This document shows, piece by piece, positions 1 to 64,000 of a stretch of 64,000 nucleotides of DNA. The notes under the pieces are model-generated. The model was not told the origin of the DNA and did not search any database. It saw only the letters and a program-made list of their open reading frames with translations. Source of the stretch: Pseudomonas sp. KBW05 (lineage in GTDB: Bacteria > Pseudomonadota > Gammaproteobacteria > Pseudomonadales > Pseudomonadaceae); assembly GCF_003852405.1 (NCBI RefSeq), contig NZ_QAJM01000039.1, positions 86,810-150,809 of the forward strand, read 5' to 3'. The stretch's first letter is position 1; the number at the start of each line of letters is the position of its first letter. A program made the translations under genes and the position numbers.

Positions 1-1
1 C

Positions 2-145
2 AACGACTTCCCGCTGGCCTACATGTACGCCATGCAACGCACCCTGCGCCTGGCCGATGGCCCGGATGAAGTGCACCGGGCGGCCATTGGCAAGTTTGAG
101 ATTGGCAAGTATGTGCCTCGGGAACTGATGCGCGGCGGGCAGTAA
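2..145 (+). CDS. Acyl-CoA dehydrogenase family protein, C-terminal end only
   Basis: The frame is open from the window edge to a TAA stop, giving the last 47 residues. They include [17 protein letters not shown], which matches the conserved C-terminal helix of acyl-CoA dehydrogenases (DGPDEVH near the flavin and substrate site). The family are FAD enzymes that desaturate acyl-CoA thioesters. Substrate range cannot be judged because the rest of the gene lies outside the window. The stop is followed by a REP doublet, so this gene is probably the last of its transcription unit. Confidence 0.8.
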
Positions 146-164
146 CACAGACCGAGTCGCCTGC

Positions 165-238
165 ATTCGCGAGCAAGCCCGCTCCCACACTTTGATTTGT
201 GAACACATTCAAAATGTGGGAGCGGGCTTGCTCGCGAA
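165..238. repeat. REP doublet, arms in outward order
   Basis: Two REP arms in inverted orientation lie at about 168-191 (bottom-strand form, ending GCTCCCACA) and 215-238 (TGTGGGAGCGGGCTTGC form). The arm order is the reverse of every other doublet in the window, with the TGTGGGAG ends facing each other across about 24 bp. It sits between two convergent genes, a usual REP location, and could act as a bidirectional terminator or mRNA stabiliser. Confidence 0.9.
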
Positions 239-271
239 GAGGCCAGTAGCTTCAACACAAGCCCCAAAACC

Positions 272-1603
272 TCAATACACCCAAACCTCCACCCGCCGAT
301 TCTTGATCCTGCCCTCATCCGCCGTATTCGCCGCCACCGGCATCTGCGCGCCAAACCCGCGAATATCCCTCAGCACCACGCCGCTCTTGACCAACTCGCG
401 CCGCACCGCCATGCCCCGCAATTTCGACAACAACGCCGCCCGCTGCGGGTCATCCTTGGCATCACCGAAGCCCACCAGCGTAACCTGCCGGTCGAGCTTG
501 CCATGGCCTTTCAGATACGCCACCACCCGTTGCAGATCCTGGCGGGCCTTGTTGTCGAGGCTGGCACTGCCTTCTTCGAAGCGGAAATTGACAGTCAAAC
601 GCTGGGCCTCGCGGGCGATGGCCTGGTAATCCTCAGGCATCGACGGGCGCGCCTGCACGCTCATCGCCTGCACCTGCTGCGCGATAAACCCACTGGCCGC
701 GACAATCGCCTGGCCCTTGCTGCTCTGGGTAAAGTCCACCAGCGCCTTGGCCCACGGATTGTGACCGGATGGCGGCAGGTAGAAAAACAACCGCCGCGAC
801 AGCGGGTAATCTTCAGTCGCAATCAGGCTGTTCAACGGCAACATCGGCTGTGAATCACCGTCGACAATCGCCACCGCCTTGGCCTGGCGCACATAGGGCA
901 GGCCGATAAAACCAATGCCTTGCGGGTCCTGGCTGACCGCGTCCGACAACTGCTCGCTGGATTCGAAGCGCTTGGCCGTGGCCGCCAGCGGTCTGCCGCG
1001 CAGGCGCAGCACCAGTTCCTTGAAGGTGTCGTAGGTGCCGGACTGGTCATCGCGCGCATATAAATGAATGCTCCCGCCGACACCGCCCAGGGCTTCCCAG
1101 GTGCTGATCTCGCCATTGAAGATCTGCGCCAGTTGCTCGGTGTTCAGGGTGGTCAACGGGTTTTGCGGGTTGAGGATGATGGCCAGGCCGTCGATGGCGA
1201 TCACTTGTTCGGCCTCGGGGCTTTTCAAGTCGCCGAGGGGTTCGAGGTCTACCAGTTCGCTGTCTTTGATCGGCCGGGAGGACGCCGCCAGGTCGGCAGA
1301 GGATTTTTTCAGCGCGGTAAAGCCGGTGCTGGAGCCATGGGCGGCGACTTCGATGGTGACGATCTTGCCTTGGCGCGTCTTGCCGATCACGCGCTGTTCG
1401 TTGGTACCTTGCGCCGGTTCACTGTGCACCGCCTGCAAACCCTGATGTTCCAGCAGGCCCTTGACCAGCGCTGGCCCGAGCGCCGCGCCAATGGTGTTGG
1501 AACCCTGGATGCGCAATGCGGGGCCTTGATCGGGAACGGGCAGGGAGGCAGCAACGGCGGACAGGGGAAACAGGACCAGCAGGAACAGAACGCGCAGCCT
1601 CAT
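272..1603 (-). CDS. Periplasmic phosphate-binding-like (PstS family) domain fused to OmpA domain
   Basis: The 443-residue protein starts with a signal peptide (MRLRVLFLLVLFPLSAVAA). Residues of about 28-305 form a PstS-type substrate-binding domain, seen in IQGSNTIG near the N-terminus, the HGSSTGF segment, SSRPIKDSE, and DDQSGTYDTFKELVL. The last 110 or so residues are an OmpA-like peptidoglycan-binding domain, with NFRFEEGSASLD at its start and the closing IKNRRVEVWVY. The family tethers a phosphate-type binding fold to the cell wall. No transporter genes are adjacent, so it may act in sensing or adhesion rather than uptake; that is inference. It is flanked on both sides by REP doublets and looks monocistronic. 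Confidence 0.88.
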   Translation of the reverse strand: MRLRVLFLLVLFPLSAVAASLPVPDQGPALRIQGSNTIGAALGPALVKGLLEHQGLQAVHSEPAQGTNEQRVIGKTRQGKIVTIEVAAHGSSTGFTALKKSSADLAASSRPIKDSELVDLEPLGDLKSPEAEQVIAIDGLAIILNPQNPLTTLNTEQLAQIFNGEISTWEALGGVGGSIHLYARDDQSGTYDTFKELVLRLRGRPLAATAKRFESSEQLSDAVSQDPQGIGFIGLPYVRQAKAVAIVDGDSQPMLPLNSLIATEDYPLSRRLFFYLPPSGHNPWAKALVDFTQSSKGQAIVAASGFIAQQVQAMSVQARPSMPEDYQAIAREAQRLTVNFRFEEGSASLDNKARQDLQRVVAYLKGHGKLDRQVTLVGFGDAKDDPQRAALLSKLRGMAVRRELVKSGVVLRDIRGFGAQMPVAANTADEGRIKNRRVEVWVY

Positions 1604-1688
1604 GCCGGCACCTTCTCAAGCCAAAGGGAGTGCCGCGAGAATAAGTCAGTAAGGTTGCGTAAATATGACAGGTGTTCACAGAGCAAAA

Positions 1689-1796
1689 TGTGGGAGCGGG
1701 CTTGCTCGCGAAAGCGGAGTGTCAGGCAATTAATTTTTGACTGACCCACCGCATTCGCGAGCAAGCCCGCTCCCACACAAGCCCGCTCCCACATTT
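1689..1796. repeat. REPIN with a duplicated partial arm
   Basis: The left arm starts at 1689 (TGTGGGAGCGGGCTTGC) and the inverted right arm covers 1754-1777. The 16-bp segment CAAGCCCGCTCCCACA is then repeated directly at 1778-1793, so the right side carries one and two thirds arms. It lies between the OmpA-fusion gene and xthA, both on the minus strand. Confidence 0.9.
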
Positions 1797-1817
1797 TTGA
1801 TTGGGTACAACCTGGGA

Positions 1818-2630
1818 TCAGCTCAGCTCAAGCCAGATTGGCGCATGATCCGAAGGCTTTTCCAACCCACGCAATTCATAATCCACCCCCGCATCCTTGA
1901 CCCGTGGCAGCAAGCCATTGGAGGCCAGGATCACGTCGATCCGCAGCCCACGCTTGGGCTCATCCTCAAAACCACGGCTGCGGTAGTCAAACCAGCTGAA
2001 ACGGTCGGCCACGTCCGGGTTCAGGTGGCGGAAGCTGTCCACCAGGCCCCAGTTTTTCAGGCGTGCCATCCACTCGCGCTCTTCCGGCAGGAAGCTGCAC
2101 TTGCCGGTTTTCAGCCAGCGCTTGGCGTTGTCGGGGCCGATGCCGATGTCGATGTCTTCCGGGGAGATGTTGATGTCGCCCATCACCACCAGCGGCTGGT
2201 CATTGCTGAACTGGCTTTCCAACAGCTGTTGCAGGTCTTCGTAGAAGCGCTTCTTCGCCGGGAACTTGGTTGGGTGGTCGCGGCTTTCACCCTGTGGGAA
2301 ATAGCCGTTCATGATGGTGATCGGGTTGCCGTTTTCGTCGGCGAACGTGCCCCAGATAAAGCGCCGCTGGGCATCTTCTTCATCGCTGGCGAAGCCTTTG
2401 TGCAGGCTCAACGCCGGTTGGCGCGAGAGCAGGGCGACGCCGTAGTGGCCTTTTTGGCCGTGGTAGTACACGTGATAGCCAAGAGCCTGCACTTCGGCCA
2501 GGGGGAACTGGTCGTCGTGGACCTTGGTTTCTTGCAGGCCGATCACATCCGGTTGGTGCTTCTCGATCAGTGCCGCCAGCTGATGAGGGCGGGCGCGCAG
2601 CCCGTTGATATTGAAGGAGACGATTTTCAT
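1818..2630 (-). CDS. xthA: Exodeoxyribonuclease III
   Basis: The 270-residue protein is full length for XthA, the AP endonuclease and 3'-5' exonuclease of base-excision repair. The Mg-dependent EEP nuclease motifs are all present: FNINGLRAR at residues 6-14, LQETKV with the metal-binding Glu34, [14 protein letters not shown] near 150, and the closing SDHAPIW with the catalytic Asp-His pair at 261-262. ATG is the natural start, giving [13 protein letters not shown] as in the family. The divergent acetyltransferase gene begins 170 bp away, so the two have separate promoters. Confidence 0.96.
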
Positions 2631-2800
2631 GGTCGGCAGTCCAGTCCTGGCAAAAGGGCGATGCTAGCCGACAAGTCGGACGGGGGCCAGCGTGGCGGTA
2701 GGGCAGTTGCACTGCTAATGTCTGGGAACGACTGGAGTCGCGTAGGTTCGTACCCATAAGAACGCCATCCTTTTCAGTGGCGCCCAGGGAGATCAACTGT

Positions 2801-3451
2801 ATGCCGGACACGTCCACTGCCCCCGCCGAAATCCGTCTGCTCAACAGCGGCTATTCCCGCGAGGCCCGCTCCCTGTTGTACCAGGCCTATCGGCATGAAC
2901 CGACGTTCGCCTACATCTTCGAGGCCGAACGCCCAGGTTATGAACAGCGTGTGCGCGCCACCGTGCGCGAACTGGTCAAGCAACATTTCTTCCAGAAGCT
3001 GCCCGCCATTGGTCTGTTCGTCAACGACCGCTTGATCGGCATCGCCCTGATTGCGCCGCCGCAACGCCGCCTGGGGATTACCGAGAGCTGGGCCTGGCAA
3101 CTGCGCATGTGGCTGAGCACCGGCGTGCGCGGTACGCGGCGTTACCTGGACTACCATCACGCGGTGTTGGCGTGCCTGCCTGGTGAGGCGGTGCACATGC
3201 TGCCGCTGCTGGGTATTCACCCGCAGTTCCAGGGCAAACATTACGGTGAGCAACTGCTGGAGGCGGTGCACAACTGGTGTGCCGAAGACCCGCACTCGTC
3301 TGGCGTGGTGTTGGACACGGGGAATTCTCGCTATCTGGAATTCTATAAACGCCAGGGCTACGAGGAGATCGGTGAAGTCGCCGTAGGACCGATCCTGGAG
3401 CATGTGTTTTTCCATGCCAATCCGCAGCGGTTACATGCTGCAACGCCTTGA
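2801..3451 (+). CDS. GNAT family N-acetyltransferase
   Basis: The 216-residue protein has the GNAT acetyl-CoA site: LPLLGIHPQFQGKHYGEQLLEAV matches the V-x-P-x-x-Q-x-x-G-x-G/A pyrophosphate loop, followed by VVLDTGNSRYLEFYKRQGYEEIGE, the usual strand-5 and C-terminal segment. The acceptor substrate cannot be told from sequence. The frame extends to a GTG at 2777, but ATG 2801 is preferred because AGGGAGA stands about eight bases before it. It is transcribed away from xthA and toward tamA, with 64 bp before tamA. Confidence 0.85.
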   Translation: MPDTSTAPAEIRLLNSGYSREARSLLYQAYRHEPTFAYIFEAERPGYEQRVRATVRELVKQHFFQKLPAIGLFVNDRLIGIALIAPPQRRLGITESWAWQLRMWLSTGVRGTRRYLDYHHAVLACLPGEAVHMLPLLGIHPQFQGKHYGEQLLEAVHNWCAEDPHSSGVVLDTGNSRYLEFYKRQGYEEIGEVAVGPILEHVFFHANPQRLHAATP

Positions 3452-3515
3452 TCCAGAATTATTCAGATAAATCCGGGTTCAAAGAATCTCCCCGGCTCGT
3501 GTAGCATCCCCGCCT

Positions 3516-5243
3516 ATGAAGTTTCCAGGAAGATGTACCAGCGGCTTGATTCTGCTGTTCACAAGCTGCGGCGCCTTGGCGCAAAGCGAATTGGACGTGC
3601 GGATCAAACCCTCAAACGACGCGTTGAAAGCCAACATCGAAGGCTATATCGGCGGGGTGGGCGATCGTGATGAAGAAGCGTTGCTGCGGTTCAGCCGTGG
3701 CGCCGAGGAGCAGGCGCGTAAAGCGGCCCAGGCTCTAGGCTTCTATCAGCCACAGATCGAGAGTGACGTGAAGGGCGGCAAGAACCCGCGCCTGATCCTC
3801 ACCATCGACCCCGGCGAGCCGGTGCATTTGCGCAACGTGACCATTCGGGTGGACGGCCAGGCCGCCAACCTCAAGGCGTTTCGCGTGCCCACCAGCGACG
3901 ACCTCAAATCCGGCGCCGTGCTCAACCACGGCCATTACGAAGACGCCAAGCGTCTGATCCAGAACCAGGCCTCACGCTACGGCTTTTTCAGCGGGCGCTT
4001 TACCAGCCAGAAACTGGCAGTGGACCCGCAGGCAGGCGTGGCCGATATCGAACTGATCTACGACAGCGGCCCGCGCTATACCTTGGGCCAGGTCAACTTC
4101 AAGGGCGACACGCCGTTTGATGACGAACTGCTGCAACGCATGGTGCCGTTCAAAAGTGGCGCCCCCTACGACTCCGAACTGATCGCCGAACTCAACCAGA
4201 ACCTGCAAGCCAGCGGCTTTTTCGAAGGTGTGCGCGTGGACGCCGCGCCCGCCGCCTCAACCAACGATGTGATCCCGGTGGCCGTGCAGCTGGAAACCCG
4301 CAAGCCGCGCACCATGGGCCTGGGCCTGGGGTATTCGACTGACGTCGGCCCGCGCGGCAAGGCCAACTGGACCCGGCACTGGGTCAACCCGCAGGGCCAT
4401 AGTTATGGCTGGGAAGCTGAACTGTCGGCGCCGCGCCAGAACGTCGGCCTGTGGTACGACATCCCGCTCGACCCGCCACTCACCGACAAATTGCGCTTCG
4501 CCGGCGGCTACCAGAATGAAGAACTGGCCAACACCGACACCTTGAGCAAATTGCTCACCCTCGGCCCCGAATGGCACAGCAAGTTGCCCAGCGGCTGGAC
4601 CCGGGTGATCTCGCTCAAATACCAGCGCGAAGAATATCGCCTGGGCAATGACTCCGGCCTCAGTAACCTGGTAATGCCGGGCATCAGCTATTCCTACCTG
4701 CGCAGCGACAACCGCATCGACCCGCATAACGGCTACCGCCTGCAATTTGATTCCAAGGTGGCCAAAGAAGGCCTGGGCTCCGACACCAACCTGCTTTACG
4801 GCACGGCCATGGTCAAAGGCCTGACCACCTTGTGGGACAACCATCGCTTCCTCGCCCGTGCGCAGGTGGGCGGCAGTGCCACCAATGGCTACAAATCGGT
4901 GCCGCCGTCGCTGCGTTTCTTTGCCGGTGGCGACCAGAGCGTGCGCGGCTACGAGTACCAGACCCTGTCGCCCGAGAACGACCGGGGCGACCGCATTGGT
5001 GGCCGCTACATGGTGGCCGTCAGCGCCGAGTATCAATATTCCATCGCCGAGAAATGGCGGGTTGCGACCTTTATCGACCAAGGCAACTCCTTTAACAGCC
5101 TGGAACTGCCCAGCCTGAAAACCGGCGTGGGCGTGGGTATCCGCTGGGTTTCGCCGGTGGGGCCGATCCGCCTCGACCTGGCGCATGCCCTCGAAGATCC
5201 GGGTGGCGTTCGATTGCACTTTTCCATGGGGCCTGAGTTGTGA
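3516..5243 (+). CDS. tamA: Translocation and assembly module protein TamA (Omp85 family)
   Basis: The 575-residue protein has a signal peptide (cleavage near SCGALA-QSEL), about 230 residues of POTRA-type repeats, then an outer-membrane beta-barrel with alternating aromatic strands. The Omp85 barrel signature is visible in FFAGGDQSVRGYEYQTLSP, containing the VRGY motif of strand 16/loop 6. The family inserts complex outer-membrane proteins and moves phospholipid with its inner-membrane partner TamB. The stop overlaps the tamB start by one base, so the two are translationally coupled. Confidence 0.95.
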   Translation: MKFPGRCTSGLILLFTSCGALAQSELDVRIKPSNDALKANIEGYIGGVGDRDEEALLRFSRGAEEQARKAAQALGFYQPQIESDVKGGKNPRLILTIDPGEPVHLRNVTIRVDGQAANLKAFRVPTSDDLKSGAVLNHGHYEDAKRLIQNQASRYGFFSGRFTSQKLAVDPQAGVADIELIYDSGPRYTLGQVNFKGDTPFDDELLQRMVPFKSGAPYDSELIAELNQNLQASGFFEGVRVDAAPAASTNDVIPVAVQLETRKPRTMGLGLGYSTDVGPRGKANWTRHWVNPQGHSYGWEAELSAPRQNVGLWYDIPLDPPLTDKLRFAGGYQNEELANTDTLSKLLTLGPEWHSKLPSGWTRVISLKYQREEYRLGNDSGLSNLVMPGISYSYLRSDNRIDPHNGYRLQFDSKVAKEGLGSDTNLLYGTAMVKGLTTLWDNHRFLARAQVGGSATNGYKSVPPSLRFFAGGDQSVRGYEYQTLSPENDRGDRIGGRYMVAVSAEYQYSIAEKWRVATFIDQGNSFNSLELPSLKTGVGVGIRWVSPVGPIRLDLAHALEDPGGVRLHFSMGPEL

Positions 5244-8200
5244 TGCGTGGTGTGAAAATAGCGGGGCTGGCCGTGGTGGCGATCCTCGCCGTGCTGGTGC
5301 TGGCCCTGTGGGCGGTACTCGGCACCCAGGCGGGCAGCCGCTGGGCCTTGGGCCGTGTACCGGGTTTGAGCGTAGAGAATTTCCAGGGCCATTTAGGTGG
5401 CCGCTGGAGCGCCGATCACCTGCTGTGGCAACAGGACAGCAGCCGCGTCGAGCTCAAGGCGCCGACATTGGATTGGTCGCCCGCGTGCCTGTTGCGCATG
5501 ACCTTGTGTGTCAACCAACTGGACGTGGAGCAGGTCAGCCTGCAATTTCCACCCAGCACCGAGGAGAGCAGCGGGCCGATCCAATTGCCCGAGTTGAAGC
5601 TGCCCGTGGCGATCCAATTGGGCGACGTTCGCGTCGGCAGCCTGCTGTTCAACGGCAGCGAAGAACTCAAGGGCCTGCAACTGGCCGCGCACTGGACCGC
5701 CGCCGGCATGCAGATCGACTCAGTGCACCTGCAACGCGACGATCTGGTCCTGGATCTGGCGGGCCTGCTGCAACCCACTGGCGACTGGCCGCTGAGCGCC
5801 ACCGGTAACCTGAGCCTGCCTTACGCACCCGACGGCGCGCCCTGGACTGTCGCGCTGAAAGTCGATGGCGACCTGCTCAAGACCCTCAAGCTCGACGCCG
5901 ACAGCAGCGGCTACCTGCCCGCCAAGCTCAAAGGCGAGCTGCAACCCCTGGCGGACAACCTCCCGGCCCAGGTGCACATCACCGCCGATGGCTTCAAAGC
6001 CAGCGCCGACTTGCCTGACACGCTGCAACTCAATCAGCTGGACCTCACGGCCAAAGGCGACCTGAAAAGCGGTTACCAACTGCTGGGCAAGGCCGTACTC
6101 CCTGCGGAAAAAGGCTCGGTGGATTTGCTGCTGCAAGGCCGGGTCGACGCCAAGGGCGCGCAGATCGCCGGCCTGGACCTGACGGCGGGTGACAAGCAAA
6201 GCCTCAAGCTCAGCGCCCAGCTGGATTGGCAGCAAGGTTTCAGTGCCGACGCCAAGATCGATTGGCTGGACTTTCCCTGGCACCGTCTGTATCCGCTGAT
6301 CGACGAGCCGCAGGTCACGCTGCGTACTTTCAATGGTGAGATTTCGTACAAAGACGGCAACTACCTGGGCAACCTCAAGGCCGACCTCGACGGCCCGGCT
6401 GGCAAGTTCAACGTGGTCACGCCGTTCAGTGGTGACCTCAAGCAAATCTTCCTGCCCGAGCTGAAACTCACCGCTGGCCAGGGCAAGGCCGAAGGCCACC
6501 TGAATGTGCAGTTCGCCGACGGCATCGCCTGGGACACCGCGTTGGACCTCTCGGCGCTGAACCCGGCGTACTGGGTCGCGGAACTGCCCGGCACCCTCGC
6601 CGGGCCGCTGCGCAGCAAGGGCGAGTTCAAGAACGAACAGCTCAAGCTTACTGCCGACCTCGACCTCAAGGGCCGCCTGCGTGGGCAAACCGCCGTGCTT
6701 GCGGCCAAGGCCGAAGGTGCCGGTGAACAATGGACCCTGGCCAACCTGGACATCCGCCTGGGCGACAACCGCATCAACGGCAGTGGCAGCCTGCAACAAC
6801 GCCTGGCCGGGCAGATCGACATCAAGCTCGCGCGCCTGGCCCAGTTGTGGCCGCAGTTGCGCGGGCAAATCAACGGGCGCCTCGACGTCGCTGGCAGCCT
6901 CAAGGCGCCGCAAGGCAAGCTCGGTCTCAAGGGCCAGCAACTGGCGTTTGCCGACAACCGCCTGCAAAGCCTGAACCTCGACGCCACGCTGGACAGCGCC
7001 CAGCGCGCGAAGATCGACCTCAAGGGCAGCGGCATTCAGGCCGGTGACACCCAGGTCGGCACCCTGACCGCCAGCGCCGCAGGCGACATCAAGAACCAGA
7101 AGGTCCAACTCGACCTGGCCGGCCCGCTGGTCAAGCTGGCCATGGCGTTGGACGGCAATCTCGACAAAGGCAACTGGCGCGGGCGCCTCGCCAGCGGTGA
7201 TGTGCAAGCCGGTGGCCAGGACTGGAAGCTGCAAGCCCCGGCGAAAATCGACTACATGGCCGACGGCAAGCTGACGTTCTCCGCGCACTGCTGGGTGTCC
7301 GGCCCCGCCAGCCTGTGCGGTGAAGACCAGCGCCTGATGCCCGAGCCCAAGCTGCGTTACCACCTCAAGCAATTCCCCATCGACAGCCTGGCGGCATTCC
7401 TGCCCAAGGACTTCGCGTGGCAAGGCAAGCTCAACGCCGACCTGCAACTGGACCTGCCCAACAGCGGCCCCAAGGGTGTGGTCGCGGTGGACGCCAGCGG
7501 CGGCACCTTGCGGGTCAAGGACAAGGACCAGTGGCTGGATTTCCCCTACGACACCCTGAAGCTGGAAACCACCCTCAACCCCAAGCGCATCGACACCCAG
7601 CTGAACTTCCGTGGCGGCAAACTCGGCGAGCTGATGGTGCAGGCGCAGATCAACCCGCTGCCGAAGAACAAACCGATCACCGGCAATTTCAGCCTGGTCG
7701 GCCTCGACCTCGCCGTGGCGCGGCCGTTTGTGCCGATGGTGGAAACCCTCAGTGGCAAGCTCAACGGTAACGGTCGCATCAGCGGTGGCCTGTTGGCGCC
7801 GCTGGTCAACGGCAACATCAACCTGGTGGGCGGCGAGGTCTCCGGGCCTGAACTGCCCATCAGCCTGGAAGGCCTCAATGTGCAGGCGCTGATTGCCGGC
7901 GAGAGCGTGCAGCTCAATGGCGCCTGGCGCAGCGGCAAGGCCGGGCAGGGCAGTCTCAAGGGCCAGATCGACTGGGGCCGCGCCCTGGCGGTGGACCTCA
8001 GCCTGCAAGGCGCGCAACTGCCGGTGACGGTGGAACCCTATGCCGTGCTGGAAGTGGCACCCGACCTGAAAATCAGCCTCAAGGACGACAAACTGGCCAT
8101 CGCCGGCAAGGTGCAGATCCCGCGGGGTGACATCACCGTGCGTGAGTTGCCGCCGTCTACGGTCAAGGTCTCCGACGACACCGTGATCATCGGCAGCCAG

Positions 8201-8914
8201 ACCGAAGAGGGTAAGCCGGCGATGGCCATGGCAATGGATATCGATGTGGTGGTGGGCGAAGACAAGCTCAACTTCTCGGGCTTTGGCCTCACCGCCAAGG
8301 TGCAGGGCCATGTGCATATCGGCGACAACCTCGACACCCGTGGCGAGCTGTGGCTCAACGACGGCCGCTACCGCGCCTACGGCCAGAAGCTCGACGTGCG
8401 CCGCGCGCGCCTGTTGTTCGCCGGTCCCCTGGACCAGCCGTACCTGGACATCGAAGCGATCCGCAAGACCGACGACATCATCGCCGGTATCCGCTTGAGC
8501 GGCAGCGCCGAGCAACCCACCACGCAAATCTTCTCCGAACCGGCCATGAGCCAGGAGCAGGCGCTGTCCTACCTGGTGCTGGGGCGTCCGCTGACCACCA
8601 CCGGCGAAGACAACAATATGCTTGCCCAAGCCGCACTGGGCCTGGGCTTGATGGGCAGCGCCGGGGTCACCTCGGACCTGGCGAAGAACCTCGGTATCCA
8701 GGACTTTGAGCTCGACACCCAAGGCAGCGGGACCAACACGGCGGTGGTGGCCAGCGGCAAGATTACCGAGAAGCTCAGCCTGCGTTACGGGGTGGGGGTG
8801 TTTGAACCGGCGAGCACGATTGCGCTGCGGTATTTGTTGAGCAAGAAGGTGTATCTGGAAGTGGCGAGCGGCGTGGCCAGTTCGCTGGATATCTTCTACA
8901 AACGCGACTTCTGA
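5243..8914 (+). CDS. tamB: Translocation and assembly module protein TamB
   Basis: The 1223-residue protein has one N-terminal membrane anchor (GLAVVAILAVLVLALWAVLG), a long periplasmic beta-helical body, and the DUF490/TamB domain over roughly the last 330 residues (PRGDITVRELPPSTVKVSDD, QALSYLVLGRPL, ending VASSLDIFYKRDF). TamB bridges the periplasm to TamA and is linked to outer-membrane protein assembly and lipid transport. ATG 5243 is chosen over the adjacent GTG 5240; it shares one base with the tamA stop. A REPIN follows the stop by 18 bp. Confidence 0.95.
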   Translation: MRGVKIAGLAVVAILAVLVLALWAVLGTQAGSRWALGRVPGLSVENFQGHLGGRWSADHLLWQQDSSRVELKAPTLDWSPACLLRMTLCVNQLDVEQVSLQFPPSTEESSGPIQLPELKLPVAIQLGDVRVGSLLFNGSEELKGLQLAAHWTAAGMQIDSVHLQRDDLVLDLAGLLQPTGDWPLSATGNLSLPYAPDGAPWTVALKVDGDLLKTLKLDADSSGYLPAKLKGELQPLADNLPAQVHITADGFKASADLPDTLQLNQLDLTAKGDLKSGYQLLGKAVLPAEKGSVDLLLQGRVDAKGAQIAGLDLTAGDKQSLKLSAQLDWQQGFSADAKIDWLDFPWHRLYPLIDEPQVTLRTFNGEISYKDGNYLGNLKADLDGPAGKFNVVTPFSGDLKQIFLPELKLTAGQGKAEGHLNVQFADGIAWDTALDLSALNPAYWVAELPGTLAGPLRSKGEFKNEQLKLTADLDLKGRLRGQTAVLAAKAEGAGEQWTLANLDIRLGDNRINGSGSLQQRLAGQIDIKLARLAQLWPQLRGQINGRLDVAGSLKAPQGKLGLKGQQLAFADNRLQSLNLDATLDSAQRAKIDLKGSGIQAGDTQVGTLTASAAGDIKNQKVQLDLAGPLVKLAMALDGNLDKGNWRGRLASGDVQAGGQDWKLQAPAKIDYMADGKLTFSAHCWVSGPASLCGEDQRLMPEPKLRYHLKQFPIDSLAAFLPKDFAWQGKLNADLQLDLPNSGPKGVVAVDASGGTLRVKDKDQWLDFPYDTLKLETTLNPKRIDTQLNFRGGKLGELMVQAQINPLPKNKPITGNFSLVGLDLAVARPFVPMVETLSGKLNGNGRISGGLLAPLVNGNINLVGGEVSGPELPISLEGLNVQALIAGESVQLNGAWRSGKAGQGSLKGQIDWGRALAVDLSLQGAQLPVTVEPYAVLEVAPDLKISLKDDKLAIAGKVQIPRGDITVRELPPSTVKVSDDTVIIGSQTEEGKPAMAMAMDIDVVVGEDKLNFSGFGLTAKVQGHVHIGDNLDTRGELWLNDGRYRAYGQKLDVRRARLLFAGPLDQPYLDIEAIRKTDDIIAGIRLSGSAEQPTTQIFSEPAMSQEQALSYLVLGRPLTTTGEDNNMLAQAALGLGLMGSAGVTSDLAKNLGIQDFELDTQGSGTNTAVVASGKITEKLSLRYGVGVFEPASTIALRYLLSKKVYLEVASGVASSLDIFYKRDF

Positions 8915-8932
8915 GTCATACACAGTAAAAAA

Positions 8933-9022
8933 TGTGGGAGCGGGCTTGCTCGCGAATGCGGTGGATCAGCCAATGAATCTGTTGACTGACACATCGCATT
9001 CGCGAGCAAGCCCGCTCCCACA
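8933..9022. repeat. REPIN between convergent genes tamB and fimbrial usher
   Basis: Two inverted REP arms (TGTGGGAGCGGGCTTGC at 8933, its complement ending 9022) are separated by about 42 bp. It fills nearly the whole gap between the ends of two convergent genes and ends six bases before the usher stop codon. Confidence 0.92.
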
Positions 9023-9027
9023 TTTAG

Positions 9028-11526
9028 TTATTGGTGTTCCTGAACCTGTGGGGCGCACCTCAAGTCCACCCGCTCATAGTTCAACGCCTTATTGCGTTCT
9101 CCAAGCGCATAGCTAGCCCGGCACTGCTCCTCACCCCACTTGATCACCAACGTACCCGCATCCTGCTCAACCAAGGCCAGCGCCTTGCCGTTGGGATCGG
9201 AAATCGCCATCTGCTTGCCCGCACTGTCTTCCAGCGAAGCACCAAACGGAATCGGCTTGTGCTGTGCATCGAACAGCGCGAACTGCACACGTCGCCCGGT
9301 CTTGCTGACATACCGCGCCAACACCACGGCGCCGCGTCGCGGCACCACTTGTTGGGTGGCGTTGTCGACCTCGATGTCGGCGCCCAAGTCACGGGTGTCG
9401 AGGCTGATCCAGTTGACCCGATAGGGTTGCGCATTGGGCACTACCGCATAGCCATTGCTGCCGGTCTTGGCCCCGGAAAAACTACCGATCTTCACCCCGG
9501 TCACCCCTTCGACTTGCGCCAGCGCAAAGGTCTCGCCCACGGTTTGCCCCAGGTTGATTCCGCCGCCGTGACCCACCACCGAGCCGGCCACATTAAGGCT
9601 CTGCGAGTTGTACCCACGGCCCTGACTGTAACTGGCGCTGATATCTGCCACCGAGGTGCGGGTGCTGAGGTTGGCCGAACCGGTGCTGCCACCGGTGCTG
9701 CTGTTGCCGCCTTGCAGCGAGTAATAGGTGTCGCTGTTTTCGGTCAGGTAGCCGTTGACGCCCACTTGGGTGGTGTCGTTGTTTTTCTGCGTGCTGGAAG
9801 AGACAAACGCCCTCGGCGCGCGCGGGGTCGAACCGATTGGAAACGACAGCGACAGGTTGATCAGGGTGTCATTGTTCGACGGCCCGGCGTTGCCTACATC
9901 CTTGGTGTAGGTGGCGCCAACGTTGTAGCTCACCTGTCCCCAGTAATTGCTGTAGCCCGCCGACAGGCTTTGCGAACCGCCACGGCTCCAGTAGCGCTGG
10001 TCGCTGGCATTCACATAGACGCTGCCCAATTGCTGGTTGCGGCCCAGGCTCTGGTTGACGGTGAGGTCGGTGCGGGTTTTCGAGTTGCCGGTGCGCCGTT
10101 GGCCGTCGCTGCTCAGTTCCTCGACGTGTTCGGTGAGGGTGCGATAGCCCTCGGTGGAGTAACGGTAGGCGGCGAGGGTAAAGCTGGTGTCGGTGCCGGT
10201 AAACGTCTTGGCATACAAGGCACGCAGGCTGTTACCCGTGACGGCCTGGCCGAAGGTGCGGCTGGCGGAGTGGGTCATGTCCAGCGACACGGCGCCGATC
10301 GGCGTGTTGCGCCCGACACCCACGGACATCGCCTGGAAGTCCTGGCTGGCCTGCACGCCAACGATGCCGGACAAGTTGCTGCTGATGCCGTAGGCCAGGG
10401 TGCTGCTGACAAACTGCGGCGACTGTTGCCCGTCGCTGTTGCTGTTGTATTGGCCTGCCGACAGGCTGTATTTGAGTTGGCCTTCGCGCACCATGATTGG
10501 CAGGCTGGAAAACGCCTGCACCGTGACCCGGCGGCTGCCATCGGCTTCGATCACGGTTATTTCCAGGTCGCCGTTGGAGCCGCTGGGGTAGATGTCGCTG
10601 ATCTCGAACGGGCCCGGCGGCACGTTGGCGGTGTAGAGGATGTAGTTGTTCTGGCGGATCTCCACGGTGGCGCTGGTTTGCGCGATACCGCGGATGATCG
10701 GCGCATAGCCGCGCTCGCTGTCGGCGCGCATGCCGTCGTCGGAGCCCAGCTTGACTCCGCGATAGCGCACGCTGTCGAACAGGTCGGCGTCGGAGAAAAT
10801 ATCCCCGGCGCTGAACTGGCCCTTCAACGCGGTCACATCGTGTTGCACGTAGGTGCGGTTGCTCTTGAACGTGCTCGGGCGGTCGGTGCTGCTGTTGAAG
10901 TTCGACTCGTTGCGCAAGCGCCAGCCGCCCAGGTTGATGCCGTTGCGCAGGCCGAGGTTGTTGGACAGGGTGTTTTGCCCCTCGGTGCTGTTGCGGTTGC
11001 TGCTCAACTGGTAGTTGATAAACGCCGCCGACACGCCGGCATCCCACAGCGCCGGGTCCACGTAGCCACGGCGGCCGCGCTCCATGGCGATCTGCGGCAC
11101 ACTCACCAGCAGACGCAGGCGCGGCACGTCGTAGCGCATGCTGGCGCCGGGGATCAACGTGGGCAGGTCGAGGCAGGCGTCAGGGTCGCTGCCTTCGAGC
11201 TTGCCGCTGGCCTGTAGCTTGGCGATATCGACTCCCAGTTGTTGCACCATATCCAGGGTCAGGCAGGCCTCGATCCTGCCGTTGCCGGGGTTGCGTCGGA
11301 AGTCGATATCGCGACGGCCCACCAGGGTTTCGTTGCCATACAAGTCCACCCGGTAGTTACCGGGTAATACGTTGCTACTGGCCAGCAACGATTGCAGATC
11401 GACCGAGGAGGCCGCGCCTTGCAGAAAGGAGGTATTGAATTGTTCATCGCCTTCGGCCTGGCACGCGGTACTGAAACCCAGGGCAACCAGCAGCGGCGAC
11501 CATCCATTGCGCTTGATTAAAAACAT
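9028..11526 (-). CDS. Fimbrial outer-membrane usher (FimD/PapC family)
   Basis: The 832-residue protein has a signal peptide followed by usher hallmarks: FNTSFLQG at the start of the N-terminal chaperone-binding domain (a close match to the F-N-x-x-F-L consensus), SDDGMRADSERGYAPIIRGIAQTSATVEI in the barrel, PPGPFEISDIYPSGSNGDLEITVIEADG in the plug region, and a C-terminal domain with two cysteines (EEQCRASY, VDLRCAP). Ushers form the outer-membrane pore through which chaperone-bound pilins are polymerised. It is the last gene of the fimbrial operon. No adhesin gene follows before the REPIN and tamB. Confidence 0.94.
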   Translation of the reverse strand: MFLIKRNGWSPLLVALGFSTACQAEGDEQFNTSFLQGAASSVDLQSLLASSNVLPGNYRVDLYGNETLVGRRDIDFRRNPGNGRIEACLTLDMVQQLGVDIAKLQASGKLEGSDPDACLDLPTLIPGASMRYDVPRLRLLVSVPQIAMERGRRGYVDPALWDAGVSAAFINYQLSSNRNSTEGQNTLSNNLGLRNGINLGGWRLRNESNFNSSTDRPSTFKSNRTYVQHDVTALKGQFSAGDIFSDADLFDSVRYRGVKLGSDDGMRADSERGYAPIIRGIAQTSATVEIRQNNYILYTANVPPGPFEISDIYPSGSNGDLEITVIEADGSRRVTVQAFSSLPIMVREGQLKYSLSAGQYNSNSDGQQSPQFVSSTLAYGISSNLSGIVGVQASQDFQAMSVGVGRNTPIGAVSLDMTHSASRTFGQAVTGNSLRALYAKTFTGTDTSFTLAAYRYSTEGYRTLTEHVEELSSDGQRRTGNSKTRTDLTVNQSLGRNQQLGSVYVNASDQRYWSRGGSQSLSAGYSNYWGQVSYNVGATYTKDVGNAGPSNNDTLINLSLSFPIGSTPRAPRAFVSSSTQKNNDTTQVGVNGYLTENSDTYYSLQGGNSSTGGSTGSANLSTRTSVADISASYSQGRGYNSQSLNVAGSVVGHGGGINLGQTVGETFALAQVEGVTGVKIGSFSGAKTGSNGYAVVPNAQPYRVNWISLDTRDLGADIEVDNATQQVVPRRGAVVLARYVSKTGRRVQFALFDAQHKPIPFGASLEDSAGKQMAISDPNGKALALVEQDAGTLVIKWGEEQCRASYALGERNKALNYERVDLRCAPQVQEHQ

Positions 11527-11539
11527 GCAGGAACCCTAT

Positions 11540-11548
11540 ATCACCTCC
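11540..11548 (-). promoter_or_regulatory. Extended Shine-Dalgarno sequence of the usher gene
   Basis: On the minus strand GGAGGTGAT is complementary to nine bases at the 3' end of 16S rRNA, and it stands 13 bases before the usher ATG. The match is longer and the spacing wider than usual. The next upstream in-frame codons reach a TAG, so the ATG at 11526 is the only reasonable start. Confidence 0.7.
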
Positions 11549-11611
11549 GATACGAACTAACGGAGCGAAGAGAAATACAGTGAAAGTGCGTTTGCCAGAA
11601 TGGCAGACGGG

Positions 11612-12355
11612 TTATGGCGATTCTTTATTCAACGTGGCGCGGCTGTCGGCGCTGTTTGAAAGGTGTGCGGTGTATCGGTCTTGTGCGCCATAGTCATTAA
11701 TGCTGCTGAACAACAATGTTGGCGAACTGTCCCGGCTTAGTTGTTTGAGGGGGAACTCTTTTTGTTCGCCGGGCGCGATCATCATCGAATCAAAAGGATG
11801 TTCTTTGACGCCGCCGGCATGCAGGGTGATTTCGGCAATTGACACGTGATACAGCCCCGGGTTGGTCACCACCAGCACCGGCTTGCCGGCACGTTCGGCC
11901 AGGCTCCACATCAGCTCGGTCGGTGCCAGGTAGGCCTCGTTCTTCATGCCCGCAGGTCGGAAGAACACTTTGATGCGCTGGCGCACGGCAAGCTGCAAGG
12001 TGTTCTGCACTTTCGATGCCTGGGGGATTTCCTGCACGTTGAGCCACACCACCGATTCACGGTCGGCGGGCATGCCAGCGCCTTCGTAGATGACCCGCAA
12101 CAGTTGTTGCTCCAGGCCGTTGACCCGAGCCAGGGGCGGGGTGACGGCAAACGGTGCGTTCGGGGTGTTGTCGGTATCGACCCACGACTGGATCAGCACC
12201 GCTTCACCGTTGTTGCGCACGGTGATACCGGCTTCCTTGTGGCTGCCGTCAAAGATCAGGCGTGTGCTGCTCAATGAAATGCCCGCTGTGGCCTGGCTGG
12301 CCGCGAGCAGGCCCAGCAGGCCCATGCAGAGGGACAGGGAGTGACGTTTAAACAT
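11612..12355 (-). CDS. Periplasmic fimbrial chaperone (PapD/FimC family)
   Basis: The 247-residue protein has a signal peptide ending ASQATA-GISL, then the two Ig-like domains of pilus chaperones. Visible are ISLSSTRLIFDGSHKEAGITVRN (strands A-B with the R of the subunit-binding site), the FAVTPPLARV segment, the loop VVWLNVQEIP (the family's WxNxxxIP), and IKVFFRP, where the conserved Lys-Leu/Ile-FYRP strand carries the second binding residue. It would cap pilins in the periplasm and deliver them to the usher. ATG 12355 is used because it begins the signal peptide; upstream codons read through the intergenic hairpin. The gap to the usher is 85 bp. Confidence 0.94.
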   Translation of the reverse strand: MFKRHSLSLCMGLLGLLAASQATAGISLSSTRLIFDGSHKEAGITVRNNGEAVLIQSWVDTDNTPNAPFAVTPPLARVNGLEQQLLRVIYEGAGMPADRESVVWLNVQEIPQASKVQNTLQLAVRQRIKVFFRPAGMKNEAYLAPTELMWSLAERAGKPVLVVTNPGLYHVSIAEITLHAGGVKEHPFDSMMIAPGEQKEFPLKQLSRDSSPTLLFSSINDYGAQDRYTAHLSNSADSRATLNKESP

Positions 12356-12380
12356 GATGACTACCGCGCTGTTTGATGAA

Positions 12381-12406
12381 AGTGCAGGGCCGTAGGGCCC
12401 TGCACT
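12381..12406 (-). promoter_or_regulatory. Perfect 11-bp hairpin between fimbrial subunit and chaperone genes
   Basis: AGTGCAGGGCC at 12381-12391 pairs without mismatch to GGCCCTGCACT at 12396-12406 around a four-base loop. On the transcribed strand no U-tract follows, so it is not a canonical terminator. In other fimbrial operons a hairpin here protects the subunit mRNA 3' end and lowers downstream expression; applying that here is inference. Confidence 0.8.
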
Positions 12407-12425
12407 GCGCTGGGGTTCGCGCGGG

Positions 12426-13010
12426 TTATTCGTATTGCAGGGTGAACGGCAGGGTGGCGTCGCCACGACCGGCTACAGCCGTTGCGGCATCAGCGGTGGT
12501 GACATAGGCAGCCGAGAATTTCAGCGTGGTGTTGCTGTCTTGCAGGGTGTTTTCGATCTTCGCGGTGGCCGGGGTGCTCAGGTCGATAAGTGCGCCATTG
12601 GCGTCGAGCAGGGCGATACCGACGTTCTTGGCGGCCCCCAGGCCGTCGATCAGTTTCAGTACCTTGGTGCCGGTCACAACGCCCGAGCCTGCGCCTTTGG
12701 TCGGTTCGAAGAGCATGGCCACTTTGGTGCCGGCGTTGCAGCTGATCTTCATGTCGAAGTTCTCGGCGCTCAGGGTGCCGCTGCCTTGCGGTGCGGTGGC
12801 GGTGCCCATGTCTTTGATCGACACTTCGCCCATGTTGACCGAGATGGTTTTGTTCAGGCCGATGCCTTCAACGGAGCAGGCATCGTTGTTGATGGAACCG
12901 GTGAAGTTGATGGTGCCGCTACCGGCTTTGGTGGGTGTGCCTTCAACGGCGAACGCGTGGCCTGCGGCGAAGATCGACAAGGCGATAAGTGTCCGGGAGA
13001 GCTGTTTCAT
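12426..13010 (-). CDS. Fimbrial major subunit (type 1 pilin family)
   Basis: The 194-residue protein has a Sec signal peptide (MKQLSRTLIALSIFAAGHAFA) and a pilin fold. It shows GTINFTGSINNDACSVEG with the first conserved Cys, MKISCNAGTKVAM with the second, and a C-terminal beta zipper ending LPFTLQYE with the penultimate Tyr of the donor-strand family. It would be polymerised by the chaperone and usher encoded downstream. ATG 13010 starts the signal peptide; an upstream start at 13043 would add residues with no role. It is the first gene of the fimbrial operon and sits 98 bp from the RcsB-like regulator gene, a gap that carries the candidate RcsB box. Confidence 0.93.
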   Translation of the reverse strand: MKQLSRTLIALSIFAAGHAFAVEGTPTKAGSGTINFTGSINNDACSVEGIGLNKTISVNMGEVSIKDMGTATAPQGSGTLSAENFDMKISCNAGTKVAMLFEPTKGAGSGVVTGTKVLKLIDGLGAAKNVGIALLDANGALIDLSTPATAKIENTLQDSNTTLKFSAAYVTTADAATAVAGRGDATLPFTLQYE

Positions 13011-13070
13011 GTTGTTTTTCCATACAGGGAGTTGAAACAACACGATATAGCGCGGCTGGTTAGTTGGGCA

Positions 13071-13087
13071 TAAGACGATCCTTAGAA
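13071..13087 (-). promoter_or_regulatory. Candidate RcsB box upstream of the fimbrial operon
   Basis: Read on the minus strand, 13084-13071 is TAAGGATCGTCTTA, which matches the enterobacterial RcsAB consensus TAAGAATATTCCTA at 10 of 14 positions. The 15-mer AGACGATCCTTAGAA (plus strand 13073-13087) recurs exactly at 21012-21026, upstream of the hybrid kinase gene. It lies 61-77 bases before the subunit ATG. A possible -10 (TATATC) sits about 21 bases downstream of the box, placing it near a -35 as expected for an activator. Confidence 0.55.
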
Positions 13088-13108
13088 GTCAAAATATCCA
13101 AACAGTAA

Positions 13109-13756
13109 CTAGTTGAACAAGTTGCGCTCGATACAATAAGCCAATAAGTCCCGGTCGCTGCCAACTTCCAACTTGCGCATCGCCGCCACTTTTTGGGTGC
13201 TGATGGTCTTGGCACTTCGGTTCAAGTTTCGGGCGATCTCGTTGACACTTTGCCCACCCACGAATAAACGCAGGATTTCATGTTCCTTGGGCGACAACCG
13301 GGTAAAGCGTTCATTCAAGTCCGCGCCAGACTCGATCACTGATGTGGGCGCCGGCCCGCTGTTGCGAATCGGGTTGCCCCGGGCAATTGCCTTGAGCGCT
13401 GCCTGGATCTCGTCGTGCAACTGGTGCTTCTGGATCACCGCCAATACCCCGAGTTCTTGCAGGCGCGTCAGGATCAACGGGTTTGAGATCATGGTCAGCA
13501 CCAGCACCCGCACGTCGGGGAAGTGCCGAGTCAGGTACTCCACCAGTTTCAGGCCATCACCGTAGGGCGAATCGCCGGGCATATTGAAATCGGTGATCAC
13601 CAGGTCCACGCGGGTGGACTCCAGCAGGCTGATCAATGCGCTGGAGCACACGGCCTCGCCGACTACGCGAAAGCGCTCATTGCGCTCGATCAGCTCCCTG
13701 ACCCCGACCAGCACGATGGGGTGATCGTCTGCGATGACTACGTTGAGGATTTCCAT
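13109..13756 (-). CDS. RcsB-like response regulator (NarL/FixJ family)
   Basis: The 215-residue protein has an N-terminal REC domain with acidic pair DD at 10-11, phospho-acceptor Asp56 in LVITDFNMPG, and Lys109, then a LuxR-type HTH (LSPKEHEILRLFVGGQSVNEIARNLNRSAKTISTQK). The FVGGQSVNEIARNLNRSAKTIS helix region resembles enterobacterial RcsB. P. aeruginosa relatives RcsB and RocA1 regulate cup fimbrial genes, so the adjacent fimbrial operon is the probable target. The gene follows the Hpt-bearing kinase by six bases and should be co-transcribed with it; that kinase is the likely phosphodonor. Confidence 0.9.
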   Translation of the reverse strand: MEILNVVIADDHPIVLVGVRELIERNERFRVVGEAVCSSALISLLESTRVDLVITDFNMPGDSPYGDGLKLVEYLTRHFPDVRVLVLTMISNPLILTRLQELGVLAVIQKHQLHDEIQAALKAIARGNPIRNSGPAPTSVIESGADLNERFTRLSPKEHEILRLFVGGQSVNEIARNLNRSAKTISTQKVAAMRKLEVGSDRDLLAYCIERNLFN

Positions 13757-13762
13757 GGGTGT

Positions 13763-16700
13763 TTATCCAGAGTGAAATGATTCGAGGGCATCGAGTAGAG
13801 CATTCAGTTGAGCCAGGTTCTGCCGGACCTCAAGGGCCAGGGCAGGGGTGATGGCCATGCCGGTCAAGCGGCACTCCAACGCGACAAATGCCGTGGCCAT
13901 GGCGCCCATTTGCACCGCACCGAGGGCGCCGGCCATGCTGTGCAGGTGCTGGGCCACGCCGTTGGCATCGTTCAGGTTCAGCGCCGCCAGGGTGGTGTGG
14001 ACGTCCTGGCGCAGGGTGCTGACAAACAACTCACGCATTTTCGGCGACAGCTGTGGCAGTTCGACGGGCGTCGGCAGGGCGATCTGGCAATGTTGCTCCA
14101 ACTGCGCGCGCAAGGTGGCGAGGTTCAGCGGCTTGACCATCCAGGCGTTCATGCCGACGGCGGCGCAGCGCTCGCCTTCTTCGCGCAGGGCGTTGGCGGT
14201 GATACCGATAATCGGCAGCGTGGCGTCTTGCTGGCGCAGGGCTTCGGTCAATTGGTAGCCGTTCATCACGGGCATGTTGACGTCGGTGAGGACCAGGTCG
14301 AACCGCCCCGGCAGCCATTGGGCCAGGGCTTGTTCGCCGTTGGCGGTCAGCGTCACTGCGCAGCCCAGGGCTTCCAGTTGCTCCTGGATGATCGCCGCGT
14401 TGATCGCGTTGTCTTCGGCCACCAGCACGTGCAGGTTCAGGTCGTGGTGCTTGGCCGACGGCGCGGGGCGGTTGGGGTTGGCGCCTTGCTGCGCCAGGTC
14501 AATCGCCCAGGCCATTGCACGAATGTCATGGGCGTCGACGGCCCAATCTGCTCCCCTGCGTTGCGCGGGGTTCGGCCCGCCGGGGTCGGCGATGACCCGT
14601 GGCCCCGGCCAGTCGGGGCTGTTGGCGGCGGGCAGCAGGTCCACCAGCAACGCCGAGTCGGTCGCGGGTTCCGCTGTCACGAGGCGGCTGTCGAGGCCAA
14701 GGCGGTTGAGCCAGCCCGTGACGTGCTGCGCCAGCTCGGTGACTGGAGCGCGTACGTAGACGGCGGGTGCTCCCGCGCTGAACACGGGACAATCAGCCAA
14801 GTCGCCCGGCACCACTGCTAATGCAAGGTGCAGGGTGAAGCTGCTGCCTAGCCCGGGTTCGCTGACCAGGTTCAACTGGCCGTGCATCAACTCACACAAC
14901 CATTTGCAGATCGCCAGGCCCAACCCGGCGCCGGCCTGGCTGGTGGCATCGTTGACCTGATAGAACGGGTCGAACAGTTGTTGCTGTTGTTCCTGGGAAA
15001 TGCCGACGCCCGAGTCACTCACTTGCCACTGCAGGTTCACCTGGCCGTCCGCCGGTTCCGCCACCCGCACGCGCAGCACCACGCGGCCGTAATCGGTGAA
15101 CTTGATCGCATTGCTCAGCAGGTTGTTGAGGATCTGGCGAATGCGCAGCGGGTCGCCGCGCAGGCGGTTGGGCAGCGTTGGGTCGATGCAGGCATACAGT
15201 TGCAGCCCCTTGGCTTGGGCGAAGGCGCTGTAGGTGCGCACGCTGTCTTCGATCAGCTCCAGCGGGCAGAAGTCCTGGTGTTCAAGGGTCATCTGCCCGG
15301 CCTCGATCTTCGACACATCCAGCACGTCGCTGATCAGTTGAAACAACGTGGCCGAGGAGCGCTGGATGGTGTGCAGGTAATCCTGCTGGCGCGGGGCGAG
15401 TGGGGTGAGGCCGAGTAATTCCAGGGTGCCCAGCACGCCGTACAGCGGGGTGCGGATTTCATGGCTCATGGTCGCCAGGAAGCGGCTCTTGGCCTGGTTC
15501 GCCGAGTCGGCAGCGTGGCGCGCCTCTTCCAGGGCGGCGGCGTCTTCGACATGCCGGGTCACATCATGCAGAGCGCACAGCCAGGCATCCTGGCCCTGAT
15601 AACGGGTGGGCACGAAGGCCACGTGCAGGTGGCGGCCATCTATTTCCAAGTGCGCCTGGCCAGGTTGGGTGGGCGGCTGTTGCTGGAGCAAGTCGATCAG
15701 TTGGCGGGTGTCGTGCCACTGTTGGGCGCGTTGGTTCGCCAGGAGTACGCGGTGATCGTCGCGGCGGATCACGCACAGGCCGGTGGGCGCGGTGTCGATC
15801 ACCGCGCGGCCGAACGCTTCGCTCTCGGCGATACTGGCGTGTGCTTGCTGGGCGGGCAGCACCACCTCGGCGGTGTACCAGCGATTGACCACGCGACTGC
15901 AACCCAGTGCCGCCAGCACCAGGGCCACCAGGCACAGCAAGGGCCACAGCGCGAAATCGAGGAAGCTCGCCATGCTGATGACGTAGATCGCGGTCCAGTG
16001 CTGCGTGCCGGCACTGATCAGCTTGAACACCAGGCCGTCGCGGGTGACGTTGACGCCTTCATGCAGCACCTGGCCAGGTTTTAGGGTGCCCGTCAGGACC
16101 GCGCCGGTGGGCGTGACCAAGGTGAACTCATCGTAGGTCGTCCATTGCATCAACCGCTCGATATTGTTGACGTGCGCCAGTTTCAACAGCGAAGCCACGA
16201 TCACCCGGGGGTTGGCACCCTCGATGTCCAGCGCGGTCGCAGCCAAGTTGATGTCGACGTAAGCCAGCAGGGTCGGCGCGCCGCTGTCATCTGCGTAGGG
16301 TTGCCACTGCACCTGATGCGCTGGCGTGTTTTGCCCGTCCGGGCGCGTGTGCAGCGGGGCCATGGCCTCCACCAGCGCGCCGATCGAGATCTGCCCCGCG
16401 CCGCGCAAGCGCCCGGCGGCGGGCACGGTCACGTCGTAGTTGTCCGGGCCGTTGAGCAGGATCACCTGGGGCGATTGATAGTGCGACGCCGCCCAGAACG
16501 CGCTGTAGTAGGCCGAGAGGTAGGTGCCGAGGGCGAAGACCTTGGGGTATTGGTCGGCGGCGATCTTCTCCGGGTTGATCTTCAGGCTGTAGGGCAGGGA
16601 GAACGGCAGCCCGCGTCCTTCAAAGATATTCGGCCCGGCCTCGGGCAGCGGCTTTTGGATAAACGGCGGCAGCATGGTCGAGGGGTCCAGCTTGTCCTTG

Positions 16701-16930
16701 ATGCTATACCGCGAGATGTCCTGCAGGAAGACTTCCTGTTCGCGGATATTTTCCATCAGCCGCGCGAAGTGGAACTGGAAGGTGTCGTGCTGTTCGTCGA
16801 TTACGCGCTGCACCCCCAGGTAACTGATGCCCAGCAACAGCAGCACCAGGGCGCCGAGCACCATCAGGCCTTTGTTCAGGCGCAACGAATTGCGCGCCAG
16901 CTTCTCCAGGAAGGCGTTGGGATGGGGCAT
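13763..16930 (-). CDS. Hybrid sensor kinase with REC and Hpt domains (RcsC/RocS1-like)
   Basis: From ATG 16930 the protein has 1055 residues. TM1 is at about 21-41, a periplasmic sensor of about 285 residues follows, and TM2 is at 326-348. Then come a PAS-like linker, HisKA with His490 in MSHEIRTPLYG, an HATPase with the G boxes (GAGLGLAI), and a REC domain with Asp in LVLTDVNMPVMNGYQ. It ends in an Hpt domain with His in QHLHSMAGALGAVQ. This is a complete His-Asp-His relay that would feed the RcsB-like regulator encoded next. The frame continues up to a TTG at 17002 that overlaps the EAL gene stop; that start is possible but adds 24 unconserved-looking residues. Confidence 0.9.
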   Translation of the reverse strand: MPHPNAFLEKLARNSLRLNKGLMVLGALVLLLLGISYLGVQRVIDEQHDTFQFHFARLMENIREQEVFLQDISRYSIKDKLDPSTMLPPFIQKPLPEAGPNIFEGRGLPFSLPYSLKINPEKIAADQYPKVFALGTYLSAYYSAFWAASHYQSPQVILLNGPDNYDVTVPAAGRLRGAGQISIGALVEAMAPLHTRPDGQNTPAHQVQWQPYADDSGAPTLLAYVDINLAATALDIEGANPRVIVASLLKLAHVNNIERLMQWTTYDEFTLVTPTGAVLTGTLKPGQVLHEGVNVTRDGLVFKLISAGTQHWTAIYVISMASFLDFALWPLLCLVALVLAALGCSRVVNRWYTAEVVLPAQQAHASIAESEAFGRAVIDTAPTGLCVIRRDDHRVLLANQRAQQWHDTRQLIDLLQQQPPTQPGQAHLEIDGRHLHVAFVPTRYQGQDAWLCALHDVTRHVEDAAALEEARHAADSANQAKSRFLATMSHEIRTPLYGVLGTLELLGLTPLAPRQQDYLHTIQRSSATLFQLISDVLDVSKIEAGQMTLEHQDFCPLELIEDSVRTYSAFAQAKGLQLYACIDPTLPNRLRGDPLRIRQILNNLLSNAIKFTDYGRVVLRVRVAEPADGQVNLQWQVSDSGVGISQEQQQQLFDPFYQVNDATSQAGAGLGLAICKWLCELMHGQLNLVSEPGLGSSFTLHLALAVVPGDLADCPVFSAGAPAVYVRAPVTELAQHVTGWLNRLGLDSRLVTAEPATDSALLVDLLPAANSPDWPGPRVIADPGGPNPAQRRGADWAVDAHDIRAMAWAIDLAQQGANPNRPAPSAKHHDLNLHVLVAEDNAINAAIIQEQLEALGCAVTLTANGEQALAQWLPGRFDLVLTDVNMPVMNGYQLTEALRQQDATLPIIGITANALREEGERCAAVGMNAWMVKPLNLATLRAQLEQHCQIALPTPVELPQLSPKMRELFVSTLRQDVHTTLAALNLNDANGVAQHLHSMAGALGAVQMGAMATAFVALECRLTGMAITPALALEVRQNLAQLNALLDALESFHSG

Positions 16931-16998
16931 CAGAAGGGACAGCCTTTGGACACAATGACCTCGGTGGCAAGCGACGTACGTCAACAGCCGGCTGCGGG

Positions 16999-18186
16999 TC
17001 AATACACGTTTGCCGGCCCGTCATGGGTCAGCAATTGCTGGAACTGATCCGAAGACACGGCGTGGGAGATCAGGAAACCCTGGACCTGAGTGCAGTCGAT
17101 CTTACGCAACAGCGCAAGTTCTTGCGCAGTTTCCACACCTTCGGCCACCACGGTCAGGCCCAATTGGCGCCCCAGGCTGACAATACTGGTGAGCGCCTGG
17201 GCCATTTCCTCGTTGGCGTTGCAGCCCTGCACCAGCGCACGGTCGATCTTCAATTCGGTAAACGGCGCCGACACCAGGTTCATGTACGAACTGTAGCCCT
17301 TGCCGAAGTCGTCCTGGGACAGGCCGAAACCCTTGATGCGCAAGCGGCAGGCGCCGGCGTAGAAGTTGCTGATGTCATCGGGCACCGAGCATTCCATCAG
17401 TTCGAAGCAGATCCGCGCGGGCAGGCCCTCATGGGCGTGGACGAAGGCGAGGATGCGGTCCGGCAGGTCATGGCTGTTGAGCAGGTGGGTGGGCAGGTTG
17501 ACCGACACAGGGATGTCATAGCCCTCTTGGCGCCACGTGGCCTGGGCGGCGATGGCCTGTTCGAGTATCCGCCAGAGCAAGCGTTCTTCCAGGTTGAAGG
17601 CGATCAGCGCGGGCAAGAACACCCCCGGCAGCAGCGTGCCATGCTCGGGGTGAATCCAGCGCACCAGGGCTTCGGCGGCGACGATGCGGCCATTGTTCAG
17701 GGCTTTCTTCGGTTGGAACCAGGCTTGCAGCTCGCCGTTATCCAAGGCGTTCAACAGGCTCTGGCGATCGATGCCGGGCTGGGTTTCGGCCGGTGCCATA
17801 TGGCGCAGCACCTGCAATTGGTCGATCAGGCAGCGCAGGGCGGCGGCATTCACCGGTTTGGAAATCAGCCCGATGACCTTCACTTGCAGGTTGCTCGCCA
17901 CCAGGCTGGCGCCCATCAGCATGCGCCGGGAGGCGGCGCTCATGATCGCCAGCGCCGGTCGCGAGGGTTGCGCGGCCAGGCCCTGGATAAATTGCACACC
18001 GTCCATGCCCGGCATCAACAGGTCGGTGAGCACCAGGTCATAGTCGCGTTTTTTCAAGCAGGCCAAGGCTTCCTCGCCGTCCTTGGCGCACTCCAGGTGA
18101 AAATCCCCCAGCTCGTTGAACAGGTTTTGCAAATACAGGTGTTGGAAGGGATGGTCTTCGACAATCAGGATGCTACAGGGCTTCAT
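16999..18186 (-). CDS. REC-EAL cyclic-di-GMP phosphodiesterase (PvrR/RocR-like)
   Basis: The 395-residue protein has REC (acidic ED at 10-11, Asp55 in LVLTDLLMPG) followed by an EAL domain from about 145. The catalytic set is intact: EAL at 172-174 in AEALVRW, the Asn of SVNLP, Glu of FELMECSV, the DDFGKGYSS loop, the Lys and Asp of LKIDRALV, and Glu of AEGVET. It should therefore hydrolyse c-di-GMP. The known relatives PvrR and RocR lower biofilm formation and fimbrial expression and compete for kinase output. ATG 18186 is used; it overlaps the end of the upstream kinase gene by 14 bases, indicating coupling. Confidence 0.92.
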   Translation of the reverse strand: MKPCSILIVEDHPFQHLYLQNLFNELGDFHLECAKDGEEALACLKKRDYDLVLTDLLMPGMDGVQFIQGLAAQPSRPALAIMSAASRRMLMGASLVASNLQVKVIGLISKPVNAAALRCLIDQLQVLRHMAPAETQPGIDRQSLLNALDNGELQAWFQPKKALNNGRIVAAEALVRWIHPEHGTLLPGVFLPALIAFNLEERLLWRILEQAIAAQATWRQEGYDIPVSVNLPTHLLNSHDLPDRILAFVHAHEGLPARICFELMECSVPDDISNFYAGACRLRIKGFGLSQDDFGKGYSSYMNLVSAPFTELKIDRALVQGCNANEEMAQALTSIVSLGRQLGLTVVAEGVETAQELALLRKIDCTQVQGFLISHAVSSDQFQQLLTHDGPANVY

Positions 18187-20974
18187 AAACGACTCGTTCG
18201 TAGGGAGCCAGGGCACTGAACAAGGCTCGCAGCGTAAAAGGTTTGACCAGGCACTGGTTCATGCCCGCCGCCAGGCACAGGGCGTCCTCACCGCGCAGGG
18301 CGTTGGCGGTGGCGCCGATGATCGGGGTGGTGCAGCCCAGGTTGCGCAGGGCTTCGGCCAGTTCGTAGCCGTTGAGCCTGGGCATGTTGACGTCCGTGAG
18401 CACGATGTCGAAGGCGCCGTCGTGCCAGCGTGACAAGGCTTCTTCACCGTCGCTGCTCAAGACCACGGTGCAGCCCAGCTCTTCGAGTTGGTCACGCAGG
18501 ATCAGTTGGTTGATCACGTTGTCTTCGGCCACCAGGATGTGCAGGTGTAACGGGCGCAGGTCGCGCAGATCGCCAGGCGCCGACGGCAGGGCCACCTGGC
18601 CACCCTGGGCTTGGTGAACCGCTTGTTGGATGGCTTGCAGGTCGTTGAGGTTGACCTGCCAGCCGCCGCCCGTGAACTGCGGGGCAAACGCCCCTTCGCC
18701 GCTGGCGATAACGCGCGGCCCGTGCCAGGGCGCGCTGAATGACGGTTCGATGGGGCCGGGATGCAGTTCCAGGAGCACGCCGTTGTCGGCCAGCGCCAGG
18801 CAGGACGGCACGCCGATCTGCGGGCGGGCGCCCCAGCGGCGCAACCAGCCACAGGCGCTCTCGGCCAGTTCGCGTACCGGCGAAATCACGTAGACAATCT
18901 CCGCCGCCAGCTCGTTCAGGTGCGCAGCCGTTGCACTGGCGCAGGGTTGCTCCAACGGCAGGGTCAGGGAAAAGCTGCTGCCCAGTCCGGGCTCGCTGAC
19001 CGTGCGCAGGGTGCCGTTCATCAAGTGGGTCAGGCGCAGGCAGATAGGCAGGCCGAGACCGGTGCCCGCGACCACGTTGGTGTTGCCCTCGGTCTGGTAG
19101 AACGGCTCGAAAATCAGCGCCTGGTCGGCCGGCGCAATGCCTTTGCCGGTGTCCGAGACTTGCCATTGCAGGCACACCCGCTCGCCTTCGCGGCTGAGCA
19201 ACTTGACCCGCAACACCACGCGCCCGGAGTCGGTGAACTTGACCGCATTGCTCAGCAGGTTGTTGAGGATCTGCCGCACGCGGCTGACGTCGCCGATCAG
19301 CCGTTCCGGCACGTGCGGGTCGAGGCAGGCGTACAGGTGCAAACCCTTGCTGTGCGCGGCGGCGGCGTAGCCTTGTACCGCCTCCAGCACCAAGGCGGGC
19401 ACGGAGAATTCGCTCAACTCCAGGGCCAGTTGCCCGGCTTCGATCTTGGACACGTCCAGCACATCGCAGATCAGTTGCAGCAAGGTCGCGGAGGAACCTT
19501 CGATGGCGCGCAGGTAGCTTTTCTGTTGCGCGTCCAGGCGTGTGCGGGCCAGCAGTTCGAGGGTGCCGAGCACGCCGTAGAGCGGGGTGCGGATTTCATG
19601 GCTCATGGTGGCGAGGAACAGGGTCTTGGCTTCGTTGGCGGTATCGGCGGCCTGGCGCGCCTGTTCCAGCGCCGCTTCGATCTGGGTGCGCGCGCTGATG
19701 TCGCTGAAGGCGCAGAGCAACACGTCTTCACCTTTGTAGCGCGTGGGCGCGCAGCTCAGGTACAGGTGGCGGCCATCGGCGGTCTCGAAGTAGTCCGTGA
19801 GGCACGGCGCGGTGGGGTCGAAGGCGCCATTGATCCAGCCAGCGCCGAGTTGCGCGCTGCTGTGGCCGAGCCAGTGTTGGGCCAGGGTGTTTTCCAGCAC
19901 GATTTGGCCGTCGGTGCGGCGCAGCACGCAAAGGGCCACGGGGGCGGTCTGGATCACGTCGCGGCTGAACAGCTCGCTTTCCACCAGCGCCTGGATGCGG
20001 TGGATCGCGGGTTTGATAAAGCGGTGCTCCAGGCGCCGGGTCAGCAGGCACACCAGGCTGATGCTCAGCAGGCAGAACAGCAGCGCACCGCTGATTTGCG
20101 GCCACAAGGCCCAGAGCACCGCGCGCAGGTCGATGGAGTAGGTGAGTTGCCAGTCCGAGGATTTCAGCTGTTTGCGTAACACCAATTGCTCGGGCAACCA
20201 GCCGTTGCCGACAAAGCCAAAGAAGTCCTGTTGCCGCAGCAGCGGCAGGTTTTGCCCGGGCGGGGGCTTGTGGCTGTTGGTGAACAGCGGCATGCCCTGG
20301 GCATTGAACATGGTGAACTCACCGGCGCTGTGGTCGTTGAGGGCATTGGAGACTTCGCGGTCGTCCATTTCCAGGCCGAGCCAGCCGGACTCCGGGTCGC
20401 GCTCGTCCAGGCGAATGAAGATGTACAACTGTGAGTGGCCGTCGCTGGCGTGGGTCAGCCAGAGTTCGCGCAAGGCGTCCTGATGTTTGAGGGCTTGCAG
20501 TTGGCCGAGCATCGCCGGGGGGAAGTCGGCGGCCGCCGGGGTGGTGTCGTACAGCCGCGACACCTGGGCTGCGCTGCTGACGTACAGCAGGTTGAGCTGC
20601 TTGGCCTGCAAATAATCGCGCATGCGCTGGGTCAGCCAGATGCTCCATTGCCGGCCCGGCGTGTGCCCCAGCAGCAGGCGGATTTCTTCATCGGAGACCG
20701 GCAGGCTCACTTCGGCCTTGCGTGTGGCCGACAGGCTGAGGCTCTCCAGCAGCGCCTCGCGGGTGGTGAAAAAGGTATGCGCCTCGGCGATGGCGCTGCT
20801 CATGTAGCTGCGCCGCTGGGAGACTTCATTGTTGAAGGTGAACAGCAAAAAGCTGTACACGCCGCCGAGAATGCCCACCAGCAGCACCAGGGCAAACACG
20901 CGCAGAAGGCGGCGTGCGGCATAGGGCGTGGACAGGACCGGGCTGATTTGATGGAGGACGTTCTTTAATCGCAT
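18173..20974 (-). CDS. Hybrid sensor kinase without Hpt (PvrS-like)
   Basis: From ATG 20974 the protein has 933 residues: TM1 at about 25-45, a periplasmic region of about 240 residues, TM2 at 288-311, PAS-like segment, HisKA with His459 in MSHEIRTPLYG, HATPase (GTGLGLPI), and a C-terminal REC (LHILVAEDNVIN, LVLTDVNMPRLNGYE). It stops right after the REC with LRALFSALAPYERVVYEAL and has no Hpt, unlike its paralogue downstream. HisKA segments of the two kinases are nearly identical, so they arose by duplication. The Shine-Dalgarno is weak. An in-frame TTG at 21046 would run through the candidate RcsB box and is not favoured. Confidence 0.9.
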   Translation of the reverse strand: MRLKNVLHQISPVLSTPYAARRLLRVFALVLLVGILGGVYSFLLFTFNNEVSQRRSYMSSAIAEAHTFFTTREALLESLSLSATRKAEVSLPVSDEEIRLLLGHTPGRQWSIWLTQRMRDYLQAKQLNLLYVSSAAQVSRLYDTTPAAADFPPAMLGQLQALKHQDALRELWLTHASDGHSQLYIFIRLDERDPESGWLGLEMDDREVSNALNDHSAGEFTMFNAQGMPLFTNSHKPPPGQNLPLLRQQDFFGFVGNGWLPEQLVLRKQLKSSDWQLTYSIDLRAVLWALWPQISGALLFCLLSISLVCLLTRRLEHRFIKPAIHRIQALVESELFSRDVIQTAPVALCVLRRTDGQIVLENTLAQHWLGHSSAQLGAGWINGAFDPTAPCLTDYFETADGRHLYLSCAPTRYKGEDVLLCAFSDISARTQIEAALEQARQAADTANEAKTLFLATMSHEIRTPLYGVLGTLELLARTRLDAQQKSYLRAIEGSSATLLQLICDVLDVSKIEAGQLALELSEFSVPALVLEAVQGYAAAAHSKGLHLYACLDPHVPERLIGDVSRVRQILNNLLSNAVKFTDSGRVVLRVKLLSREGERVCLQWQVSDTGKGIAPADQALIFEPFYQTEGNTNVVAGTGLGLPICLRLTHLMNGTLRTVSEPGLGSSFSLTLPLEQPCASATAAHLNELAAEIVYVISPVRELAESACGWLRRWGARPQIGVPSCLALADNGVLLELHPGPIEPSFSAPWHGPRVIASGEGAFAPQFTGGGWQVNLNDLQAIQQAVHQAQGGQVALPSAPGDLRDLRPLHLHILVAEDNVINQLILRDQLEELGCTVVLSSDGEEALSRWHDGAFDIVLTDVNMPRLNGYELAEALRNLGCTTPIIGATANALRGEDALCLAAGMNQCLVKPFTLRALFSALAPYERVVYEAL

Positions 20975-21011
20975 CCCGGCACTGTAGGGACGGGGGAGTG
21001 TAGGAGAAATC

Positions 21012-21026
21012 AGACGATCCTTAGAA
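21012..21026 (-). promoter_or_regulatory. Second copy of the candidate RcsB box, upstream of the PvrS-like kinase gene
   Basis: AGACGATCCTTAGAA is an exact 15-base match to the element at 13073-13087 and has the same orientation relative to transcription. It lies 38-52 bases before the kinase ATG. On the minus strand a TACACT at about seven bases past the box could be a -10, which would put the box over the -35. The match suggests the signalling operon is controlled by its own RcsB-like product. Confidence 0.5.
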
Positions 21027-21064
21027 CCGTTCCGCTGAAATACCAAGCAAGCTAATTATTCCAT

Positions 21065-21092
21065 TTGACATTCGCTGCCTAAGCAGTAACAT
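21065..21092 (+). promoter_or_regulatory. Sigma-70-type promoter of the marR-efflux operon
   Basis: A perfect -35 TTGACA (21065-21070) is followed after 16 bp by TAACAT (21087-21092), four of six matches to the -10. The first operator palindrome lies wholly in the spacer, so a bound repressor would block RNA polymerase. Confidence 0.6.
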
Positions 21093-21119
21093 CTCGTCAC
21101 ACATTCACTGCTTAGGCAG
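21075..21119. promoter_or_regulatory. Two palindromic operators of the MarR-type repressor
   Basis: CTGCCTAAGCAG at 21075-21086 and CTGCTTAGGCAG at 21108-21119 are reverse complements of one another, and each is a near-perfect palindrome. Their centres are 33 bp apart, about three helical turns. The first lies between the -35 and -10 and the second just past the expected start of transcription. The arrangement is typical of MarR autorepression. Confidence 0.7.
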
Positions 21120-21137
21120 TAATAAGGTGACTTCCCA

Positions 21138-21611
21138 ATGAAACACTTCACCCCCGACAACTTCCACAACTGCCACCTCGGCCTGTTGCTGGGCCGCGCC
21201 GCACTGCTCAAAGACCGGATTATCGACACCCATATGGAGCCGTACGGCATCACTGCCGCGCAGTTCAAGGTGTTGGTGATCATGGCGCTCTACGGCATCG
21301 ACACCCCGGCCGAGCTGTGCCGCCACCTGTCGCTGGACAGCGGCTCGATGACCCGCATGCTCGACCGCCTGGAGCAAAAGGGCCTGCTCGAACGCCAACG
21401 TTCGGCCCAGGACCGCCGCCAAGTGCAGCTGGTGCTGACGGCCGAGGGCCAGAAGCTTGCGGACACCTTGCCCCACGTTGGCACCGAAGCCCTGAACCAG
21501 TTGGCCGGCTCTCTGGAGCCCGGCGAACTGGCAGACCTGGAACGCATCCTCAAGAAAATTCTGATAGCCGCAGGTGACTCCATCACCCTGCTGCGGGTAG
21601 GTAAAGAATGA
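21138..21611 (+). CDS. MarR family transcriptional regulator
   Basis: The 157-residue protein has the MarR winged-helix core: ITAAQFKVLVIMALYG, the recognition region TPAELCRHLSLDSGSMTRMLDRLEQKGLLER, and the wing QDRRQVQLVLTAEG, with Arg-Arg/Asp contacts conserved. It is the first gene of the efflux operon and probably represses it through the two palindromes upstream, with release by a toxic ligand (established for EmrR/MprA-type regulators, inferred here). AAGGTGA gives a good ribosome site. The stop overlaps the next start in ATGA. Confidence 0.92.
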   Translation: MKHFTPDNFHNCHLGLLLGRAALLKDRIIDTHMEPYGITAAQFKVLVIMALYGIDTPAELCRHLSLDSGSMTRMLDRLEQKGLLERQRSAQDRRQVQLVLTAEGQKLADTLPHVGTEALNQLAGSLEPGELADLERILKKILIAAGDSITLLRVGKE

Positions 21612-23059
21612 ACACACGTGCCCTTTGCCTGGTGCTGGTGGCCATGAGCATGGCCGGTTGCGCCAACTTCAGCGGCCTCGACACCCAGGGCCAGCGCCTC
21701 GACGCCAACAGCCTGCAAACCGGTAAATCCCTGAGCGGTGTGACGCTGTCGCCCGCCGCCTGGCCGAGCGCCGACTGGTGGAAAAGCCTCGGTGACCCAC
21801 AACTCGACGGCCTGATCGTCGAGGCCCTGCAAAACAGTCCCGACATGCAAGTCGCCAGCGCCCGTGCCCACCAGGCCGAAGCCGCGGCGTTTGCCGCCGA
21901 TGCCGCGCGCATGCCGACCCTGGACGCCAGCGCTGGTGTCAGCCGCTCGCGCCTGGCCAAGGATAAAGACCCGCTGGGGCAGGGCGATGCCTACGCCACC
22001 GTGCGAAATATCGGCGCCAGCTTCAATTACAACTTCGACCTGTGGGGTGGCCAGCGCGCCGCCTGGGAAGCCGCGCTGGGCCAGGCCCGCGCCGCCGAAG
22101 TCGACCAGCAGGCCGCGCGCCTGACCCTGGCCGCCAACGTGGCCAAGGCCTACAGCGATCTGGGCCAGGCGCATATCGTGCGTGACCTGGCCAATGACGA
22201 CCTCAAGCGCACCCGGCAGATGCTCGACCTCGGTAAGCGTCGCTTGAATTCGGGCATCGACAGCCAGTACCAGTACCAGCAGACCGAAAGCCTGGAAGCC
22301 AGCTCGCAGTCGCAATTGATCGACGCGGAGAAACAACTGGCCAGCGCCAAGATCGCCCTGGCGGTGTTGCTCGGCAAAGGCCCGGACCGTGGCGGCGAGT
22401 TGAGCCGGCCCAACGTGCTTAAACCCGGCGCCGTCGCCGTGCCATCGGTACTGCCCGCCGAATTGCTCGGCCGTCGTCCCGACCTGATCGCGGCGCGTTG
22501 GCGTGTCGAGGCGGCGAGCAAGAACATCGCCGCGAGCAAGACCCGCTTCTACCCCAACCTCAACCTGAGCGCGAGCGCTGGGGCCGAGTCGTTGCTGGGG
22601 GATGCGATGTTTGGTTCGGCCAGCCGTTTCTTCAGCATTGCGCCGACGATCTCGCTGCCGATCTTCGACGGCGGCCGCCTGCGCGCCGACCTCGATGCCC
22701 GCGACGCCGACTACGACCTGGCCGTGGCCCAGTACAACAAAACCCTGGTGCAAGCCTTGGGTGACATTGGCAACACCATCACTCAACTGCGCGACACCGG
22801 CCGGCAGATCCAGGCCCAGCAACACGCCGCCGACATCGCCCAGCAGTCCTACGACACCGGCGTGCAGCGCTACAGCTCCGGCGTCGGCAACTACCTGGAT
22901 GTGCTGAGCATCGAGCAGCAATTGCTGCAGGCCCAGCGCCAGTTGGCCACGCTCAACGCGGCGCAGATCGATCTGTCGATTCAATTGATGCAGGCCCTGG
23001 GTGGCGGGTTCAACGCCGCAAACGTGGCAGCGGCCACCCCAGCAACGCGTACGGAATAA
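21608..23059 (+). CDS. Outer-membrane efflux lipoprotein (OprM/NodT family)
   Basis: The 483-residue protein has a lipoprotein signal with lipobox SMAGC (Cys18) and two outer-membrane efflux repeats. NodT-family motifs are clear: WWKSLGDPQLDGLI at the mature N-terminus, LLGRRPDLIAARWRVEAASKNIAASKTRFYPNL in the middle, and a coiled-coil segment RYSSGVGNYLDVLSIEQQLLQAQRQL. It should form the trimeric outer-membrane channel of a tripartite pump with the adaptor and MFS transporter encoded downstream. Confidence 0.93.
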   Translation: MNTRALCLVLVAMSMAGCANFSGLDTQGQRLDANSLQTGKSLSGVTLSPAAWPSADWWKSLGDPQLDGLIVEALQNSPDMQVASARAHQAEAAAFAADAARMPTLDASAGVSRSRLAKDKDPLGQGDAYATVRNIGASFNYNFDLWGGQRAAWEAALGQARAAEVDQQAARLTLAANVAKAYSDLGQAHIVRDLANDDLKRTRQMLDLGKRRLNSGIDSQYQYQQTESLEASSQSQLIDAEKQLASAKIALAVLLGKGPDRGGELSRPNVLKPGAVAVPSVLPAELLGRRPDLIAARWRVEAASKNIAASKTRFYPNLNLSASAGAESLLGDAMFGSASRFFSIAPTISLPIFDGGRLRADLDARDADYDLAVAQYNKTLVQALGDIGNTITQLRDTGRQIQAQQHAADIAQQSYDTGVQRYSSGVGNYLDVLSIEQQLLQAQRQLATLNAAQIDLSIQLMQALGGGFNAANVAAATPATRTE

Positions 23060-23074
23060 TTTGAGGTAATCGTC

Positions 23075-24268
23075 ATGGCCACTGCCGACAGCAACACCGC
23101 AACAGCGCAAGACAACAACCCACGCAAACGCAAGGTCATGCTGATTGGCCTGGCGCTGATCGTCATCCTCAGCGTTGCCGGCGTATGGGCCTGGCACGAG
23201 CTTTACGGGCGCTTCAGCGAAAGCACCGACGACGCCTACGTGAACGGCAACGTGGTGGAAATCACCCCGCTGGTCACCGGCACCGTGGTCAGCATCGGCG
23301 CCGACGATGGCGATCTGGTCCACGAAGGCCAGGTGCTGGTCAACTTCGACCCGAACGACGCTGCCGTTGGCCTGCAAAGTGCCCAGGCCAACCTGGCCCG
23401 CACCGTGCGCCAGGTACGTGGCTTGTACAGCAACGTCGATGGCATGAAGGCCCAGGTGCTGGCGCAGCAAGCCAACGTGCAAAAGGCCCAGGACAACTAC
23501 ACCCGGCGTAAGAACCTCGCCGCTGGCGGGGCGATTTCCCAGGAAGAGCTGTCCCACGCTCGCGATGACCTGACCTCGGCGCAAAACGCCCTGGCCAACG
23601 TGCAGCAACAGTTCAAGACCAGCAGCGCGCTGGTGGATGACACGGTGATTTCGTCCCACCCGGACGTGCAGGCCGCCGCCGCCCAACTGCGTCAGGCGTA
23701 TCTCACGGATGCGCGCAGCACCTTGATTGCACCGGTGACTGGCTATGTGGCCAAGCGCACCGTGCAACTGGGCCAGCGTGTACAGCCAGGCACGGCGTTG
23801 ATGGCGGTGATTCCGCTGAACCAGCTGTGGATCGACGCGAACTTCAAGGAAACCCAACTGCGCGACATGCGCATCGGCCAGCCGGTGGACATCGAGTCGG
23901 ATATCTACGGCAGCGACGTGAAGTTCAGCGGCACCATCGACAGCCTTGGCGCGGGCACCGGCAGTGCGTTTGCCCTGCTGCCGGCGCAGAACGCCACCGG
24001 TAACTGGATCAAGATCGTGCAGCGGGTGCCGGTGCGCATCCACATCAATGCCGAGGAGCTGGCCAAACATCCGCTGCGGGTGGGCTTGTCCACCGTGGTC
24101 AATGTGGACCTGCACGACCAGAGCGGCCCGGTGCTGGCGCAACAGGCGCCGCAAAAAGCCTCGTTCAGCACCAACGTGTATGACCGCCAACTCGCCGAAG
24201 CCGACGCCATGATCACCCAGTTGATCCATGACAACAGCCTCGCCGCACCCAAGGCTGTGCAACGCTGA
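23075..24268 (+). CDS. EmrA-type periplasmic adaptor (HlyD family)
   Basis: The 397-residue protein has one N-terminal transmembrane helix (VMLIGLALIVILSVAGVWAW, about 23-42). After it come ESTDDAYVNGNVVEITPLVTGTV, which is the first half of the lipoyl domain in EmrA, an alpha-helical hairpin of about 100 residues, the second lipoyl half (LIAPVTGYVAKRTVQLGQRVQPG), and the WIDANFKETQL beta-barrel motif of EmrA/FusE proteins. It joins the inner-membrane MFS pump to the outer-membrane channel. It lies 15 bp after the channel gene and overlaps the pump gene by one base. Confidence 0.93.
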   Translation: MATADSNTATAQDNNPRKRKVMLIGLALIVILSVAGVWAWHELYGRFSESTDDAYVNGNVVEITPLVTGTVVSIGADDGDLVHEGQVLVNFDPNDAAVGLQSAQANLARTVRQVRGLYSNVDGMKAQVLAQQANVQKAQDNYTRRKNLAAGGAISQEELSHARDDLTSAQNALANVQQQFKTSSALVDDTVISSHPDVQAAAAQLRQAYLTDARSTLIAPVTGYVAKRTVQLGQRVQPGTALMAVIPLNQLWIDANFKETQLRDMRIGQPVDIESDIYGSDVKFSGTIDSLGAGTGSAFALLPAQNATGNWIKIVQRVPVRIHINAEELAKHPLRVGLSTVVNVDLHDQSGPVLAQQAPQKASFSTNVYDRQLAEADAMITQLIHDNSLAAPKAVQR

Positions 24269-25797
24269 TGAGCAATAACGCCTCCTTCACGCCACCCAGC
24301 CTGTTGATGGCCACTATTGGCCTGTCGCTGGCGACCTTTATGCAGGTGCTCGACACCACCATCGCCAACGTGGCGTTGCCGACGATTTCCGGCAACCTCG
24401 GCGTGAGTTCGGAGCAGGGCACCTGGGTCATCACCTCGTTTGCGGTGAGCAACGCCATCGCCTTGCCGCTCACCGGTTGGCTCAGCCGCCGGTTTGGCGA
24501 GGTGAAGCTGTTCCTGTGGGCGACCATCCTGTTTGTGCTGGCCTCGTTCCTCTGTGGCATTTCCACGTCGATGCCGGAGCTGATCGGCTTCCGGGTGTTG
24601 CAAGGCTTGGTCGCCGGGCCGTTGTACCCGATGACCCAGACGCTGCTGATCGCGGTCTACCCGCCGGCGAGGCGCGGCATGGCCCTGGCGCTGTTGGCGA
24701 TGGTCACGGTGGTGGCGCCGATTGCCGGGCCGATCCTTGGCGGTTGGATCACCGACAGCTACAGCTGGCCGTGGATCTTCTTTATCAACGTGCCCATCGG
24801 CATCTTTGCGGTGATGGTGGTGCGTTCGCAGCTGAAGAAACGCCCGGTGGTCACCAGCCACCAGCCAATGGATTACGTCGGCCTGCTGAGCTTGATCGTC
24901 GGCGTCGGCGCTTTGCAGATCATCCTCGACAAAGGCAATGACCTGGACTGGTTCGAATCCAACTTCATTATCATCGGTGCGGCGATTTCGGTGATTGCCC
25001 TGGCGGTGTTCATCATCTGGGAACTCACCGACAAGCACCCGGTGGTCAACCTGCGGCTGTTTGCCTACCGCAACTTCCGCATCGGCACCATCGTGTTGAT
25101 CCTGGGTTACGCGGGCTTCTTTGGGATCAACCTGATCCTGCCGCAATGGCTGCAAACCCAGATGGGCTACACCGCGACCTGGGCCGGCCTGGCGGTGGCG
25201 CCGATTGGCATCCTGCCGGTGTTGATGTCGCCGTTCGTGGGCAAGTACGCGCACAAGTTCGACCTGCGCTTGCTGGCGGGCCTGGCATTCCTGGCGATTG
25301 GCTTGAGCTGCTTTATGCGCGCGGGCTTCACCAATCAGGTGGACTTCCAGCACATCGCCCTGGTGCAACTGTTCATGGGTATCGGCGTGGCGCTGTTCTT
25401 TATGCCGACCTTGACCATCCTGATGTCCGATTTGCCACCGCACCAGATCGCCGACGGCGCTGGCCTGGCGACCTTCCTGCGCACCCTGGGCGGCAGCTTT
25501 GCGGCATCGCTGACCACCTGGATCTGGATTCGCCGGGCGGACCAGCACCATGCGTACATGAGCGAAAACATGACCACCTACGACTCGGCCACGCGCAATG
25601 CACTGGACGCGTTGGGTGGGGCAGGGCAGAAGGCCTATACGCAGCTGGACCAGATTCTCACCAGCCAGGCGTACATGATGTCCACCGTGGATTACTTCAC
25701 GTTGCTGGGGTGGATGTTCATGGGGTTGATGTTGCTGGTGTGGTTGGCGAAGCCGCCGTTTACGGCGAAGGCGGGGCCTGCGGCAAGCGGCCACTGA
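24268..25797 (+). CDS. EmrB/QacA-type MFS drug exporter (DHA2 family)
   Basis: The 509-residue protein has 14 predicted helices. Motif D1 is LDTTIANVALPTISGNLGVS, motif A is LSRRFGEVKLFLWATILF, and the antiporter motif C region is VAPIAGPILGGWITDSYSWPWIFFINVPIG. These are typical of DHA2 proton-driven exporters. With the adaptor and channel it would form an EmrAB-TolC-like pump that carries hydrophobic toxic compounds across both membranes. Substrates cannot be deduced. A REPIN follows the stop by 26 bp and probably closes the operon. Confidence 0.93.
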   Translation: MSNNASFTPPSLLMATIGLSLATFMQVLDTTIANVALPTISGNLGVSSEQGTWVITSFAVSNAIALPLTGWLSRRFGEVKLFLWATILFVLASFLCGISTSMPELIGFRVLQGLVAGPLYPMTQTLLIAVYPPARRGMALALLAMVTVVAPIAGPILGGWITDSYSWPWIFFINVPIGIFAVMVVRSQLKKRPVVTSHQPMDYVGLLSLIVGVGALQIILDKGNDLDWFESNFIIIGAAISVIALAVFIIWELTDKHPVVNLRLFAYRNFRIGTIVLILGYAGFFGINLILPQWLQTQMGYTATWAGLAVAPIGILPVLMSPFVGKYAHKFDLRLLAGLAFLAIGLSCFMRAGFTNQVDFQHIALVQLFMGIGVALFFMPTLTILMSDLPPHQIADGAGLATFLRTLGGSFAASLTTWIWIRRADQHHAYMSENMTTYDSATRNALDALGGAGQKAYTQLDQILTSQAYMMSTVDYFTLLGWMFMGLMLLVWLAKPPFTAKAGPAASGH

Positions 25798-25823
25798 TTC
25801 CGGGAGTGTGGAATACAATCCCC

Positions 25824-25913
25824 TGTGGGAGCGGGCTTGCTCGCGAAGGCGGTGGTTCAGTCGATACATAAGTTGACTGACACACCGCCTTCGCGAGCAA
25901 GCCCGCTCCCACA
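25824..25913. repeat. REPIN between the efflux operon and the T6SS island
   Basis: Inverted arms (TGTGGGAGCGGGCTTGC at 25824 and its complement ending 25913) enclose a 40-bp spacer. The doublet and its leading bases are almost identical to the REPIN at 37374-37463, so the T6SS island is bracketed by a matched pair. Confidence 0.92.
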
Positions 25914-25951
25914 GTTGGATCGGTGTTCACATCAGCAACTGACGCTATAGG

Positions 25952-25968
25952 TTGGGAAGTACCCTGCT
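25952..25968 (+). promoter_or_regulatory. Candidate sigma-54 promoter of the vgrG island
   Basis: TTGGGAAGTACCCTGCT matches TTGGCACG-N4-TTGCT with three mismatches, and GG and GC are correctly 12 bp apart. It lies 84 bp upstream of the vgrG ATG. RpoN control of hcp/vgrG units is known in several T6SS bacteria; here it is inference from sequence. Confidence 0.42.
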
Positions 25969-26051
25969 TTTAAAGAGGACCTTTCCGACATTATTCACCG
26001 ATAGCAAATCTTTACTCTCTGGACTTTCGCACCGTCCAGGGATGACAAGGT

Positions 26052-28445
26052 ATGGCTATCAGCGTATTGCCGAGTACTTTCTTTGATCACAGCCGCCACA
26101 AACTCAGGGTCTACGGTGTCGACCCCTTGCTCGACGTGCTGGCCTTTCACGGCGAAGAGCGGCTGAGTCATCCTTTCAAGTACCAGATCGAATTCACGTG
26201 CACCGAGCGTGACCTCGCCGCCGACCAAATATTGGGCAAGCCCGCGACGTTCAGTCTGTTTCACGTGCCGCCCAAGCCTGTGCTGGTTTGGCAGCCACCA
26301 CCAGAAAACCAACCACTTCGCACCCTGGCCGGGGTTGTCACCGGCTTCAAGCGCCTGTCTGGCTCCAATGATGAAGGCCGCTACGAAATCACCCTGGAAC
26401 CGCGCTTGGCGCTGTTGGCGCAGGGCAAGCAATTTCGCATTTACCAGCAGCAATCTGTACCGCAGATCGTCGAACATATCCTGCGTAATCGTCACGGTTA
26501 TGAGGGGCAGGATTTTTACTTCCAACTACTGCGCGACTATCCCAGGCGCGAGCAGGTCATGCAGTACGACGAAAGTGACCTGGCCTTCATTTCGCGGCTG
26601 CTGGCCGACGTTGGCATCTGGTATCGCTTTGTTCACGATGAGCGATTGAATTTTGATGTCGTGGAGTTTCACGATCACCAGCGTTACTACCAGTTCGACG
26701 TCGAGTTGCCCTATCGTCCGCCCTCCGGGCTGAGCAGCGATCAGGACTGCGTGTGGAAACTGCAAACCCACCATCAGGTTGTAGAGCAACACGTCAACGT
26801 TCGCGCCTATCAATACCGGGATGCCAATGCCTGGCTCGACGGCGACATCGACCAGACCCGTGGTGCCACCACCACTTATGGCGAGGCTTACCACTACGCC
26901 GAACCCTACAGCGTGCTCGGGAACAGGCTGGACACTGACGAGGACCTGCCCACCGAAAGCGGCTACAGCTACGCGCGCCTGCGCCATGAACGCTACCTCA
27001 ATAACCAGACCCGGCTCAGCGGGCTCAGCACCAGCGCAACGCTCGCGCCAGGCCAAGTCCTGACCATTACCGACGGTGCGCCCCAGGCGTTTATGCCGAG
27101 GGTGGTGATCATCGAGCTGAATGCCCGGGCTGCCCGTGATCGCAGCCTCGAGGTCAGCTTTGGCGCCATCCCCTATTCGGAGACCGTGTGTTTCCGACCA
27201 CCGTTGCTACCCAAGCCAAGCATCGCCGGTACTGTCCCGGCCCGTGTGTCCAACCCGGGGGTGAACGACCCTTACGCGCACATCGATCTGGAGGGGCGCT
27301 ACAAGGTCAATTTCCTGTTTGATCGCGACACTTGGAAGCGCGGCGAAGAAAGTCTGTGGCTACGCCTTGCGCGGCCTTATGCGGGCGACACGCACGGTTT
27401 GCACCTGCCACTGATTGCGGGCACCGAAGTGGCCGTGGCGTTCGAGCAAGGTGATCCGGACCGCCCCTACATCGCCCACGCCCTGCACGACAGTGAACAC
27501 CCTGATCACGTCACCCTGCGCAACTACAAACGCAATGTGCTGCGCTCGCCGGCCAACAACAAATTGCGCATGGATGACACCCGGGGTGAGGAACACATCA
27601 AGCTCAGCACCGAATACAGCGGCAAGAGCCAGCTAAACCTCGGTCATATCGTGGATGCCGGAAAGAAAAAACGCGGCGAGGGGTTTGAACTGCGCACTGA
27701 CGGCTGGGGCGCGGTGCGGGCCGCGAAGGGCCTGCTGATCAGCGCGGATCAACAGAGCAAAGCCTCTGGCGCGGTCTTGGTGATGGACCCGGCCACGCAG
27801 CTGATTCAGGGTGCTGCGCAGCAAATTGCCGACTGGCAGGCAATCGCCCAGGCCCACCGAAGCCCTCGACCGTCTCTCAACGGTTTGCAGCAGTTGCAGG
27901 CCGACGCAAAAGACCTGGCAGCGCCCGTCATCCTGCTCAGCGCCCCCCAGGGAATTGGCGCGGTTACGCCGTCCAGCCTGCTGCTCAAAAGCGGCGACGC
28001 GCTGTACCTGCAAAGCCACGACGACATCCATCTGGCCGCCGCCGAGCAACTCTCGGCCCACGCCAACAGAGGTATTTCCCTGCTCGCTCAGCAGCAAGGC
28101 ATGCGCCTGGTCTCGGGCAAGGGACCGCTGGAAATCGAATCCCACGGTGATTTGCTGAACTTGATCGCACAGCAGGACATCAGCGTGCAGTCGGTGCAGG
28201 GGCAAGTGCACCTGACCGCCAGGAACGGCATCACCCTGGGGTGTGGCGGCGGTTACCTGCGCATCCACCCGAGTGGCGCAATCGACATCCACAGCCCCGG
28301 CAAGTTGCTCCTCAAGGGGCAGCATGTGTGGGAGGGGCCTGCGGGCCAGGAGTTTGCGTTGCGGGAGTTGCCGCAGTCGGTGTGTGAGGACTGCCTTAAG
28401 AGAGCCCGCGCAAAGGCCATCACCCTTTTGATGCGTGAAGGTTGA
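26052..28445 (+). CDS. vgrG: Type VI secretion tip protein VgrG
   Basis: The 797-residue protein has the gp27-like N-terminal part (LDVLAFHGEERLSHPFKYQIEFTC at 27-50, QVMQYDESDLAFISRLLADVGIWYRF in the middle), the gp5-like OB domain near 400-480 (GRYKVNFLFDRDTWKRGEESLWLRLARPYAG), and a C-terminal DUF2345 beta-helix over about 590-745 (ISLLAQQQGMRLVSGKGPLEIES). It forms the trimeric spike that carries effectors. The C-terminal extension has no obvious enzyme domain, so the cargo is probably the Tle1-type protein loaded through the adaptor encoded next. ATG follows AGGGAT. Confidence 0.95.
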   Translation: MAISVLPSTFFDHSRHKLRVYGVDPLLDVLAFHGEERLSHPFKYQIEFTCTERDLAADQILGKPATFSLFHVPPKPVLVWQPPPENQPLRTLAGVVTGFKRLSGSNDEGRYEITLEPRLALLAQGKQFRIYQQQSVPQIVEHILRNRHGYEGQDFYFQLLRDYPRREQVMQYDESDLAFISRLLADVGIWYRFVHDERLNFDVVEFHDHQRYYQFDVELPYRPPSGLSSDQDCVWKLQTHHQVVEQHVNVRAYQYRDANAWLDGDIDQTRGATTTYGEAYHYAEPYSVLGNRLDTDEDLPTESGYSYARLRHERYLNNQTRLSGLSTSATLAPGQVLTITDGAPQAFMPRVVIIELNARAARDRSLEVSFGAIPYSETVCFRPPLLPKPSIAGTVPARVSNPGVNDPYAHIDLEGRYKVNFLFDRDTWKRGEESLWLRLARPYAGDTHGLHLPLIAGTEVAVAFEQGDPDRPYIAHALHDSEHPDHVTLRNYKRNVLRSPANNKLRMDDTRGEEHIKLSTEYSGKSQLNLGHIVDAGKKKRGEGFELRTDGWGAVRAAKGLLISADQQSKASGAVLVMDPATQLIQGAAQQIADWQAIAQAHRSPRPSLNGLQQLQADAKDLAAPVILLSAPQGIGAVTPSSLLLKSGDALYLQSHDDIHLAAAEQLSAHANRGISLLAQQQGMRLVSGKGPLEIESHGDLLNLIAQQDISVQSVQGQVHLTARNGITLGCGGGYLRIHPSGAIDIHSPGKLLLKGQHVWEGPAGQEFALRELPQSVCEDCLKRARAKAITLLMREG

Positions 28446-28460
28446 TCAGGAGATCGTGAA

Positions 28461-29210
28461 ATGGCAGCACCTATCCCATGGCAAGACCAGATCGAGCACG
28501 TATGTGCCACCGCTGGTGTGCACTACGTAGATCTGTTGTTTGATCAGGCCGCCTGGCACACCGACCTTACCGGGGCGCTGGAGCAAATAAGGCCAGCGAT
28601 CCCTTGGTTCTCACTGTTCACGGCAACCCCCGAGGAACACATGCTGGACCAGGCGCCCCTATTGATGCGCCTGGACTTGACCCATTGGCGGCATAAAGCC
28701 TGGTTGGAGGAACTGCTGACTCACGGCGCAGCCGACGCACGCGTGTTGGTGGTGATCTCGCCACTGGCCTTTGAAACCCTGAGTCACGCGCTGCGATCAC
28801 TTTCGCAAATCCGCTGGGGTGGTAAGGCTGGCCTGTTGCGTTACTACGACCCGCGCAGCTTTCCCTCATTGATGTCTTCGATTTTTACCGACGAACAACG
28901 CGCTGAGTTTCGGCAACTGGCTTTTTTTTGGAGCTGGTTTGATCGAGATGAGCAAGTGCAGTGGCTCAAGGGACACGCGTCGAGTGGTAAGAGCGCCGTT
29001 CACGTTTCACCTTTTCTGGAAATGAGCGACGAACAGTTCGAGTTGATGGGGTGTATCAGCGATGCGCAGGAATTAATGAACAGCGGAGAGTTTCATCAAG
29101 CACTTGGAGGCCGGGAGCAGCGTTTTTCTTTGTTCTACTCATTCGCCTTGGAGGCCAGTCGGGAAAATTACTTTGGTGATTTTAATGAGTATGTAAGGAG
29201 CAGGTTATGA
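28461..29210 (+). CDS. DUF4123 adaptor (T6SS effector chaperone)
   Basis: The 249-residue protein shows the DUF4123 pattern: hydrophobic strand HYVDLLFDQAAW near the N-terminus, HWRHKAWLEELL, and the characteristic LLRYYDPRSFPSLMSSIFTDEQRAEF segment. Members (Tap-1/TEC type) bind both VgrG and the cognate effector and load the effector on the spike. Position directly after vgrG and ahead of the effector fits this. The ribosome site AGGAGA is clear. The stop overlaps the first immunity gene in an ATGA junction. Confidence 0.88.
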   Translation: MAAPIPWQDQIEHVCATAGVHYVDLLFDQAAWHTDLTGALEQIRPAIPWFSLFTATPEEHMLDQAPLLMRLDLTHWRHKAWLEELLTHGAADARVLVVISPLAFETLSHALRSLSQIRWGGKAGLLRYYDPRSFPSLMSSIFTDEQRAEFRQLAFFWSWFDRDEQVQWLKGHASSGKSAVHVSPFLEMSDEQFELMGCISDAQELMNSGEFHQALGGREQRFSLFYSFALEASRENYFGDFNEYVRSRL

Positions 29211-29728
29211 GATTGAAGAGCTGCTTGCTTTGTTTTGGTTTTGTGGGGTGCGGCCTGACGGCTTTATTGTTATTGGGGTGTACGTTCTCTGAAAATAAGA
29301 TGGTGGCCGGGAATATAGCAGCGATTAATCATGTTGAAGGTACTGCGATTAATTGGTTTTCGGTGAATGGCTATAGAGCGCACGGCGGAGGGGGGAGTTC
29401 GTGTTGCATTATTATGCCGGTTAAGTGGCGGCCGGGGTTGGAAGTGGAGGTTGAGTGGGAGGTTGATCCGAATAGCGATGCTTCTACGCCTCCGTTAGGA
29501 ACGGAAGAGTTCAAAGCCTTTATGGTCAAGCATAAATCCAATTACCGACATTACAGCGCAGTCGTTGATGTTCCTGAGTGGCCAGAAAAAAAATCTTGTG
29601 ATCTAAAGGTGCATTTTTTAACTTGCAATCGCGTTGCGGTTACTACTGCTTGTGCGATGTATGGTCGACCAGATTATCCGATCAGAGAGCCTAGATATGC
29701 AAAGGAGCCAGTTGTATGTACGAAGTGA
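29207..29728 (+). CDS. DUF3304 lipoprotein, probable Tle1 immunity protein, copy 1
   Basis: The 173-residue protein has a lipoprotein signal with lipobox LLLGC (Cys25) and a DUF3304-type body: GTAINWFSVNGYRAHGGGGSSCC, then VKWRPGLEVEVEWEVDP and a C-terminal DVPEWPEKKSCDLKVHFLTCNRV. DUF3304 lipoproteins are the known periplasmic immunity partners (Tli1) of Tle1 phospholipases. The gene is visibly more AT-rich than vgrG and the efflux genes, which suggests separate acquisition. It overlaps the second copy by 13 bases. Confidence 0.82.
   Translation: MRLKSCLLCFGFVGCGLTALLLLGCTFSENKMVAGNIAAINHVEGTAINWFSVNGYRAHGGGGSSCCIIMPVKWRPGLEVEVEWEVDPNSDASTPPLGTEEFKAFMVKHKSNYRHYSAVVDVPEWPEKKSCDLKVHFLTCNRVAVTTACAMYGRPDYPIREPRYAKEPVVCTK
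29280..29469 (+). repeat. Direct repeat, first copy (core of immunity gene 1)
   Basis: This 190-bp block is repeated at 29864-30053, offset 584 bp, with about a dozen base differences by eye. Similarity falls sharply outside it, both toward the signal peptides and toward the C-terminal halves. Confidence 0.85.
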
Positions 29729-30318
29729 CGCGTTTCATGACTGATTCTTTTGGGGGCGCGAGTTTTCTTTTCTCGTTGCGGGGATCGGTAGTGCGTTTTA
29801 TTGGAAAGGCTAGAACGGTGGTGAAATGCCTGTGTGGATTGTTGGGGCTTACGTTGTTGGGGTGTACGTTCGCTGAAAATAAAATGGTGGCCGGAAATAT
29901 AGCGGCGATTAATCATGTTGAAGGTACTGCGATTAATTGGTTTTCGGTGAATGGATATAGGGCGCATGGCGGAGGTGGGAGTTCGTGTTGCATTATTTTG
30001 CCGGTTAAATGGCGGCCGGGGATGAAGGTGGATGTTGAGTGGGAGGTTGATCCTGATCGCTTTGCGAAAATAAAAAGAAAAACAATCGGGTTTGGATTTG
30101 ATGAGGAAGCCTGGGCCAGTCATAAGGCTAAATTTCAACAGTATCGCGTTACAGTCGATGTTCCTGAATGGCCGGAAAGAAAATTGTGCAGTCTGAATGT
30201 TCATTTCTTGACTTGTAAGCGAGTGGAGGTGACGACCTCGTGCTCGATATATGGTCAGCCTGATTATCCTGTCAAAGAACCTAGGCATGCAAAGGAGCCA
30301 GCCGTATGTCCAAAGTAA
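29716..30318 (+). CDS. DUF3304 lipoprotein, probable Tle1 immunity protein, copy 2
   Basis: The 200-residue frame from ATG 29716 contains the same core as copy 1 (GTAINWFSVNGYRAHGGGGSSCC is common to both) and ends in DVPEWPERKLCSLNVHFLTCKRV. The lipobox LTLLGC would be at Cys50 from this ATG, too far in for a normal signal. A GTG at 29818 or 29821, preceded by GGAAAGG, places it at 15-16 and is the more plausible start. The middle after the repeat core differs from copy 1, so the two may protect against different Tle1 variants. It overlaps the effector gene start by 13 bases. Confidence 0.78.
   Translation: MYEVTRFMTDSFGGASFLFSLRGSVVRFIGKARTVVKCLCGLLGLTLLGCTFAENKMVAGNIAAINHVEGTAINWFSVNGYRAHGGGGSSCCIILPVKWRPGMKVDVEWEVDPDRFAKIKRKTIGFGFDEEAWASHKAKFQQYRVTVDVPEWPERKLCSLNVHFLTCKRVEVTTSCSIYGQPDYPVKEPRHAKEPAVCPK
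29864..30053 (+). repeat. Direct repeat, second copy (core of immunity gene 2)
   Basis: Second copy of the 190-bp block at 29280-29469, in frame with it relative to the two lipoprotein genes. The high identity of the core between more divergent flanks suggests recent duplication or gene conversion. Confidence 0.85.
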
Positions 30319-32630
30319 AAAAACAACTTGAAGATAAAACTTTTGGGCCGCCTGTTTTTCCTCTTGGCGGGCGCTTACCTAAAGATGTCTCAGTGGTGGG
30401 TGCTAACTATCGTAGGCAAAATGCTGAAGAGAACCTCTTTTGTCGACAGCCTGATTCTGCTGGGAGGAGTCAGCGCTTTGTATGTTGTCATAGCATACAC
30501 GTAAGCCTGTTTTTCGATGGAACCAATAACAACGACGATAATGACACCAAGAAGAACCATCCCAGTAATATCGCCAAACTCTATCATGCGTCGATTCAGG
30601 ATGATGAAGCTAAAGGGAGCGGCTATTACTCCTACTACATGCCCGGTGTTGGCACTCCATTTCCGGAAGTGGGCGAGTTGGATTACAGCGAGGATGGGTT
30701 GAAGTACGCCACCGGTGGAGAGGATCGCATCAACTGGGCGCTGGTCTCCATCGCCGATGCGTTGCATTGGGCATTGACCAGGAATCGATTGTCATTGGAT
30801 GACTGTGCGAAAGCAGTCAGCAAAATGAGCACGTGGCCTACGCCCTTGATGAGTACCCTTGGCCCAGGCAATCGCCGCTCCGTAATGACCAACCTGCTTG
30901 CCCCTTTGAAAGCCCGCGTGCCGGTAGCGCAGCCCAAAGTCCTTGGAATCAAACTCTTCGTATACGGCTTCTCCCGAGGCGCCGCAGAGGCCCGTACTTT
31001 TGTCACTTGGCTAAGCCAGCTATTCCACACCCCAGAAGGCGCCGAACGCCCTGAACAAAGCCTGATTGGCCTGCCCATCAGCGTCGAATTTCTCGGCCTG
31101 CTGGATACCGTGGCTTCGGTCGGTATCGCTCATGCCGCGCCGTTTTTTGCCGGGCACATGGATTGGGCTGATAACACTCAATTATTGCCCGACGCCCTAC
31201 GCTTCCCGGATCTGGTCAAGTGCTGTCGACACTTTGTTGCAGGCTTCGAACAGCGCTCGTGTTTCCCGCTGGATTCGATACGCAATGAGGATGGCAAGTA
31301 CCCAGCCAACACCATCGAAGTGGTCTACCCCGGTGTTCATTCCGATGTGGGGGGCGGCTACCCAAAAAATGATCAGGGCAAGGCACGCGGTGGCACCAAT
31401 GAATTGGTGTCACAGATCGCGTTGCATGACCTGTACGCCGAGGCTTTTGCTGCGGGGGCACCTTTGCAGGTGCCGGAAGCTGCGCTGCCTGTAGGGCTCT
31501 CCAATCATAACTCCTGGCGTGTCATGGACCCCAGCACAGAGAGTGAATTTGGTCTGAGCAGCGAATTAGTCGAACGCTTCAACGCCTGGCGCCAAACCCT
31601 CCCAGGCATCCCTTCCGACCCACCCACCGCCACTCCCCCCTGGTCCTACCAACCCATCCAGCTCACCACCACTGTCGAAGACACCCTGGCCGACCAACTG
31701 GGCTGGATCACCGGCTGGCGCATCGGCCGTTTTGCCAACGACAGCTACAAACAACAACCCTTTTTCACTCAAGCCCACGAGACCACGGCCTACGATGAGG
31801 GCCAACAACGCGAACACTATGAAACGTTGAAAAGTGGTCTAAAAAAAGACCGCCAACAAGCCCCCGAGGCCGCCAAAAACTATCCCGGCCCACCCATCTA
31901 CGAACCGAAGATCGACCAGACCCAACTCAGCCAGGCCGCTGCCGAGTTCAAGGCCGACTACACCGGCAGCAAGCGCGAACAAACCAGCTTGAAGGGTTAC
32001 GTGCTGGACGTGGTGCTGCGCGACGCGATCTACCTGCTCAACGAAGATGACGAAGCCAAGGACCACGCCGCACTCAAGGCGGCGGGCGAGCGACGTTGCA
32101 AACAGCTGTTCCGGGATGACCGAGGTACACCCAGTACGCAAACCAATATGGCCCTGCTGGTCGCGCTGTTCGACGATCAAGTCCACGATTCCCGCGCCTG
32201 GTTTATGCATGACGCATTGAAAACCCGTGAGCTGTGGGCCGGTTACTTTTTCTATCGCATGACCTATTTCGGCAATGAAAACAGCCGCGAGCTTTCCCCA
32301 GTGGTGGTGGCGGGGCGGATGCTGGGTGTGGCGATGGTGGTTGGGGCCACGGTGTATGGCATCAAGCGAAAAAATGCCCTGGGTGGCCTCGCCGCCGGCA
32401 TCGGCGGCGCGACCATCGGTTATCAGGTCATCGACAAGGCCACGGGCTTGGTGGTGCCGTTCTTGCCAGGGGCCGAGCAAATCCTCAAGCCAACCGCGCA
32501 TATCGGCTTGGTGGCCGCCGAGCTGAAAACTCAAATCGCCCAGGAGGACCTGGCCGAGCGCCTGGAACGCACCACTGCCATGTTGCGCGCGGCAGGCAGC
32601 TTGTTTGAGATCGACGGGGAGTTGGCCTGA
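30306..32630 (+). CDS. tle1: Tle1-type T6SS phospholipase effector (DUF2235)
   Basis: The 774-residue protein has a DUF2235 alpha/beta-hydrolase domain: VSLFFDGTNNN at 67-76, the nucleophile elbow GFSRG at 221-225 (Ser223), LGLLDTVASVG with Asp267, and YPGVHSDVGGGYP with His345. The Ser-Asp-His set is that of Tle1 phospholipase A enzymes, which attack membrane lipids of rival cells. The C-terminal third is predicted helical, with a weakly hydrophobic Gly/Ala segment near 660-700 (VAMVVGATVYGI, GGLAAGIGGATIGY). The first 300 bp are more AT-rich than the rest. Position after adaptor and immunity genes and before PAAR supports a T6SS effector. Confidence 0.9.
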   Translation: MSKVKKQLEDKTFGPPVFPLGGRLPKDVSVVGANYRRQNAEENLFCRQPDSAGRSQRFVCCHSIHVSLFFDGTNNNDDNDTKKNHPSNIAKLYHASIQDDEAKGSGYYSYYMPGVGTPFPEVGELDYSEDGLKYATGGEDRINWALVSIADALHWALTRNRLSLDDCAKAVSKMSTWPTPLMSTLGPGNRRSVMTNLLAPLKARVPVAQPKVLGIKLFVYGFSRGAAEARTFVTWLSQLFHTPEGAERPEQSLIGLPISVEFLGLLDTVASVGIAHAAPFFAGHMDWADNTQLLPDALRFPDLVKCCRHFVAGFEQRSCFPLDSIRNEDGKYPANTIEVVYPGVHSDVGGGYPKNDQGKARGGTNELVSQIALHDLYAEAFAAGAPLQVPEAALPVGLSNHNSWRVMDPSTESEFGLSSELVERFNAWRQTLPGIPSDPPTATPPWSYQPIQLTTTVEDTLADQLGWITGWRIGRFANDSYKQQPFFTQAHETTAYDEGQQREHYETLKSGLKKDRQQAPEAAKNYPGPPIYEPKIDQTQLSQAAAEFKADYTGSKREQTSLKGYVLDVVLRDAIYLLNEDDEAKDHAALKAAGERRCKQLFRDDRGTPSTQTNMALLVALFDDQVHDSRAWFMHDALKTRELWAGYFFYRMTYFGNENSRELSPVVVAGRMLGVAMVVGATVYGIKRKNALGGLAAGIGGATIGYQVIDKATGLVVPFLPGAEQILKPTAHIGLVAAELKTQIAQEDLAERLERTTAMLRAAGSLFEIDGELA

Positions 32631-32893
32631 TGTTGCCTTTAGTGCGTGTCGGTGATCCTTTGCAGCCCTTTGGTGGCGAAGTTTTGCAAGGCCATTTCCT
32701 GGCCTTCGGCAAACCGGTGGCCTGCATGGGCGACCCAGTCCGCTGTAAAAAGCATGGCTTGAACAAAATCAGTGAAGGCACTGCGGGTTCCATTATGGAC
32801 GGCAAACCTGTGGCGTTGCACGGCCACCGGTGTGAGTGCGGCTGCCGTTTGGTGAGCACCCTTGCGACCTCATCGATGGGGGTGTCGCCATGA
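32630..32893 (+). CDS. PAAR-domain spike-tip protein
   Basis: The 87-residue protein has the PAAR layout: VRVGDPLQPFGGEVLQG at the start, MGDPVRCKKHG in the middle, and IMDGKPVALHGHRCECGCRLV at the end, with Cys39, His42, His64/66 and Cys68/70/72 as possible zinc ligands. PAAR proteins sharpen the VgrG spike and can carry effectors. The start shares one base with the effector stop (TGATG) and the stop overlaps the next gene by four bases, so the whole group is translationally coupled. Confidence 0.9.
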   Translation: MLPLVRVGDPLQPFGGEVLQGHFLAFGKPVACMGDPVRCKKHGLNKISEGTAGSIMDGKPVALHGHRCECGCRLVSTLATSSMGVSP

Positions 32894-34026
32894 CTCGGCC
32901 ACCGCTGTATCCGCAGGTCATTGCGCCGCGAGCACCCCAGTGGCGACGCTGGTGGCTGGCGTTGCTGATGCTCTGTAGCGTGCAGGCTGCAGTCCTGCTG
33001 GCGTTATGGCCCAAAGGGCAGCCTCAGCTTGAACTGTGGTTATGGAGTGCAGTGCTGCCATTGAGTTGGGCGATGGTATTGGCGCTGCGTGTATTGGTTT
33101 GGCAGATTGCTCAGTTCCAGACGGATGTGTACCGAGGCATCCGTGATGAAGACCTGCAGCGCTGGTGGCGGCGGCGTGGTTTGGGTTTGCCGGTGCAACA
33201 GGTGCTGTTGCTCGGGCCGGCGGGCGATGAGCAGGCGCAGTACCGCGGGCTGATGGCCGCCACGTCAGTCCCGAAACCGTCGCTGATACCGGGGGCGACG
33301 CAGCCTGCGCTACGGTGTCGATTGTCACTGAGCAATGTCACTGAGCGCGGCCCTGCCCTGGCCCGCCACCTTGCCCGGTTGACCCTTGCACTTCCTGAGT
33401 TATCTGCGCGCTGGCCAGCGCTGTGCGGCGTTGCCTGGGCGGGTGATGCGGGCAGCGAGACGGCGTTCACGCAACAGTTGGCCAAGGCCGGTGTGAGGCT
33501 GCCCGAAACCCGCGTGCCATTGGGCGATCTGGCTGACCTCGACGCGCTGATTGAAGGCTTTTACCCGCTCTGCCAGGAAGCAGCTGATTGGTTCTTGTGT
33601 GCTGGCGTAGTGTCTTTGGAACGCGCCGGAGACGGCGACCTGCCAGGCGAAGCAGGCTTTCTGTGGGTAGTGGATCGGCAAGCCAGGCAGCTGTTGCATC
33701 GAGGTGAGTATCTATTGAGCGAGTCGAATGAGTCGCCCGCTGAACTGTGCGCGCAGGTGCAATGTTATGCCGGCCTTGATGGGCCTCCACCCAGCTGTTT
33801 GGCATTGGATAAGATCAGCCAGGTAGCGTTTGCGCAGGGAGGTTGGTGCGCAGCAGAGCACCAACTGAGCACGCAATGGGGCCTGCTGGGGAACCTGGCG
33901 CCTTTCATCGGTATGTCGCTGGCGCTGTTGCAGGCGACGGTGGCAGCTCAGCCCTGCGGCTGGTTGAGTCAGGATGCCGAGGAGCGACTGGCCATTGGAG
34001 TGGTGGTACCTCATGGCAATCATTAA
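32890..34026 (+). CDS. Two-TM protein of unknown function in the T6SS island
   Basis: I do not recognise the family. From ATG 32890 it has 378 residues: TM1 at about 21-40, TM2 at 48-70, and a cytosolic-side body of about 300 residues with no enzyme motif I can name (QVLLLGPAGDEQAQYRG, CLALDKISQVAFAQGGW). The ATGA junction with PAAR and a 14-bp overlap with the TssM-like gene show co-translation. Its membrane topology and pairing with a TssM-like protein suggest a joint inner-membrane complex, which is inference. Confidence 0.75.
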   Translation: MTRPPLYPQVIAPRAPQWRRWWLALLMLCSVQAAVLLALWPKGQPQLELWLWSAVLPLSWAMVLALRVLVWQIAQFQTDVYRGIRDEDLQRWWRRRGLGLPVQQVLLLGPAGDEQAQYRGLMAATSVPKPSLIPGATQPALRCRLSLSNVTERGPALARHLARLTLALPELSARWPALCGVAWAGDAGSETAFTQQLAKAGVRLPETRVPLGDLADLDALIEGFYPLCQEAADWFLCAGVVSLERAGDGDLPGEAGFLWVVDRQARQLLHRGEYLLSESNESPAELCAQVQCYAGLDGPPPSCLALDKISQVAFAQGGWCAAEHQLSTQWGLLGNLAPFIGMSLALLQATVAAQPCGWLSQDAEERLAIGVVVPHGNH

Positions 34027-37000
34027 AGGTGGGCTTAAAGCCTCTTTGGTCGGCATGGGGTTGGGCTATCTGGTGGTCGTGTGGTTGCTGGTCACGCTCG
34101 GCTGCTTGTTCTATGCATTGTGCAACAACTATTTCGCTTGGCCAGCGCTGTCGCTCAAGGATCTGGCGCTACGGGGCCTGTTCATTGGGTTCGCGCTTTG
34201 CTGGTTTTGCCCGCTGATTGTATTGGCTTGGGACCGTGTTGCGGTTGGCTGGGCAATGGGGTTGGTGGCGACGGTGGCTGAACCCTGGGGGGCTTTTTCG
34301 AGCCCCGTCGAGCCTGAAGGAAACCTGTGGCTGGAGGCGTTACGCAAGTCTCTTCGCACGCAGCACGGGTACTTCTGGCGCAGCAAAGTCCGCGTGTTTT
34401 TAGTGTTTGGCGAACCGGATCAGATCAGCGCTATCGCCCCTGGCTTGACGCCACAGAACTGGCTGGAAGGGCAAGGCACGGTGTTGTTATGGGGTGGCAG
34501 TGTCAATTCCGGGCTGGACGAGGCAGCCCTTGCACCGTGGTGCGAGTTGAGCCGCTGGCGTGCGCTGGATGCTGTGGTCTGGGCGCTGAGCAGTGAGCAA
34601 AGCCTCGATGATGTGGCGATGGGTGAGGGTGTGCGGCATTTTTGCAAACTGTCCCGTGAGCTGCGCTGGCAGATCCCACTGCACCTGTGGCAAGTCTGCG
34701 CCAGCCAATGGCCGCAGGCCCAGCGCACGGTCGAGCCGGTTGGCAGTGTGTTGCCGACGAAGCTGACCGTCGCCGCCCTGCAAGCGTGCTTGCAAGGCTT
34801 GATCGAGCCCCTGCGTCACGCAGGTCTGGCACAGATGCATGATCAGACTACCCATGATTTTCTGCTCCGGCTGTCTCGCGATTTGCAGGCCGAAGGCATT
34901 ACCCGTTGGCGCCAGGCGCTTGCGCCGTTGCTAGGCCAGTCCGCCCGCGGAGTACCTCTGCGTGGTGTGTGGTTCAGCCTGCCGGTGCAGCGTGAGCAGG
35001 CGGGCCATTATTGGCCGACGGATCCCGCCTGGAACGGCGTGCTGGAGGACAAGCCCGTACGGCGTCGAGTGGGCTGGAGCGCCGCTCGCGTGGGTTACGC
35101 CGTGACGATGCTGCTGATGCTGGCCTGGGGGATTGGCTTGTTGCTGTCCTTTTCCAGTAACCGCGCGCAGGTTGCGCAGGCACACGTTTCGCTCGCTGCG
35201 CTGCAGCAATCGGAACAAGGTGACCAGCAATTTCAGGCCCTCAACGAGCTGACCCGCGCACTCGCCCGGCTGGACTACCGCGCCGAACACGGCACGCCGT
35301 GGTATCAGCGCTTCGGCTTGAACCAAAACCAAGCCTTGCTTGAAGCCCTTTGGCCGCGCTATGTCGAAGCCAATAACCGATTGATGCGCGACCCGGCGGC
35401 CGCGAATTTGCGACGCCAACTCGACACTCTGATCAGCCTGGCACCGGGCAGCCCGGACCGCGCCCGTCACGCCCAGGTTGCCTACGATCAACTCAAGGCG
35501 TACCTGATGATGGCTCGCCCGGAGAAAACCGATTCTGTCTTCCTGGCCAAGGTCTTGGGCGAGGCTGAGCCGCTGCGTGCCGGTTTGTCCCCCGGCATTT
35601 GGCAGAACCTGTCGCCGACGCTCTGGCAGTTCTACAGCGTACAGTTGGCTGCACATCCCGAGTGGCGCATCGCGGCTGACTGGAAGCGGGTCGCTCAGGC
35701 CCGGCAGGTCTTGCTCGGCCAGTTGGGTCGACGCAATGCCGAGGCCAGCCTGTACCAACAGGTGCTCGATGGCGCCGCCAACCATTCGCCGGACTTGAGC
35801 CTGCACCAGATGGTCGCCGATACCGATGCACTGGCACTGTTTTCCACCGACGCCAGTGTAGCGGGGGTGTTTACCCGCCAAGCCTGGGAGGGCCATGTGC
35901 GCCAGGCCATCGACGATATTGCCAGCGCCCGACGCGAGGAAATCGACTGGGTGCTCAGCGACAAGCCCATCGATGTTGACCCCCATCTGACGCCAGAAAA
36001 GCTGCGCGAGCGTCTTACCGAACGCTACTTCCAGGACTATGCCCGCGCGTGGCTGGACTTCCTCAACAGCCTGCGCTGGCAGCAAACCGAACGGATGGCC
36101 GATGTCATCGACCAATTGACTTTGATGAGCGATGTGCGCCAGTCGCCATTGATTGCATTGATGAACACCGTGGCCTACCACGCGCATGCAGGTCAGCGTG
36201 GCCGGGCACTGGGGGACTCGCTGATCCAGTCGGCACAAAAGTTGATCGGCCAGGACGAGACGCCAGTGATCGACAGATTGACGCGTGAGCCGAGCGGCCC
36301 GATGGATGCCACTTTCGGCCCGCTGCTTTCACTGATGAGCATCGACGGCAGCGGCAATAAGCTCACCCTGCACGCCTTTCTCACCCAAGTCACCCGCGCT
36401 CGCCTGAAACTGCAGCAAGTCAGCCACGCCCCGGACCCACAGGCCTTGACCCAGGTCCTGGCGCAAACAGTCTTCCAGGGTAAAAACGTCGATCTGACCG
36501 ACACCCAGTCCTACGGCAGGCTGATCGCTGCCAGCCTTGGTGCGCAGTGGGCCGGGTTCGGTGAGGCGTTGTTCGTGCGTCCAATGGACCAGGCCTGGCA
36601 GCGGGTGCTGCAACCTTCAGCGGTGAGTCTTAATCGCCAGTGGCAACGCGCCATCGTGACACCCTGGCACAGCGCGTTTGCCAGCCGCTACCCGTTTGCC
36701 GCCACAGGCAGTGACGCCTCGTTGCCGATGTTGGGGCAAATGATCCGCGCCGATTCGGGGCGGATCGAGCAGTTTTTGCAGCATCAACTAAGCGGCGTGT
36801 TGCGCAAGGAGGGCAATCGCTGGGTGGTCGATCCGTTGCATAGCCAGGGCCTGCGCTTCAACCCGCAGTTTCTGTCAGCCATCAACCAGCTCAGCAACTT
36901 GGCGGACGTGCTCTACACCGACGGTGGCTTGGGGTTGAGCTTCGAGCTCCAGGGCAGAGCGGTCAGAGACGTGGTGCAAACCACCTTTGTTCTCAATGGT

Positions 37001-37366
37001 GAAAAACACCACTACTTCAACCAGAAAGAACGTTGGCAGCGCTTCAGCTGGCCAGGCCATAGCGATTACCCCGGGGTGAGCCTGAGCTGGACCAGTGTAC
37101 ATGCCGGCGAACGCCTGTTTGGTGATTACCAGGGCACCTGGGGTCTGATTCGTCTGTTGGAAAAAGCCCGCGTCACGCCATTGGACGATGGCGACAGCCT
37201 CTTTCGCATGGTGCTCAAGGCGCCTGACGGTATCGACCTGAGCTGGCGTCTACGCACTGAACTGGATGCCGGGCCGTTGGCGTTGCTCAAGTTGCGCGGC
37301 TTCACGCTGCCTTCAAAGATATTTCTGGTTGACGAGTCATATGCACAAACCGCGAGTGTGGAATGA
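34013..37366 (+). CDS. TssM/IcmF-like (VasK-related) membrane protein lacking a P-loop
   Basis: From ATG 34013 the protein has 1117 residues. Its topology matches TssM: TM1 at about 11-35, TM2 at 56-74, a cytosolic domain, TM3 at about 360-382, and a large periplasmic part. The C-terminus has the IcmF C-terminal pattern (WPGHSDYPGVSLSW, GTWGLIRLLEKARV). Where TssM proteins often carry a Walker A loop, this protein has VFLVFGEPDQISAIAPG at about 128-144, without GxxGxGK[ST]. TssM anchors the T6SS baseplate through TssJ and TssL. A copy inside a vgrG island with no other core genes is a paralogue, not part of a full local apparatus. A REPIN follows by 7 bp. Confidence 0.85.
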   Translation: MAIIKGGLKASLVGMGLGYLVVVWLLVTLGCLFYALCNNYFAWPALSLKDLALRGLFIGFALCWFCPLIVLAWDRVAVGWAMGLVATVAEPWGAFSSPVEPEGNLWLEALRKSLRTQHGYFWRSKVRVFLVFGEPDQISAIAPGLTPQNWLEGQGTVLLWGGSVNSGLDEAALAPWCELSRWRALDAVVWALSSEQSLDDVAMGEGVRHFCKLSRELRWQIPLHLWQVCASQWPQAQRTVEPVGSVLPTKLTVAALQACLQGLIEPLRHAGLAQMHDQTTHDFLLRLSRDLQAEGITRWRQALAPLLGQSARGVPLRGVWFSLPVQREQAGHYWPTDPAWNGVLEDKPVRRRVGWSAARVGYAVTMLLMLAWGIGLLLSFSSNRAQVAQAHVSLAALQQSEQGDQQFQALNELTRALARLDYRAEHGTPWYQRFGLNQNQALLEALWPRYVEANNRLMRDPAAANLRRQLDTLISLAPGSPDRARHAQVAYDQLKAYLMMARPEKTDSVFLAKVLGEAEPLRAGLSPGIWQNLSPTLWQFYSVQLAAHPEWRIAADWKRVAQARQVLLGQLGRRNAEASLYQQVLDGAANHSPDLSLHQMVADTDALALFSTDASVAGVFTRQAWEGHVRQAIDDIASARREEIDWVLSDKPIDVDPHLTPEKLRERLTERYFQDYARAWLDFLNSLRWQQTERMADVIDQLTLMSDVRQSPLIALMNTVAYHAHAGQRGRALGDSLIQSAQKLIGQDETPVIDRLTREPSGPMDATFGPLLSLMSIDGSGNKLTLHAFLTQVTRARLKLQQVSHAPDPQALTQVLAQTVFQGKNVDLTDTQSYGRLIAASLGAQWAGFGEALFVRPMDQAWQRVLQPSAVSLNRQWQRAIVTPWHSAFASRYPFAATGSDASLPMLGQMIRADSGRIEQFLQHQLSGVLRKEGNRWVVDPLHSQGLRFNPQFLSAINQLSNLADVLYTDGGLGLSFELQGRAVRDVVQTTFVLNGEKHHYFNQKERWQRFSWPGHSDYPGVSLSWTSVHAGERLFGDYQGTWGLIRLLEKARVTPLDDGDSLFRMVLKAPDGIDLSWRLRTELDAGPLALLKLRGFTLPSKIFLVDESYAQTASVE

Positions 37367-37373
37367 AGTCCCC

Positions 37374-37463
37374 TGTGGGAGCGGGCTTGCTCGCGAAGGC
37401 GGTGGTTCAGTCGATACCTAAGTTGACTGAACCACCGCCTTCGCGAGCAAGCCCGCTCCCACA
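37374..37463. repeat. REPIN after the T6SS island
   Basis: Inverted arms start at 37374 and end at 37463. The sequence including the leading CCCC and most of the spacer is nearly the same as at 25824-25913. It lies between two convergent units, the island and lpxH. Confidence 0.92.
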
Positions 37464-37484
37464 TTTGAACTGTGTTGGCAGGGG

Positions 37485-38234
37485 TTATGCGCCTGGCAGC
37501 GCGAGCTGCGGATTGCCGAAATCAAACGCCGCCAACTGAAACCCCTGCTCATCCACCTGCAACGCCCACCCTTGCTTGTCCCAATCCCCCAGCACAATGC
37601 GCTTGGCCGCTTGCTCGCCAATCTGCAACTTGTGAATGGCGGGGCGGTGGGTGTGGCCGTGGACCAGGGTGCGCACGCCAAACTGCTGCATCACCCGGGG
37701 CACTTCCTCGGGGGTCACATCGACAATGTCGTTGGCCTTCATGCGCGTCTGCGCACGGCTCTCGCTGCGCAGCTTGCGCGCCAGTTTGTGGCGGGTGCGC
37801 AACGGCAGGTGGCGCAGGATAAACAGCACGATGGGGTTGCGCAGGATGCGGCGCAGCTTCATATAGCCGACGTCGCGGGTGCAGAGACTATCGCCGTGCA
37901 TCAATAGCACGGGCTCGCCAAACAACTGCACGACACTCGGGTCCTTGAGCAAGGTTGCGCCTGCTGCTTTGCAGAACGCCTTGCCGATGAGGAAATCGCG
38001 GTTGCCATGCATGATGAAAATCGGGGTGCCGCTGTCGCTGAGTTCGCGCAGGGCCACGCAAATCGAACGTTGGAAGGGGGTCATGCCATCGTCGCCAATC
38101 CAGGCTTCAAAGAAGTCCCCCAGAATGTACAACGCCTGGGCGCCACGGGCGCGGCCGTGGAGCAGATCCAGAAACGCCCGGGTAATGTCCGGGCGCTCCT
38201 CTTCCAGATGCAAGTCTGAAATAAGCAGGATCAC
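37485..38234 (-). CDS. lpxH: UDP-2,3-diacylglucosamine diphosphatase
   Basis: The 249-residue protein is a calcineurin-like metallophosphoesterase with all LpxH motifs: [12 protein letters not shown] at 5-16, [33 protein letters not shown], and [11 protein letters not shown]. It hydrolyses UDP-2,3-diacylglucosamine to lipid X in lipid A synthesis on the inner face of the cytoplasmic membrane. It starts two bases past the ppiB stop, forming a ppiB-lpxH operon as in other pseudomonads. Confidence 0.96.
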
Positions 38235-38236
38235 CC

Positions 38237-38737
38237 TTAGATGATCTCGGCTTTCTCGACGATAACGTCTTCTACCGGAACGTCCTGGTGACCGGCTTTA
38301 CCGGTGGTCTGCACGCCTTTGATCTTGTCAACGACGTCCTGGCCTTCGGTGACTTTACCGAATACCGCGTAGCCCCAACCCTGCACGTTCTTGCCGCTGT
38401 GGTTGAGGAAGGCGTTGTCGGCCACGTTGATGAAGAACTGCGCGGAGGCCGAATGCGGCTCCATGGTACGGGCCATGGCGACGGTGTACTTGTCGTTGGA
38501 AAGGCCGTTGTCCGCTTCGTTCTGGATGCTTGGGCGCTTGTCTTTCTTTTCTTTCATGCCTGGCTCGAAACCGCCGCCCTGGACCATGAAGTTGCCGATG
38601 ACACGGTGGAATACGGTGTTTTCGTAGTGGCCGGCGTTCACGTACTCGATGAAGTTGGCGACGGTGATCGGCGCTTTCTCGGCGTTCAGCTCGATGACGA
38701 TGTCACCGTGGTTGGTGGTCAGTTTGACTTGAGTCAT
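38237..38737 (-). CDS. ppiB: Cytoplasmic peptidyl-prolyl cis-trans isomerase B (cyclophilin)
   Basis: The 166-residue protein is a full cyclophilin with no signal peptide: [20 protein letters not shown], the active-site [13 protein letters not shown] with the catalytic Arg, [13 protein letters not shown], and [10 protein letters not shown]. It speeds proline isomerisation in protein folding. ATG 38737 gives the standard [11 protein letters not shown] start and follows a purine-rich site; an in-frame extension to 38824 adds atypical residues and is rejected. glnS lies divergently 260 bp away. Confidence 0.95.
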
Positions 38738-38997
38738 GGTCGTTTCTCTTTCAAGGAATTCGTGGGTGTGGACGCCGGGGCGCCTTACCGATTTGGCGAC
38801 ACTTTTTGGCAAAGCAGCGGCCAAGGGGCGCAGTTTAGCGTGACCTGTAGGAATTTCGAGGTGGTTTTTTACCGCCCATGCAATTAATGCAGCAGTTTTT
38901 GACCACGCTCTGTCAGTGTCTTGACGGCTTCGGCTATTATGAGCGCTTTGTTTTATCTGGCCTTACCCGGCCACGAACCTGTCTGTTCAAGGATCCT

Positions 38998-40698
38998 ATG
39001 AGCAAGCCCACTGTCGACCCTACCTCGAATTCCAAGGCCGGACCTGCCGTCCCGGTCAATTTCCTGCGCCCGATCATCCAGGCGGACCTGGATTCGGGCA
39101 AGCACACGCAGATCGTCACCCGCTTCCCGCCAGAGCCCAACGGCTACCTGCACATCGGTCACGCCAAGTCGATCTGTGTGAACTTCGGCCTGGCCCAGGA
39201 GTTCGGTGGCGTCACGCACCTGCGTTTCGACGACACCAACCCGGCCAAGGAAGACCAGGAATACATCGACGCCATCGAAAGCGACGTGAAGTGGCTGGGC
39301 TTCGAATGGTCCGGTGAAGTGCGCTATGCCTCGCAATACTTCGACCAGTTGCACGACTGGGCCGTCGAGCTGATCAAGGCCGGCAAGGCCTACGTGGACG
39401 ACCTGAGCCCGGAACAAGCCAAGGAATACCGTGGCACGCTGACCGAACCGGGCAAGAACAGCCCGTTCCGCGACCGTTCGGTGGAAGAGAACCTCGACTG
39501 GTTCGCCCGCATGCGTGCCGGTGAGTTCGCCGACGGTGCCCGTGTACTGCGTGCCAAGATCGACATGGCCTCGCCGAACATGAACCTGCGCGACCCGATC
39601 ATGTACCGCATCCGCCATGCCCATCACCACCAGACCGGTGACAAGTGGTGCATCTACCCGAACTACGACTTCACCCACGGTCAGTCGGACGCCATCGAAG
39701 GCATCACCCACTCCATCTGCACCCTGGAGTTCGAAAGCCATCGCCCGCTGTACGAGTGGTTCCTGGAGCACCTGCCGGTGCCGGCGCACCCACGTCAGTA
39801 CGAGTTCAGCCGCCTGAACCTGAACTACACCATCACCAGCAAGCGCAAGCTCAAGCAACTGGTCGATGAAAAGCACGTACATGGCTGGGACGACCCGCGC
39901 ATGTCCACCCTGTCGGGCTTCCGTCGCCGTGGCTACACGCCGGCGTCGATCCGCAACTTCTGCGACATGGTCGGCACCAACCGTTCCGACGGCGTCGTGG
40001 ACTTCGGCATGCTCGAATTCAGCATCCGCAACGACCTCGACCACAGCGCCCCGCGCGCCATGTGCGTGCTGCGTCCGTTGAAAGTCGTGATCACCAACTA
40101 CCCGGAAGACAAGGTCGACCACCTCGAACTGCCGCGTCATCCGCAGAAAGAAGAACTCGGCGTGCGCAAGCTGCCGTTCAGCCGTGAAATCTACATCGAC
40201 CGCGATGACTTCATGGAAGAGCCGCCAAAAGGCTACAAGCGCCTGGAACCGGCTGGCGAAGTGCGCTTGCGCGGCAGCTACGTGATCCGTGCCGACGAAG
40301 CGATCAAGGACGCCGATGGCAACATCGTCGAACTGCGTTGCTCCTACGACCCGGAAACCCTGGGCAAGAACCCGGAAGGCCGCAAGGTCAAGGGCGTGAT
40401 CCACTGGGTGCCGGCCGCCGCCAGCATCGAATGCGAAGTGCGCCTGTACGACCGCCTGTTCCGTTCGCCGAACCCTGAGAAGGCTGAAGACAGCGCCAGT
40501 TTCCTCGACAACATCAATCCTGACTCCCTGCAAGTACTTACGGGTTGTCGTGCCGAGCCGTCGTTGGGCGAAGCACAGCCGGAAGACCGTTTCCAGTTCG
40601 AGCGCGAAGGTTACTTCTGCGCGGATATCAAGGACTCGAAACCCGGTGCTCCGGTATTCAACCGTACCGTGACCTTGCGTGATTCGTGGGGCCAGTGA
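38998..40698 (+). CDS. glnS: Glutaminyl-tRNA synthetase
   Basis: The 566-residue class I synthetase has the HIGH motif in HIGHAKS near residue 41, the KMSKS equivalent in [16 protein letters not shown], and the C-terminal anticodon-binding barrels with [24 protein letters not shown]. It charges tRNA-Gln with glutamine. ATG 38998 (MSKPTVDP) is preceded by AAGGA; an in-frame start at 38878 would extend over the promoter region and is rejected. It is followed 44 bp later by cysS in the same direction. Confidence 0.97.
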
Positions 40699-40742
40699 TT
40701 CAGGCAGGCCTGACCGGCTTTGCCTAGAGAGAAGGAATCGTC

Positions 40743-42131
<1,389 letters not shown>

Positions 42132-42147
42132 TCGGTAAACGCTGAAT

Positions 42148-42184
42148 AAAAAAACGCCCCGACTGGTTCGGGGCGTTTTTTTTG
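42148..42184 (+). terminator. Intrinsic terminator after cysS
   Basis: ACGCCCCGA at 42154-42162 pairs with TCGGGGCGT at 42168-42176 around a five-base loop and is followed by eight T residues. The A run before the stem also makes it usable from the other strand. Confidence 0.93.
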
Positions 42185-42205
42185 CATGCGAATAGTATGT
42201 TTGAC

Positions 42206-42270
42206 CTAGATGGGGTTGACGAATAATGGCTCTATGACATTATCGGTGTAAGTCAATGGGAGAGTCATAG
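42206..42270 (+). promoter_or_regulatory. Possible promoter and inverted repeat before the AT-rich gene
   Basis: TTGACG at about 42216-42221 is followed after 16 bp by CATTAT, a plausible sigma-70 pair. CTATGAC (42232-42238) and GTCATAG (42264-42270) form a perfect 7-bp inverted repeat with centres 32 bp apart, bracketing the expected transcription start and the ribosome site. They could be a repressor site or a hairpin hiding the start. Confidence 0.4.
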
Positions 42271-42272
42271 AT

Positions 42273-43085
42273 ATGGATGTTGCAAGATGCATAGCTGATG
42301 GGAATACGTACACGGCACATAATTTTGAACAGCTTGGTGATTCTCGAATTGAGGGGTTTCGGCGCCTATTGGTTTGTGTTCAATGTGGCGCCCCAGCTTT
42401 TTTTAGGAAGGAATCTCGAAGTGGACAGGCTGCATGCTTTGGTGCACGACCTCACATACCAGGATGCGAGTTTGCGGCTGCAGAAGGTAGAAGGCGAGGG
42501 AATCCGGGGAATGATCAGGAAGAACAGATTAATCTTGGTGAGCGCATAGAAATTGATTTCGGCTACGGGGCTCAAGAAATCGTTCACCCAACCCCTGACA
42601 ATCCTATTGATCCAAATGGTAGAGGCGGCCGTTTTGTCCCGGGAAGTGGAAGACGAAGCCCTGTAATGCACAGGCGGCTAAGTACCCTCCTGAGAAACTT
42701 GATGGTGTCTGAGCAATTTCGAAATTCAGATCAGATAATAGGCCTGCCCGAAGGGCAGTTCCGCGTGAGGGATTTTTTTGTAAGGTTTAATGAAGCCAAT
42801 AGAGACCATGTTGGCGAGTATCGTGGCTATTGGGGGATGCTATCTGATGCTCGATATGGGCAAGAAAATAGCCTTTGGCTGAATAGTGGTGGGCGAGAAA
42901 ACTTAAGTGTTGTTGCAGACACTGCAATTGTCGATGGTTTGCATGAGCGATTTGATGTGGATGACTTAGAGGAGTTTGCGGGTTCTTATATTCTGGTTTT
43001 TGGAACCCTCAGAGTTTCCGGTAACGGAAAAGGTTACGTTGCTTGTAATGACTTAAGACACATTACAGTCAGTCTTTCAGATTGA
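42273..43085 (+). CDS. Unrecognised AT-rich gene with Cys/His cluster
   Basis: I do not recognise this 270-residue protein. Near residue 35 is LVCVQCGAPAFFRKESRSG followed by ACFGARPHIPGCEFA, a Cys-x2-Cys ... Cys-x5-His-x3-Cys arrangement that could bind zinc. The middle is polar (GGRFVPGSGRRSPVMHRRL). The last 90 residues look all-beta, ending in YILVFGTLRVSGNGKGYVACNDLRHITV, which resembles an OB-fold strand pattern; that is a guess. The gene is clearly more AT-rich than glnS/cysS, stands alone between two terminators, and has GGGAGA before its ATG. It is probably transferred DNA. Confidence 0.72.
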   Translation: MDVARCIADGNTYTAHNFEQLGDSRIEGFRRLLVCVQCGAPAFFRKESRSGQAACFGARPHIPGCEFAAAEGRRRGNPGNDQEEQINLGERIEIDFGYGAQEIVHPTPDNPIDPNGRGGRFVPGSGRRSPVMHRRLSTLLRNLMVSEQFRNSDQIIGLPEGQFRVRDFFVRFNEANRDHVGEYRGYWGMLSDARYGQENSLWLNSGGRENLSVVADTAIVDGLHERFDVDDLEEFAGSYILVFGTLRVSGNGKGYVACNDLRHITVSLSD

Positions 43086-43111
43086 TGCTTAACTTTTTGT
43101 AAAAGTCAAAC

Positions 43112-43150
43112 GGGACAGATCTATTTGAAACCATAGAACTGTCCCTTTTC
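43112..43150. terminator. Bidirectional intrinsic terminator
   Basis: The stem from GGGACAG (43112-43118) to CTGTCCC (43139-43145) extends inward to 13 bp with one mismatch, and TTTTC follows on the plus strand. It separates the AT-rich gene from the convergent DUF6124 gene. Confidence 0.8.
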
Positions 43151-43155
43151 GAGTT

Positions 43156-43491
43156 CTACTCTCTAACTGATGCCTCGCATTGGATGACTGCGTCGTTCAT
43201 CAACAATTGAGTACCTTCCAATATTCGACAGATGCCAAGTGCAACACTACGTGGCGCTCCGTCAACCTCAAAAGCCAAGTGGCTCGCTAGGGCCTGAATC
43301 GATGTGAGATCTTCCGATACGTTGATAAGTAGGGTCTCGATTTTCAACCCTTTACGAACGGCAAAGAGCCAACTGCCTTCGGTGTTCGGCGCTGGACTTT
43401 GAGGGGGATTCAAATAATGTTTAATCGCTCGATGAGCAGACTTATGAAACGAGGTTGATTCGAGCGGCGGATTCGGACTGTCTTTAATCAT
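43156..43491 (-). CDS. DUF6124 family protein
   Basis: The 111-residue protein matches the small Pseudomonas DUF6124 family as I recall it: an N-terminal MIKDSPNPP, AIKHYLNPPQSP, and a helical C-terminal half with ETLLINVSEDLTSIQALASHLAFEVDGAPRSVALGICRILEGTQLLMNDAV. The function is unknown. It has no signal peptide or membrane segment. TAGGAGC precedes the ATG. An unusually long structured leader with an intrinsic terminator lies upstream, so expression is probably regulated after transcription starts. Confidence 0.8.
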   Translation of the reverse strand: MIKDSPNPPLESTSFHKSAHRAIKHYLNPPQSPAPNTEGSWLFAVRKGLKIETLLINVSEDLTSIQALASHLAFEVDGAPRSVALGICRILEGTQLLMNDAVIQCEASVRE

Positions 43492-43790
43492 GGCAAAGCT
43501 CCTAGAGTATTGGAGCCACCACCCATCGCTGCGAAACGATAATCGGGTGGCAGCTGTACGCAGGTTCGCAGACCGGGACTCTAGGCACCCGGCATACCCG
43601 AAGGTATCCCGCGCACAGCCGCCATAACATCAGGCATAAAAAAGCGCCCGCTATCTGAGGTGGACGCTGTGCGTCTAGAGTTTAACCGGGCTGCGAAACC
43701 CGGTCGCTGAATTTGCAGCGACCGCCGAAGATTAGGCAGCCATCTTCCGAGAGACAACCCTAAAACGCTGTCGGAAATTTCTGCGGTTTT
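43492..43790 (-). promoter_or_regulatory. Long structured leader of the DUF6124 gene
   Basis: This region has no convincing gene but carries a series of hairpins on the minus strand: ACCGGG/CCCGGT (43685-43704), CGCTG/CAGCG (43705-43720), the terminator stem at 43643-43668, a UUCG-capped stem ATACC/GGTAT (43594-43607), and CCACCC/GGGTGG (43518-43549) just before the ribosome site. I believe similar leaders stand before small DUF3077/DUF6124-type genes in other pseudomonads, but this is from memory. The layout suggests an attenuator or riboregulator. Confidence 0.55.
43638..43668 (-). terminator. Intrinsic terminator inside the DUF6124 leader
   Basis: On the minus strand AGCGTCC pairs with GGGCGCT (one G-T pair) and is followed by six T residues (plus strand A run 43638-43643). 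It lies about 150 bases upstream of the ATG, so transcription of the gene would require read-through. Confidence 0.6.
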
Positions 43791-43835
43791 TTTGCTGGGC
43801 AGTGCCCCGAGACCAATGGTGACCCCCAATCTAAA

Positions 43836-43924
43836 TGTGGGAGCGGGCTTGCCCGCGAATGCGGAGTGTCAGCCAGTACATGTGTGACTGACACACCGCT
43901 ATCGCAGGCAAGCCAGCTCCCACA
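43836..43924. repeat. REPIN with asymmetric arms
   Basis: The left arm is TGTGGGAGCGGGCTTGCCC type while the right arm ends CAGGCAAGCCAGCTCCCACA, so the arms belong to different REP subtypes and pair imperfectly. The doublet ends a few bases from the DHFR gene stop. Confidence 0.88.
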
Positions 43925-43928
43925 TTTT

Positions 43929-44465
43929 TTACCGTGCCTGCTCAGCACCGTGAGAGTCGGCGCGGCGTACGTAATCCACCCACTCATATTCAAGGCCGTG
44001 GTGTTCCCTGACGCCATGCCGGCAAACCTCGATGAACTCACCCTCGAAGCTGGGGAATTTGGCCTCACCTTCGTGATCGTCGTAGAACAGGGTGAGGTAC
44101 AGCCTGTCCACCCGGTCGATCACCTGGTCATAAAGCTCCGGCCCGCCGCCGATATGAATCTCTTCGGGCGCGAACGCCGCTGCGCATTCCAGAGCCGATG
44201 CCAAGGACCGACAAACAATCGCGTGTTCGTGCTGATACGCCGGATCACGCGAAAGCACGATGTTCGGCCGATCCACCAGCGGCCGCCCGCTGAGTGCAAT
44301 CACCGACTCAAAGGTCTTGCGGCCCATGATCACGGGTTTGCCGATGGTCTTGGCGGCGAAGCGGCGCATGTCGTCGGGGATGTTGCGCAGCAGCCCACCG
44401 GCCTTGCCGATGGAGCGGTTGTGGCGGCCTATGCCCGCCACCAACGCGAGGGGGATGTTCGTCAT
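43929..44465 (-). CDS. folA: Dihydrofolate reductase
   Basis: The 178-residue protein is a DHFR: LALVAGIGRHNRSIGKAGGLLRNIPDDMRRF carries the N-terminal strand, Met20-type loop and the acidic substrate-binding residue, GKPVIMGRKTFESV is the NADPH site, and EIHIGGGPELYDQVIDRVDRLYLT is the C-terminal GG motif. It reduces dihydrofolate with NADPH. The usual Trp of the Met20 loop is absent (GGLLRNIP). Its start overlaps the stop of the second DHFR-fold gene by four bases. Confidence 0.88.
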   Translation of the reverse strand: MTNIPLALVAGIGRHNRSIGKAGGLLRNIPDDMRRFAAKTIGKPVIMGRKTFESVIALSGRPLVDRPNIVLSRDPAYQHEHAIVCRSLASALECAAAFAPEEIHIGGGPELYDQVIDRVDRLYLTLFYDDHEGEAKFPSFEGEFIEVCRHGVREHHGLEYEWVDYVRRADSHGAEQAR

Positions 44466-45019
44466 GCAGTCACTGCCTTCGCAATGGCGTAGCGGCTCTG
44501 CACAAACCCATTGACCGATACATCCGTACCGAGATGGCGAAGTTCATGCTCGCTGCCCACCTGGCTGAACAACGAAATCCCTTCGCCCAGCAACACCGGA
44601 ATACGCGTGATGATCAGCTCGTCGATCAGGCCCGCTTCAAGAAACGCCTGGATCGTCTGCCCGCCGTCGATATACAGATGCTGCATGCCGCGCGCCGCCA
44701 ACTGCTCGACCAGTGCGCTGACATCCGCCGCCAGTACTTCCACCTTGCTTTGCAAATGCGCGGGAATCTCCAGCGGTTGGTGAGACAACGCTATGACAGG
44801 CAAACCTTCATAGGGCCACTCTGGAAACGACAAGACTTTCTCCAGGGTCTTGCGTCCCATAACCAATGTGTCGACGGTGGCGATGAAGCGTTCATACGTC
44901 ATGCCGTTCAAGGCAGCGGTTTCGTATTCCGGGCGGTGAAGCCACTCGATGTCACCGTCTGTTCGTGCAATGAAACCGTCAACGCTGGCTGCGATAAATA
45001 CGGAACACTTGATATCCAT
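44462..45019 (-). CDS. DHFR/RibD C-terminal-fold reductase
   Basis: The 185-residue protein has the RibD C-terminal fold: KCSVFIAASVDGFIARTDGDIEWL, VDTLVMGRKTLEKVLSF, HLYIDGGQTIQAFLEAGLIDELIITRIPVLLGEGISLF. Such proteins bind NADPH, but substrates vary and many are uncharacterised. It is not a folA orthologue. It is encoded first, in an ATGA-overlapping pair with folA, suggesting linked expression. The divergent HIT gene begins about 95 bp away. Confidence 0.88.
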   Translation of the reverse strand: MDIKCSVFIAASVDGFIARTDGDIEWLHRPEYETAALNGMTYERFIATVDTLVMGRKTLEKVLSFPEWPYEGLPVIALSHQPLEIPAHLQSKVEVLAADVSALVEQLAARGMQHLYIDGGQTIQAFLEAGLIDELIITRIPVLLGEGISLFSQVGSEHELRHLGTDVSVNGFVQSRYAIAKAVTA

Positions 45020-45114
45020 GGCAGGCTGAAACTCCTTTTGTTTTGACGTGCGCCGAATCCTAGCTTTAGATGCTCTTCACGAGCAAACTCACGACTGAAA
45101 TGGCAGCGACTAAA

Positions 45115-45573
45115 ATGGATTGTATTTTCTGCAGCATTGTCCGCAAAACCTCCCCCGCCCACATCCTGTGGGAAGACGACCAGCACATGGCCTTCCTCTC
45201 GATCTTCCCCAATACACCCGGTTTCAGCGTGGTGATCCCCAAGCAGCATTACGGCAGTTATGCGTTTGCGCAGTCGGATGAAGTGCTGGCGGATCTGATC
45301 GTCGCGACCAAGAAGACCGCACTGCTGATCGACCGGGCGTTTGCCGATGTGGCGCGCACGGGGATGATGCTGGAGGGGTATGGCGTGGACCATCTGCATG
45401 CGAAGTTGTTTCCCATGCATGGGACGGGCTCGGACAGTGCGTTCAAGCCGCTGAGTTCGAAGGTGGACAAGTTTTTTGACGCGTATGAAGGCTATATCTC
45501 GTCCCATGATCATGGGCGGGCGGATGATGTCGAACTTGCTGAGCTAGCGGCCAGAATCCGATCCTTCGCCTAG
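45115..45573 (+). CDS. HIT family protein
   Basis: From ATG 45115 the protein has 152 residues starting MDCIFCSIVRK, the usual HIT opening with its Cys pair. The histidine triad reads VDHLHAKLFPMHG, where the third His position is Lys. The central nucleophilic His is kept. HIT proteins hydrolyse or transfer nucleotides from nucleoside phosphoramidates and dinucleotides; the specific substrate is unknown. In-frame ATGs at 45100 and 45070 exist, and none of the three has a strong ribosome site. Confidence 0.87.
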   Translation: MDCIFCSIVRKTSPAHILWEDDQHMAFLSIFPNTPGFSVVIPKQHYGSYAFAQSDEVLADLIVATKKTALLIDRAFADVARTGMMLEGYGVDHLHAKLFPMHGTGSDSAFKPLSSKVDKFFDAYEGYISSHDHGRADDVELAELAARIRSFA

Positions 45574-45585
45574 CACCGATCCAAA

Positions 45586-45675
45586 TGTGGGAGCTGGCTT
45601 GCCTGCGATAGCGGTGGGTCAGCCAACACTTTGGGTGACTGACACTCCCTCATCGCAGGCAAGCCAGCTCCCACA
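45586..45675. repeat. REPIN, AGCTGGCTTGCCTGCGA subtype
   Basis: Both arms are of the second subtype (TGTGGGAGCTGGCTTGCCTG, with its inverted copy ending 45675). It lies between the convergent HIT and antiporter G genes. Confidence 0.92.
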
Positions 45676-45700
45676 TTTTTAACCGAGTTTTCCTGAGTGA

Positions 45701-46039
45701 TCAGCGGCGGCTGCTGACTTCGGCCGGCACATCATCACCCGCCATGCGCTTGCGAAACAGCGCCGTGCGCGCCAACAACAACGTCGTCACCGGCACCGTG
45801 ATCGACAACAGAATCGGAATCAACCACCCGTGCAACACCGGCCCGGACTTGAGCACCGAAAAGTACACAATCGACGCCAACGCCACGCACCACGCGCCCA
45901 ACGTCGAGGCCAGCGCCGGTGGGTGCATGCGCTGGAAGAAGTCCTTCATGCGCAACAAGCCAATCGCACCTATCAAGGCAAACACGCTGCTCAGCACCAG
46001 CAGCACCGCGACGATCACTTCCACCCATAACGGCATCAT
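45701..46039 (-). CDS. mnhG: Multisubunit cation/proton antiporter subunit G (Mrp/Sha/Pha)
   Basis: The 112-residue protein has three hydrophobic helices and the MnhG/PhaG motif GLLRMKDFFQRMHPPALASTLGAW. It is the last gene of the antiporter operon and starts in an ATGA overlap with subunit F. The complex exchanges Na+ or K+ for protons and serves pH and salt tolerance. Which cation is used cannot be told from sequence. Confidence 0.93.
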   Translation of the reverse strand: MMPLWVEVIVAVLLVLSSVFALIGAIGLLRMKDFFQRMHPPALASTLGAWCVALASIVYFSVLKSGPVLHGWLIPILLSITVPVTTLLLARTALFRKRMAGDDVPAEVSSRR

Positions 46040-46314
46040 TCAATCACCTCGCCACGCAGCAGGAATTTGGCCAGGGCAAACGAGCCCACAAAGCCGAACA
46101 GCGCGATCAGCAGCGCCGCTTCAAAGTAGGTGTCACTGGCATACCGGATGCCCAGCACCAACATCATCAGCATCGCCAGCATGTACAGATAGTCCAGCGC
46201 CAGTACTCGGTCCTGGGCCGAGGGGCCTTTGAACAGGCGCACCAGGGTCAGCACCATGGCCAGGGAAAACAGGAACAGGCTGAACAGGATCGCATTGGAG
46301 AGCAGGGCGCTCAT
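46036..46314 (-). CDS. mnhF: Cation/proton antiporter subunit F
   Basis: The 92-residue protein has three helices and the MnhF/PhaF motif RLFKGPSAQDRVLALDYLYMLAM. The closing FVGSFALAKFLLRGEVIE is typical. It overlaps subunit E upstream and G downstream by four bases each. In related organisms the F subunit can also take part in bile-salt export, but nothing here shows that. Confidence 0.93.
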   Translation of the reverse strand: MSALLSNAILFSLFLFSLAMVLTLVRLFKGPSAQDRVLALDYLYMLAMLMMLVLGIRYASDTYFEAALLIALFGFVGSFALAKFLLRGEVIE

Positions 46315-46799
46315 TCGAAGATCTCCATCAGTGGCCGCTCGTAGGTGGTCTTGAAGTGCTCGATAAACTGCGCTTCATCGTCCAGGTCGAACACGTGCAG
46401 CAGCAGGATGCTGCGGTCCAGCGCCAGTTCCGACCAGATGGTGCCAGGCACCACGGTGGTGATCATCGACAGCGCGGCGAGGCCGTTGGCGTCACGCAGG
46501 TCCAGGGGGATCTTGATAAAGCGCGAGCGCGGTGGACGTGAGCCACAGGTCAGCACGCCCCAGGCCACTTGCAGGTTGGACACGATCACATCGCGGCCCA
46601 CCACAAAGAACAGGCGGATGATCACCCCAGGGCGGCGGATGCGGATCGGCAGCGGCCGCAGCGGCGCCATCAGCAGCGGCGCGAGAAAGCCCAGCAGCGC
46701 GCCCAATAGCAGGTTGCCGGGGCTCACGGACAGGTTCAGCACCAGCCACAACAGCCATAGCGCCAGGGACAGCCACGGGGCAGGGAACAGACGTTTCAT
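46311..46799 (-). CDS. mnhE: Cation/proton antiporter subunit E
   Basis: The 162-residue protein has two N-terminal helices and the MnhE domain: VRDVIVSNLQVAWGVL-like segment (here GRDVIVSNLQVAWGVL), IPLDLRDANGLAALSMITTVVPGTIWSELA. The conserved ITxTPGT region appears as ITTVVPGT. It lies between D and F in the operon with four-base overlaps on both sides. Confidence 0.93.
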   Translation of the reverse strand: MKRLFPAPWLSLALWLLWLVLNLSVSPGNLLLGALLGFLAPLLMAPLRPLPIRIRRPGVIIRLFFVVGRDVIVSNLQVAWGVLTCGSRPPRSRFIKIPLDLRDANGLAALSMITTVVPGTIWSELALDRSILLLHVFDLDDEAQFIEHFKTTYERPLMEIFE

Positions 46800-48478
46800 G
46801 GCTGTGCCTCCGTGGCGGCGGCCTGGGCTTCAGGGCTTGGCACCGGCCGCGTGGCCATCACCGCCATCACGTAGTGCTCCGGGTTGTTCAGGCTCACGGC
46901 GGTGGCTTCGGTATAGCGCATCAGCGGCTCGGCCTTGAAGGTCAGCAGGATGCTCAGGCCAAGCAGGAAGAAGATCGGCACGCACTCGTAGCGACGCAGC
47001 AGCGGCGACGGGCGTTCTTCCGGGGTCCAGAAGCGTTGGATGCCCAAGCGTGCAAAGGCGATCAACGAGACCAGGCCCGACAGGATCAGCAGCGTCACCA
47101 GGCCCCAGGCCGCCGGACGGATCGGCTCATCGATGCTGACACCAAGCCCCAGCGGATTGATCAGCGCACTCAACAAGCTCAGCTTGCCGATAAACCCGGA
47201 CAGCGGCGGCATGCCGATAATCAGCAGCGCGCAGGCAATAAAGCTCAGGCCGAGGAAGGCCATGGTCCACGGAATCACCTGGCCAACCACGGCTTTCTGC
47301 TCGTCGTCGAGGTTCACGCCGGGCTGCGGGTGCAGCGATTCCATGGCACGTGGCAGCGCATCGATCTCTTCGTCCAGCGGCAGGTCATTGGCCGAGCGCG
47401 AGCGTTCGATCAACTCGGCCAGCAGGAACAGCGCACTCAACGCCAGCGTCGAACTGACCAGATAAAACAGCGCGCCCGCCGTCAGGCTTGGCTGCGCGAA
47501 GCCGACGGCCGACAGCAAGATCCCCGCCGACACCAGGATGCTCAAGCTCGCCATGCGTTCCAGGCGCTGCGCCGCCACCATCGCCAGCGCGGCGCAGATG
47601 ATGGTCGCCATGCCGCCGTACACCAGCCAGTCGCCGCCAAACAGCGCGGATGCACCGGCCTGGCCGGAGAACAGCAGGGTCCACAGACGCAGCACGGTGT
47701 ACACGCCGACCTTGGTCATGATCGCGAACATCGCGGCTACCGGCGCACTCGCCGAGGAATAGGCGGGCGCCAGCCAGAAGTTCAGCGGCCACATGCCGGC
47801 CTTGGCCAGGAATGCGGTGGCGAGGATCGCTGCGCCCGCATGCAGCAGGCCGCGATCGGCCTCGGGTACCAGCGGGATTTTCAGCGCCAGGTCAGCGAAG
47901 TTCAGCGTGCCGGTGACGCCGTAGATCATCGCCGCGCCAATCAGGAACAGCGACGACGCCAGCAGGTTGATCGCGATGTAATGCAGCCCCGCCGACACCC
48001 GCGCGCGGCCCGAGCCGTGCAGCATCAAACCGTAGGACGCGGCCAGCAGCACCTCGAAGAACACGAACAGGTTGAACAGGTCGGCGGTGAGGAAGGCGCC
48101 GTACAGGCCCATCATCTGTACTTGGAACAGCGCATGGAAACTGGTGCCCGCACGGTCCCAACGGGCCATGGCGAACACCAGAGCGCTCACGCCGATAATG
48201 CCGGTGAGCACCAGCATCAGCGCCGACAGTTGGTCCACCACCAGCACGATGCCGAACGGCACCTGCCAATTGCCCGGCAGGTACACGCCAATCGAGCCGG
48301 GGCCGCCTTTTTGCGTCCAGTACAGCAGCAGGATCGCAATGCCCAGGCCCAGCACGCTGGAGAACAGGTTGATCTTGGCTTTGAGTGGCCGGCGTTTTTC
48401 GCCGAGCATCAGCATCAGCGCGGCGGTCAACAGCGGCAGCAGGATCGGTGCGATGATCAGTTGGTTCACCCAATTCAT
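46796..48478 (-). CDS. mnhD: Cation/proton antiporter subunit D
   Basis: The 560-residue protein is a NuoM/NuoN-like proton channel with about 14 helices. The Complex I-like segment GAFLTADLFNLFVFFEVLLAASYGLMLHG includes the conserved intramembrane Glu, and Lys is present in FLAKAGMWPLNFWLAPAYSSA. It is one of two subunits thought to carry ions in this antiporter type. Both operon junctions overlap by four bases. Confidence 0.94.
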   Translation of the reverse strand: MNWVNQLIIAPILLPLLTAALMLMLGEKRRPLKAKINLFSSVLGLGIAILLLYWTQKGGPGSIGVYLPGNWQVPFGIVLVVDQLSALMLVLTGIIGVSALVFAMARWDRAGTSFHALFQVQMMGLYGAFLTADLFNLFVFFEVLLAASYGLMLHGSGRARVSAGLHYIAINLLASSLFLIGAAMIYGVTGTLNFADLALKIPLVPEADRGLLHAGAAILATAFLAKAGMWPLNFWLAPAYSSASAPVAAMFAIMTKVGVYTVLRLWTLLFSGQAGASALFGGDWLVYGGMATIICAALAMVAAQRLERMASLSILVSAGILLSAVGFAQPSLTAGALFYLVSSTLALSALFLLAELIERSRSANDLPLDEEIDALPRAMESLHPQPGVNLDDEQKAVVGQVIPWTMAFLGLSFIACALLIIGMPPLSGFIGKLSLLSALINPLGLGVSIDEPIRPAAWGLVTLLILSGLVSLIAFARLGIQRFWTPEERPSPLLRRYECVPIFFLLGLSILLTFKAEPLMRYTEATAVSLNNPEHYVMAVMATRPVPSPEAQAAATEAQP

Positions 48479-48819
48479 TCCTTGGGCTCCCGGCCATCAA
48501 CGTGGTCGGTGCCGGTCAGGCCCCGGGAGGCGAGCAGCACCACCAGGAACAACGCGGTCATGGCAAAGCTGATCACGATGGCCGTGAGCACCAGGGCCTG
48601 GGGCAGCGGGTCGGTGTAGTTGAGCAGGTCTTGCGGCACGCCGTCCTTGATGATCGGCTCCTTGCCGATAAACAGGCTGCCCATGCTGAAAATGAACAGG
48701 TTGACCCCATACGACAACAGACACAGGCCCATCACCACCTGGAATGTCCGCGGCCGCAGGATCAGCCACACGCCGGAGGCTGCGAGCACTCCGATGGCAA
48801 TTGCGATGACTTCTTCCAT
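48475..48819 (-). CDS. mnhC: Cation/proton antiporter subunit C
   Basis: The 114-residue protein is a NuoK-like three-helix subunit: GVWLILRPRTFQVVMGLCLLSYGVNLFIFSMG, DPLPQALVLTAIVISFAMTALFLVVLLA. The conserved Asp-Pro-Leu-Pro-Gln-Ala-Leu segment is intact. Its start shares one base with the subunit A/B stop. Confidence 0.94.
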   Translation of the reverse strand: MEEVIAIAIGVLAASGVWLILRPRTFQVVMGLCLLSYGVNLFIFSMGSLFIGKEPIIKDGVPQDLLNYTDPLPQALVLTAIVISFAMTALFLVVLLASRGLTGTDHVDGREPKE

Positions 48820-51740
48820 CAGGCCGCTCCTTCCGTTGCGGCAACCACTTTGGCCTGGTTGCTTGGTTTATGGGCGCGCACCGATTGGTGGCCGAGGGCG
48901 GTGAGCATCAGCAGCGTCGAGCCGACCACCATGGCGTACACGCCAACGTCGAAGAACAGCGCGCTGGCCACATGAATGTCGCCCAGCACCGGCAGGCTGA
49001 AATGCCAGGTGTGGGTGGTCAGGAACGGGTAGCCGACAAACAGCGCACCCAGCCCGGTGAGGGTTGCCGAGAGCAGGCCGAAGCCCATCCAGCGCATCGG
49101 CCGCAGGCTCATCTGCGCCTCGACCCACTGCGTCCCGGCGACCATGTATTGCAGGATAAACGCCACGGACATCACCAGCCCGGCGACAAAGCCGCCGCCC
49201 GGTTGGTTGTGGCCGCGCATGAACAGGTAGAACGACACCACCAGCGCAATCGGCAGCAGCAGGCGTACCAGCACCGCCGGCACCATCATGAAGCCCAGCG
49301 CGGTGTCGCTGGCCTGGCGCGGGTTGACCAGGTCGGTGGCCACGTCCGGCGCCAGTTGGCGCTGTTGCGCGGGCAGTTGCATGCTCTCTTTCGATGGGCG
49401 GAAGCGCCGCAGCAGCGCGTACACCGTCAGCGCCACGGCGCCGAGCACGGTGATTTCGCCGAGGGTGTCGAAGCCACGGAAGTCCACCAGCATCACGTTC
49501 ACCACGTTGCTGCCGCCGCCTTCGGGCAAGGCGCGGCTGAGGTAGAACGAGGAGATGTCGTTGGGCGTCTGGCGCGTCAGCATGGCGTAGGACAGCAACG
49601 CCATGCCGCCGCCGACCACGGTGGACAGCAGGAAGTCGCGCAGGCGGCGAATACGCGCCTTGCGCAAGGAGCTTGGCAGTGGCGAGACTTCTTCGATCCG
49701 CCGTGGCAACCAGCGCAGGCCCAGCAGGATCAGTACGGTGGTGACCACTTCAACCACCAACTGGGTCAACGCCAGGTCCGGCGCCGAGAACCACACGAAG
49801 GTGATGCAGGTCATCAGGCCGCACACGCTGACCATGGTCAGGGCCGCCAGCCGGTGGTACTTGGCCTGCCAGGCGGCGCCGAGGGCACAGGCAATCGCCA
49901 GCAGCCACAGGGTCACAAAGACGATGGAGCCGGGGATCTTCGGCCGGTCGCCCCAACTGAGGCTGCTGTGCAGCATCGGGATCAAACCGGCGATGACCGC
50001 CGCCAGTACCAGCAGGAACAGCTGGGTTTGCAGGCGTTTGGTGCTGATGAGCTTCTCGATCTTGCGCGTGCCACGCATCAGCACCACCAGGCAGCGCTCG
50101 AAGCCGCGCTTGCCATTGAAGTAACTGATCACGGGCGGGTACTTGAAGCGCCCGCGCTTGAGTTGCTTGCGCAGCAGCAGGTAGAGGATCACGCCGCAGG
50201 TCATGGCCACCAGGCTCATGATCATCGGCGCGTTCCAGCCGTGCCAGATCGCCAGGCTGTATTCCGGCAACACGCCGCCGACGACGGGCAGGGCGGCAGC
50301 GGCGAGGATCGAACCGACCATCTGCGCCGGGAAGATCCCCACCAGCAGGCAGGTGAACACCAGCAACTCCACCGGTGCGCGCATCCAGCGCGGTGGCTCG
50401 TGGGGCGTGTGCGGCAGGTTGGTGGCGGTGGGGCCGAAGAACACATCCACGGTGAAGCGCAGCGCATAGGCCACGCTGAACGTACCGGCGATGGTGGCGA
50501 TGACCGGCAGGGTGATTTCCACCCATTTGGTCGCCGAGATAAATACGGTTTCGGCGAAGAACATCTCTTTGGACAGGAAGCCGTTCAGCAGCGGTACGCC
50601 GGCCATGGATGCACTGGCGACCATCGCCAGGGTCGCGGTAAACGGGATCAACCGTACCAGGCCACTGAGTTTGCGAATGTCGCGGGTGCCGCTTTCGTGG
50701 TCGATGATGCCCGCCGCCATGAACAGCGACGCCTTGAACGTGGCGTGGTTGAGGATATGAAACACCGCCGCGACCGCGGCCAGCGGGCTGTTGAGGCCCA
50801 GCAGCAAGGTGATCAGCCCGAGGTGGCTGATGGTGGAATAGGCCAGCAGGCCCTTGAGGTCGTTCTGGAACATGGCGCAGTAAGCGCCGAGGAGGAGGGT
50901 GATCGCGCCGGCGCCGCCGACGATATAGAACCATTCTTCGCTGCCGGACAGCGACGGCCACAGGCGGGCCAGCAGGAACACGCCGGCCTTCACCATCGTT
51001 GCCGAGTGCAGGTACGCCGAGACTGGCGTCGGTGCCGCCATCGCGTGGGGCAGCCAGAAGTGGAACGGGAACTGCGCGCTTTTGCTCAGGGCGCCGATCA
51101 GCACCAGGGCGAGCATGATCGGGTACAACGCGTGGGCGCGGATCTGCTCGCCGGCCGCCAGCACCAGGTCGAGGTCATAGCTGCCGACGATATGCCCCAG
51201 CAGCATCACGCCCGCCAGCAGGCACAAGCCGCCCGCGCCGGTGACCATCAACGCCATGTACGCGCCGCGTCGCGCATCGGCGCGGTGGTGCCAATAGCCG
51301 ATCAGCAGGAACGAGAACAGGCTGGTCAGTTCCCAGAAGAACACGATCTGGATCAGGTTGCCGGAGATCACCAGGCCGAGCATCGCACCCATGAATGCCA
51401 GGAAAAACGCAAAGAAGCGCGGCACCGGATCATCCGGCGACATGTAGTAACGCGCATACAGCGACACCAGCGTGCCGATGCCCAGCACCAGCATCGAGAA
51501 CAGCCAGGCAAACCCATCCATGCGCAACACGAAGTTCAAGCCCAGGCTGGGCAACCACATGAATTCTTCGCGGATCACGCCACCGTGGGCGATCTGGGGG
51601 TAGAGCAGGGCGACTTGAATAGTGCCGACCAGGGCCACAAGGCCGGCCAACAGGGATTCGGTGTTACGTGCGTTATGCGGCAGCAAAGCCGCCAGACAGC
51701 TGCCGATAAAAGGCAGAAGCAGTAGAACTATCAGGGACAT
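48819..51740 (-). CDS. mnhA: Cation/proton antiporter fused subunit A/B
   Basis: The 973-residue protein joins a NuoL-like MrpA part (about 1-780, with FFWELTSLFSFLLIGYWHH, KSAQFPFHFWLPHAMAAPTPVSAYLHSATMVKAG) to an MrpB-like domain at the C-terminus (PGGGFVAGLVMSVAFILQYMVAGTQWVEAQ). The A/B fusion is the form seen in group 2 antiporters of proteobacteria (Pha/Sha), which explains the absence of a separate B gene. It is the first gene of the operon; the promoter should lie in 51741-51876, before the REPIN. Confidence 0.95.
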   Translation of the reverse strand: MSLIVLLLLPFIGSCLAALLPHNARNTESLLAGLVALVGTIQVALLYPQIAHGGVIREEFMWLPSLGLNFVLRMDGFAWLFSMLVLGIGTLVSLYARYYMSPDDPVPRFFAFFLAFMGAMLGLVISGNLIQIVFFWELTSLFSFLLIGYWHHRADARRGAYMALMVTGAGGLCLLAGVMLLGHIVGSYDLDLVLAAGEQIRAHALYPIMLALVLIGALSKSAQFPFHFWLPHAMAAPTPVSAYLHSATMVKAGVFLLARLWPSLSGSEEWFYIVGGAGAITLLLGAYCAMFQNDLKGLLAYSTISHLGLITLLLGLNSPLAAVAAVFHILNHATFKASLFMAAGIIDHESGTRDIRKLSGLVRLIPFTATLAMVASASMAGVPLLNGFLSKEMFFAETVFISATKWVEITLPVIATIAGTFSVAYALRFTVDVFFGPTATNLPHTPHEPPRWMRAPVELLVFTCLLVGIFPAQMVGSILAAAALPVVGGVLPEYSLAIWHGWNAPMIMSLVAMTCGVILYLLLRKQLKRGRFKYPPVISYFNGKRGFERCLVVLMRGTRKIEKLISTKRLQTQLFLLVLAAVIAGLIPMLHSSLSWGDRPKIPGSIVFVTLWLLAIACALGAAWQAKYHRLAALTMVSVCGLMTCITFVWFSAPDLALTQLVVEVVTTVLILLGLRWLPRRIEEVSPLPSSLRKARIRRLRDFLLSTVVGGGMALLSYAMLTRQTPNDISSFYLSRALPEGGGSNVVNVMLVDFRGFDTLGEITVLGAVALTVYALLRRFRPSKESMQLPAQQRQLAPDVATDLVNPRQASDTALGFMMVPAVLVRLLLPIALVVSFYLFMRGHNQPGGGFVAGLVMSVAFILQYMVAGTQWVEAQMSLRPMRWMGFGLLSATLTGLGALFVGYPFLTTHTWHFSLPVLGDIHVASALFFDVGVYAMVVGSTLLMLTALGHQSVRAHKPSNQAKVVAATEGAA

Positions 51741-51876
51741 AGGCTTCTAATCTGCGGGAGTTTGGGATGCATCATACGTGCCGCTTTCTCGATCACCAAA
51801 CGGCAAGATGTGGCAGGATCCTACAAGGTAAGCCGAAAACGCCCATTTAGCATTGTTTACAGACACCACCTTCAAG

Positions 51877-51966
51877 TGTGGTAGCGGGCTTGCTCGCGAA
51901 TGCAGGCTGGCATTCAACAAAGGTGTTGGCTGATCCACCGCTTTCGCGAGCAAGCCCGCTCCCACA
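51877..51966. repeat. REPIN upstream of the antiporter operon
   Basis: Inverted arms run from 51877 (left arm with one change, TGTGGTAGCGGGC) to 51966. It lies between the 3' end of the EamA gene and the promoter side of the antiporter operon. Confidence 0.9.
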
Positions 51967-51983
51967 CTTGACCGAGTCGAGGC

Positions 51984-52913
51984 TTACCCCTGTCGTTCCT
52001 GCTCGAGCTCATCTTCCAACGGCGACGCCTTTTGCCCTTTGGTCTTCATCTCACTGACAATCACCGCCGCCACGATCAACGCCGCCCCCACCATCGCAAT
52101 CGGCGGGAAACGCTCCCCGGCAATCCGCCCCACCACCCCGGCCCACACCGGCTCGCCGGCATAGATCAACGTGGCCCGTGTCGGCGAAACGCTCTGTTGC
52201 GCCCAGTTCATCGCGACCTGGATCACCGCGCTGGTCAAGCCCAACCCCACCGCGCTGAACAGCAGCAACCATGAGAACGCCGGCAGCGCCTCGCCCATCG
52301 GCACCACCATCATGAACGACAGCACCGACGCGGTGGCCAACTGCACCACGGTGACCCGGCGCACATCCACTTGCCCGGCATAGGCGCCGATCAAGATGAT
52401 TTCAGCCGCTATGGCAATCGCACCAATCAACGTGGCGATCTCTCCCGGACTGAAATTCAGCGAAGCCCCCGCCGGCCCTGTCAACAGCATCAACCCGGCA
52501 AACGCGAGCATGATGCCAATGCTCGGCATCAATCCCGGACGGCGCCCCAGCACCAGCCATTGCAGGAGCGGCACGAAGGGCACATACAGCGCCGTGATAA
52601 ACGCCGACTGGCTGCTCAAGATCGTCTGCAAGCCAATGGTCTGCAAGCCGTAGCCAAACATGATCGCCACGCCGATAAACACCCCGGCCTTGAACTCGAA
52701 CAGCGTCAGGTCGCGCAGGGTACGCAGGGAAAAGAAGCCGACCACAATCGCCGCCGCGGCAAATCGCAGGCCCACGAAAAACATCGGCCCACTGACGGTC
52801 ATGGCGTGCTGCACCAGCAAAAAGGTGCCGCCCCAGATCATGGTGATCACCACCAGGATGCATTCGGCTTTGCTGAAACGGTTGAAACGCGAGGGGGATT
52901 TGGCGGCAGTCAT
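51984..52913 (-). CDS. EamA/DMT family transporter
   Basis: The 309-residue protein has ten hydrophobic helices in two EamA repeats: ILVVITMIWGGTFLLVQHAM ... RFAAAAIVVGFF at the start, and the second repeat with AMNWAQQSVSPTRATLIYAGEPVWAGVVGRIAGERFPP, a typical EamA end. Substrates of the family include amino acids and other metabolites; none is indicated here. ATG 52913 is chosen because it precedes the first helix at a normal distance; an in-frame start at 52994 would cross the divergent regulatory region. It is divergent from an XRE-cupin regulator that probably controls it. Confidence 0.88.
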   Translation of the reverse strand: MTAAKSPSRFNRFSKAECILVVITMIWGGTFLLVQHAMTVSGPMFFVGLRFAAAAIVVGFFSLRTLRDLTLFEFKAGVFIGVAIMFGYGLQTIGLQTILSSQSAFITALYVPFVPLLQWLVLGRRPGLMPSIGIMLAFAGLMLLTGPAGASLNFSPGEIATLIGAIAIAAEIILIGAYAGQVDVRRVTVVQLATASVLSFMMVVPMGEALPAFSWLLLFSAVGLGLTSAVIQVAMNWAQQSVSPTRATLIYAGEPVWAGVVGRIAGERFPPIAMVGAALIVAAVIVSEMKTKGQKASPLEDELEQERQG

Positions 52914-52968
52914 GGCGGCTCGGTCTTGCAAGGGAAAGGCACGGACCGCACAATGCGCCGCACGCTGG

Positions 52969-53009
52969 GCAGTATACTGCGCACACCCACCCATTGAGCA
53001 ATATAGTGC
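52969..53009. promoter_or_regulatory. Paired palindromes between EamA and XRE-cupin genes
   Basis: GCAGTATACTGC at 52969-52980 is a perfect 12-bp palindrome. A related imperfect copy, GCAATATAGTGC, lies at 52998-53009, centres 29 bp apart. The second overlaps the candidate TTG and GTG starts of the regulator, so binding there could repress its own gene. TATACT in the first may also serve as a -10. Confidence 0.55.
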
Positions 53010-53569
53010 ACAAAGAAAATCCGCAACGGGCCTCGGTCCTGCAGCACGTCAGCCAGAACGTCCGTCGCCTGCGCCATGCCGCCGACCTGAGCCAGACCGC
53101 GCTCTCGGAAAAATCCGGGGTCAGCCGGCGCATGCTGGTGGCCATCGAAGCGGGGGAGAAGAATGTCAGCCTGTCCACCCTCGACCGTGTGGCCGAAGCC
53201 TTGGACGTGGCGTTCAGCGACCTGATCCAGGCGCCGGATGCCCCCGACCACAGCCGCATCAACGAACTGGCGTGGGCCGGTGAAATTCCCGGCAGCAAGG
53301 CGGTGTTGCTGGCCAAGGCCACGGCGCGGCGTGAAGTCGAGTTGTGGGAGATGCAACTGGAGCCGGGCGATCGCTACAGCCCCGATCCCGACCCGGAGGG
53401 CTGGAGCGTGCAACTGTTTGTGTTCGAAGGTTGCCTCACCCTGCTGGTGGGCGAGGAAGAAAAGCACGTCGCCGCCGGCGAGTTTTATATGTTCGCCAGC
53501 CGTCACGTGCATGGCTATCGCAATGATGGCGATGTGTCTGTGCGGTTTGTGCGCAATGTGGTGATCTAA
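52994..53569 (+). CDS. XRE-family regulator with cupin domain
   Basis: The 191-residue protein has an N-terminal HTH (VRRLRHAADLSQTALSEKSGVSRRMLVAIEAGEKNVSLSTLDRVAEAL, about 24-72) and a C-terminal cupin (WSVQLFVFEGCLTLLVGEEEKHVAAGEFYMFASRHVHGYRN). Such proteins sense small molecules and often control an adjacent transporter or catabolic gene. The start is uncertain: TTG 52994 or GTG 53006, since no ATG lies before the HTH. It is divergent from the EamA transporter gene, with the paired palindromes between them. Confidence 0.87.
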   Translation: MSNIVHKENPQRASVLQHVSQNVRRLRHAADLSQTALSEKSGVSRRMLVAIEAGEKNVSLSTLDRVAEALDVAFSDLIQAPDAPDHSRINELAWAGEIPGSKAVLLAKATARREVELWEMQLEPGDRYSPDPDPEGWSVQLFVFEGCLTLLVGEEEKHVAAGEFYMFASRHVHGYRNDGDVSVRFVRNVVI

Positions 53570-53650
53570 CTGTTCGCCCGGCAACAGTGGATGGACACTT
53601 TGCTGGTTTGAAACGCGCTCTGTTGCGCTGAATGATCAGCAACCTAATGA

Positions 53651-53667
53651 TTTAATTGAATATTAAA
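53651..53667 (+). promoter_or_regulatory. AT-rich inverted repeat upstream of the sfnB-type promoter
   Basis: TTTAAT and ATTAAA form a perfect 6-bp inverted repeat around a five-base centre, ending four bases before the -24 element. The AT-rich stretch could be a regulator or IHF site. Confidence 0.35.
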
Positions 53668-53670
53668 TTC

Positions 53671-53685
53671 AGGCACGACTCCTGC
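53671..53685 (+). promoter_or_regulatory. Candidate sigma-54 promoter of the sfnB-type operon
   Basis: AGGCACGACTCCTGCA aligns with TGGCACG-N4-TTGCA with two mismatches and has GG and GC 12 bp apart. Transcription would start near 53696, 28 bases before the sfnB-type ATG. SfnR-dependent sigma-54 control of sfn genes is established in P. putida. Confidence 0.6.
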
Positions 53686-53723
53686 AATCACTCCAGTATC
53701 CCATCGGAGCCTGGAGTCGGCCC

Positions 53724-54920
53724 ATGTCTGCCCACCCTTTACACCCTGCCCATATCATCCGCTCGGACGCGGAGGCCATCGACGTCGCCACACGCCTGGC
53801 AGCCCGCTTTGCCGTCGAGGCCAGTGAGCGCGACCGCGAGCGGCGCCTGCCTATTGCCGAGCTCGACGAATTTTCCGCGAGCGGCCTATGGGGCATCACC
53901 ATTCCCAAGGCTTACGGCGGCGCCGAGGTGTCCTATGTGACCGTGGCCGAGGTGATCAAGTTGATTTCCGCCGCCGACCCGTCCCTGGGGCAGATTCCGC
54001 AGAACCACCTGGGCGTCGTAGACATCCTGTTGCAAACCGCGACCGAAGAGCAAAAACGTCACTACTTCGGCAAGGTCCTGGCCGGCTACCGCTTCGGCAA
54101 TGCCTTCTCCGAAGCCAAGAGCAAGAACGCTGGCACCTTCGACACCCAGATCCGCTTCCACGGCGACACCGCGCAAATCAACGGCGAGAAGTTCTACTGC
54201 ACCGGCGCGTTGTTCGCCCATATCGTGCCCACCGTCGGCAATAACGAAAAGGATCAGGCATTTATCGCGTTCATCGAGCGCGATGCCCCAGGCTTGAAGG
54301 TGATCGACAGCTGGGACGGTTTCGGCCAGCGCACCACCGCCAGTGGCGGCGTGACCCTCGATGGCGTCAGCGTGCCGCGCAGTGCCGTGATTCCGGCCCA
54401 CTTGGCCTTCGATCAACCCACCGCCAACGGCCCGATTTCGCAGATCATTCAGGCAGCGGTCGACACCGGCATCGCCCTCGGCGCCCTGGAACACGCGAAA
54501 ATCCACGCCCGCCAAGCGCGCCCGTGGATCGACAGCCAGCAGGAGCACGGCTGGCAAGACCCGTTCACCATCGCCGCCATTGGCGACCTGCAATGGCGCG
54601 TACACGGCACCGAAGCCATCCTCGCCAAAGCGGGTGAAGCCGTGGACCGCGCCCTCGCCGAGCCCAGCGAAGACACGGTGGCCCACGCCTCACTGGTCGT
54701 CGCCCAAGCCAAAGTGCTGTCCGCCGAAACCGCCTTGCTCGCCAGCAGCAAACTCTTCGAACTGGCCGGCACCCGTTCGGTCACCGGCAAGCACAACCTC
54801 GACCGCTTCTGGCGCAATGCGCGCACCCACACCCTGCATGACCCGGCCCGCTGGAAATACCACCTGATCGGCAACTTCGTGCTCAACGGCGTGAAGCCTG
54901 CGCGCCACGCCTGGAATTGA
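53724..54920 (+). CDS. sfnB: SfnB-family acyl-CoA-dehydrogenase-like oxidoreductase
   Basis: The 398-residue protein has the acyl-CoA dehydrogenase fold: YGGAEVSYVTVAEVIKLISAADPSLGQIPQNH in the N-terminal helical domain, FGNAFSEAKSKNAGTF in the flavin-binding sheet, and a C-terminal helical domain ending LDRFWRNARTHTLHDPARWKYHLIGNFVLNG. The RNARTHTLHDP motif marks the SfnB/DszC-like monooxygenase branch that uses reduced flavin in sulfur scavenging, rather than fatty-acid oxidation. It begins a three-gene unit. GGAG stands seven bases before the ATG. Confidence 0.85.
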   Translation: MSAHPLHPAHIIRSDAEAIDVATRLAARFAVEASERDRERRLPIAELDEFSASGLWGITIPKAYGGAEVSYVTVAEVIKLISAADPSLGQIPQNHLGVVDILLQTATEEQKRHYFGKVLAGYRFGNAFSEAKSKNAGTFDTQIRFHGDTAQINGEKFYCTGALFAHIVPTVGNNEKDQAFIAFIERDAPGLKVIDSWDGFGQRTTASGGVTLDGVSVPRSAVIPAHLAFDQPTANGPISQIIQAAVDTGIALGALEHAKIHARQARPWIDSQQEHGWQDPFTIAAIGDLQWRVHGTEAILAKAGEAVDRALAEPSEDTVAHASLVVAQAKVLSAETALLASSKLFELAGTRSVTGKHNLDRFWRNARTHTLHDPARWKYHLIGNFVLNGVKPARHAWN

Positions 54921-54931
54921 GGAGCTGACCC

Positions 54932-55270
54932 ATGACCGTACTGAGCCACGTTTTAAATCAGGCGCGCCAACTGCTGGACACCACCCGCCGCCATGTCGAA
55001 ACCAGCACCGACCCCTACGTGATCAGCCGCTTCGGTGACTTGCAGATCCGCGTCGATGTGGCCGCCGCCTTGCTGGAGCGTGCCGAAACCCATCCCAGCC
55101 CGGTGGCCGCTACCGAAGCGCAGATCGCCGCCGCCGAAGCCTTGATTGCCGCGAGCAACGCCGAGTTTGAACTCACCGGGCAACGCACCGCGCTGCCCTC
55201 GACCCTGGATGATCCGTTGCGTGCCAAGTACCAGATCGTCGGCAACTACCACCTCAACGGAGTGCTTTGA
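54932..55270 (+). CDS. Stand-alone ACAD C-terminal-domain mini-protein
   Basis: The 112-residue protein aligns with the last third of the SfnB-type protein just upstream: FGDLQIRVDVAAALLERA to its IGDLQWRVHGTEAILAKA, and LRAKYQIVGNYHLNGVL to its WKYHLIGNFVLNGVK. It lacks the N-terminal and flavin-sheet domains and the RFWRNARTHT helix. It has its own ribosome site (GGAG) and ATG, and its stop overlaps the monooxygenase start, so it is maintained as a gene rather than decaying. It may be a structural or regulatory partner of SfnB; that is inference. Confidence 0.75.
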   Translation: MTVLSHVLNQARQLLDTTRRHVETSTDPYVISRFGDLQIRVDVAAALLERAETHPSPVAATEAQIAAAEALIAASNAEFELTGQRTALPSTLDDPLRAKYQIVGNYHLNGVL

Positions 55271-56685
55271 TGGCCCGTGAAATCCGCTTGAATGCCTTCG
55301 ACATGAACTGCGTCGGCCACCAATCCCCCGGCCTGTGGGCACACCCGCGTGACCGTTCGTGGCAGTACAAGGACCTGGAATACTGGACCGACCTGGCCAG
55401 GATCCTTGAGCGCGGCAAGTTCGACGGCCTGTTTATCGCCGATGTGCTGGGCATCTACGACGTGTACAACGGCAACGGCGACGCGGCGATTCGCCAGGCC
55501 ACCCAAGTGCCGGTCAACGACCCGCTGTCGCTGATCGCGCCGATGGCCTTGGTCACCGAACACCTCGGGTTTGGTCTGACGGCCTCGCTGTCGTTTGAAC
55601 ACCCTTATCCGTTTGCCCGCCGCCTATCGACCCTGGATCACCTGACCAAGGGCCGTATCGGCTGGAATATCGTCACCTCCTATCTGGAGAGCGGCGCGAA
55701 GAACCTCGGCCAGAAAGCCCAGACCGAACACGACGCGCGCTACGACTACGCCGAGGAATACCTGGAGGTTTGCTACAAACTCTGGGAAGGCAGTTGGGAG
55801 GAGGGCGCAGTACTACGCGACCGGGAACGCCGCATCTTCAGCGACCCGAGCAAAATCCACGAGATCCGCCACGTCGGTAAACACTTCCAGGTGCCCGGCA
55901 TTCATCTGTGCGAGCCGTCACCTCAGCGCACGCCAGTGCTGTACCAGGCGGGGGCATCCAGCCGTGGCAAGCAGTTCGCCGCCGAGCAGGCCGAGTGCGT
56001 GTTTGTCGCCGCGCCGTCCAAGGTGCTGCTGAAAAAGACCGTCGCCGATATCCGCCGGCGTGCGGCCGAGGCCGGCCGCGATCCGAAGAAGATCCTGATC
56101 TTCAACTTGCAGACGGTGATCGTCGGCGAGACCGATGCGAAGGCCAAGGCCAAGTTCGACGAATACAAATCCTACGTCAGCTACGAAGGTGCGATGGCGC
56201 TGATCTCCGGCTGGACCGGCATCGACTTCAGCCGGTTCAAGCCGGATGAACCGCTCAAGCATGTGCACACCAATGCGATCCAGTCGGCGGTGGAAGCGTT
56301 TTCCACGGCCGATCCGAACAAGGTGTGGACACCCAATGAACTGGCCGATTGGGTGGGTATTGGTGGCTTTGGCCCGTTGTTCGTCGGCGGCCCGGAAACC
56401 GTTGCTGATCTGTTGCAGGAGTGGGTCGAAGAGACCGATGTGGACGGCTTCAACCTGGCGTACGCGCTGACCCACGAGACCTTTATCGACGCCGTGGAAC
56501 TGCTGGTGCCGGAGTTGCAGAAGCGCGGGGTGTACAAGACCGAGTACGCCCAAGGCACGTTGCGCGAGAAGCTGTTTGGTGACGGCGCGCGGTTGGGCGC
56601 CAACCACCCCGGCGCCAGCTACCGCAATCTATCAAACCTGCACAAATCCAATGTGGGAGCGGGCTTGCTCGCGAATGCGGACTGA
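55270..56685 (+). CDS. NtaA/DmoA-family FMN-dependent monooxygenase
   Basis: The 471-residue protein is a bacterial-luciferase-like (LLM) flavoenzyme of the NtaA/SnaA/DszA group: MNCVGHQSPGLWAHPRD near the start, KFDGLFIADVLGIYD, RLSTLDHLTKGRIGWNIVTSYLESGAKNLG, and PVLYQAGASSRGKQFAAEQAECVFVAA. Members oxidise sulfides, sulfones or aminopolycarboxylates with reduced FMN supplied by a reductase. With SfnB upstream it most likely attacks an organosulfur compound. ATG 55270 shares one base with the preceding stop. The final 12 or so residues (SNVGAGLLANAD) are encoded by the following REP arm. Confidence 0.88.
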   Translation: MAREIRLNAFDMNCVGHQSPGLWAHPRDRSWQYKDLEYWTDLARILERGKFDGLFIADVLGIYDVYNGNGDAAIRQATQVPVNDPLSLIAPMALVTEHLGFGLTASLSFEHPYPFARRLSTLDHLTKGRIGWNIVTSYLESGAKNLGQKAQTEHDARYDYAEEYLEVCYKLWEGSWEEGAVLRDRERRIFSDPSKIHEIRHVGKHFQVPGIHLCEPSPQRTPVLYQAGASSRGKQFAAEQAECVFVAAPSKVLLKKTVADIRRRAAEAGRDPKKILIFNLQTVIVGETDAKAKAKFDEYKSYVSYEGAMALISGWTGIDFSRFKPDEPLKHVHTNAIQSAVEAFSTADPNKVWTPNELADWVGIGGFGPLFVGGPETVADLLQEWVEETDVDGFNLAYALTHETFIDAVELLVPELQKRGVYKTEYAQGTLREKLFGDGARLGANHPGASYRNLSNLHKSNVGAGLLANAD

Positions 56686-56756
56686 CATTCACCCTTTGTG
56701 TCGACTGACCCGCCGCATTCGCGAGCAAGTCGAATCGTCGCACCGCCGCTCCCACA
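56652..56756. repeat. REPIN with insertion in right arm, overlapping a coding end
   Basis: The left arm starts at 56652 and contains the stop codon of the monooxygenase gene (TGA at 56683-56685). The right arm is interrupted: GCGAGCAAG is followed by about 15 extra bases (TCGAATCGTCGCACC) before CGCTCCCACA ends at 56756. Confidence 0.88.
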
Positions 56757-56829
56757 GTTGATCGGTGTCGATCCAGAAAATCCAGCCAGCGGACCACCGC
56801 ACGCTTGACTACCAATAGGAGTAATCCCT

Positions 56830-57729
56830 ATGAGCGTGCACGAACTGAAACGCCCGCTGGCCGTGGAATGGCCTGCCGAACGGCTCGAAAACCTGCCCAA
56901 GGCCCTCGAGCAACTGCACCACTGGGCGCAGATCACCCCGCTGCACACCGCTCTGCGCCACAAGCGCCAGGGCCAGTGGTATGCGTGGCGCTGGATCGAC
57001 GTCTTGCGTGACGTCGAACGCCTGGCCGATGGCTTGCGTCAGCAGGGCTTCAACGAGCAGTCGCGCTTGGCCTTGAGCGGTGCGTTTGAACCGAATCTGT
57101 TGCTGCTGGCCCTGGCCGCCCAAACCGTCGGCGGGCAGGTGCTGACCCTGGCCGATGACCTGGAGCCGGAAGCGGTGCAGCAGCAGCTGTGGCGTATCCG
57201 CCCCAGCCATTCTTATGTGCAAGGTCGGCAGAAAAGGCACTGGGCGTCCGCCAACGTGGTGGACTTCGTGCAACTGCTCGGCCCGACCGATCCCGCGCAA
57301 CACCTCGCCCGCTGGTGGCAACCCGCCGGCGAAACAGCCTTGTGGAGCGAAGAGGGCACCCACTGGCAGGGCGGCCTGGCGGTATTGCTGGAGCAATGGC
57401 TCAACACCGGTCACAGCTTGGCCTTCCCGGAAAACCTGGCCTCGGCCCAGCGCGATCGCCGCGAAGTCGCACCCACTGGCTTGCTGTTGTCCGCCGAACG
57501 CCTGCAACACCTGGCCGATGAAATCGAAAGCCGCCTCGCTCCCCACGGCACCTGGCGCCGACGCCTGTGCGACTGGGCCATCGCCCACCCGCAAAGCGGC
57601 CTGCGGCGCCTGCTGAAAAACCGCGTGCGCAAACTGCTCGGCTTCCAACGCCTGGCTTATATCTGGCAACCCCTCAAGGCCACCTCATCACCGGTGTGGC
57701 TGGCCGAATTCAAACGGGACATCGCATGA
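56830..57729 (+). CDS. Shortened AMP-ligase-like protein leading an ABC operon
   Basis: The 299-residue protein resembles the N-terminal part of AMP-dependent acyl-CoA ligases: TPLHTALRHKRQGQWYAWRWIDVLRDVERLADGLRQQG, then LLLLALAAQTVGGQVLTLADD. The C-terminal RLLKNRVRKLLGFQRLAYIW resembles the central segment of long-chain ligases just before their product site. Between these, the ATP-binding loop (T/S-S-G-T-T-G-x-P-K) and the catalytic C-terminal domain are missing, and full enzymes are about twice as long. It probably cannot adenylate. It has a good start (AATAGGAG) and overlaps the ATPase gene in ATGA. Similar operons elsewhere start with an intact ligase, as I recall. Confidence 0.7.
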   Translation: MSVHELKRPLAVEWPAERLENLPKALEQLHHWAQITPLHTALRHKRQGQWYAWRWIDVLRDVERLADGLRQQGFNEQSRLALSGAFEPNLLLLALAAQTVGGQVLTLADDLEPEAVQQQLWRIRPSHSYVQGRQKRHWASANVVDFVQLLGPTDPAQHLARWWQPAGETALWSEEGTHWQGGLAVLLEQWLNTGHSLAFPENLASAQRDRREVAPTGLLLSAERLQHLADEIESRLAPHGTWRRRLCDWAIAHPQSGLRRLLKNRVRKLLGFQRLAYIWQPLKATSSPVWLAEFKRDIA

Positions 57730-58496
57730 GCCAAGCCATTCTCCAGGTGCGGGATATCTCGCTGTCGTTCAAGGGGGTCAAGGCGATCAATGCCTTGTCC
57801 TTCGACGTGGCGCGCGGCGAGATCTGCGCGCTGATCGGGCCCAACGGCGCGGGCAAGAGTTCGTTGCTCAATGTGCTCAACGGCGTGTACCGCTTCGACG
57901 CCGGCGAGATCGTCTTCGAAGACCAGCACTTCCACCGCATCGACCCGCTGGGTGCAGCGCGCCGGGGCATCGGCCGCACGTTCCAGAACAACGCGTTGTT
58001 CAAGAAGATGAGCGTGCTCGACAACATCCTCACCGGCCTGTCGCGGCATCAGCGCAGTACATTTATCGAACAAGCCCTCGGCTTGCCCCGCGCGCGCCGC
58101 GAGGCCGACGCCTTCCGCGTGCGCGCCCAGGGCATTCTCGAGTTTTTGGAGCTGCAAGCGCACCGCGATGTGCTGGTGGGCAACCTGTCCTACGGTCTGC
58201 AAAAACGTGTGGAGTTGGGCCGTGCCTTGATCGCCGGGCCCAGCCTGCTGCTGCTCGATGAGCCCATGGCCGGGATGAACGCCGAGGAAAAACAGGACAT
58301 GGCGCGCTTCGTCGCCGACGTCAACCGCGACCTCGGCACCACCGTGGTGTTGATCGAACACGATATCGGCGTGGTGATGGGCCTGTCCCACCATGTGGTG
58401 GTGCTCGACTACGGGCGCAAGGTCGGCGACGGCACGCCTGCCGAAGTGCAAGCCAATCCCGAAGTGATCGCGGCCTATCTGGGAGCGGCGCACTGA
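57726..58496 (+). CDS. Branched-chain-type ABC transporter ATPase (LivG-like)
   Basis: The 256-residue protein has Walker A GPNGAGKSS (38-46), the signature NLSYGLQKRVELGRAL, Walker B LLLLDEPMAGMNAEEK, and the switch His in VVLIEHDIGVVM. The GRTFQNNALFKKMSVLDNIL segment is typical of LivG. It powers uptake through the LivH/LivM-like permeases encoded next. ATG 57726 is used; upstream codons belong to the preceding gene in another frame. Confidence 0.93.
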   Translation: MSQAILQVRDISLSFKGVKAINALSFDVARGEICALIGPNGAGKSSLLNVLNGVYRFDAGEIVFEDQHFHRIDPLGAARRGIGRTFQNNALFKKMSVLDNILTGLSRHQRSTFIEQALGLPRARREADAFRVRAQGILEFLELQAHRDVLVGNLSYGLQKRVELGRALIAGPSLLLLDEPMAGMNAEEKQDMARFVADVNRDLGTTVVLIEHDIGVVMGLSHHVVVLDYGRKVGDGTPAEVQANPEVIAAYLGAAH

Positions 58497-59377
58497 TGAC
58501 CTTCTTCTTCGAAACCCTGCTCGGCGGCCTGCTCGCCGGCACCATGTATTCGCTAGTCGCCATCGGCTTTGTGCTGATCTACAAGGCCAGCGGCGTGTTC
58601 AATTTTGCCCAGGGCGCGATGCTGCTGTTCGCCGCGCTGACCTTTGTCAGCCTGCACGACCAAGGCGTGCCGTTTGCCCTGGCGTTGCTGCTCACGGTGC
58701 TCGTGATGATCTTTGGCGCGCTGCTTATCGAACGCCTGGTGCTGCGACCGTTGGTGAACCGTTCGCAGATCACCTTGTTCATGGCCACGCTGGGCCTGTC
58801 CTTCATTATCGAAGGCCTCGCCCAAGGCTTGATGGGCTCGCAGGTGCGCGCGTTGGATTTGGGTATCGACGACGTGCCGCTGTTTGTCGGCCCGCTGATG
58901 CTCAGCCAGTTCGACCTGATCGCCGCCGCCGCCGCGGTGGTGCTGGTAACGGTGCTGGCGCTGCTGTTCAACAAGACCCGCATCGGTGTGTCGCTGCGGG
59001 CGGTGGCGGATGACACCACGGCGGCGCTGTCCATCGGCATCAACCTCAACCGCATCTGGCAGATCGTCTGGGCGGTGGCCGGGATAGTCGGGCTGGTCGC
59101 CGGGCTGCTCTGGGGCGCGCGCCAGGGTGTGCAGTTCTCGCTGTCGCTGGTGGTGCTCAAGGCCTTGCCGGTGTTGATCATCGGCGGCTTCACCTCGATT
59201 GGCGGGGCGATTGTCGGCGGGCTGATTGTCGGCGCGGCCGAGAACCTCGCCGAGGTGTATATCGGCCCGCTGATCGGCGGCGGCATCACGCCGTGGTTCG
59301 CCTACGTATTGGCCTTGGCCTTCCTGTATATCCGTCCCGCCGGCCTGTTCGGCGAGCGCGCCATCGAGCGAGTCTGA
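58496..59377 (+). CDS. Branched-chain-type ABC transporter permease (LivH-like)
   Basis: The 293-residue protein has about eight helices and LivH motifs: GTMYSLVAIGFVLIYKASGVFNFAQGAM, IGVSLRAVADDTTAALSIGINLNRIWQ (the EAA-like coupling loop), and PVLIIGGFTSIGGAIVGGLIVGAAENLA. It forms half of the inner-membrane channel with the LivM-like partner. The start shares one base with the preceding stop. Confidence 0.93.
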   Translation: MTFFFETLLGGLLAGTMYSLVAIGFVLIYKASGVFNFAQGAMLLFAALTFVSLHDQGVPFALALLLTVLVMIFGALLIERLVLRPLVNRSQITLFMATLGLSFIIEGLAQGLMGSQVRALDLGIDDVPLFVGPLMLSQFDLIAAAAAVVLVTVLALLFNKTRIGVSLRAVADDTTAALSIGINLNRIWQIVWAVAGIVGLVAGLLWGARQGVQFSLSLVVLKALPVLIIGGFTSIGGAIVGGLIVGAAENLAEVYIGPLIGGGITPWFAYVLALAFLYIRPAGLFGERAIERV

Positions 59378-59381
59378 AACC

Positions 59382-60431
59382 ATGTCGATTCCTGTTGCGC
59401 AAGAAACCGCGCCCTTGTTGCTGATCCAGCGGCGTATCCCGTGGGGCCTGCTGGGCCTGTTGGTGCTGGGTTTTATCGTGGTGCCGTTGTGGGGCAATGA
59501 CTATTGGCTGAACGCGATCTTCATCCCGTTCCTGGTGCTGTCCCTGGCCGGATTGGGCTTGAACCTGTTGACCGGCTACACCGGGCAAACCTCGGTGGGC
59601 GCGGCCGGGTTCATGGCCGTCGGCGCGTTTGCCACCTATGGTTTTTTGCTGCGCCTGCCGGAGCTGGGCTTGCCGGTGGCACTGCTCGGTGGCGGGATTA
59701 TCAGCGCGCTGGTCGGGCTGTTGTTTGGCTTGCCCAGTTCGCGGATCAAAGGCTTTTACCTGATGGTCACCACACTGGCTGCGCAGTTTTTCCTGGAGTG
59801 GCTGTTCGTCAAATTCCCCTGGTTCTACAACTACGGTTCGTCCGGGACCATCTCCGCGCCGAAGCTTTCGCTGTTCGGCCATGACCTCAACACGCCGCTG
59901 GGCCGCTACCTGCTGACGCTGGTCACGGTGCTGCTGCTGACCTGGACCGCAATCAACCTGGTGCGCAGCCAGGTCGGGCGCAACTGGATGGCGATCCGCG
60001 ACATGGACACCGCCGCCGCCGTGGTCGGCATTCCGGTGGTGCGCTACAAGCGCCTGGCGTTTGCGGTCAGCTCGTTCTACCTGGGGATAGCCGGCGCGTT
60101 GTGGGCCTTTGCCTACCTGGGCACGGCCAGCGCCAGCAGCTTTGATATCAATCGCTCATTCCAGATCCTGTTCATCATCATTATCGGTGGCATGGGCAGC
60201 ATCGCCGGCAACTTCGTCGGCGCGGCGTTTATCAGTTTGCTGCCGATTTTCCTCAGCCATGCCGGGCAGGCGCTGTTTGGCGGCTCGGTGGATGCGGGGC
60301 AGTTGCAGAACCTGCAGAAAATCATCTTTGGCGTGTTGATCATCGTGTTCCTGATCAAGGAACCCGAGGGTTTGATCCGCTTGTTGCACAACCTGCGTGA
60401 CCGTGTGCGGCAGTGGCCGCTGCGTTTCTAA
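59382..60431 (+). CDS. Branched-chain-type ABC transporter permease (LivM-like)
   Basis: The 349-residue protein has LivM motifs: NLLTGYTGQTSVGAAGFMAVGAFATYGFL, GRNWMAIRDMDTAAAVVGIPVVRYKRLAFAVSSFYLGIAGALWA, and LFIIIIGGMGSIAGNFVGAAFISLLP. It has about ten helices. It lies four bases after the LivH-like gene. Confidence 0.93.
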   Translation: MSIPVAQETAPLLLIQRRIPWGLLGLLVLGFIVVPLWGNDYWLNAIFIPFLVLSLAGLGLNLLTGYTGQTSVGAAGFMAVGAFATYGFLLRLPELGLPVALLGGGIISALVGLLFGLPSSRIKGFYLMVTTLAAQFFLEWLFVKFPWFYNYGSSGTISAPKLSLFGHDLNTPLGRYLLTLVTVLLLTWTAINLVRSQVGRNWMAIRDMDTAAAVVGIPVVRYKRLAFAVSSFYLGIAGALWAFAYLGTASASSFDINRSFQILFIIIIGGMGSIAGNFVGAAFISLLPIFLSHAGQALFGGSVDAGQLQNLQKIIFGVLIIVFLIKEPEGLIRLLHNLRDRVRQWPLRF

Positions 60432-60450
60432 CTTCCCAAGAGAATCTTCC

Positions 60451-61791
60451 ATGCGTGCATCCTTGAAACGTTCCCTGGTCGGCGCTGCCTTTGCGCTGGC
60501 CACTCTGGCCGGCGCTGTGCCTCAGGCAATCGCCTCGCCGGACCAGCAATTCATTCCCCTGGCCACCTACCGCGTTGGCGCCTACGCGTCCAGCGGCGTG
60601 CAGGTGTGGGCCGGGATGATCGACTACTTGCGCTATATCAACGAAGTCGAAGGTGGCATCAACGGCGTCAAATTGGTCTGGCAGGAATGCGAGACCGAAT
60701 GGACGGCGGAGAAGGGCATCGAGTGCTACGAGCGCTTCAAGAACGGCCTGGACGGTGCGCCGGTCGCGGTGTACCAGCCCAACGGCGCACCGGCGGCGTA
60801 CGCCCTGAGCGAGCGCGCGGAAGTGGACAAGATCCCGCTGATCACCCTCGGTTACGGGCGTACCGAAGCCACCGACGGCACGGTGTTCCCGTACAACTTC
60901 CCGGTGATGCTGACCTTCTACAGCGAGGCTTCGACCCTGGTGAACTACATCGCCCAGCGTGAGGGCGGCTTCGACAAGCTCAAGGGCAAGAAGATCGCCA
61001 CGGTCTACCACGACTCGGCCTACGGTCGCGAAACCCTCGGCCCGCTGAAGTTGCTGGCGGAAAAATACGGCTTTGAAAATATCCAGATCCCGGTGGCGGA
61101 TCCGGGCAACGAGCAATCTGCACAGTGGCGCCAGGTGCGCCAGGCCAACCCGGACTGGGTGTTCCTGCGCACCTGGGGCGTATCGACGCCTGTTGCGGTG
61201 AAGACCGCCGCGCGCTTTGGCTTCCCGGTGGACCATATCATCGGCGACATCTGGGCCAGCTCCAGCGAAGACGTATTGCCCGCCGGTGCTGCCGCCAAAG
61301 GCTACCTGGCGCTGACGCCATACCCGGCCGGCGCCGATTTCGAGATCCACAAACGTCTCAAGCAATACATCCTCGACAAGGGCCATAGCGACCTCAAGGA
61401 CCTGAAAAACTTCGGCAGCGTCTACTACAACTCCGGCCTGGTGAACGCCGCCGTGGCGGTGGAAGCGATCCGCACCGGCCAGGCCAGGTTCGGCAAACGC
61501 CCACTCAATGGCGAAGAAGGCCGCTGGGGCCTGGAGCACCTGAACATCGACGACGCGCGCCTCAAGGACATGGGTTACCTGGGCCTGATGCAAAACCTCA
61601 AGCTGTCGTGCCGTGACCACGAAGGCGGAGGCTCGGCGCGCGTACAGCAATGGGACGGCGCCAACTGGACGCTGGTCAGCGAGTGGATTCCTGCCGACCG
61701 CGCGCTGTTGCGTCCGCTGATCGATGAAAAATCCGCGGCCTTTGCCAAGGAAAAAGGCCTGACGCCGCGCACCTGCACCGGGGACGAATAA
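60451..61791 (+). CDS. Branched-chain-type ABC transporter substrate-binding protein
   Basis: The 446-residue protein has a Sec signal (ALATLAGAVPQAIA-SPDQ) and a type 1 periplasmic-binding fold of the LivJ/AmiC kind: YINEVEGGINGVKLVWQECETEWTAEKGIECYERFKNG, KKIATVYHDSAYGRETL, and VNAAVAVEAIRTGQARFG. It is longer than amino-acid LivJ proteins and belongs to the branch found in operons with AMP-ligase-like genes. Its ligand is unknown; a sulfur-containing compound is possible given the neighbours. ATG 60451 begins the signal peptide. Confidence 0.92.
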   Translation: MRASLKRSLVGAAFALATLAGAVPQAIASPDQQFIPLATYRVGAYASSGVQVWAGMIDYLRYINEVEGGINGVKLVWQECETEWTAEKGIECYERFKNGLDGAPVAVYQPNGAPAAYALSERAEVDKIPLITLGYGRTEATDGTVFPYNFPVMLTFYSEASTLVNYIAQREGGFDKLKGKKIATVYHDSAYGRETLGPLKLLAEKYGFENIQIPVADPGNEQSAQWRQVRQANPDWVFLRTWGVSTPVAVKTAARFGFPVDHIIGDIWASSSEDVLPAGAAAKGYLALTPYPAGADFEIHKRLKQYILDKGHSDLKDLKNFGSVYYNSGLVNAAVAVEAIRTGQARFGKRPLNGEEGRWGLEHLNIDDARLKDMGYLGLMQNLKLSCRDHEGGGSARVQQWDGANWTLVSEWIPADRALLRPLIDEKSAAFAKEKGLTPRTCTGDE

Positions 61792-61794
61792 ACC

Positions 61795-62562
61795 ATGAGC
61801 CAGCCCGCCGCTGAATCCGCCAGCCCATCGCTGCTGACGGTCAACGACATCGAAGTGATCTACGACGGCGCGATCCTGGCGGTGGCCGGGGTTTCGTTGC
61901 AGGTGCCCAAGGGCGCCATCGTCGCCTTGCTCGGCGCCAATGGCGCCGGCAAGAGCACCACGCTCAAGGCGATCTCCGGGCTGGTGCGCGCCGAGCGGGC
62001 CGAGGTCAGCCGTGGCCGGATCGAGTACGGCGGGCGTGACCTGGCCGGGATCGACCCCAGCCAGCGCGTGCGCCAGGGCATGGTCCACGTGCTGGAAGGG
62101 CGCCATGTGTTCGGCCAACTGACGGTGGAAGACAACCTGCGCAGCGGCGGCTTTGTGCGGCGCCTGAGCCGCAAGGCCATGGAGCAGGACCTGGAACGTA
62201 TCTACAGCTGGTTCCCCCGGCTCAAGACCAAGCGCCACACCCGCGCCGGGCTGACGTCGGGCGGCGAGCAGCAGATGGTCGCCATCGGCCGGGCGCTGAT
62301 GACACGTCCTACTTTGGTACTGCTCGATGAGCCGTCGATGGGTTTGGCGCCTATGATCGTGCAGGAGATCTTTGCGATCATCGCCCAGCTCAACCGCGAA
62401 CAGCAGGTGAGCTTCCTGATCGCCGAGCAGAACATCAACGTCGCGCTGACCTATGCGTCCCACGGCTACGTGCTGGATACTGGCCGCGTGGCCTTGAGTG
62501 GCAGCGCCGCCGAGCTGTTGGCGCGGGGCGATTTGCATGACATTTACCTGGGTAAACAGTAA
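61795..62562 (+). CDS. Branched-chain-type ABC transporter ATPase (LivF-like)
   Basis: The 255-residue protein has Walker A GANGAGKST, signature LTSGGEQQMVAIGRALM, Walker B LVLLDEPSMGLAP, and the LivF ending VLDTGRVALSGSAAELL. It pairs with the LivG-like ATPase. It completes a full five-component transporter in one operon. Confidence 0.93.
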   Translation: MSQPAAESASPSLLTVNDIEVIYDGAILAVAGVSLQVPKGAIVALLGANGAGKSTTLKAISGLVRAERAEVSRGRIEYGGRDLAGIDPSQRVRQGMVHVLEGRHVFGQLTVEDNLRSGGFVRRLSRKAMEQDLERIYSWFPRLKTKRHTRAGLTSGGEQQMVAIGRALMTRPTLVLLDEPSMGLAPMIVQEIFAIIAQLNREQQVSFLIAEQNINVALTYASHGYVLDTGRVALSGSAAELLARGDLHDIYLGKQ

Positions 62563-62574
62563 AGGCGAACAGGC

Positions 62575-63969
62575 ATGACTGAATCCATCCGCAACGCTGA
62601 TGTGCTGATCATCGGTGGCGGGCTAAGCGGCACGATGCTCGCGGTGCAGCTGCTGCGGTTGCCGGGCCAGCGGCAGATCCTGGTGATCGAACCGCGCGCC
62701 GAGCTTGGCCGTGGCGAGGCCTATAGCGCGGTTGAGCTGGGCCACACGTTGAACGGCAACGCCGCCCGCATGAGCGTCGACCCGGACAACGCCGACGACC
62801 TGACCCAATGGCTCACCGCCTACATCGGCGCCGGCGGCTGGCCGGAGTCGGACCAGCAACACGTGCCGATCAGCGAACTGTTCCCGCCGCGCGGGATTTT
62901 TGGCCTGTATGCGCAGCAGCGCCTGGCCGAGGCCAAGGCGTTGTCGGCGTCCACTGTCGAGCATGTGCGCGGCGAAGGGGTGGATCTGCAAGTGGAGGAC
63001 GACGGCGTGTTGTTGACCCTCGCGGATGGCCAGCAACTGCGCGGCGCCTTTGCGGTATTGGCCACCGGCATGTTCCCGGCAGCGCGTACACCACAGACTG
63101 AATCCAGTGGCTTGAACGCAGCGGCGGTCGATCCCTGGGACGTGCAAGCCATGACGCAGATTGACCCGCAGGCCAGCGTGCTGATCATCGGTTCCGGGCT
63201 GACCATGGTCGATGCCGTGGTCTCGCTGGAACAGGCCGGCCATCGTGGGCCCATCGAGATTTTTTCGCGCCATGGCTTGCTGCCCCATGTGCGTCGGCAG
63301 CCGCCGGGCTGGGTGGATTTTCTCGCCGAGGACCATAGCCTGCACAGCCCCCGGCAACTGCTGCGCGAAGTGCGTCGCCAATGCCGGCTGGCGCAGGCGC
63401 AGGGTATTGATTGGCAGGCGCCGCTGGACACCGTGCGTTCGCATATCGGTCGGTTGTGGAGCCAGGCCAGCGAACGGGAGAAGCGTCAGTTTGTAAGGCA
63501 TGTGCGGCCCTGGTGGGAGAGCCATCACCACCGCTCACCGCCGTTGAGCGCGCAGTTGGTGGCGCGGTTGCATGAAGAAGGGCGCTTGCGCATTCGGGCG
63601 GCGTCGTTCAAAGGCCTGGAACCGTCGGTGGAAGGCGTGTGCATTCGCTTGCGTCATCGCGGCGAGCAGGCGATCACGCGGGTGTCGGGAGCTGCGCTGA
63701 TCAACTCCAGCGGCATCGAATACGACTGGCGCCGCGTGGCCCGGCCACTGCCGCAGCAACTGCTCAAGCGTGGGTTGATCCAGCCCGGGCCGTTGGCACT
63801 GGGGATTGCCGCTGATGCCAGTGGGGCGGTGGTGGATGCGCAGGGACGGGTCAGCCAGCGGTTGTTTGCCATGGGCCCGCCGTTGCGCGGGCTTTGGTGG
63901 GAGAGTACGGCGGTCACCGATGTGGCGCTTCAGGCAAAAGCACTGGCCCTGAAGCTGGCAGAGATCTGA
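62575..63969 (+). CDS. FAD/NAD(P)-binding oxidoreductase
   Basis: The 464-residue protein has an N-terminal Rossmann motif VLIIGGGLSGTMLAVQLL (10-27), EPRAELGRGEAYS, then a second nucleotide motif SVLIIGSGLTMVDAVVSLEQAG and the closing LFAMGPPLRGLWWESTAVTDVALQAKAL. This is the pattern of the FAD/NAD(P)-binding family related to lycopene/hydroxylase-type monooxygenases of unknown substrate. It starts 13 bp after the LivF-like gene and probably belongs to the same operon, so it may process the imported compound or supply electrons. Confidence 0.85.
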   Translation: MTESIRNADVLIIGGGLSGTMLAVQLLRLPGQRQILVIEPRAELGRGEAYSAVELGHTLNGNAARMSVDPDNADDLTQWLTAYIGAGGWPESDQQHVPISELFPPRGIFGLYAQQRLAEAKALSASTVEHVRGEGVDLQVEDDGVLLTLADGQQLRGAFAVLATGMFPAARTPQTESSGLNAAAVDPWDVQAMTQIDPQASVLIIGSGLTMVDAVVSLEQAGHRGPIEIFSRHGLLPHVRRQPPGWVDFLAEDHSLHSPRQLLREVRRQCRLAQAQGIDWQAPLDTVRSHIGRLWSQASEREKRQFVRHVRPWWESHHHRSPPLSAQLVARLHEEGRLRIRAASFKGLEPSVEGVCIRLRHRGEQAITRVSGAALINSSGIEYDWRRVARPLPQQLLKRGLIQPGPLALGIAADASGAVVDAQGRVSQRLFAMGPPLRGLWWESTAVTDVALQAKALALKLAEI

Positions 63970-63986
63970 ATGTGGAGTGGAGCTTG

Positions 63987-64000
63987 TGTGGGAGCGGGCT
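63987..64000. repeat. REP arm running off the window end
   Basis: TGTGGGAGCGGGCT at the window edge is the start of another REP arm, 18 bp after the oxidoreductase stop. Confidence 0.8.

Follow-up and report, generated by a model that had tools for sequence, protein, structure and literature searches.

A regulatory circuit similar to the one analysed here is carried by the pathogenicity island PAPI-1 of Pseudomonas aeruginosa PA14. This PvrSR/RcsCB-cupD system shares all four regulators, PvrS being upstream of PvrR as RcsC is of RcsB, and its fimbrial operon adjoins the regulators (PMC2696094, PMC3842833). The fimbrial genes, cupD1-5, are opposite in orientation to the regulators (PMC2696094). 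According to the accessible portions of the second report, overproduction of RcsB induces pvrR, pvrS, rcsC and rcsB, a putative RcsB site lies near -75 of cupD1, and a GAA at -78 to -76 is crucial for promoter function (PMC3842833). The circuit is not purely positive, since it also raises PvrR, which promotes dispersal (PMC3842833). The putative sites named in those portions are at cupD1, PA0034, PA3714 and PA1468, with none at pvrS (PMC3842833), and the same portions of both reports mention neither a leaderless pvrS nor a regulatory unit on unlinked adhesin genes (PMC2696094, PMC3842833).

A separate system, RocS1-RocR-RocA1, which acts on cupB/cupC in P. aeruginosa, likewise connects kinases, an EAL regulator and a LuxR-type regulator to fimbriae (PMC3842833, PMC2696094). 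In enterobacteria, the RcsAB or RcsB box (flhDC, cps) is an imperfect inverted repeat, TAAGA-N4-TCTTA. RcsB half-sites have been given as TTAGGAA and TCTAAGA, and in the structure of E. coli RcsB bound to DNA, K180 reads bases and S184 is the second base-contacting residue (PMC5829831). In the accessible text of an HT-SELEX atlas, RcsB and cupD turn up in reference titles only (PMC8041468).

The locus in Pseudomonas sp. KBW05

The window, which is the whole stretch of 64,000 nucleotides analysed, carries a comparable set of genes on its minus strand. The order pvrS-pvrR-rcsC-rcsB is found here, and the position and order of pvrS are as in PA14. Pfam domains identify a pvrS-like hybrid sensor kinase (18173-20974; HisKA, HATPase_c, receiver) and an rcsC-like unorthodox kinase (13763-16930, start codon inferred; HisKA, HATPase_c, receiver, Hpt). 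The Hpt domain distinguishes the two, since it is present in the frame 13763-17002 and none is reported by Pfam in 18173-21046. Between the kinase genes lies pvrR (16999-18186), which encodes a receiver plus an EAL phosphodiesterase and scores 715.8 bits against NCBIfam NF052596 (cut-off 580).

The last regulator gene, at 13109-13756, encodes an RcsB-like response regulator with a LuxR/GerE helix-turn-helix, the presumed reader of the box described below. It is a homologue of RcsB (91 of 203 aligned residues identical) and not the enterobacterial equivalog, as it scores 178.7 bits against NCBIfam PRK10840, below the cut-off of 235.

As in PA14, the fimbrial operon adjoins the regulators. In contrast to PA14, it is colinear with them on the same strand, and the five-gene layout is replaced by only three genes, assigned by Pfam: a major subunit (PF00419; 12426-13010), a periplasmic PapD-type chaperone (11612-12355) and an outer-membrane usher (9028-11526). 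The next long gene-like frame past the usher is on the other strand, so that no adhesin gene follows in the cup operon. A plasmid collection searched for the PA14 counterpart gave 8 distant matches (<60% identity), and the one from P. aeruginosa is annotated as rocR.

A box at a fixed distance from a -10-like element

The initial annotation had pointed to an identical 15-mer, AGACGATCCTTAGAA, in front of the fimbrial and kinase operons, with the RcsB-like regulator encoded between the copies. These observations hold: the 15-mer occurs exactly at 13073-13087 and 21012-21026, both on the plus strand and thus in the same orientation relative to the two minus-strand operons, and rcsB lies between them. 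The RcsAB consensus, TAAGAATATTCCTA, is matched at 10/14 positions, as claimed, by the cup copy, while the pvrS copy reaches only 9/14.

An exact repeat of 15 bases is in itself unremarkable in this window, which contains 43 maximal direct repeats of at least 15 bases, whereas 20 Markov simulations gave 3.75 on average (range 0-9). REP-like elements and the paralogy of the two kinases account for many of the 43. What goes beyond chance is the position of the repeat, its fixed spacing to a -10-like element, and its conservation in relatives. Across the whole genome (6,517,586 bases), the 15-mer occurs with up to two mismatches only at these two places, the reversed control giving one match, and with up to three mismatches the window contains a single further place, 52613-52627. 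The 15-mer is thus not scattered at random; random scatter was what the initial annotation had named as counting against a regulatory role.

Conservation was examined in loci picked by PvrR homology and not by the motif. They comprise the best 58 PvrR matches in a search of genus genomes (47 over the cut-off and 11 below) and the best 80 of 152 relatives found; 119 of these 138 loci, those with distinct pvrR DNA, were kept. For the pvrS counts, a PvrS on the same strand and at least 50% identical was required (111 loci); for the cup counts, a subunit on the same strand, likewise at least 50% identical and no more than 700 nt from rcsB (72 loci). The loci are related, and their counts are therefore not counts of independent events. 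In each stretch, the best match was used as the box, which inflates score and information, and a reversed control gauges this inflation.

The core of the element is TAAGRATCGTCTKAT. At 12/15 or better it precedes the fimbrial subunit in 72/72 loci (reversed control 1/72), all of which reach at least 13/15, and pvrS in 107/111 (reversed control 0/111). The element is therefore not missing in front of orthologous loci; its absence there was the other outcome named as adverse at the start. The four remaining pvrS loci score within the control range (11, 11, 9 in L100 and 8 in L116); in L116 the PvrS match begins only at residue 315. In the window, the cup box, TAAGGATCGTCTTAT, occupies 13070-13084 and the pvrS box, TAAGGATCGTCTGAT, 21009-21023, both on the minus strand.

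Downstream of each box is a -10-like element, also on the minus strand: TATCGT at 13042-13047 for cup, at positions 37-42 from the box start, and TACAGT at 20981-20986 for pvrS. A strict TANNNT at position 37 is present in 70/72 cup and 94/111 pvrS loci, compared with 0/72 and 0/111 at the reversed anchor, and this feature played no part in anchoring the alignments. Several of the 17 pvrS loci that lack it at exactly 37 have it shifted by one. Over all loci, the mean information per column is 1.75 bits (cup) and 1.61 bits (pvrS) in the box, 0.38 and 0.29 bits in the spacer, and 1.37 and 0.92 bits in the -10, while anchoring alone gives the reversed-control box 0.71 and 0.44 bits. The column frequencies of the box exclude two pvrS loci scoring below 11.

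No conserved -35 is found in the cup and pvrS promoter unit, and neither site was picked up as a sigma-70 promoter in a consensus scan of the minus strand, which fits promoters that need an activator. The fixed spacing to TANNNT places the box near -42, the position of a class II activator.

Across the genus, the 15-mer with up to one mismatch is found in 28/200 genomes and its reversed control in 19/200, so that the signal becomes visible only after a split by PvrR: 20/46 genomes with PvrR over the cut-off carry it, compared with 8/154 without (Fisher p 3e-9). None of these eight has a -10 at the spacing. The core has 105 matches in 33 genomes against a single control match, which again speaks against random scatter; in the own genome, it occurs at up to two mismatches in 8 places, compared with 5 for the control. 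Forty-five of the 105 matches lie away from the main-locus pvrS or cup. Among the 38 of these that were examined, 11 are inside a reading frame and only 8 have an exact -10; the other seven fall in loci that the analysis covered elsewhere, L062, L064, L065, L091 (twice), L107 and L210.

The start of pvrS and the distribution of the unit on adhesin genes

The longest mechanical pvrS reading frame starts at a TTG at 21046 and encloses the copy at 21012-21026. The conserved start, however, is the ATG at 20972-20974 on the minus strand, where the conserved coding sequence begins, which places the copy upstream of pvrS. An in-frame ATG or GTG lies 48-50 nt after the box start in 107/111 loci, and the box-to-ATG distance is 49 or 50 in 106/111, whereas the corresponding cup distances range from 72 to 119. 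The gap between the -10 and the pvrS ATG is 6 nt in 95/107 loci, as in the window, and a stop codon within the -10 excludes an upstream pvrS start in 68/107. The possibility that the box is pvrS coding sequence, in the frame from TTG 21046, was rejected, since an in-frame stop occurs no more than 48 nt before the ATG in 79/107 loci, and since the cup copies stand at distances corresponding to all three frames.

The spacing of the -10 and the conserved N-terminus predict a pvrS mRNA without a leader, its first base being the A of the ATG or a neighbour of that A. A scarcity of Shine-Dalgarno sequences at pvrS is not used as support, because a crude test gives weak results for further genes of the locus too and does not discriminate. 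The unit on pvrS with a -10 ending 6 nt before the ATG appears to be new; the accessible main text of a PA14 transcription start map contains neither the word leaderless nor pvrS (PMC3460626).

It is conceivable, at clearly lower odds, that the pvrS unit is genuine and pvrS is not leaderless, either because the principal transcript begins at a more distant upstream site or because translation starts past the ATG at 20974. Read-through transcripts could arise in linked relatives, where an adhesin or chaperone gene lies upstream of pvrS on the same strand, and in the window the pvrS frame is open as far as the TTG. The near-constant distances from box and -10 to the ATG, set against the variable cup distances, and the start of conserved coding sequence at this very codon disfavour this alternative.

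The unit is also found on fimbrial genes outside the two operons. In the own genome, the core with TANNNT at the exact spacing occurs in four places: cup, pvrS and two adhesin genes. The adhesin genes are unlinked to the cup/pvrS locus, and no further homologue of that adhesin was found in this genome. The adhesin check covered 30 relative loci plus these two. Box (at least 12/15) and -10 are both present at all 14 homologues, counting the two own genes, that align at 48% identity or better over 270 residues or more. Among 18 weaker or partial homologues, only L223 and L227 have a box of at least 13/15 with an exact -10 within 400 nt; L225 has a box of 11/15 plus the -10, and L222 and L230 have boxes of 14/15 and 15/15 without an exact -10.

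In addition, a further linked unit lies upstream of pvrS in 53/110 loci, compared with 6 units on the opposite strand, and 50 of the 53 precede an adhesin (25) or a chaperone (25) gene. Given this distribution over linked and unlinked genes, we expect genes elsewhere to provide, by co-induction, the tip adhesins that the three-gene operon lacks, and the unlinked adhesins may be assembled on these fimbriae. The presence of the unit on genes for fimbrial adhesins or chaperones also appears to be new; such genes are linked in roughly half of the relatives covered, and in this genome the adhesin genes are unlinked. The partly accessible literature yielded no matching report on leaderless mRNAs, unlinked tip adhesins, or pvrS/rcsB outside P. 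aeruginosa.

The proposed circuit and its alternatives

We assign a probability of about 0.83 to the reading that a class II promoter unit, dependent on RcsB and with the 15-mer as its core, drives the cup and pvrS-pvrR-rcsC-rcsB operons, with a leaderless pvrS and co-induced adhesins. Its basis is the observed sequence, conservation, spacing and distribution of the unit. The promoter would consist of the box TAAGRATCGTCTKAT, 22 bases and a -10 TANNNT, without a conserved -35. Phosphorylated RcsB (13109-13756) would bind it as a dimer centred near -42 and recruit RNA polymerase. One target would be the cup subunit-chaperone-usher operon, and the other the pvrS-pvrR-rcsC-rcsB operon, the source of RcsB and its kinases, which would close a positive loop with the c-di-GMP phosphodiesterase PvrR as a built-in brake. 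The transcription start sites of cup (about 13035) and pvrS (about 20974) are predicted, as is translation of pvrS from an mRNA beginning at or beside the A of its ATG, and tip adhesins would be supplied from other places in the genome.

The closed circuit suggested initially is supported by the conserved elements, the RcsB-like resemblance of the box and the regulator encoded between the sites; as a novelty it largely falls away, because RcsB activation, an essential cupD1 site and induction of the regulatory operon are published for PA14. The cupD1 site, described in the accessible part of that work (PMC3842833), also answers the initial annotation, whose author was unaware of any RcsB-type box defined for pseudomonad cup systems.

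The RcsB-like regulator of the locus itself is the most likely reader of the box, and we infer its binding from sequence. The core resembles an inverted repeat with the RcsB half-sites, near a promoter, and the lysine equivalent to K180 is invariant in 108/108 RcsB orthologues. The system differs from the enterobacterial one in the central CG of the box, in its being locked to a -10 at fixed spacing, and in the lack of an RcsA gene at the locus. The S184 contact is not conserved either: its equivalent is T in the window RcsB, and the 108 orthologues have A (64), T (43) or S (1) there.

This substitution could mean that a genuine co-regulatory site is read by another regulator, for example a different LuxR-type protein, and further RcsB-like regulators are likely to exist in these genomes. 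We regard this as unlikely in view of the half-site resemblance, the association of the 15-mer with PvrR, and the lack of a correctly spaced -10 in the eight genomes that carry it without PvrR over the cut-off. In addition, PA14 cupD depends on RcsB and on a box, according to the accessible part of the report (PMC3842833). A role for the repeat as a translation or other RNA signal common to the two mRNAs, such as a Shine-Dalgarno sequence with a mini-ORF or an RsmA-type GGA site, is highly improbable. The cup copy does have AAGGA followed by ATG, but the ATG is not kept in all loci, and the GGA is lost through an A in column 4 at 35% of the pvrS and 64% of the cup sites. The box also lies upstream of the -10, and hence outside the predicted RNA, so that a signal at the RNA level was rejected. 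Least credible of all is that the repeat arose by chance or that one promoter was recently duplicated, despite the many direct repeats in the window and the paralogy of the two kinases. The flanks of the two copies are unrelated, being identical at only 12/45 upstream and 6/22 downstream positions, which indicates that the promoters are not recent copies of each other. This explanation was rejected because box and -10 are nonetheless conserved well above the reversed control, the box in more than 100 loci, and because only two places in the own genome come within two mismatches of the 15-mer.

The RcsB-dependent reading may extend to the genus, where we lean slightly towards a scattered Pseudomonas fimbrial regulon defined by the fixed unit, with a leaderless pvrS as its on-switch and with linked or unlinked, interchangeable tips, each under a separate copy of the unit, co-induced for one assembly operon. 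In P. aeruginosa, the core circuit had been described for a single pathogenicity island. The unit would make it a promoter grammar common to many Pseudomonas species, which can be searched to find fimbrial parts that belong together and would also reveal orphan adhesins missed by gene neighbourhood. It offers a candidate site in cis through which the PvrSR/RcsCB operon could induce itself, and the predicted conserved leaderless kinase mRNA would be a simple case in which to ask why leaderless translation is used for a feedback regulator.

Conservation of the box and its promoter

The genes pvrS, pvrR, rcsC, rcsB, fimbrial subunit, chaperone and usher follow one another in this order on the minus strand, and the fimbrial (cup) operon ends with the usher, behind which it has no adhesin gene. 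PvrR scores as an equivalog (715.8 bits against a cut-off of 580). The RcsB-like regulator is a homologue of enterobacterial RcsB, yet its 178.7 bits lie under the cut-off of 235. The initial annotation placed an identical RcsB-box-like 15-mer in front of both operons in the same orientation, and it is indeed exact and so oriented at 13073-13087 and 21012-21026, with no further match at up to two mismatches in the whole genome. The window holds 43 maximal direct repeats of at least 15 bases, against a simulation mean of 3.75. Since exact 15-base repeats are common here, the case rests on other evidence, namely conservation and distribution. Part of this repeat content is explained by several inverted elements of the TGTGGGAGCGGGCTTGCTCGCGAA type, which we take to be REP-like (163-238, 1684-1796, 8943-9025, 25819-25917, 37369-37450 and 56665-56760). 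Two tandem paralogous small ORFs (29207-30318), which have identical stretches as long as 50 bases in common, lie downstream of a presumably VgrG-like ORF (26052-28445).

Homologous loci were chosen through PvrR rather than the motif: the best 58 matches among 200 genus genomes were pooled with the 80 top-ranking loci out of 152 named ones, and the pool was cut to 119 with distinct pvrR DNA. At these loci the repeat is kept before both cup and pvrS, far above a control in which the core pattern, TAAGRATCGTCTKAT, is reversed in the same stretches. All 72 cup loci have a core score of at least 13/15 in front of the subunit; in front of pvrS (n = 111), 72 loci score 15/15, 18 score 14, 17 score 12-13 and 4 stay at or below 11. 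The reversed control reaches 12 in 1/72 and 0/111 loci, respectively; since it attains 11 in 13 and 16 of them, a score of 11 is background. A -10-like TANNNT starts exactly 37 bases past the box start, behind a 22-base spacer, in 70/72 cup and 94/111 pvrS loci, and several of the others have it shifted by one. The box was located without use of the -10, and no cup or pvrS locus has TANNNT at position 37 from the reversed-control anchor.

Information per column (cup and pvrS, respectively) is 0.38 and 0.29 bits in the spacer, 1.37 and 0.92 in the -10, and 1.75 and 1.61 in the box, where best-match choice inflates the values (the reversed control yields 0.71 and 0.44 by the same procedure). Spacer and flanks are of the same ancestry as the box, so kinship does not explain the difference between box and spacer. 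The aligned cup and pvrS promoters contain no conserved -35 hexamer, and the box is centred at about -42, the usual position of a class II activator.

Random occurrence fits the distribution poorly. With at most one mismatch, 33 PvrR-bearing genomes hold 105 core matches versus one for the reversed control; pvrS accounts for 31 of the 105 and cup for 29, and the other 45 lie elsewhere. Across the 200 genus genomes, the 15-mer at this tolerance occurs in 28 and its reversed control in 19; it is present in 20/46 genomes with PvrR over the cut-off versus 8/154 without (Fisher p 3e-9), and none of those 8 has a -10 at the right spacing.

The betaproteobacterium Achromobacter insolitus carries the same locus (L196) with both boxes (TAAGGATTGTCTGAT, at 7465 and 15610) and an imperfect cup -10, which suggests transfer or a wider spread. 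Locus L091 (genome G062) has several boxes nearby on both strands, among them extra copies up to about 320 bases upstream of pvrS that lack a -10 at the spacing. Genome G171 has a second, more diverged PvrR locus (L107; contig 1, 4931095-4950264) with its own pvrS box, a box before a fimbrial subunit gene (no -10 at the spacing) and one before an adhesin (with a -10).

RcsB as the presumed reader

In the E. coli RcsB-DNA complex, K180 reads bases, R177, T181, S183 and K186 touch phosphates, and the bound half-sites are TTAGGAA and TCTAAGA (PMC5829831); against these, the window copy reads TTCTAAGGATCGTCTTA. Window RcsB shares 91/203 aligned residues with an RcsB chain, and all five of these contact residues are invariant in 108/108 orthologues. 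Q185 is kept in 106/108; K154 is retained in 89 and replaced by R in 19. The position of S184, a base contact in E. coli, has A in 64, T in 43 and S in 1. I or V predominates at the position of K187, and S or N at that of T169.

The closest known relative is the PvrSR/RcsCB-cupD system of P. aeruginosa PA14. There, RcsB activates cupD, a putative site near -75 contains three required bases, PvrS acts as a kinase, RcsC acts in phosphorelay and as a phosphatase, and pvrR, pvrS, rcsC and rcsB are raised on RcsB overproduction (PMC3842833); the PA14 data point to dispersal on rcsB induction. Box and loop as such are thus not new, and the view that no RcsB-type box was defined for pseudomonad cup systems is not supported. 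In PA14, cupD is described as being in opposite orientation to its regulators (PMC2696094), whereas the window cup operon is colinear with them. The literature searched, which lacked most subscription papers and supplements, yielded no description of a box at pvrS, of a leaderless pvrS or of RcsB control over unlinked adhesins.

Adhesin genes behind the unit

In its own genome, the core at up to two mismatches occurs in 8 places (reversed control, 5). Four have TANNNT at the exact spacing: both window promoters and, unlinked to them, one gene each on contig 1 and contig 6. The two unlinked genes encode a C-terminal Fimbrial domain and are the only homologues of this adhesin found in the genome at E 0.001. 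The contig 6 gene (336482-337502; L124, L209) is interrupted soon after the signal region, the remaining protein being readable in another frame. A homologue is present in 28/33 relatives. Among 32 homologue loci, including both own ones, box and -10 accompany 14/14 whose identity is 48% or higher along 270 residues or more. In the remaining 18, L223 and L227 alone combine a box of at least 13/15 with a -10 within 400 nt. The box of L225 is weaker and is followed by a -10, and L222 and L230 have a strong box with the exact -10 absent.

A further unit (box, spacer and -10) stands up to 2.4 kb upstream of pvrS in 53/110 loci, versus 6 units on the opposite strand of these same regions; behind it lie an adhesin (25), a chaperone (25), pvrS itself (2) or no long frame (1). 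In the window, opposite-strand reading frames fill this slot.

The 45 matches away from pvrS and cup comprise 38 examined in their own surroundings and 7 within loci of the PvrR and adhesin sets above. Twelve of the 38 stand before a fimbrial-domain or PapD-type gene, with an exact -10 in L283, L284, L285, L287, L296 and L304, and a shifted, imperfect or missing one in L272, L277, L286, L295, L297 and L302; the link is weak in L284, where 998 bases separate the box from the start of the gene. Exact -10s also precede a YadA-type trimeric autotransporter adhesin gene (L288) and an ImpA/VasJ-type type VI secretion gene (L274), each in a single genome, which could be regulon members or chance. Eleven of the 38 fall within a reading frame; the remainder have no exact -10 and look accidental. 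Of the 7, three precede adhesins (L210, one site in L065/L214, one in L064/L216), one is the pvrS of L107 and three are extra copies near pvrS (L062, L091). It is likely that the unlinked adhesins are co-induced with cup through the unit; conceivably, they are mounted on cup fimbriae.

The pvrS start and the loop

From box start to pvrS ATG there are 49 bases in 90 loci, 50 in 16 and 48 in 1 (107/111), and the -10 ends 6 nt before the ATG in 95/107. Transcription from such a -10 begins about 7 nt downstream, so the first base of the pvrS transcript would be the A of its ATG, and the mRNA is probably leaderless. An in-frame stop within the -10 excludes an upstream start in 68/107 loci; the window frame is open upstream to a TTG at 21046, so that a leaderless start there rests on the relatives. 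Shine-Dalgarno statistics do not discriminate for pvrS. The cup distance spreads from 72 to 119, which predicts a leader for the cup mRNA, in contrast to pvrS. Chaperone genes of L286 (401-450) and L277 (3001-2952, minus strand) start exactly 49 bases past a box with an imperfect -10, and the leaderless layout may thus recur outside pvrS.

On this comparative evidence, we consider it likely (probability about 0.83) that an RcsB box at -42 drives both operons. RcsB bound there would switch on cup and pvrS-pvrR-rcsC-rcsB, closing a positive loop for RcsB and its kinases. Because the same loop would also raise PvrR, its output may be a pulse or an attachment-dispersal switch rather than a simple lock-in.
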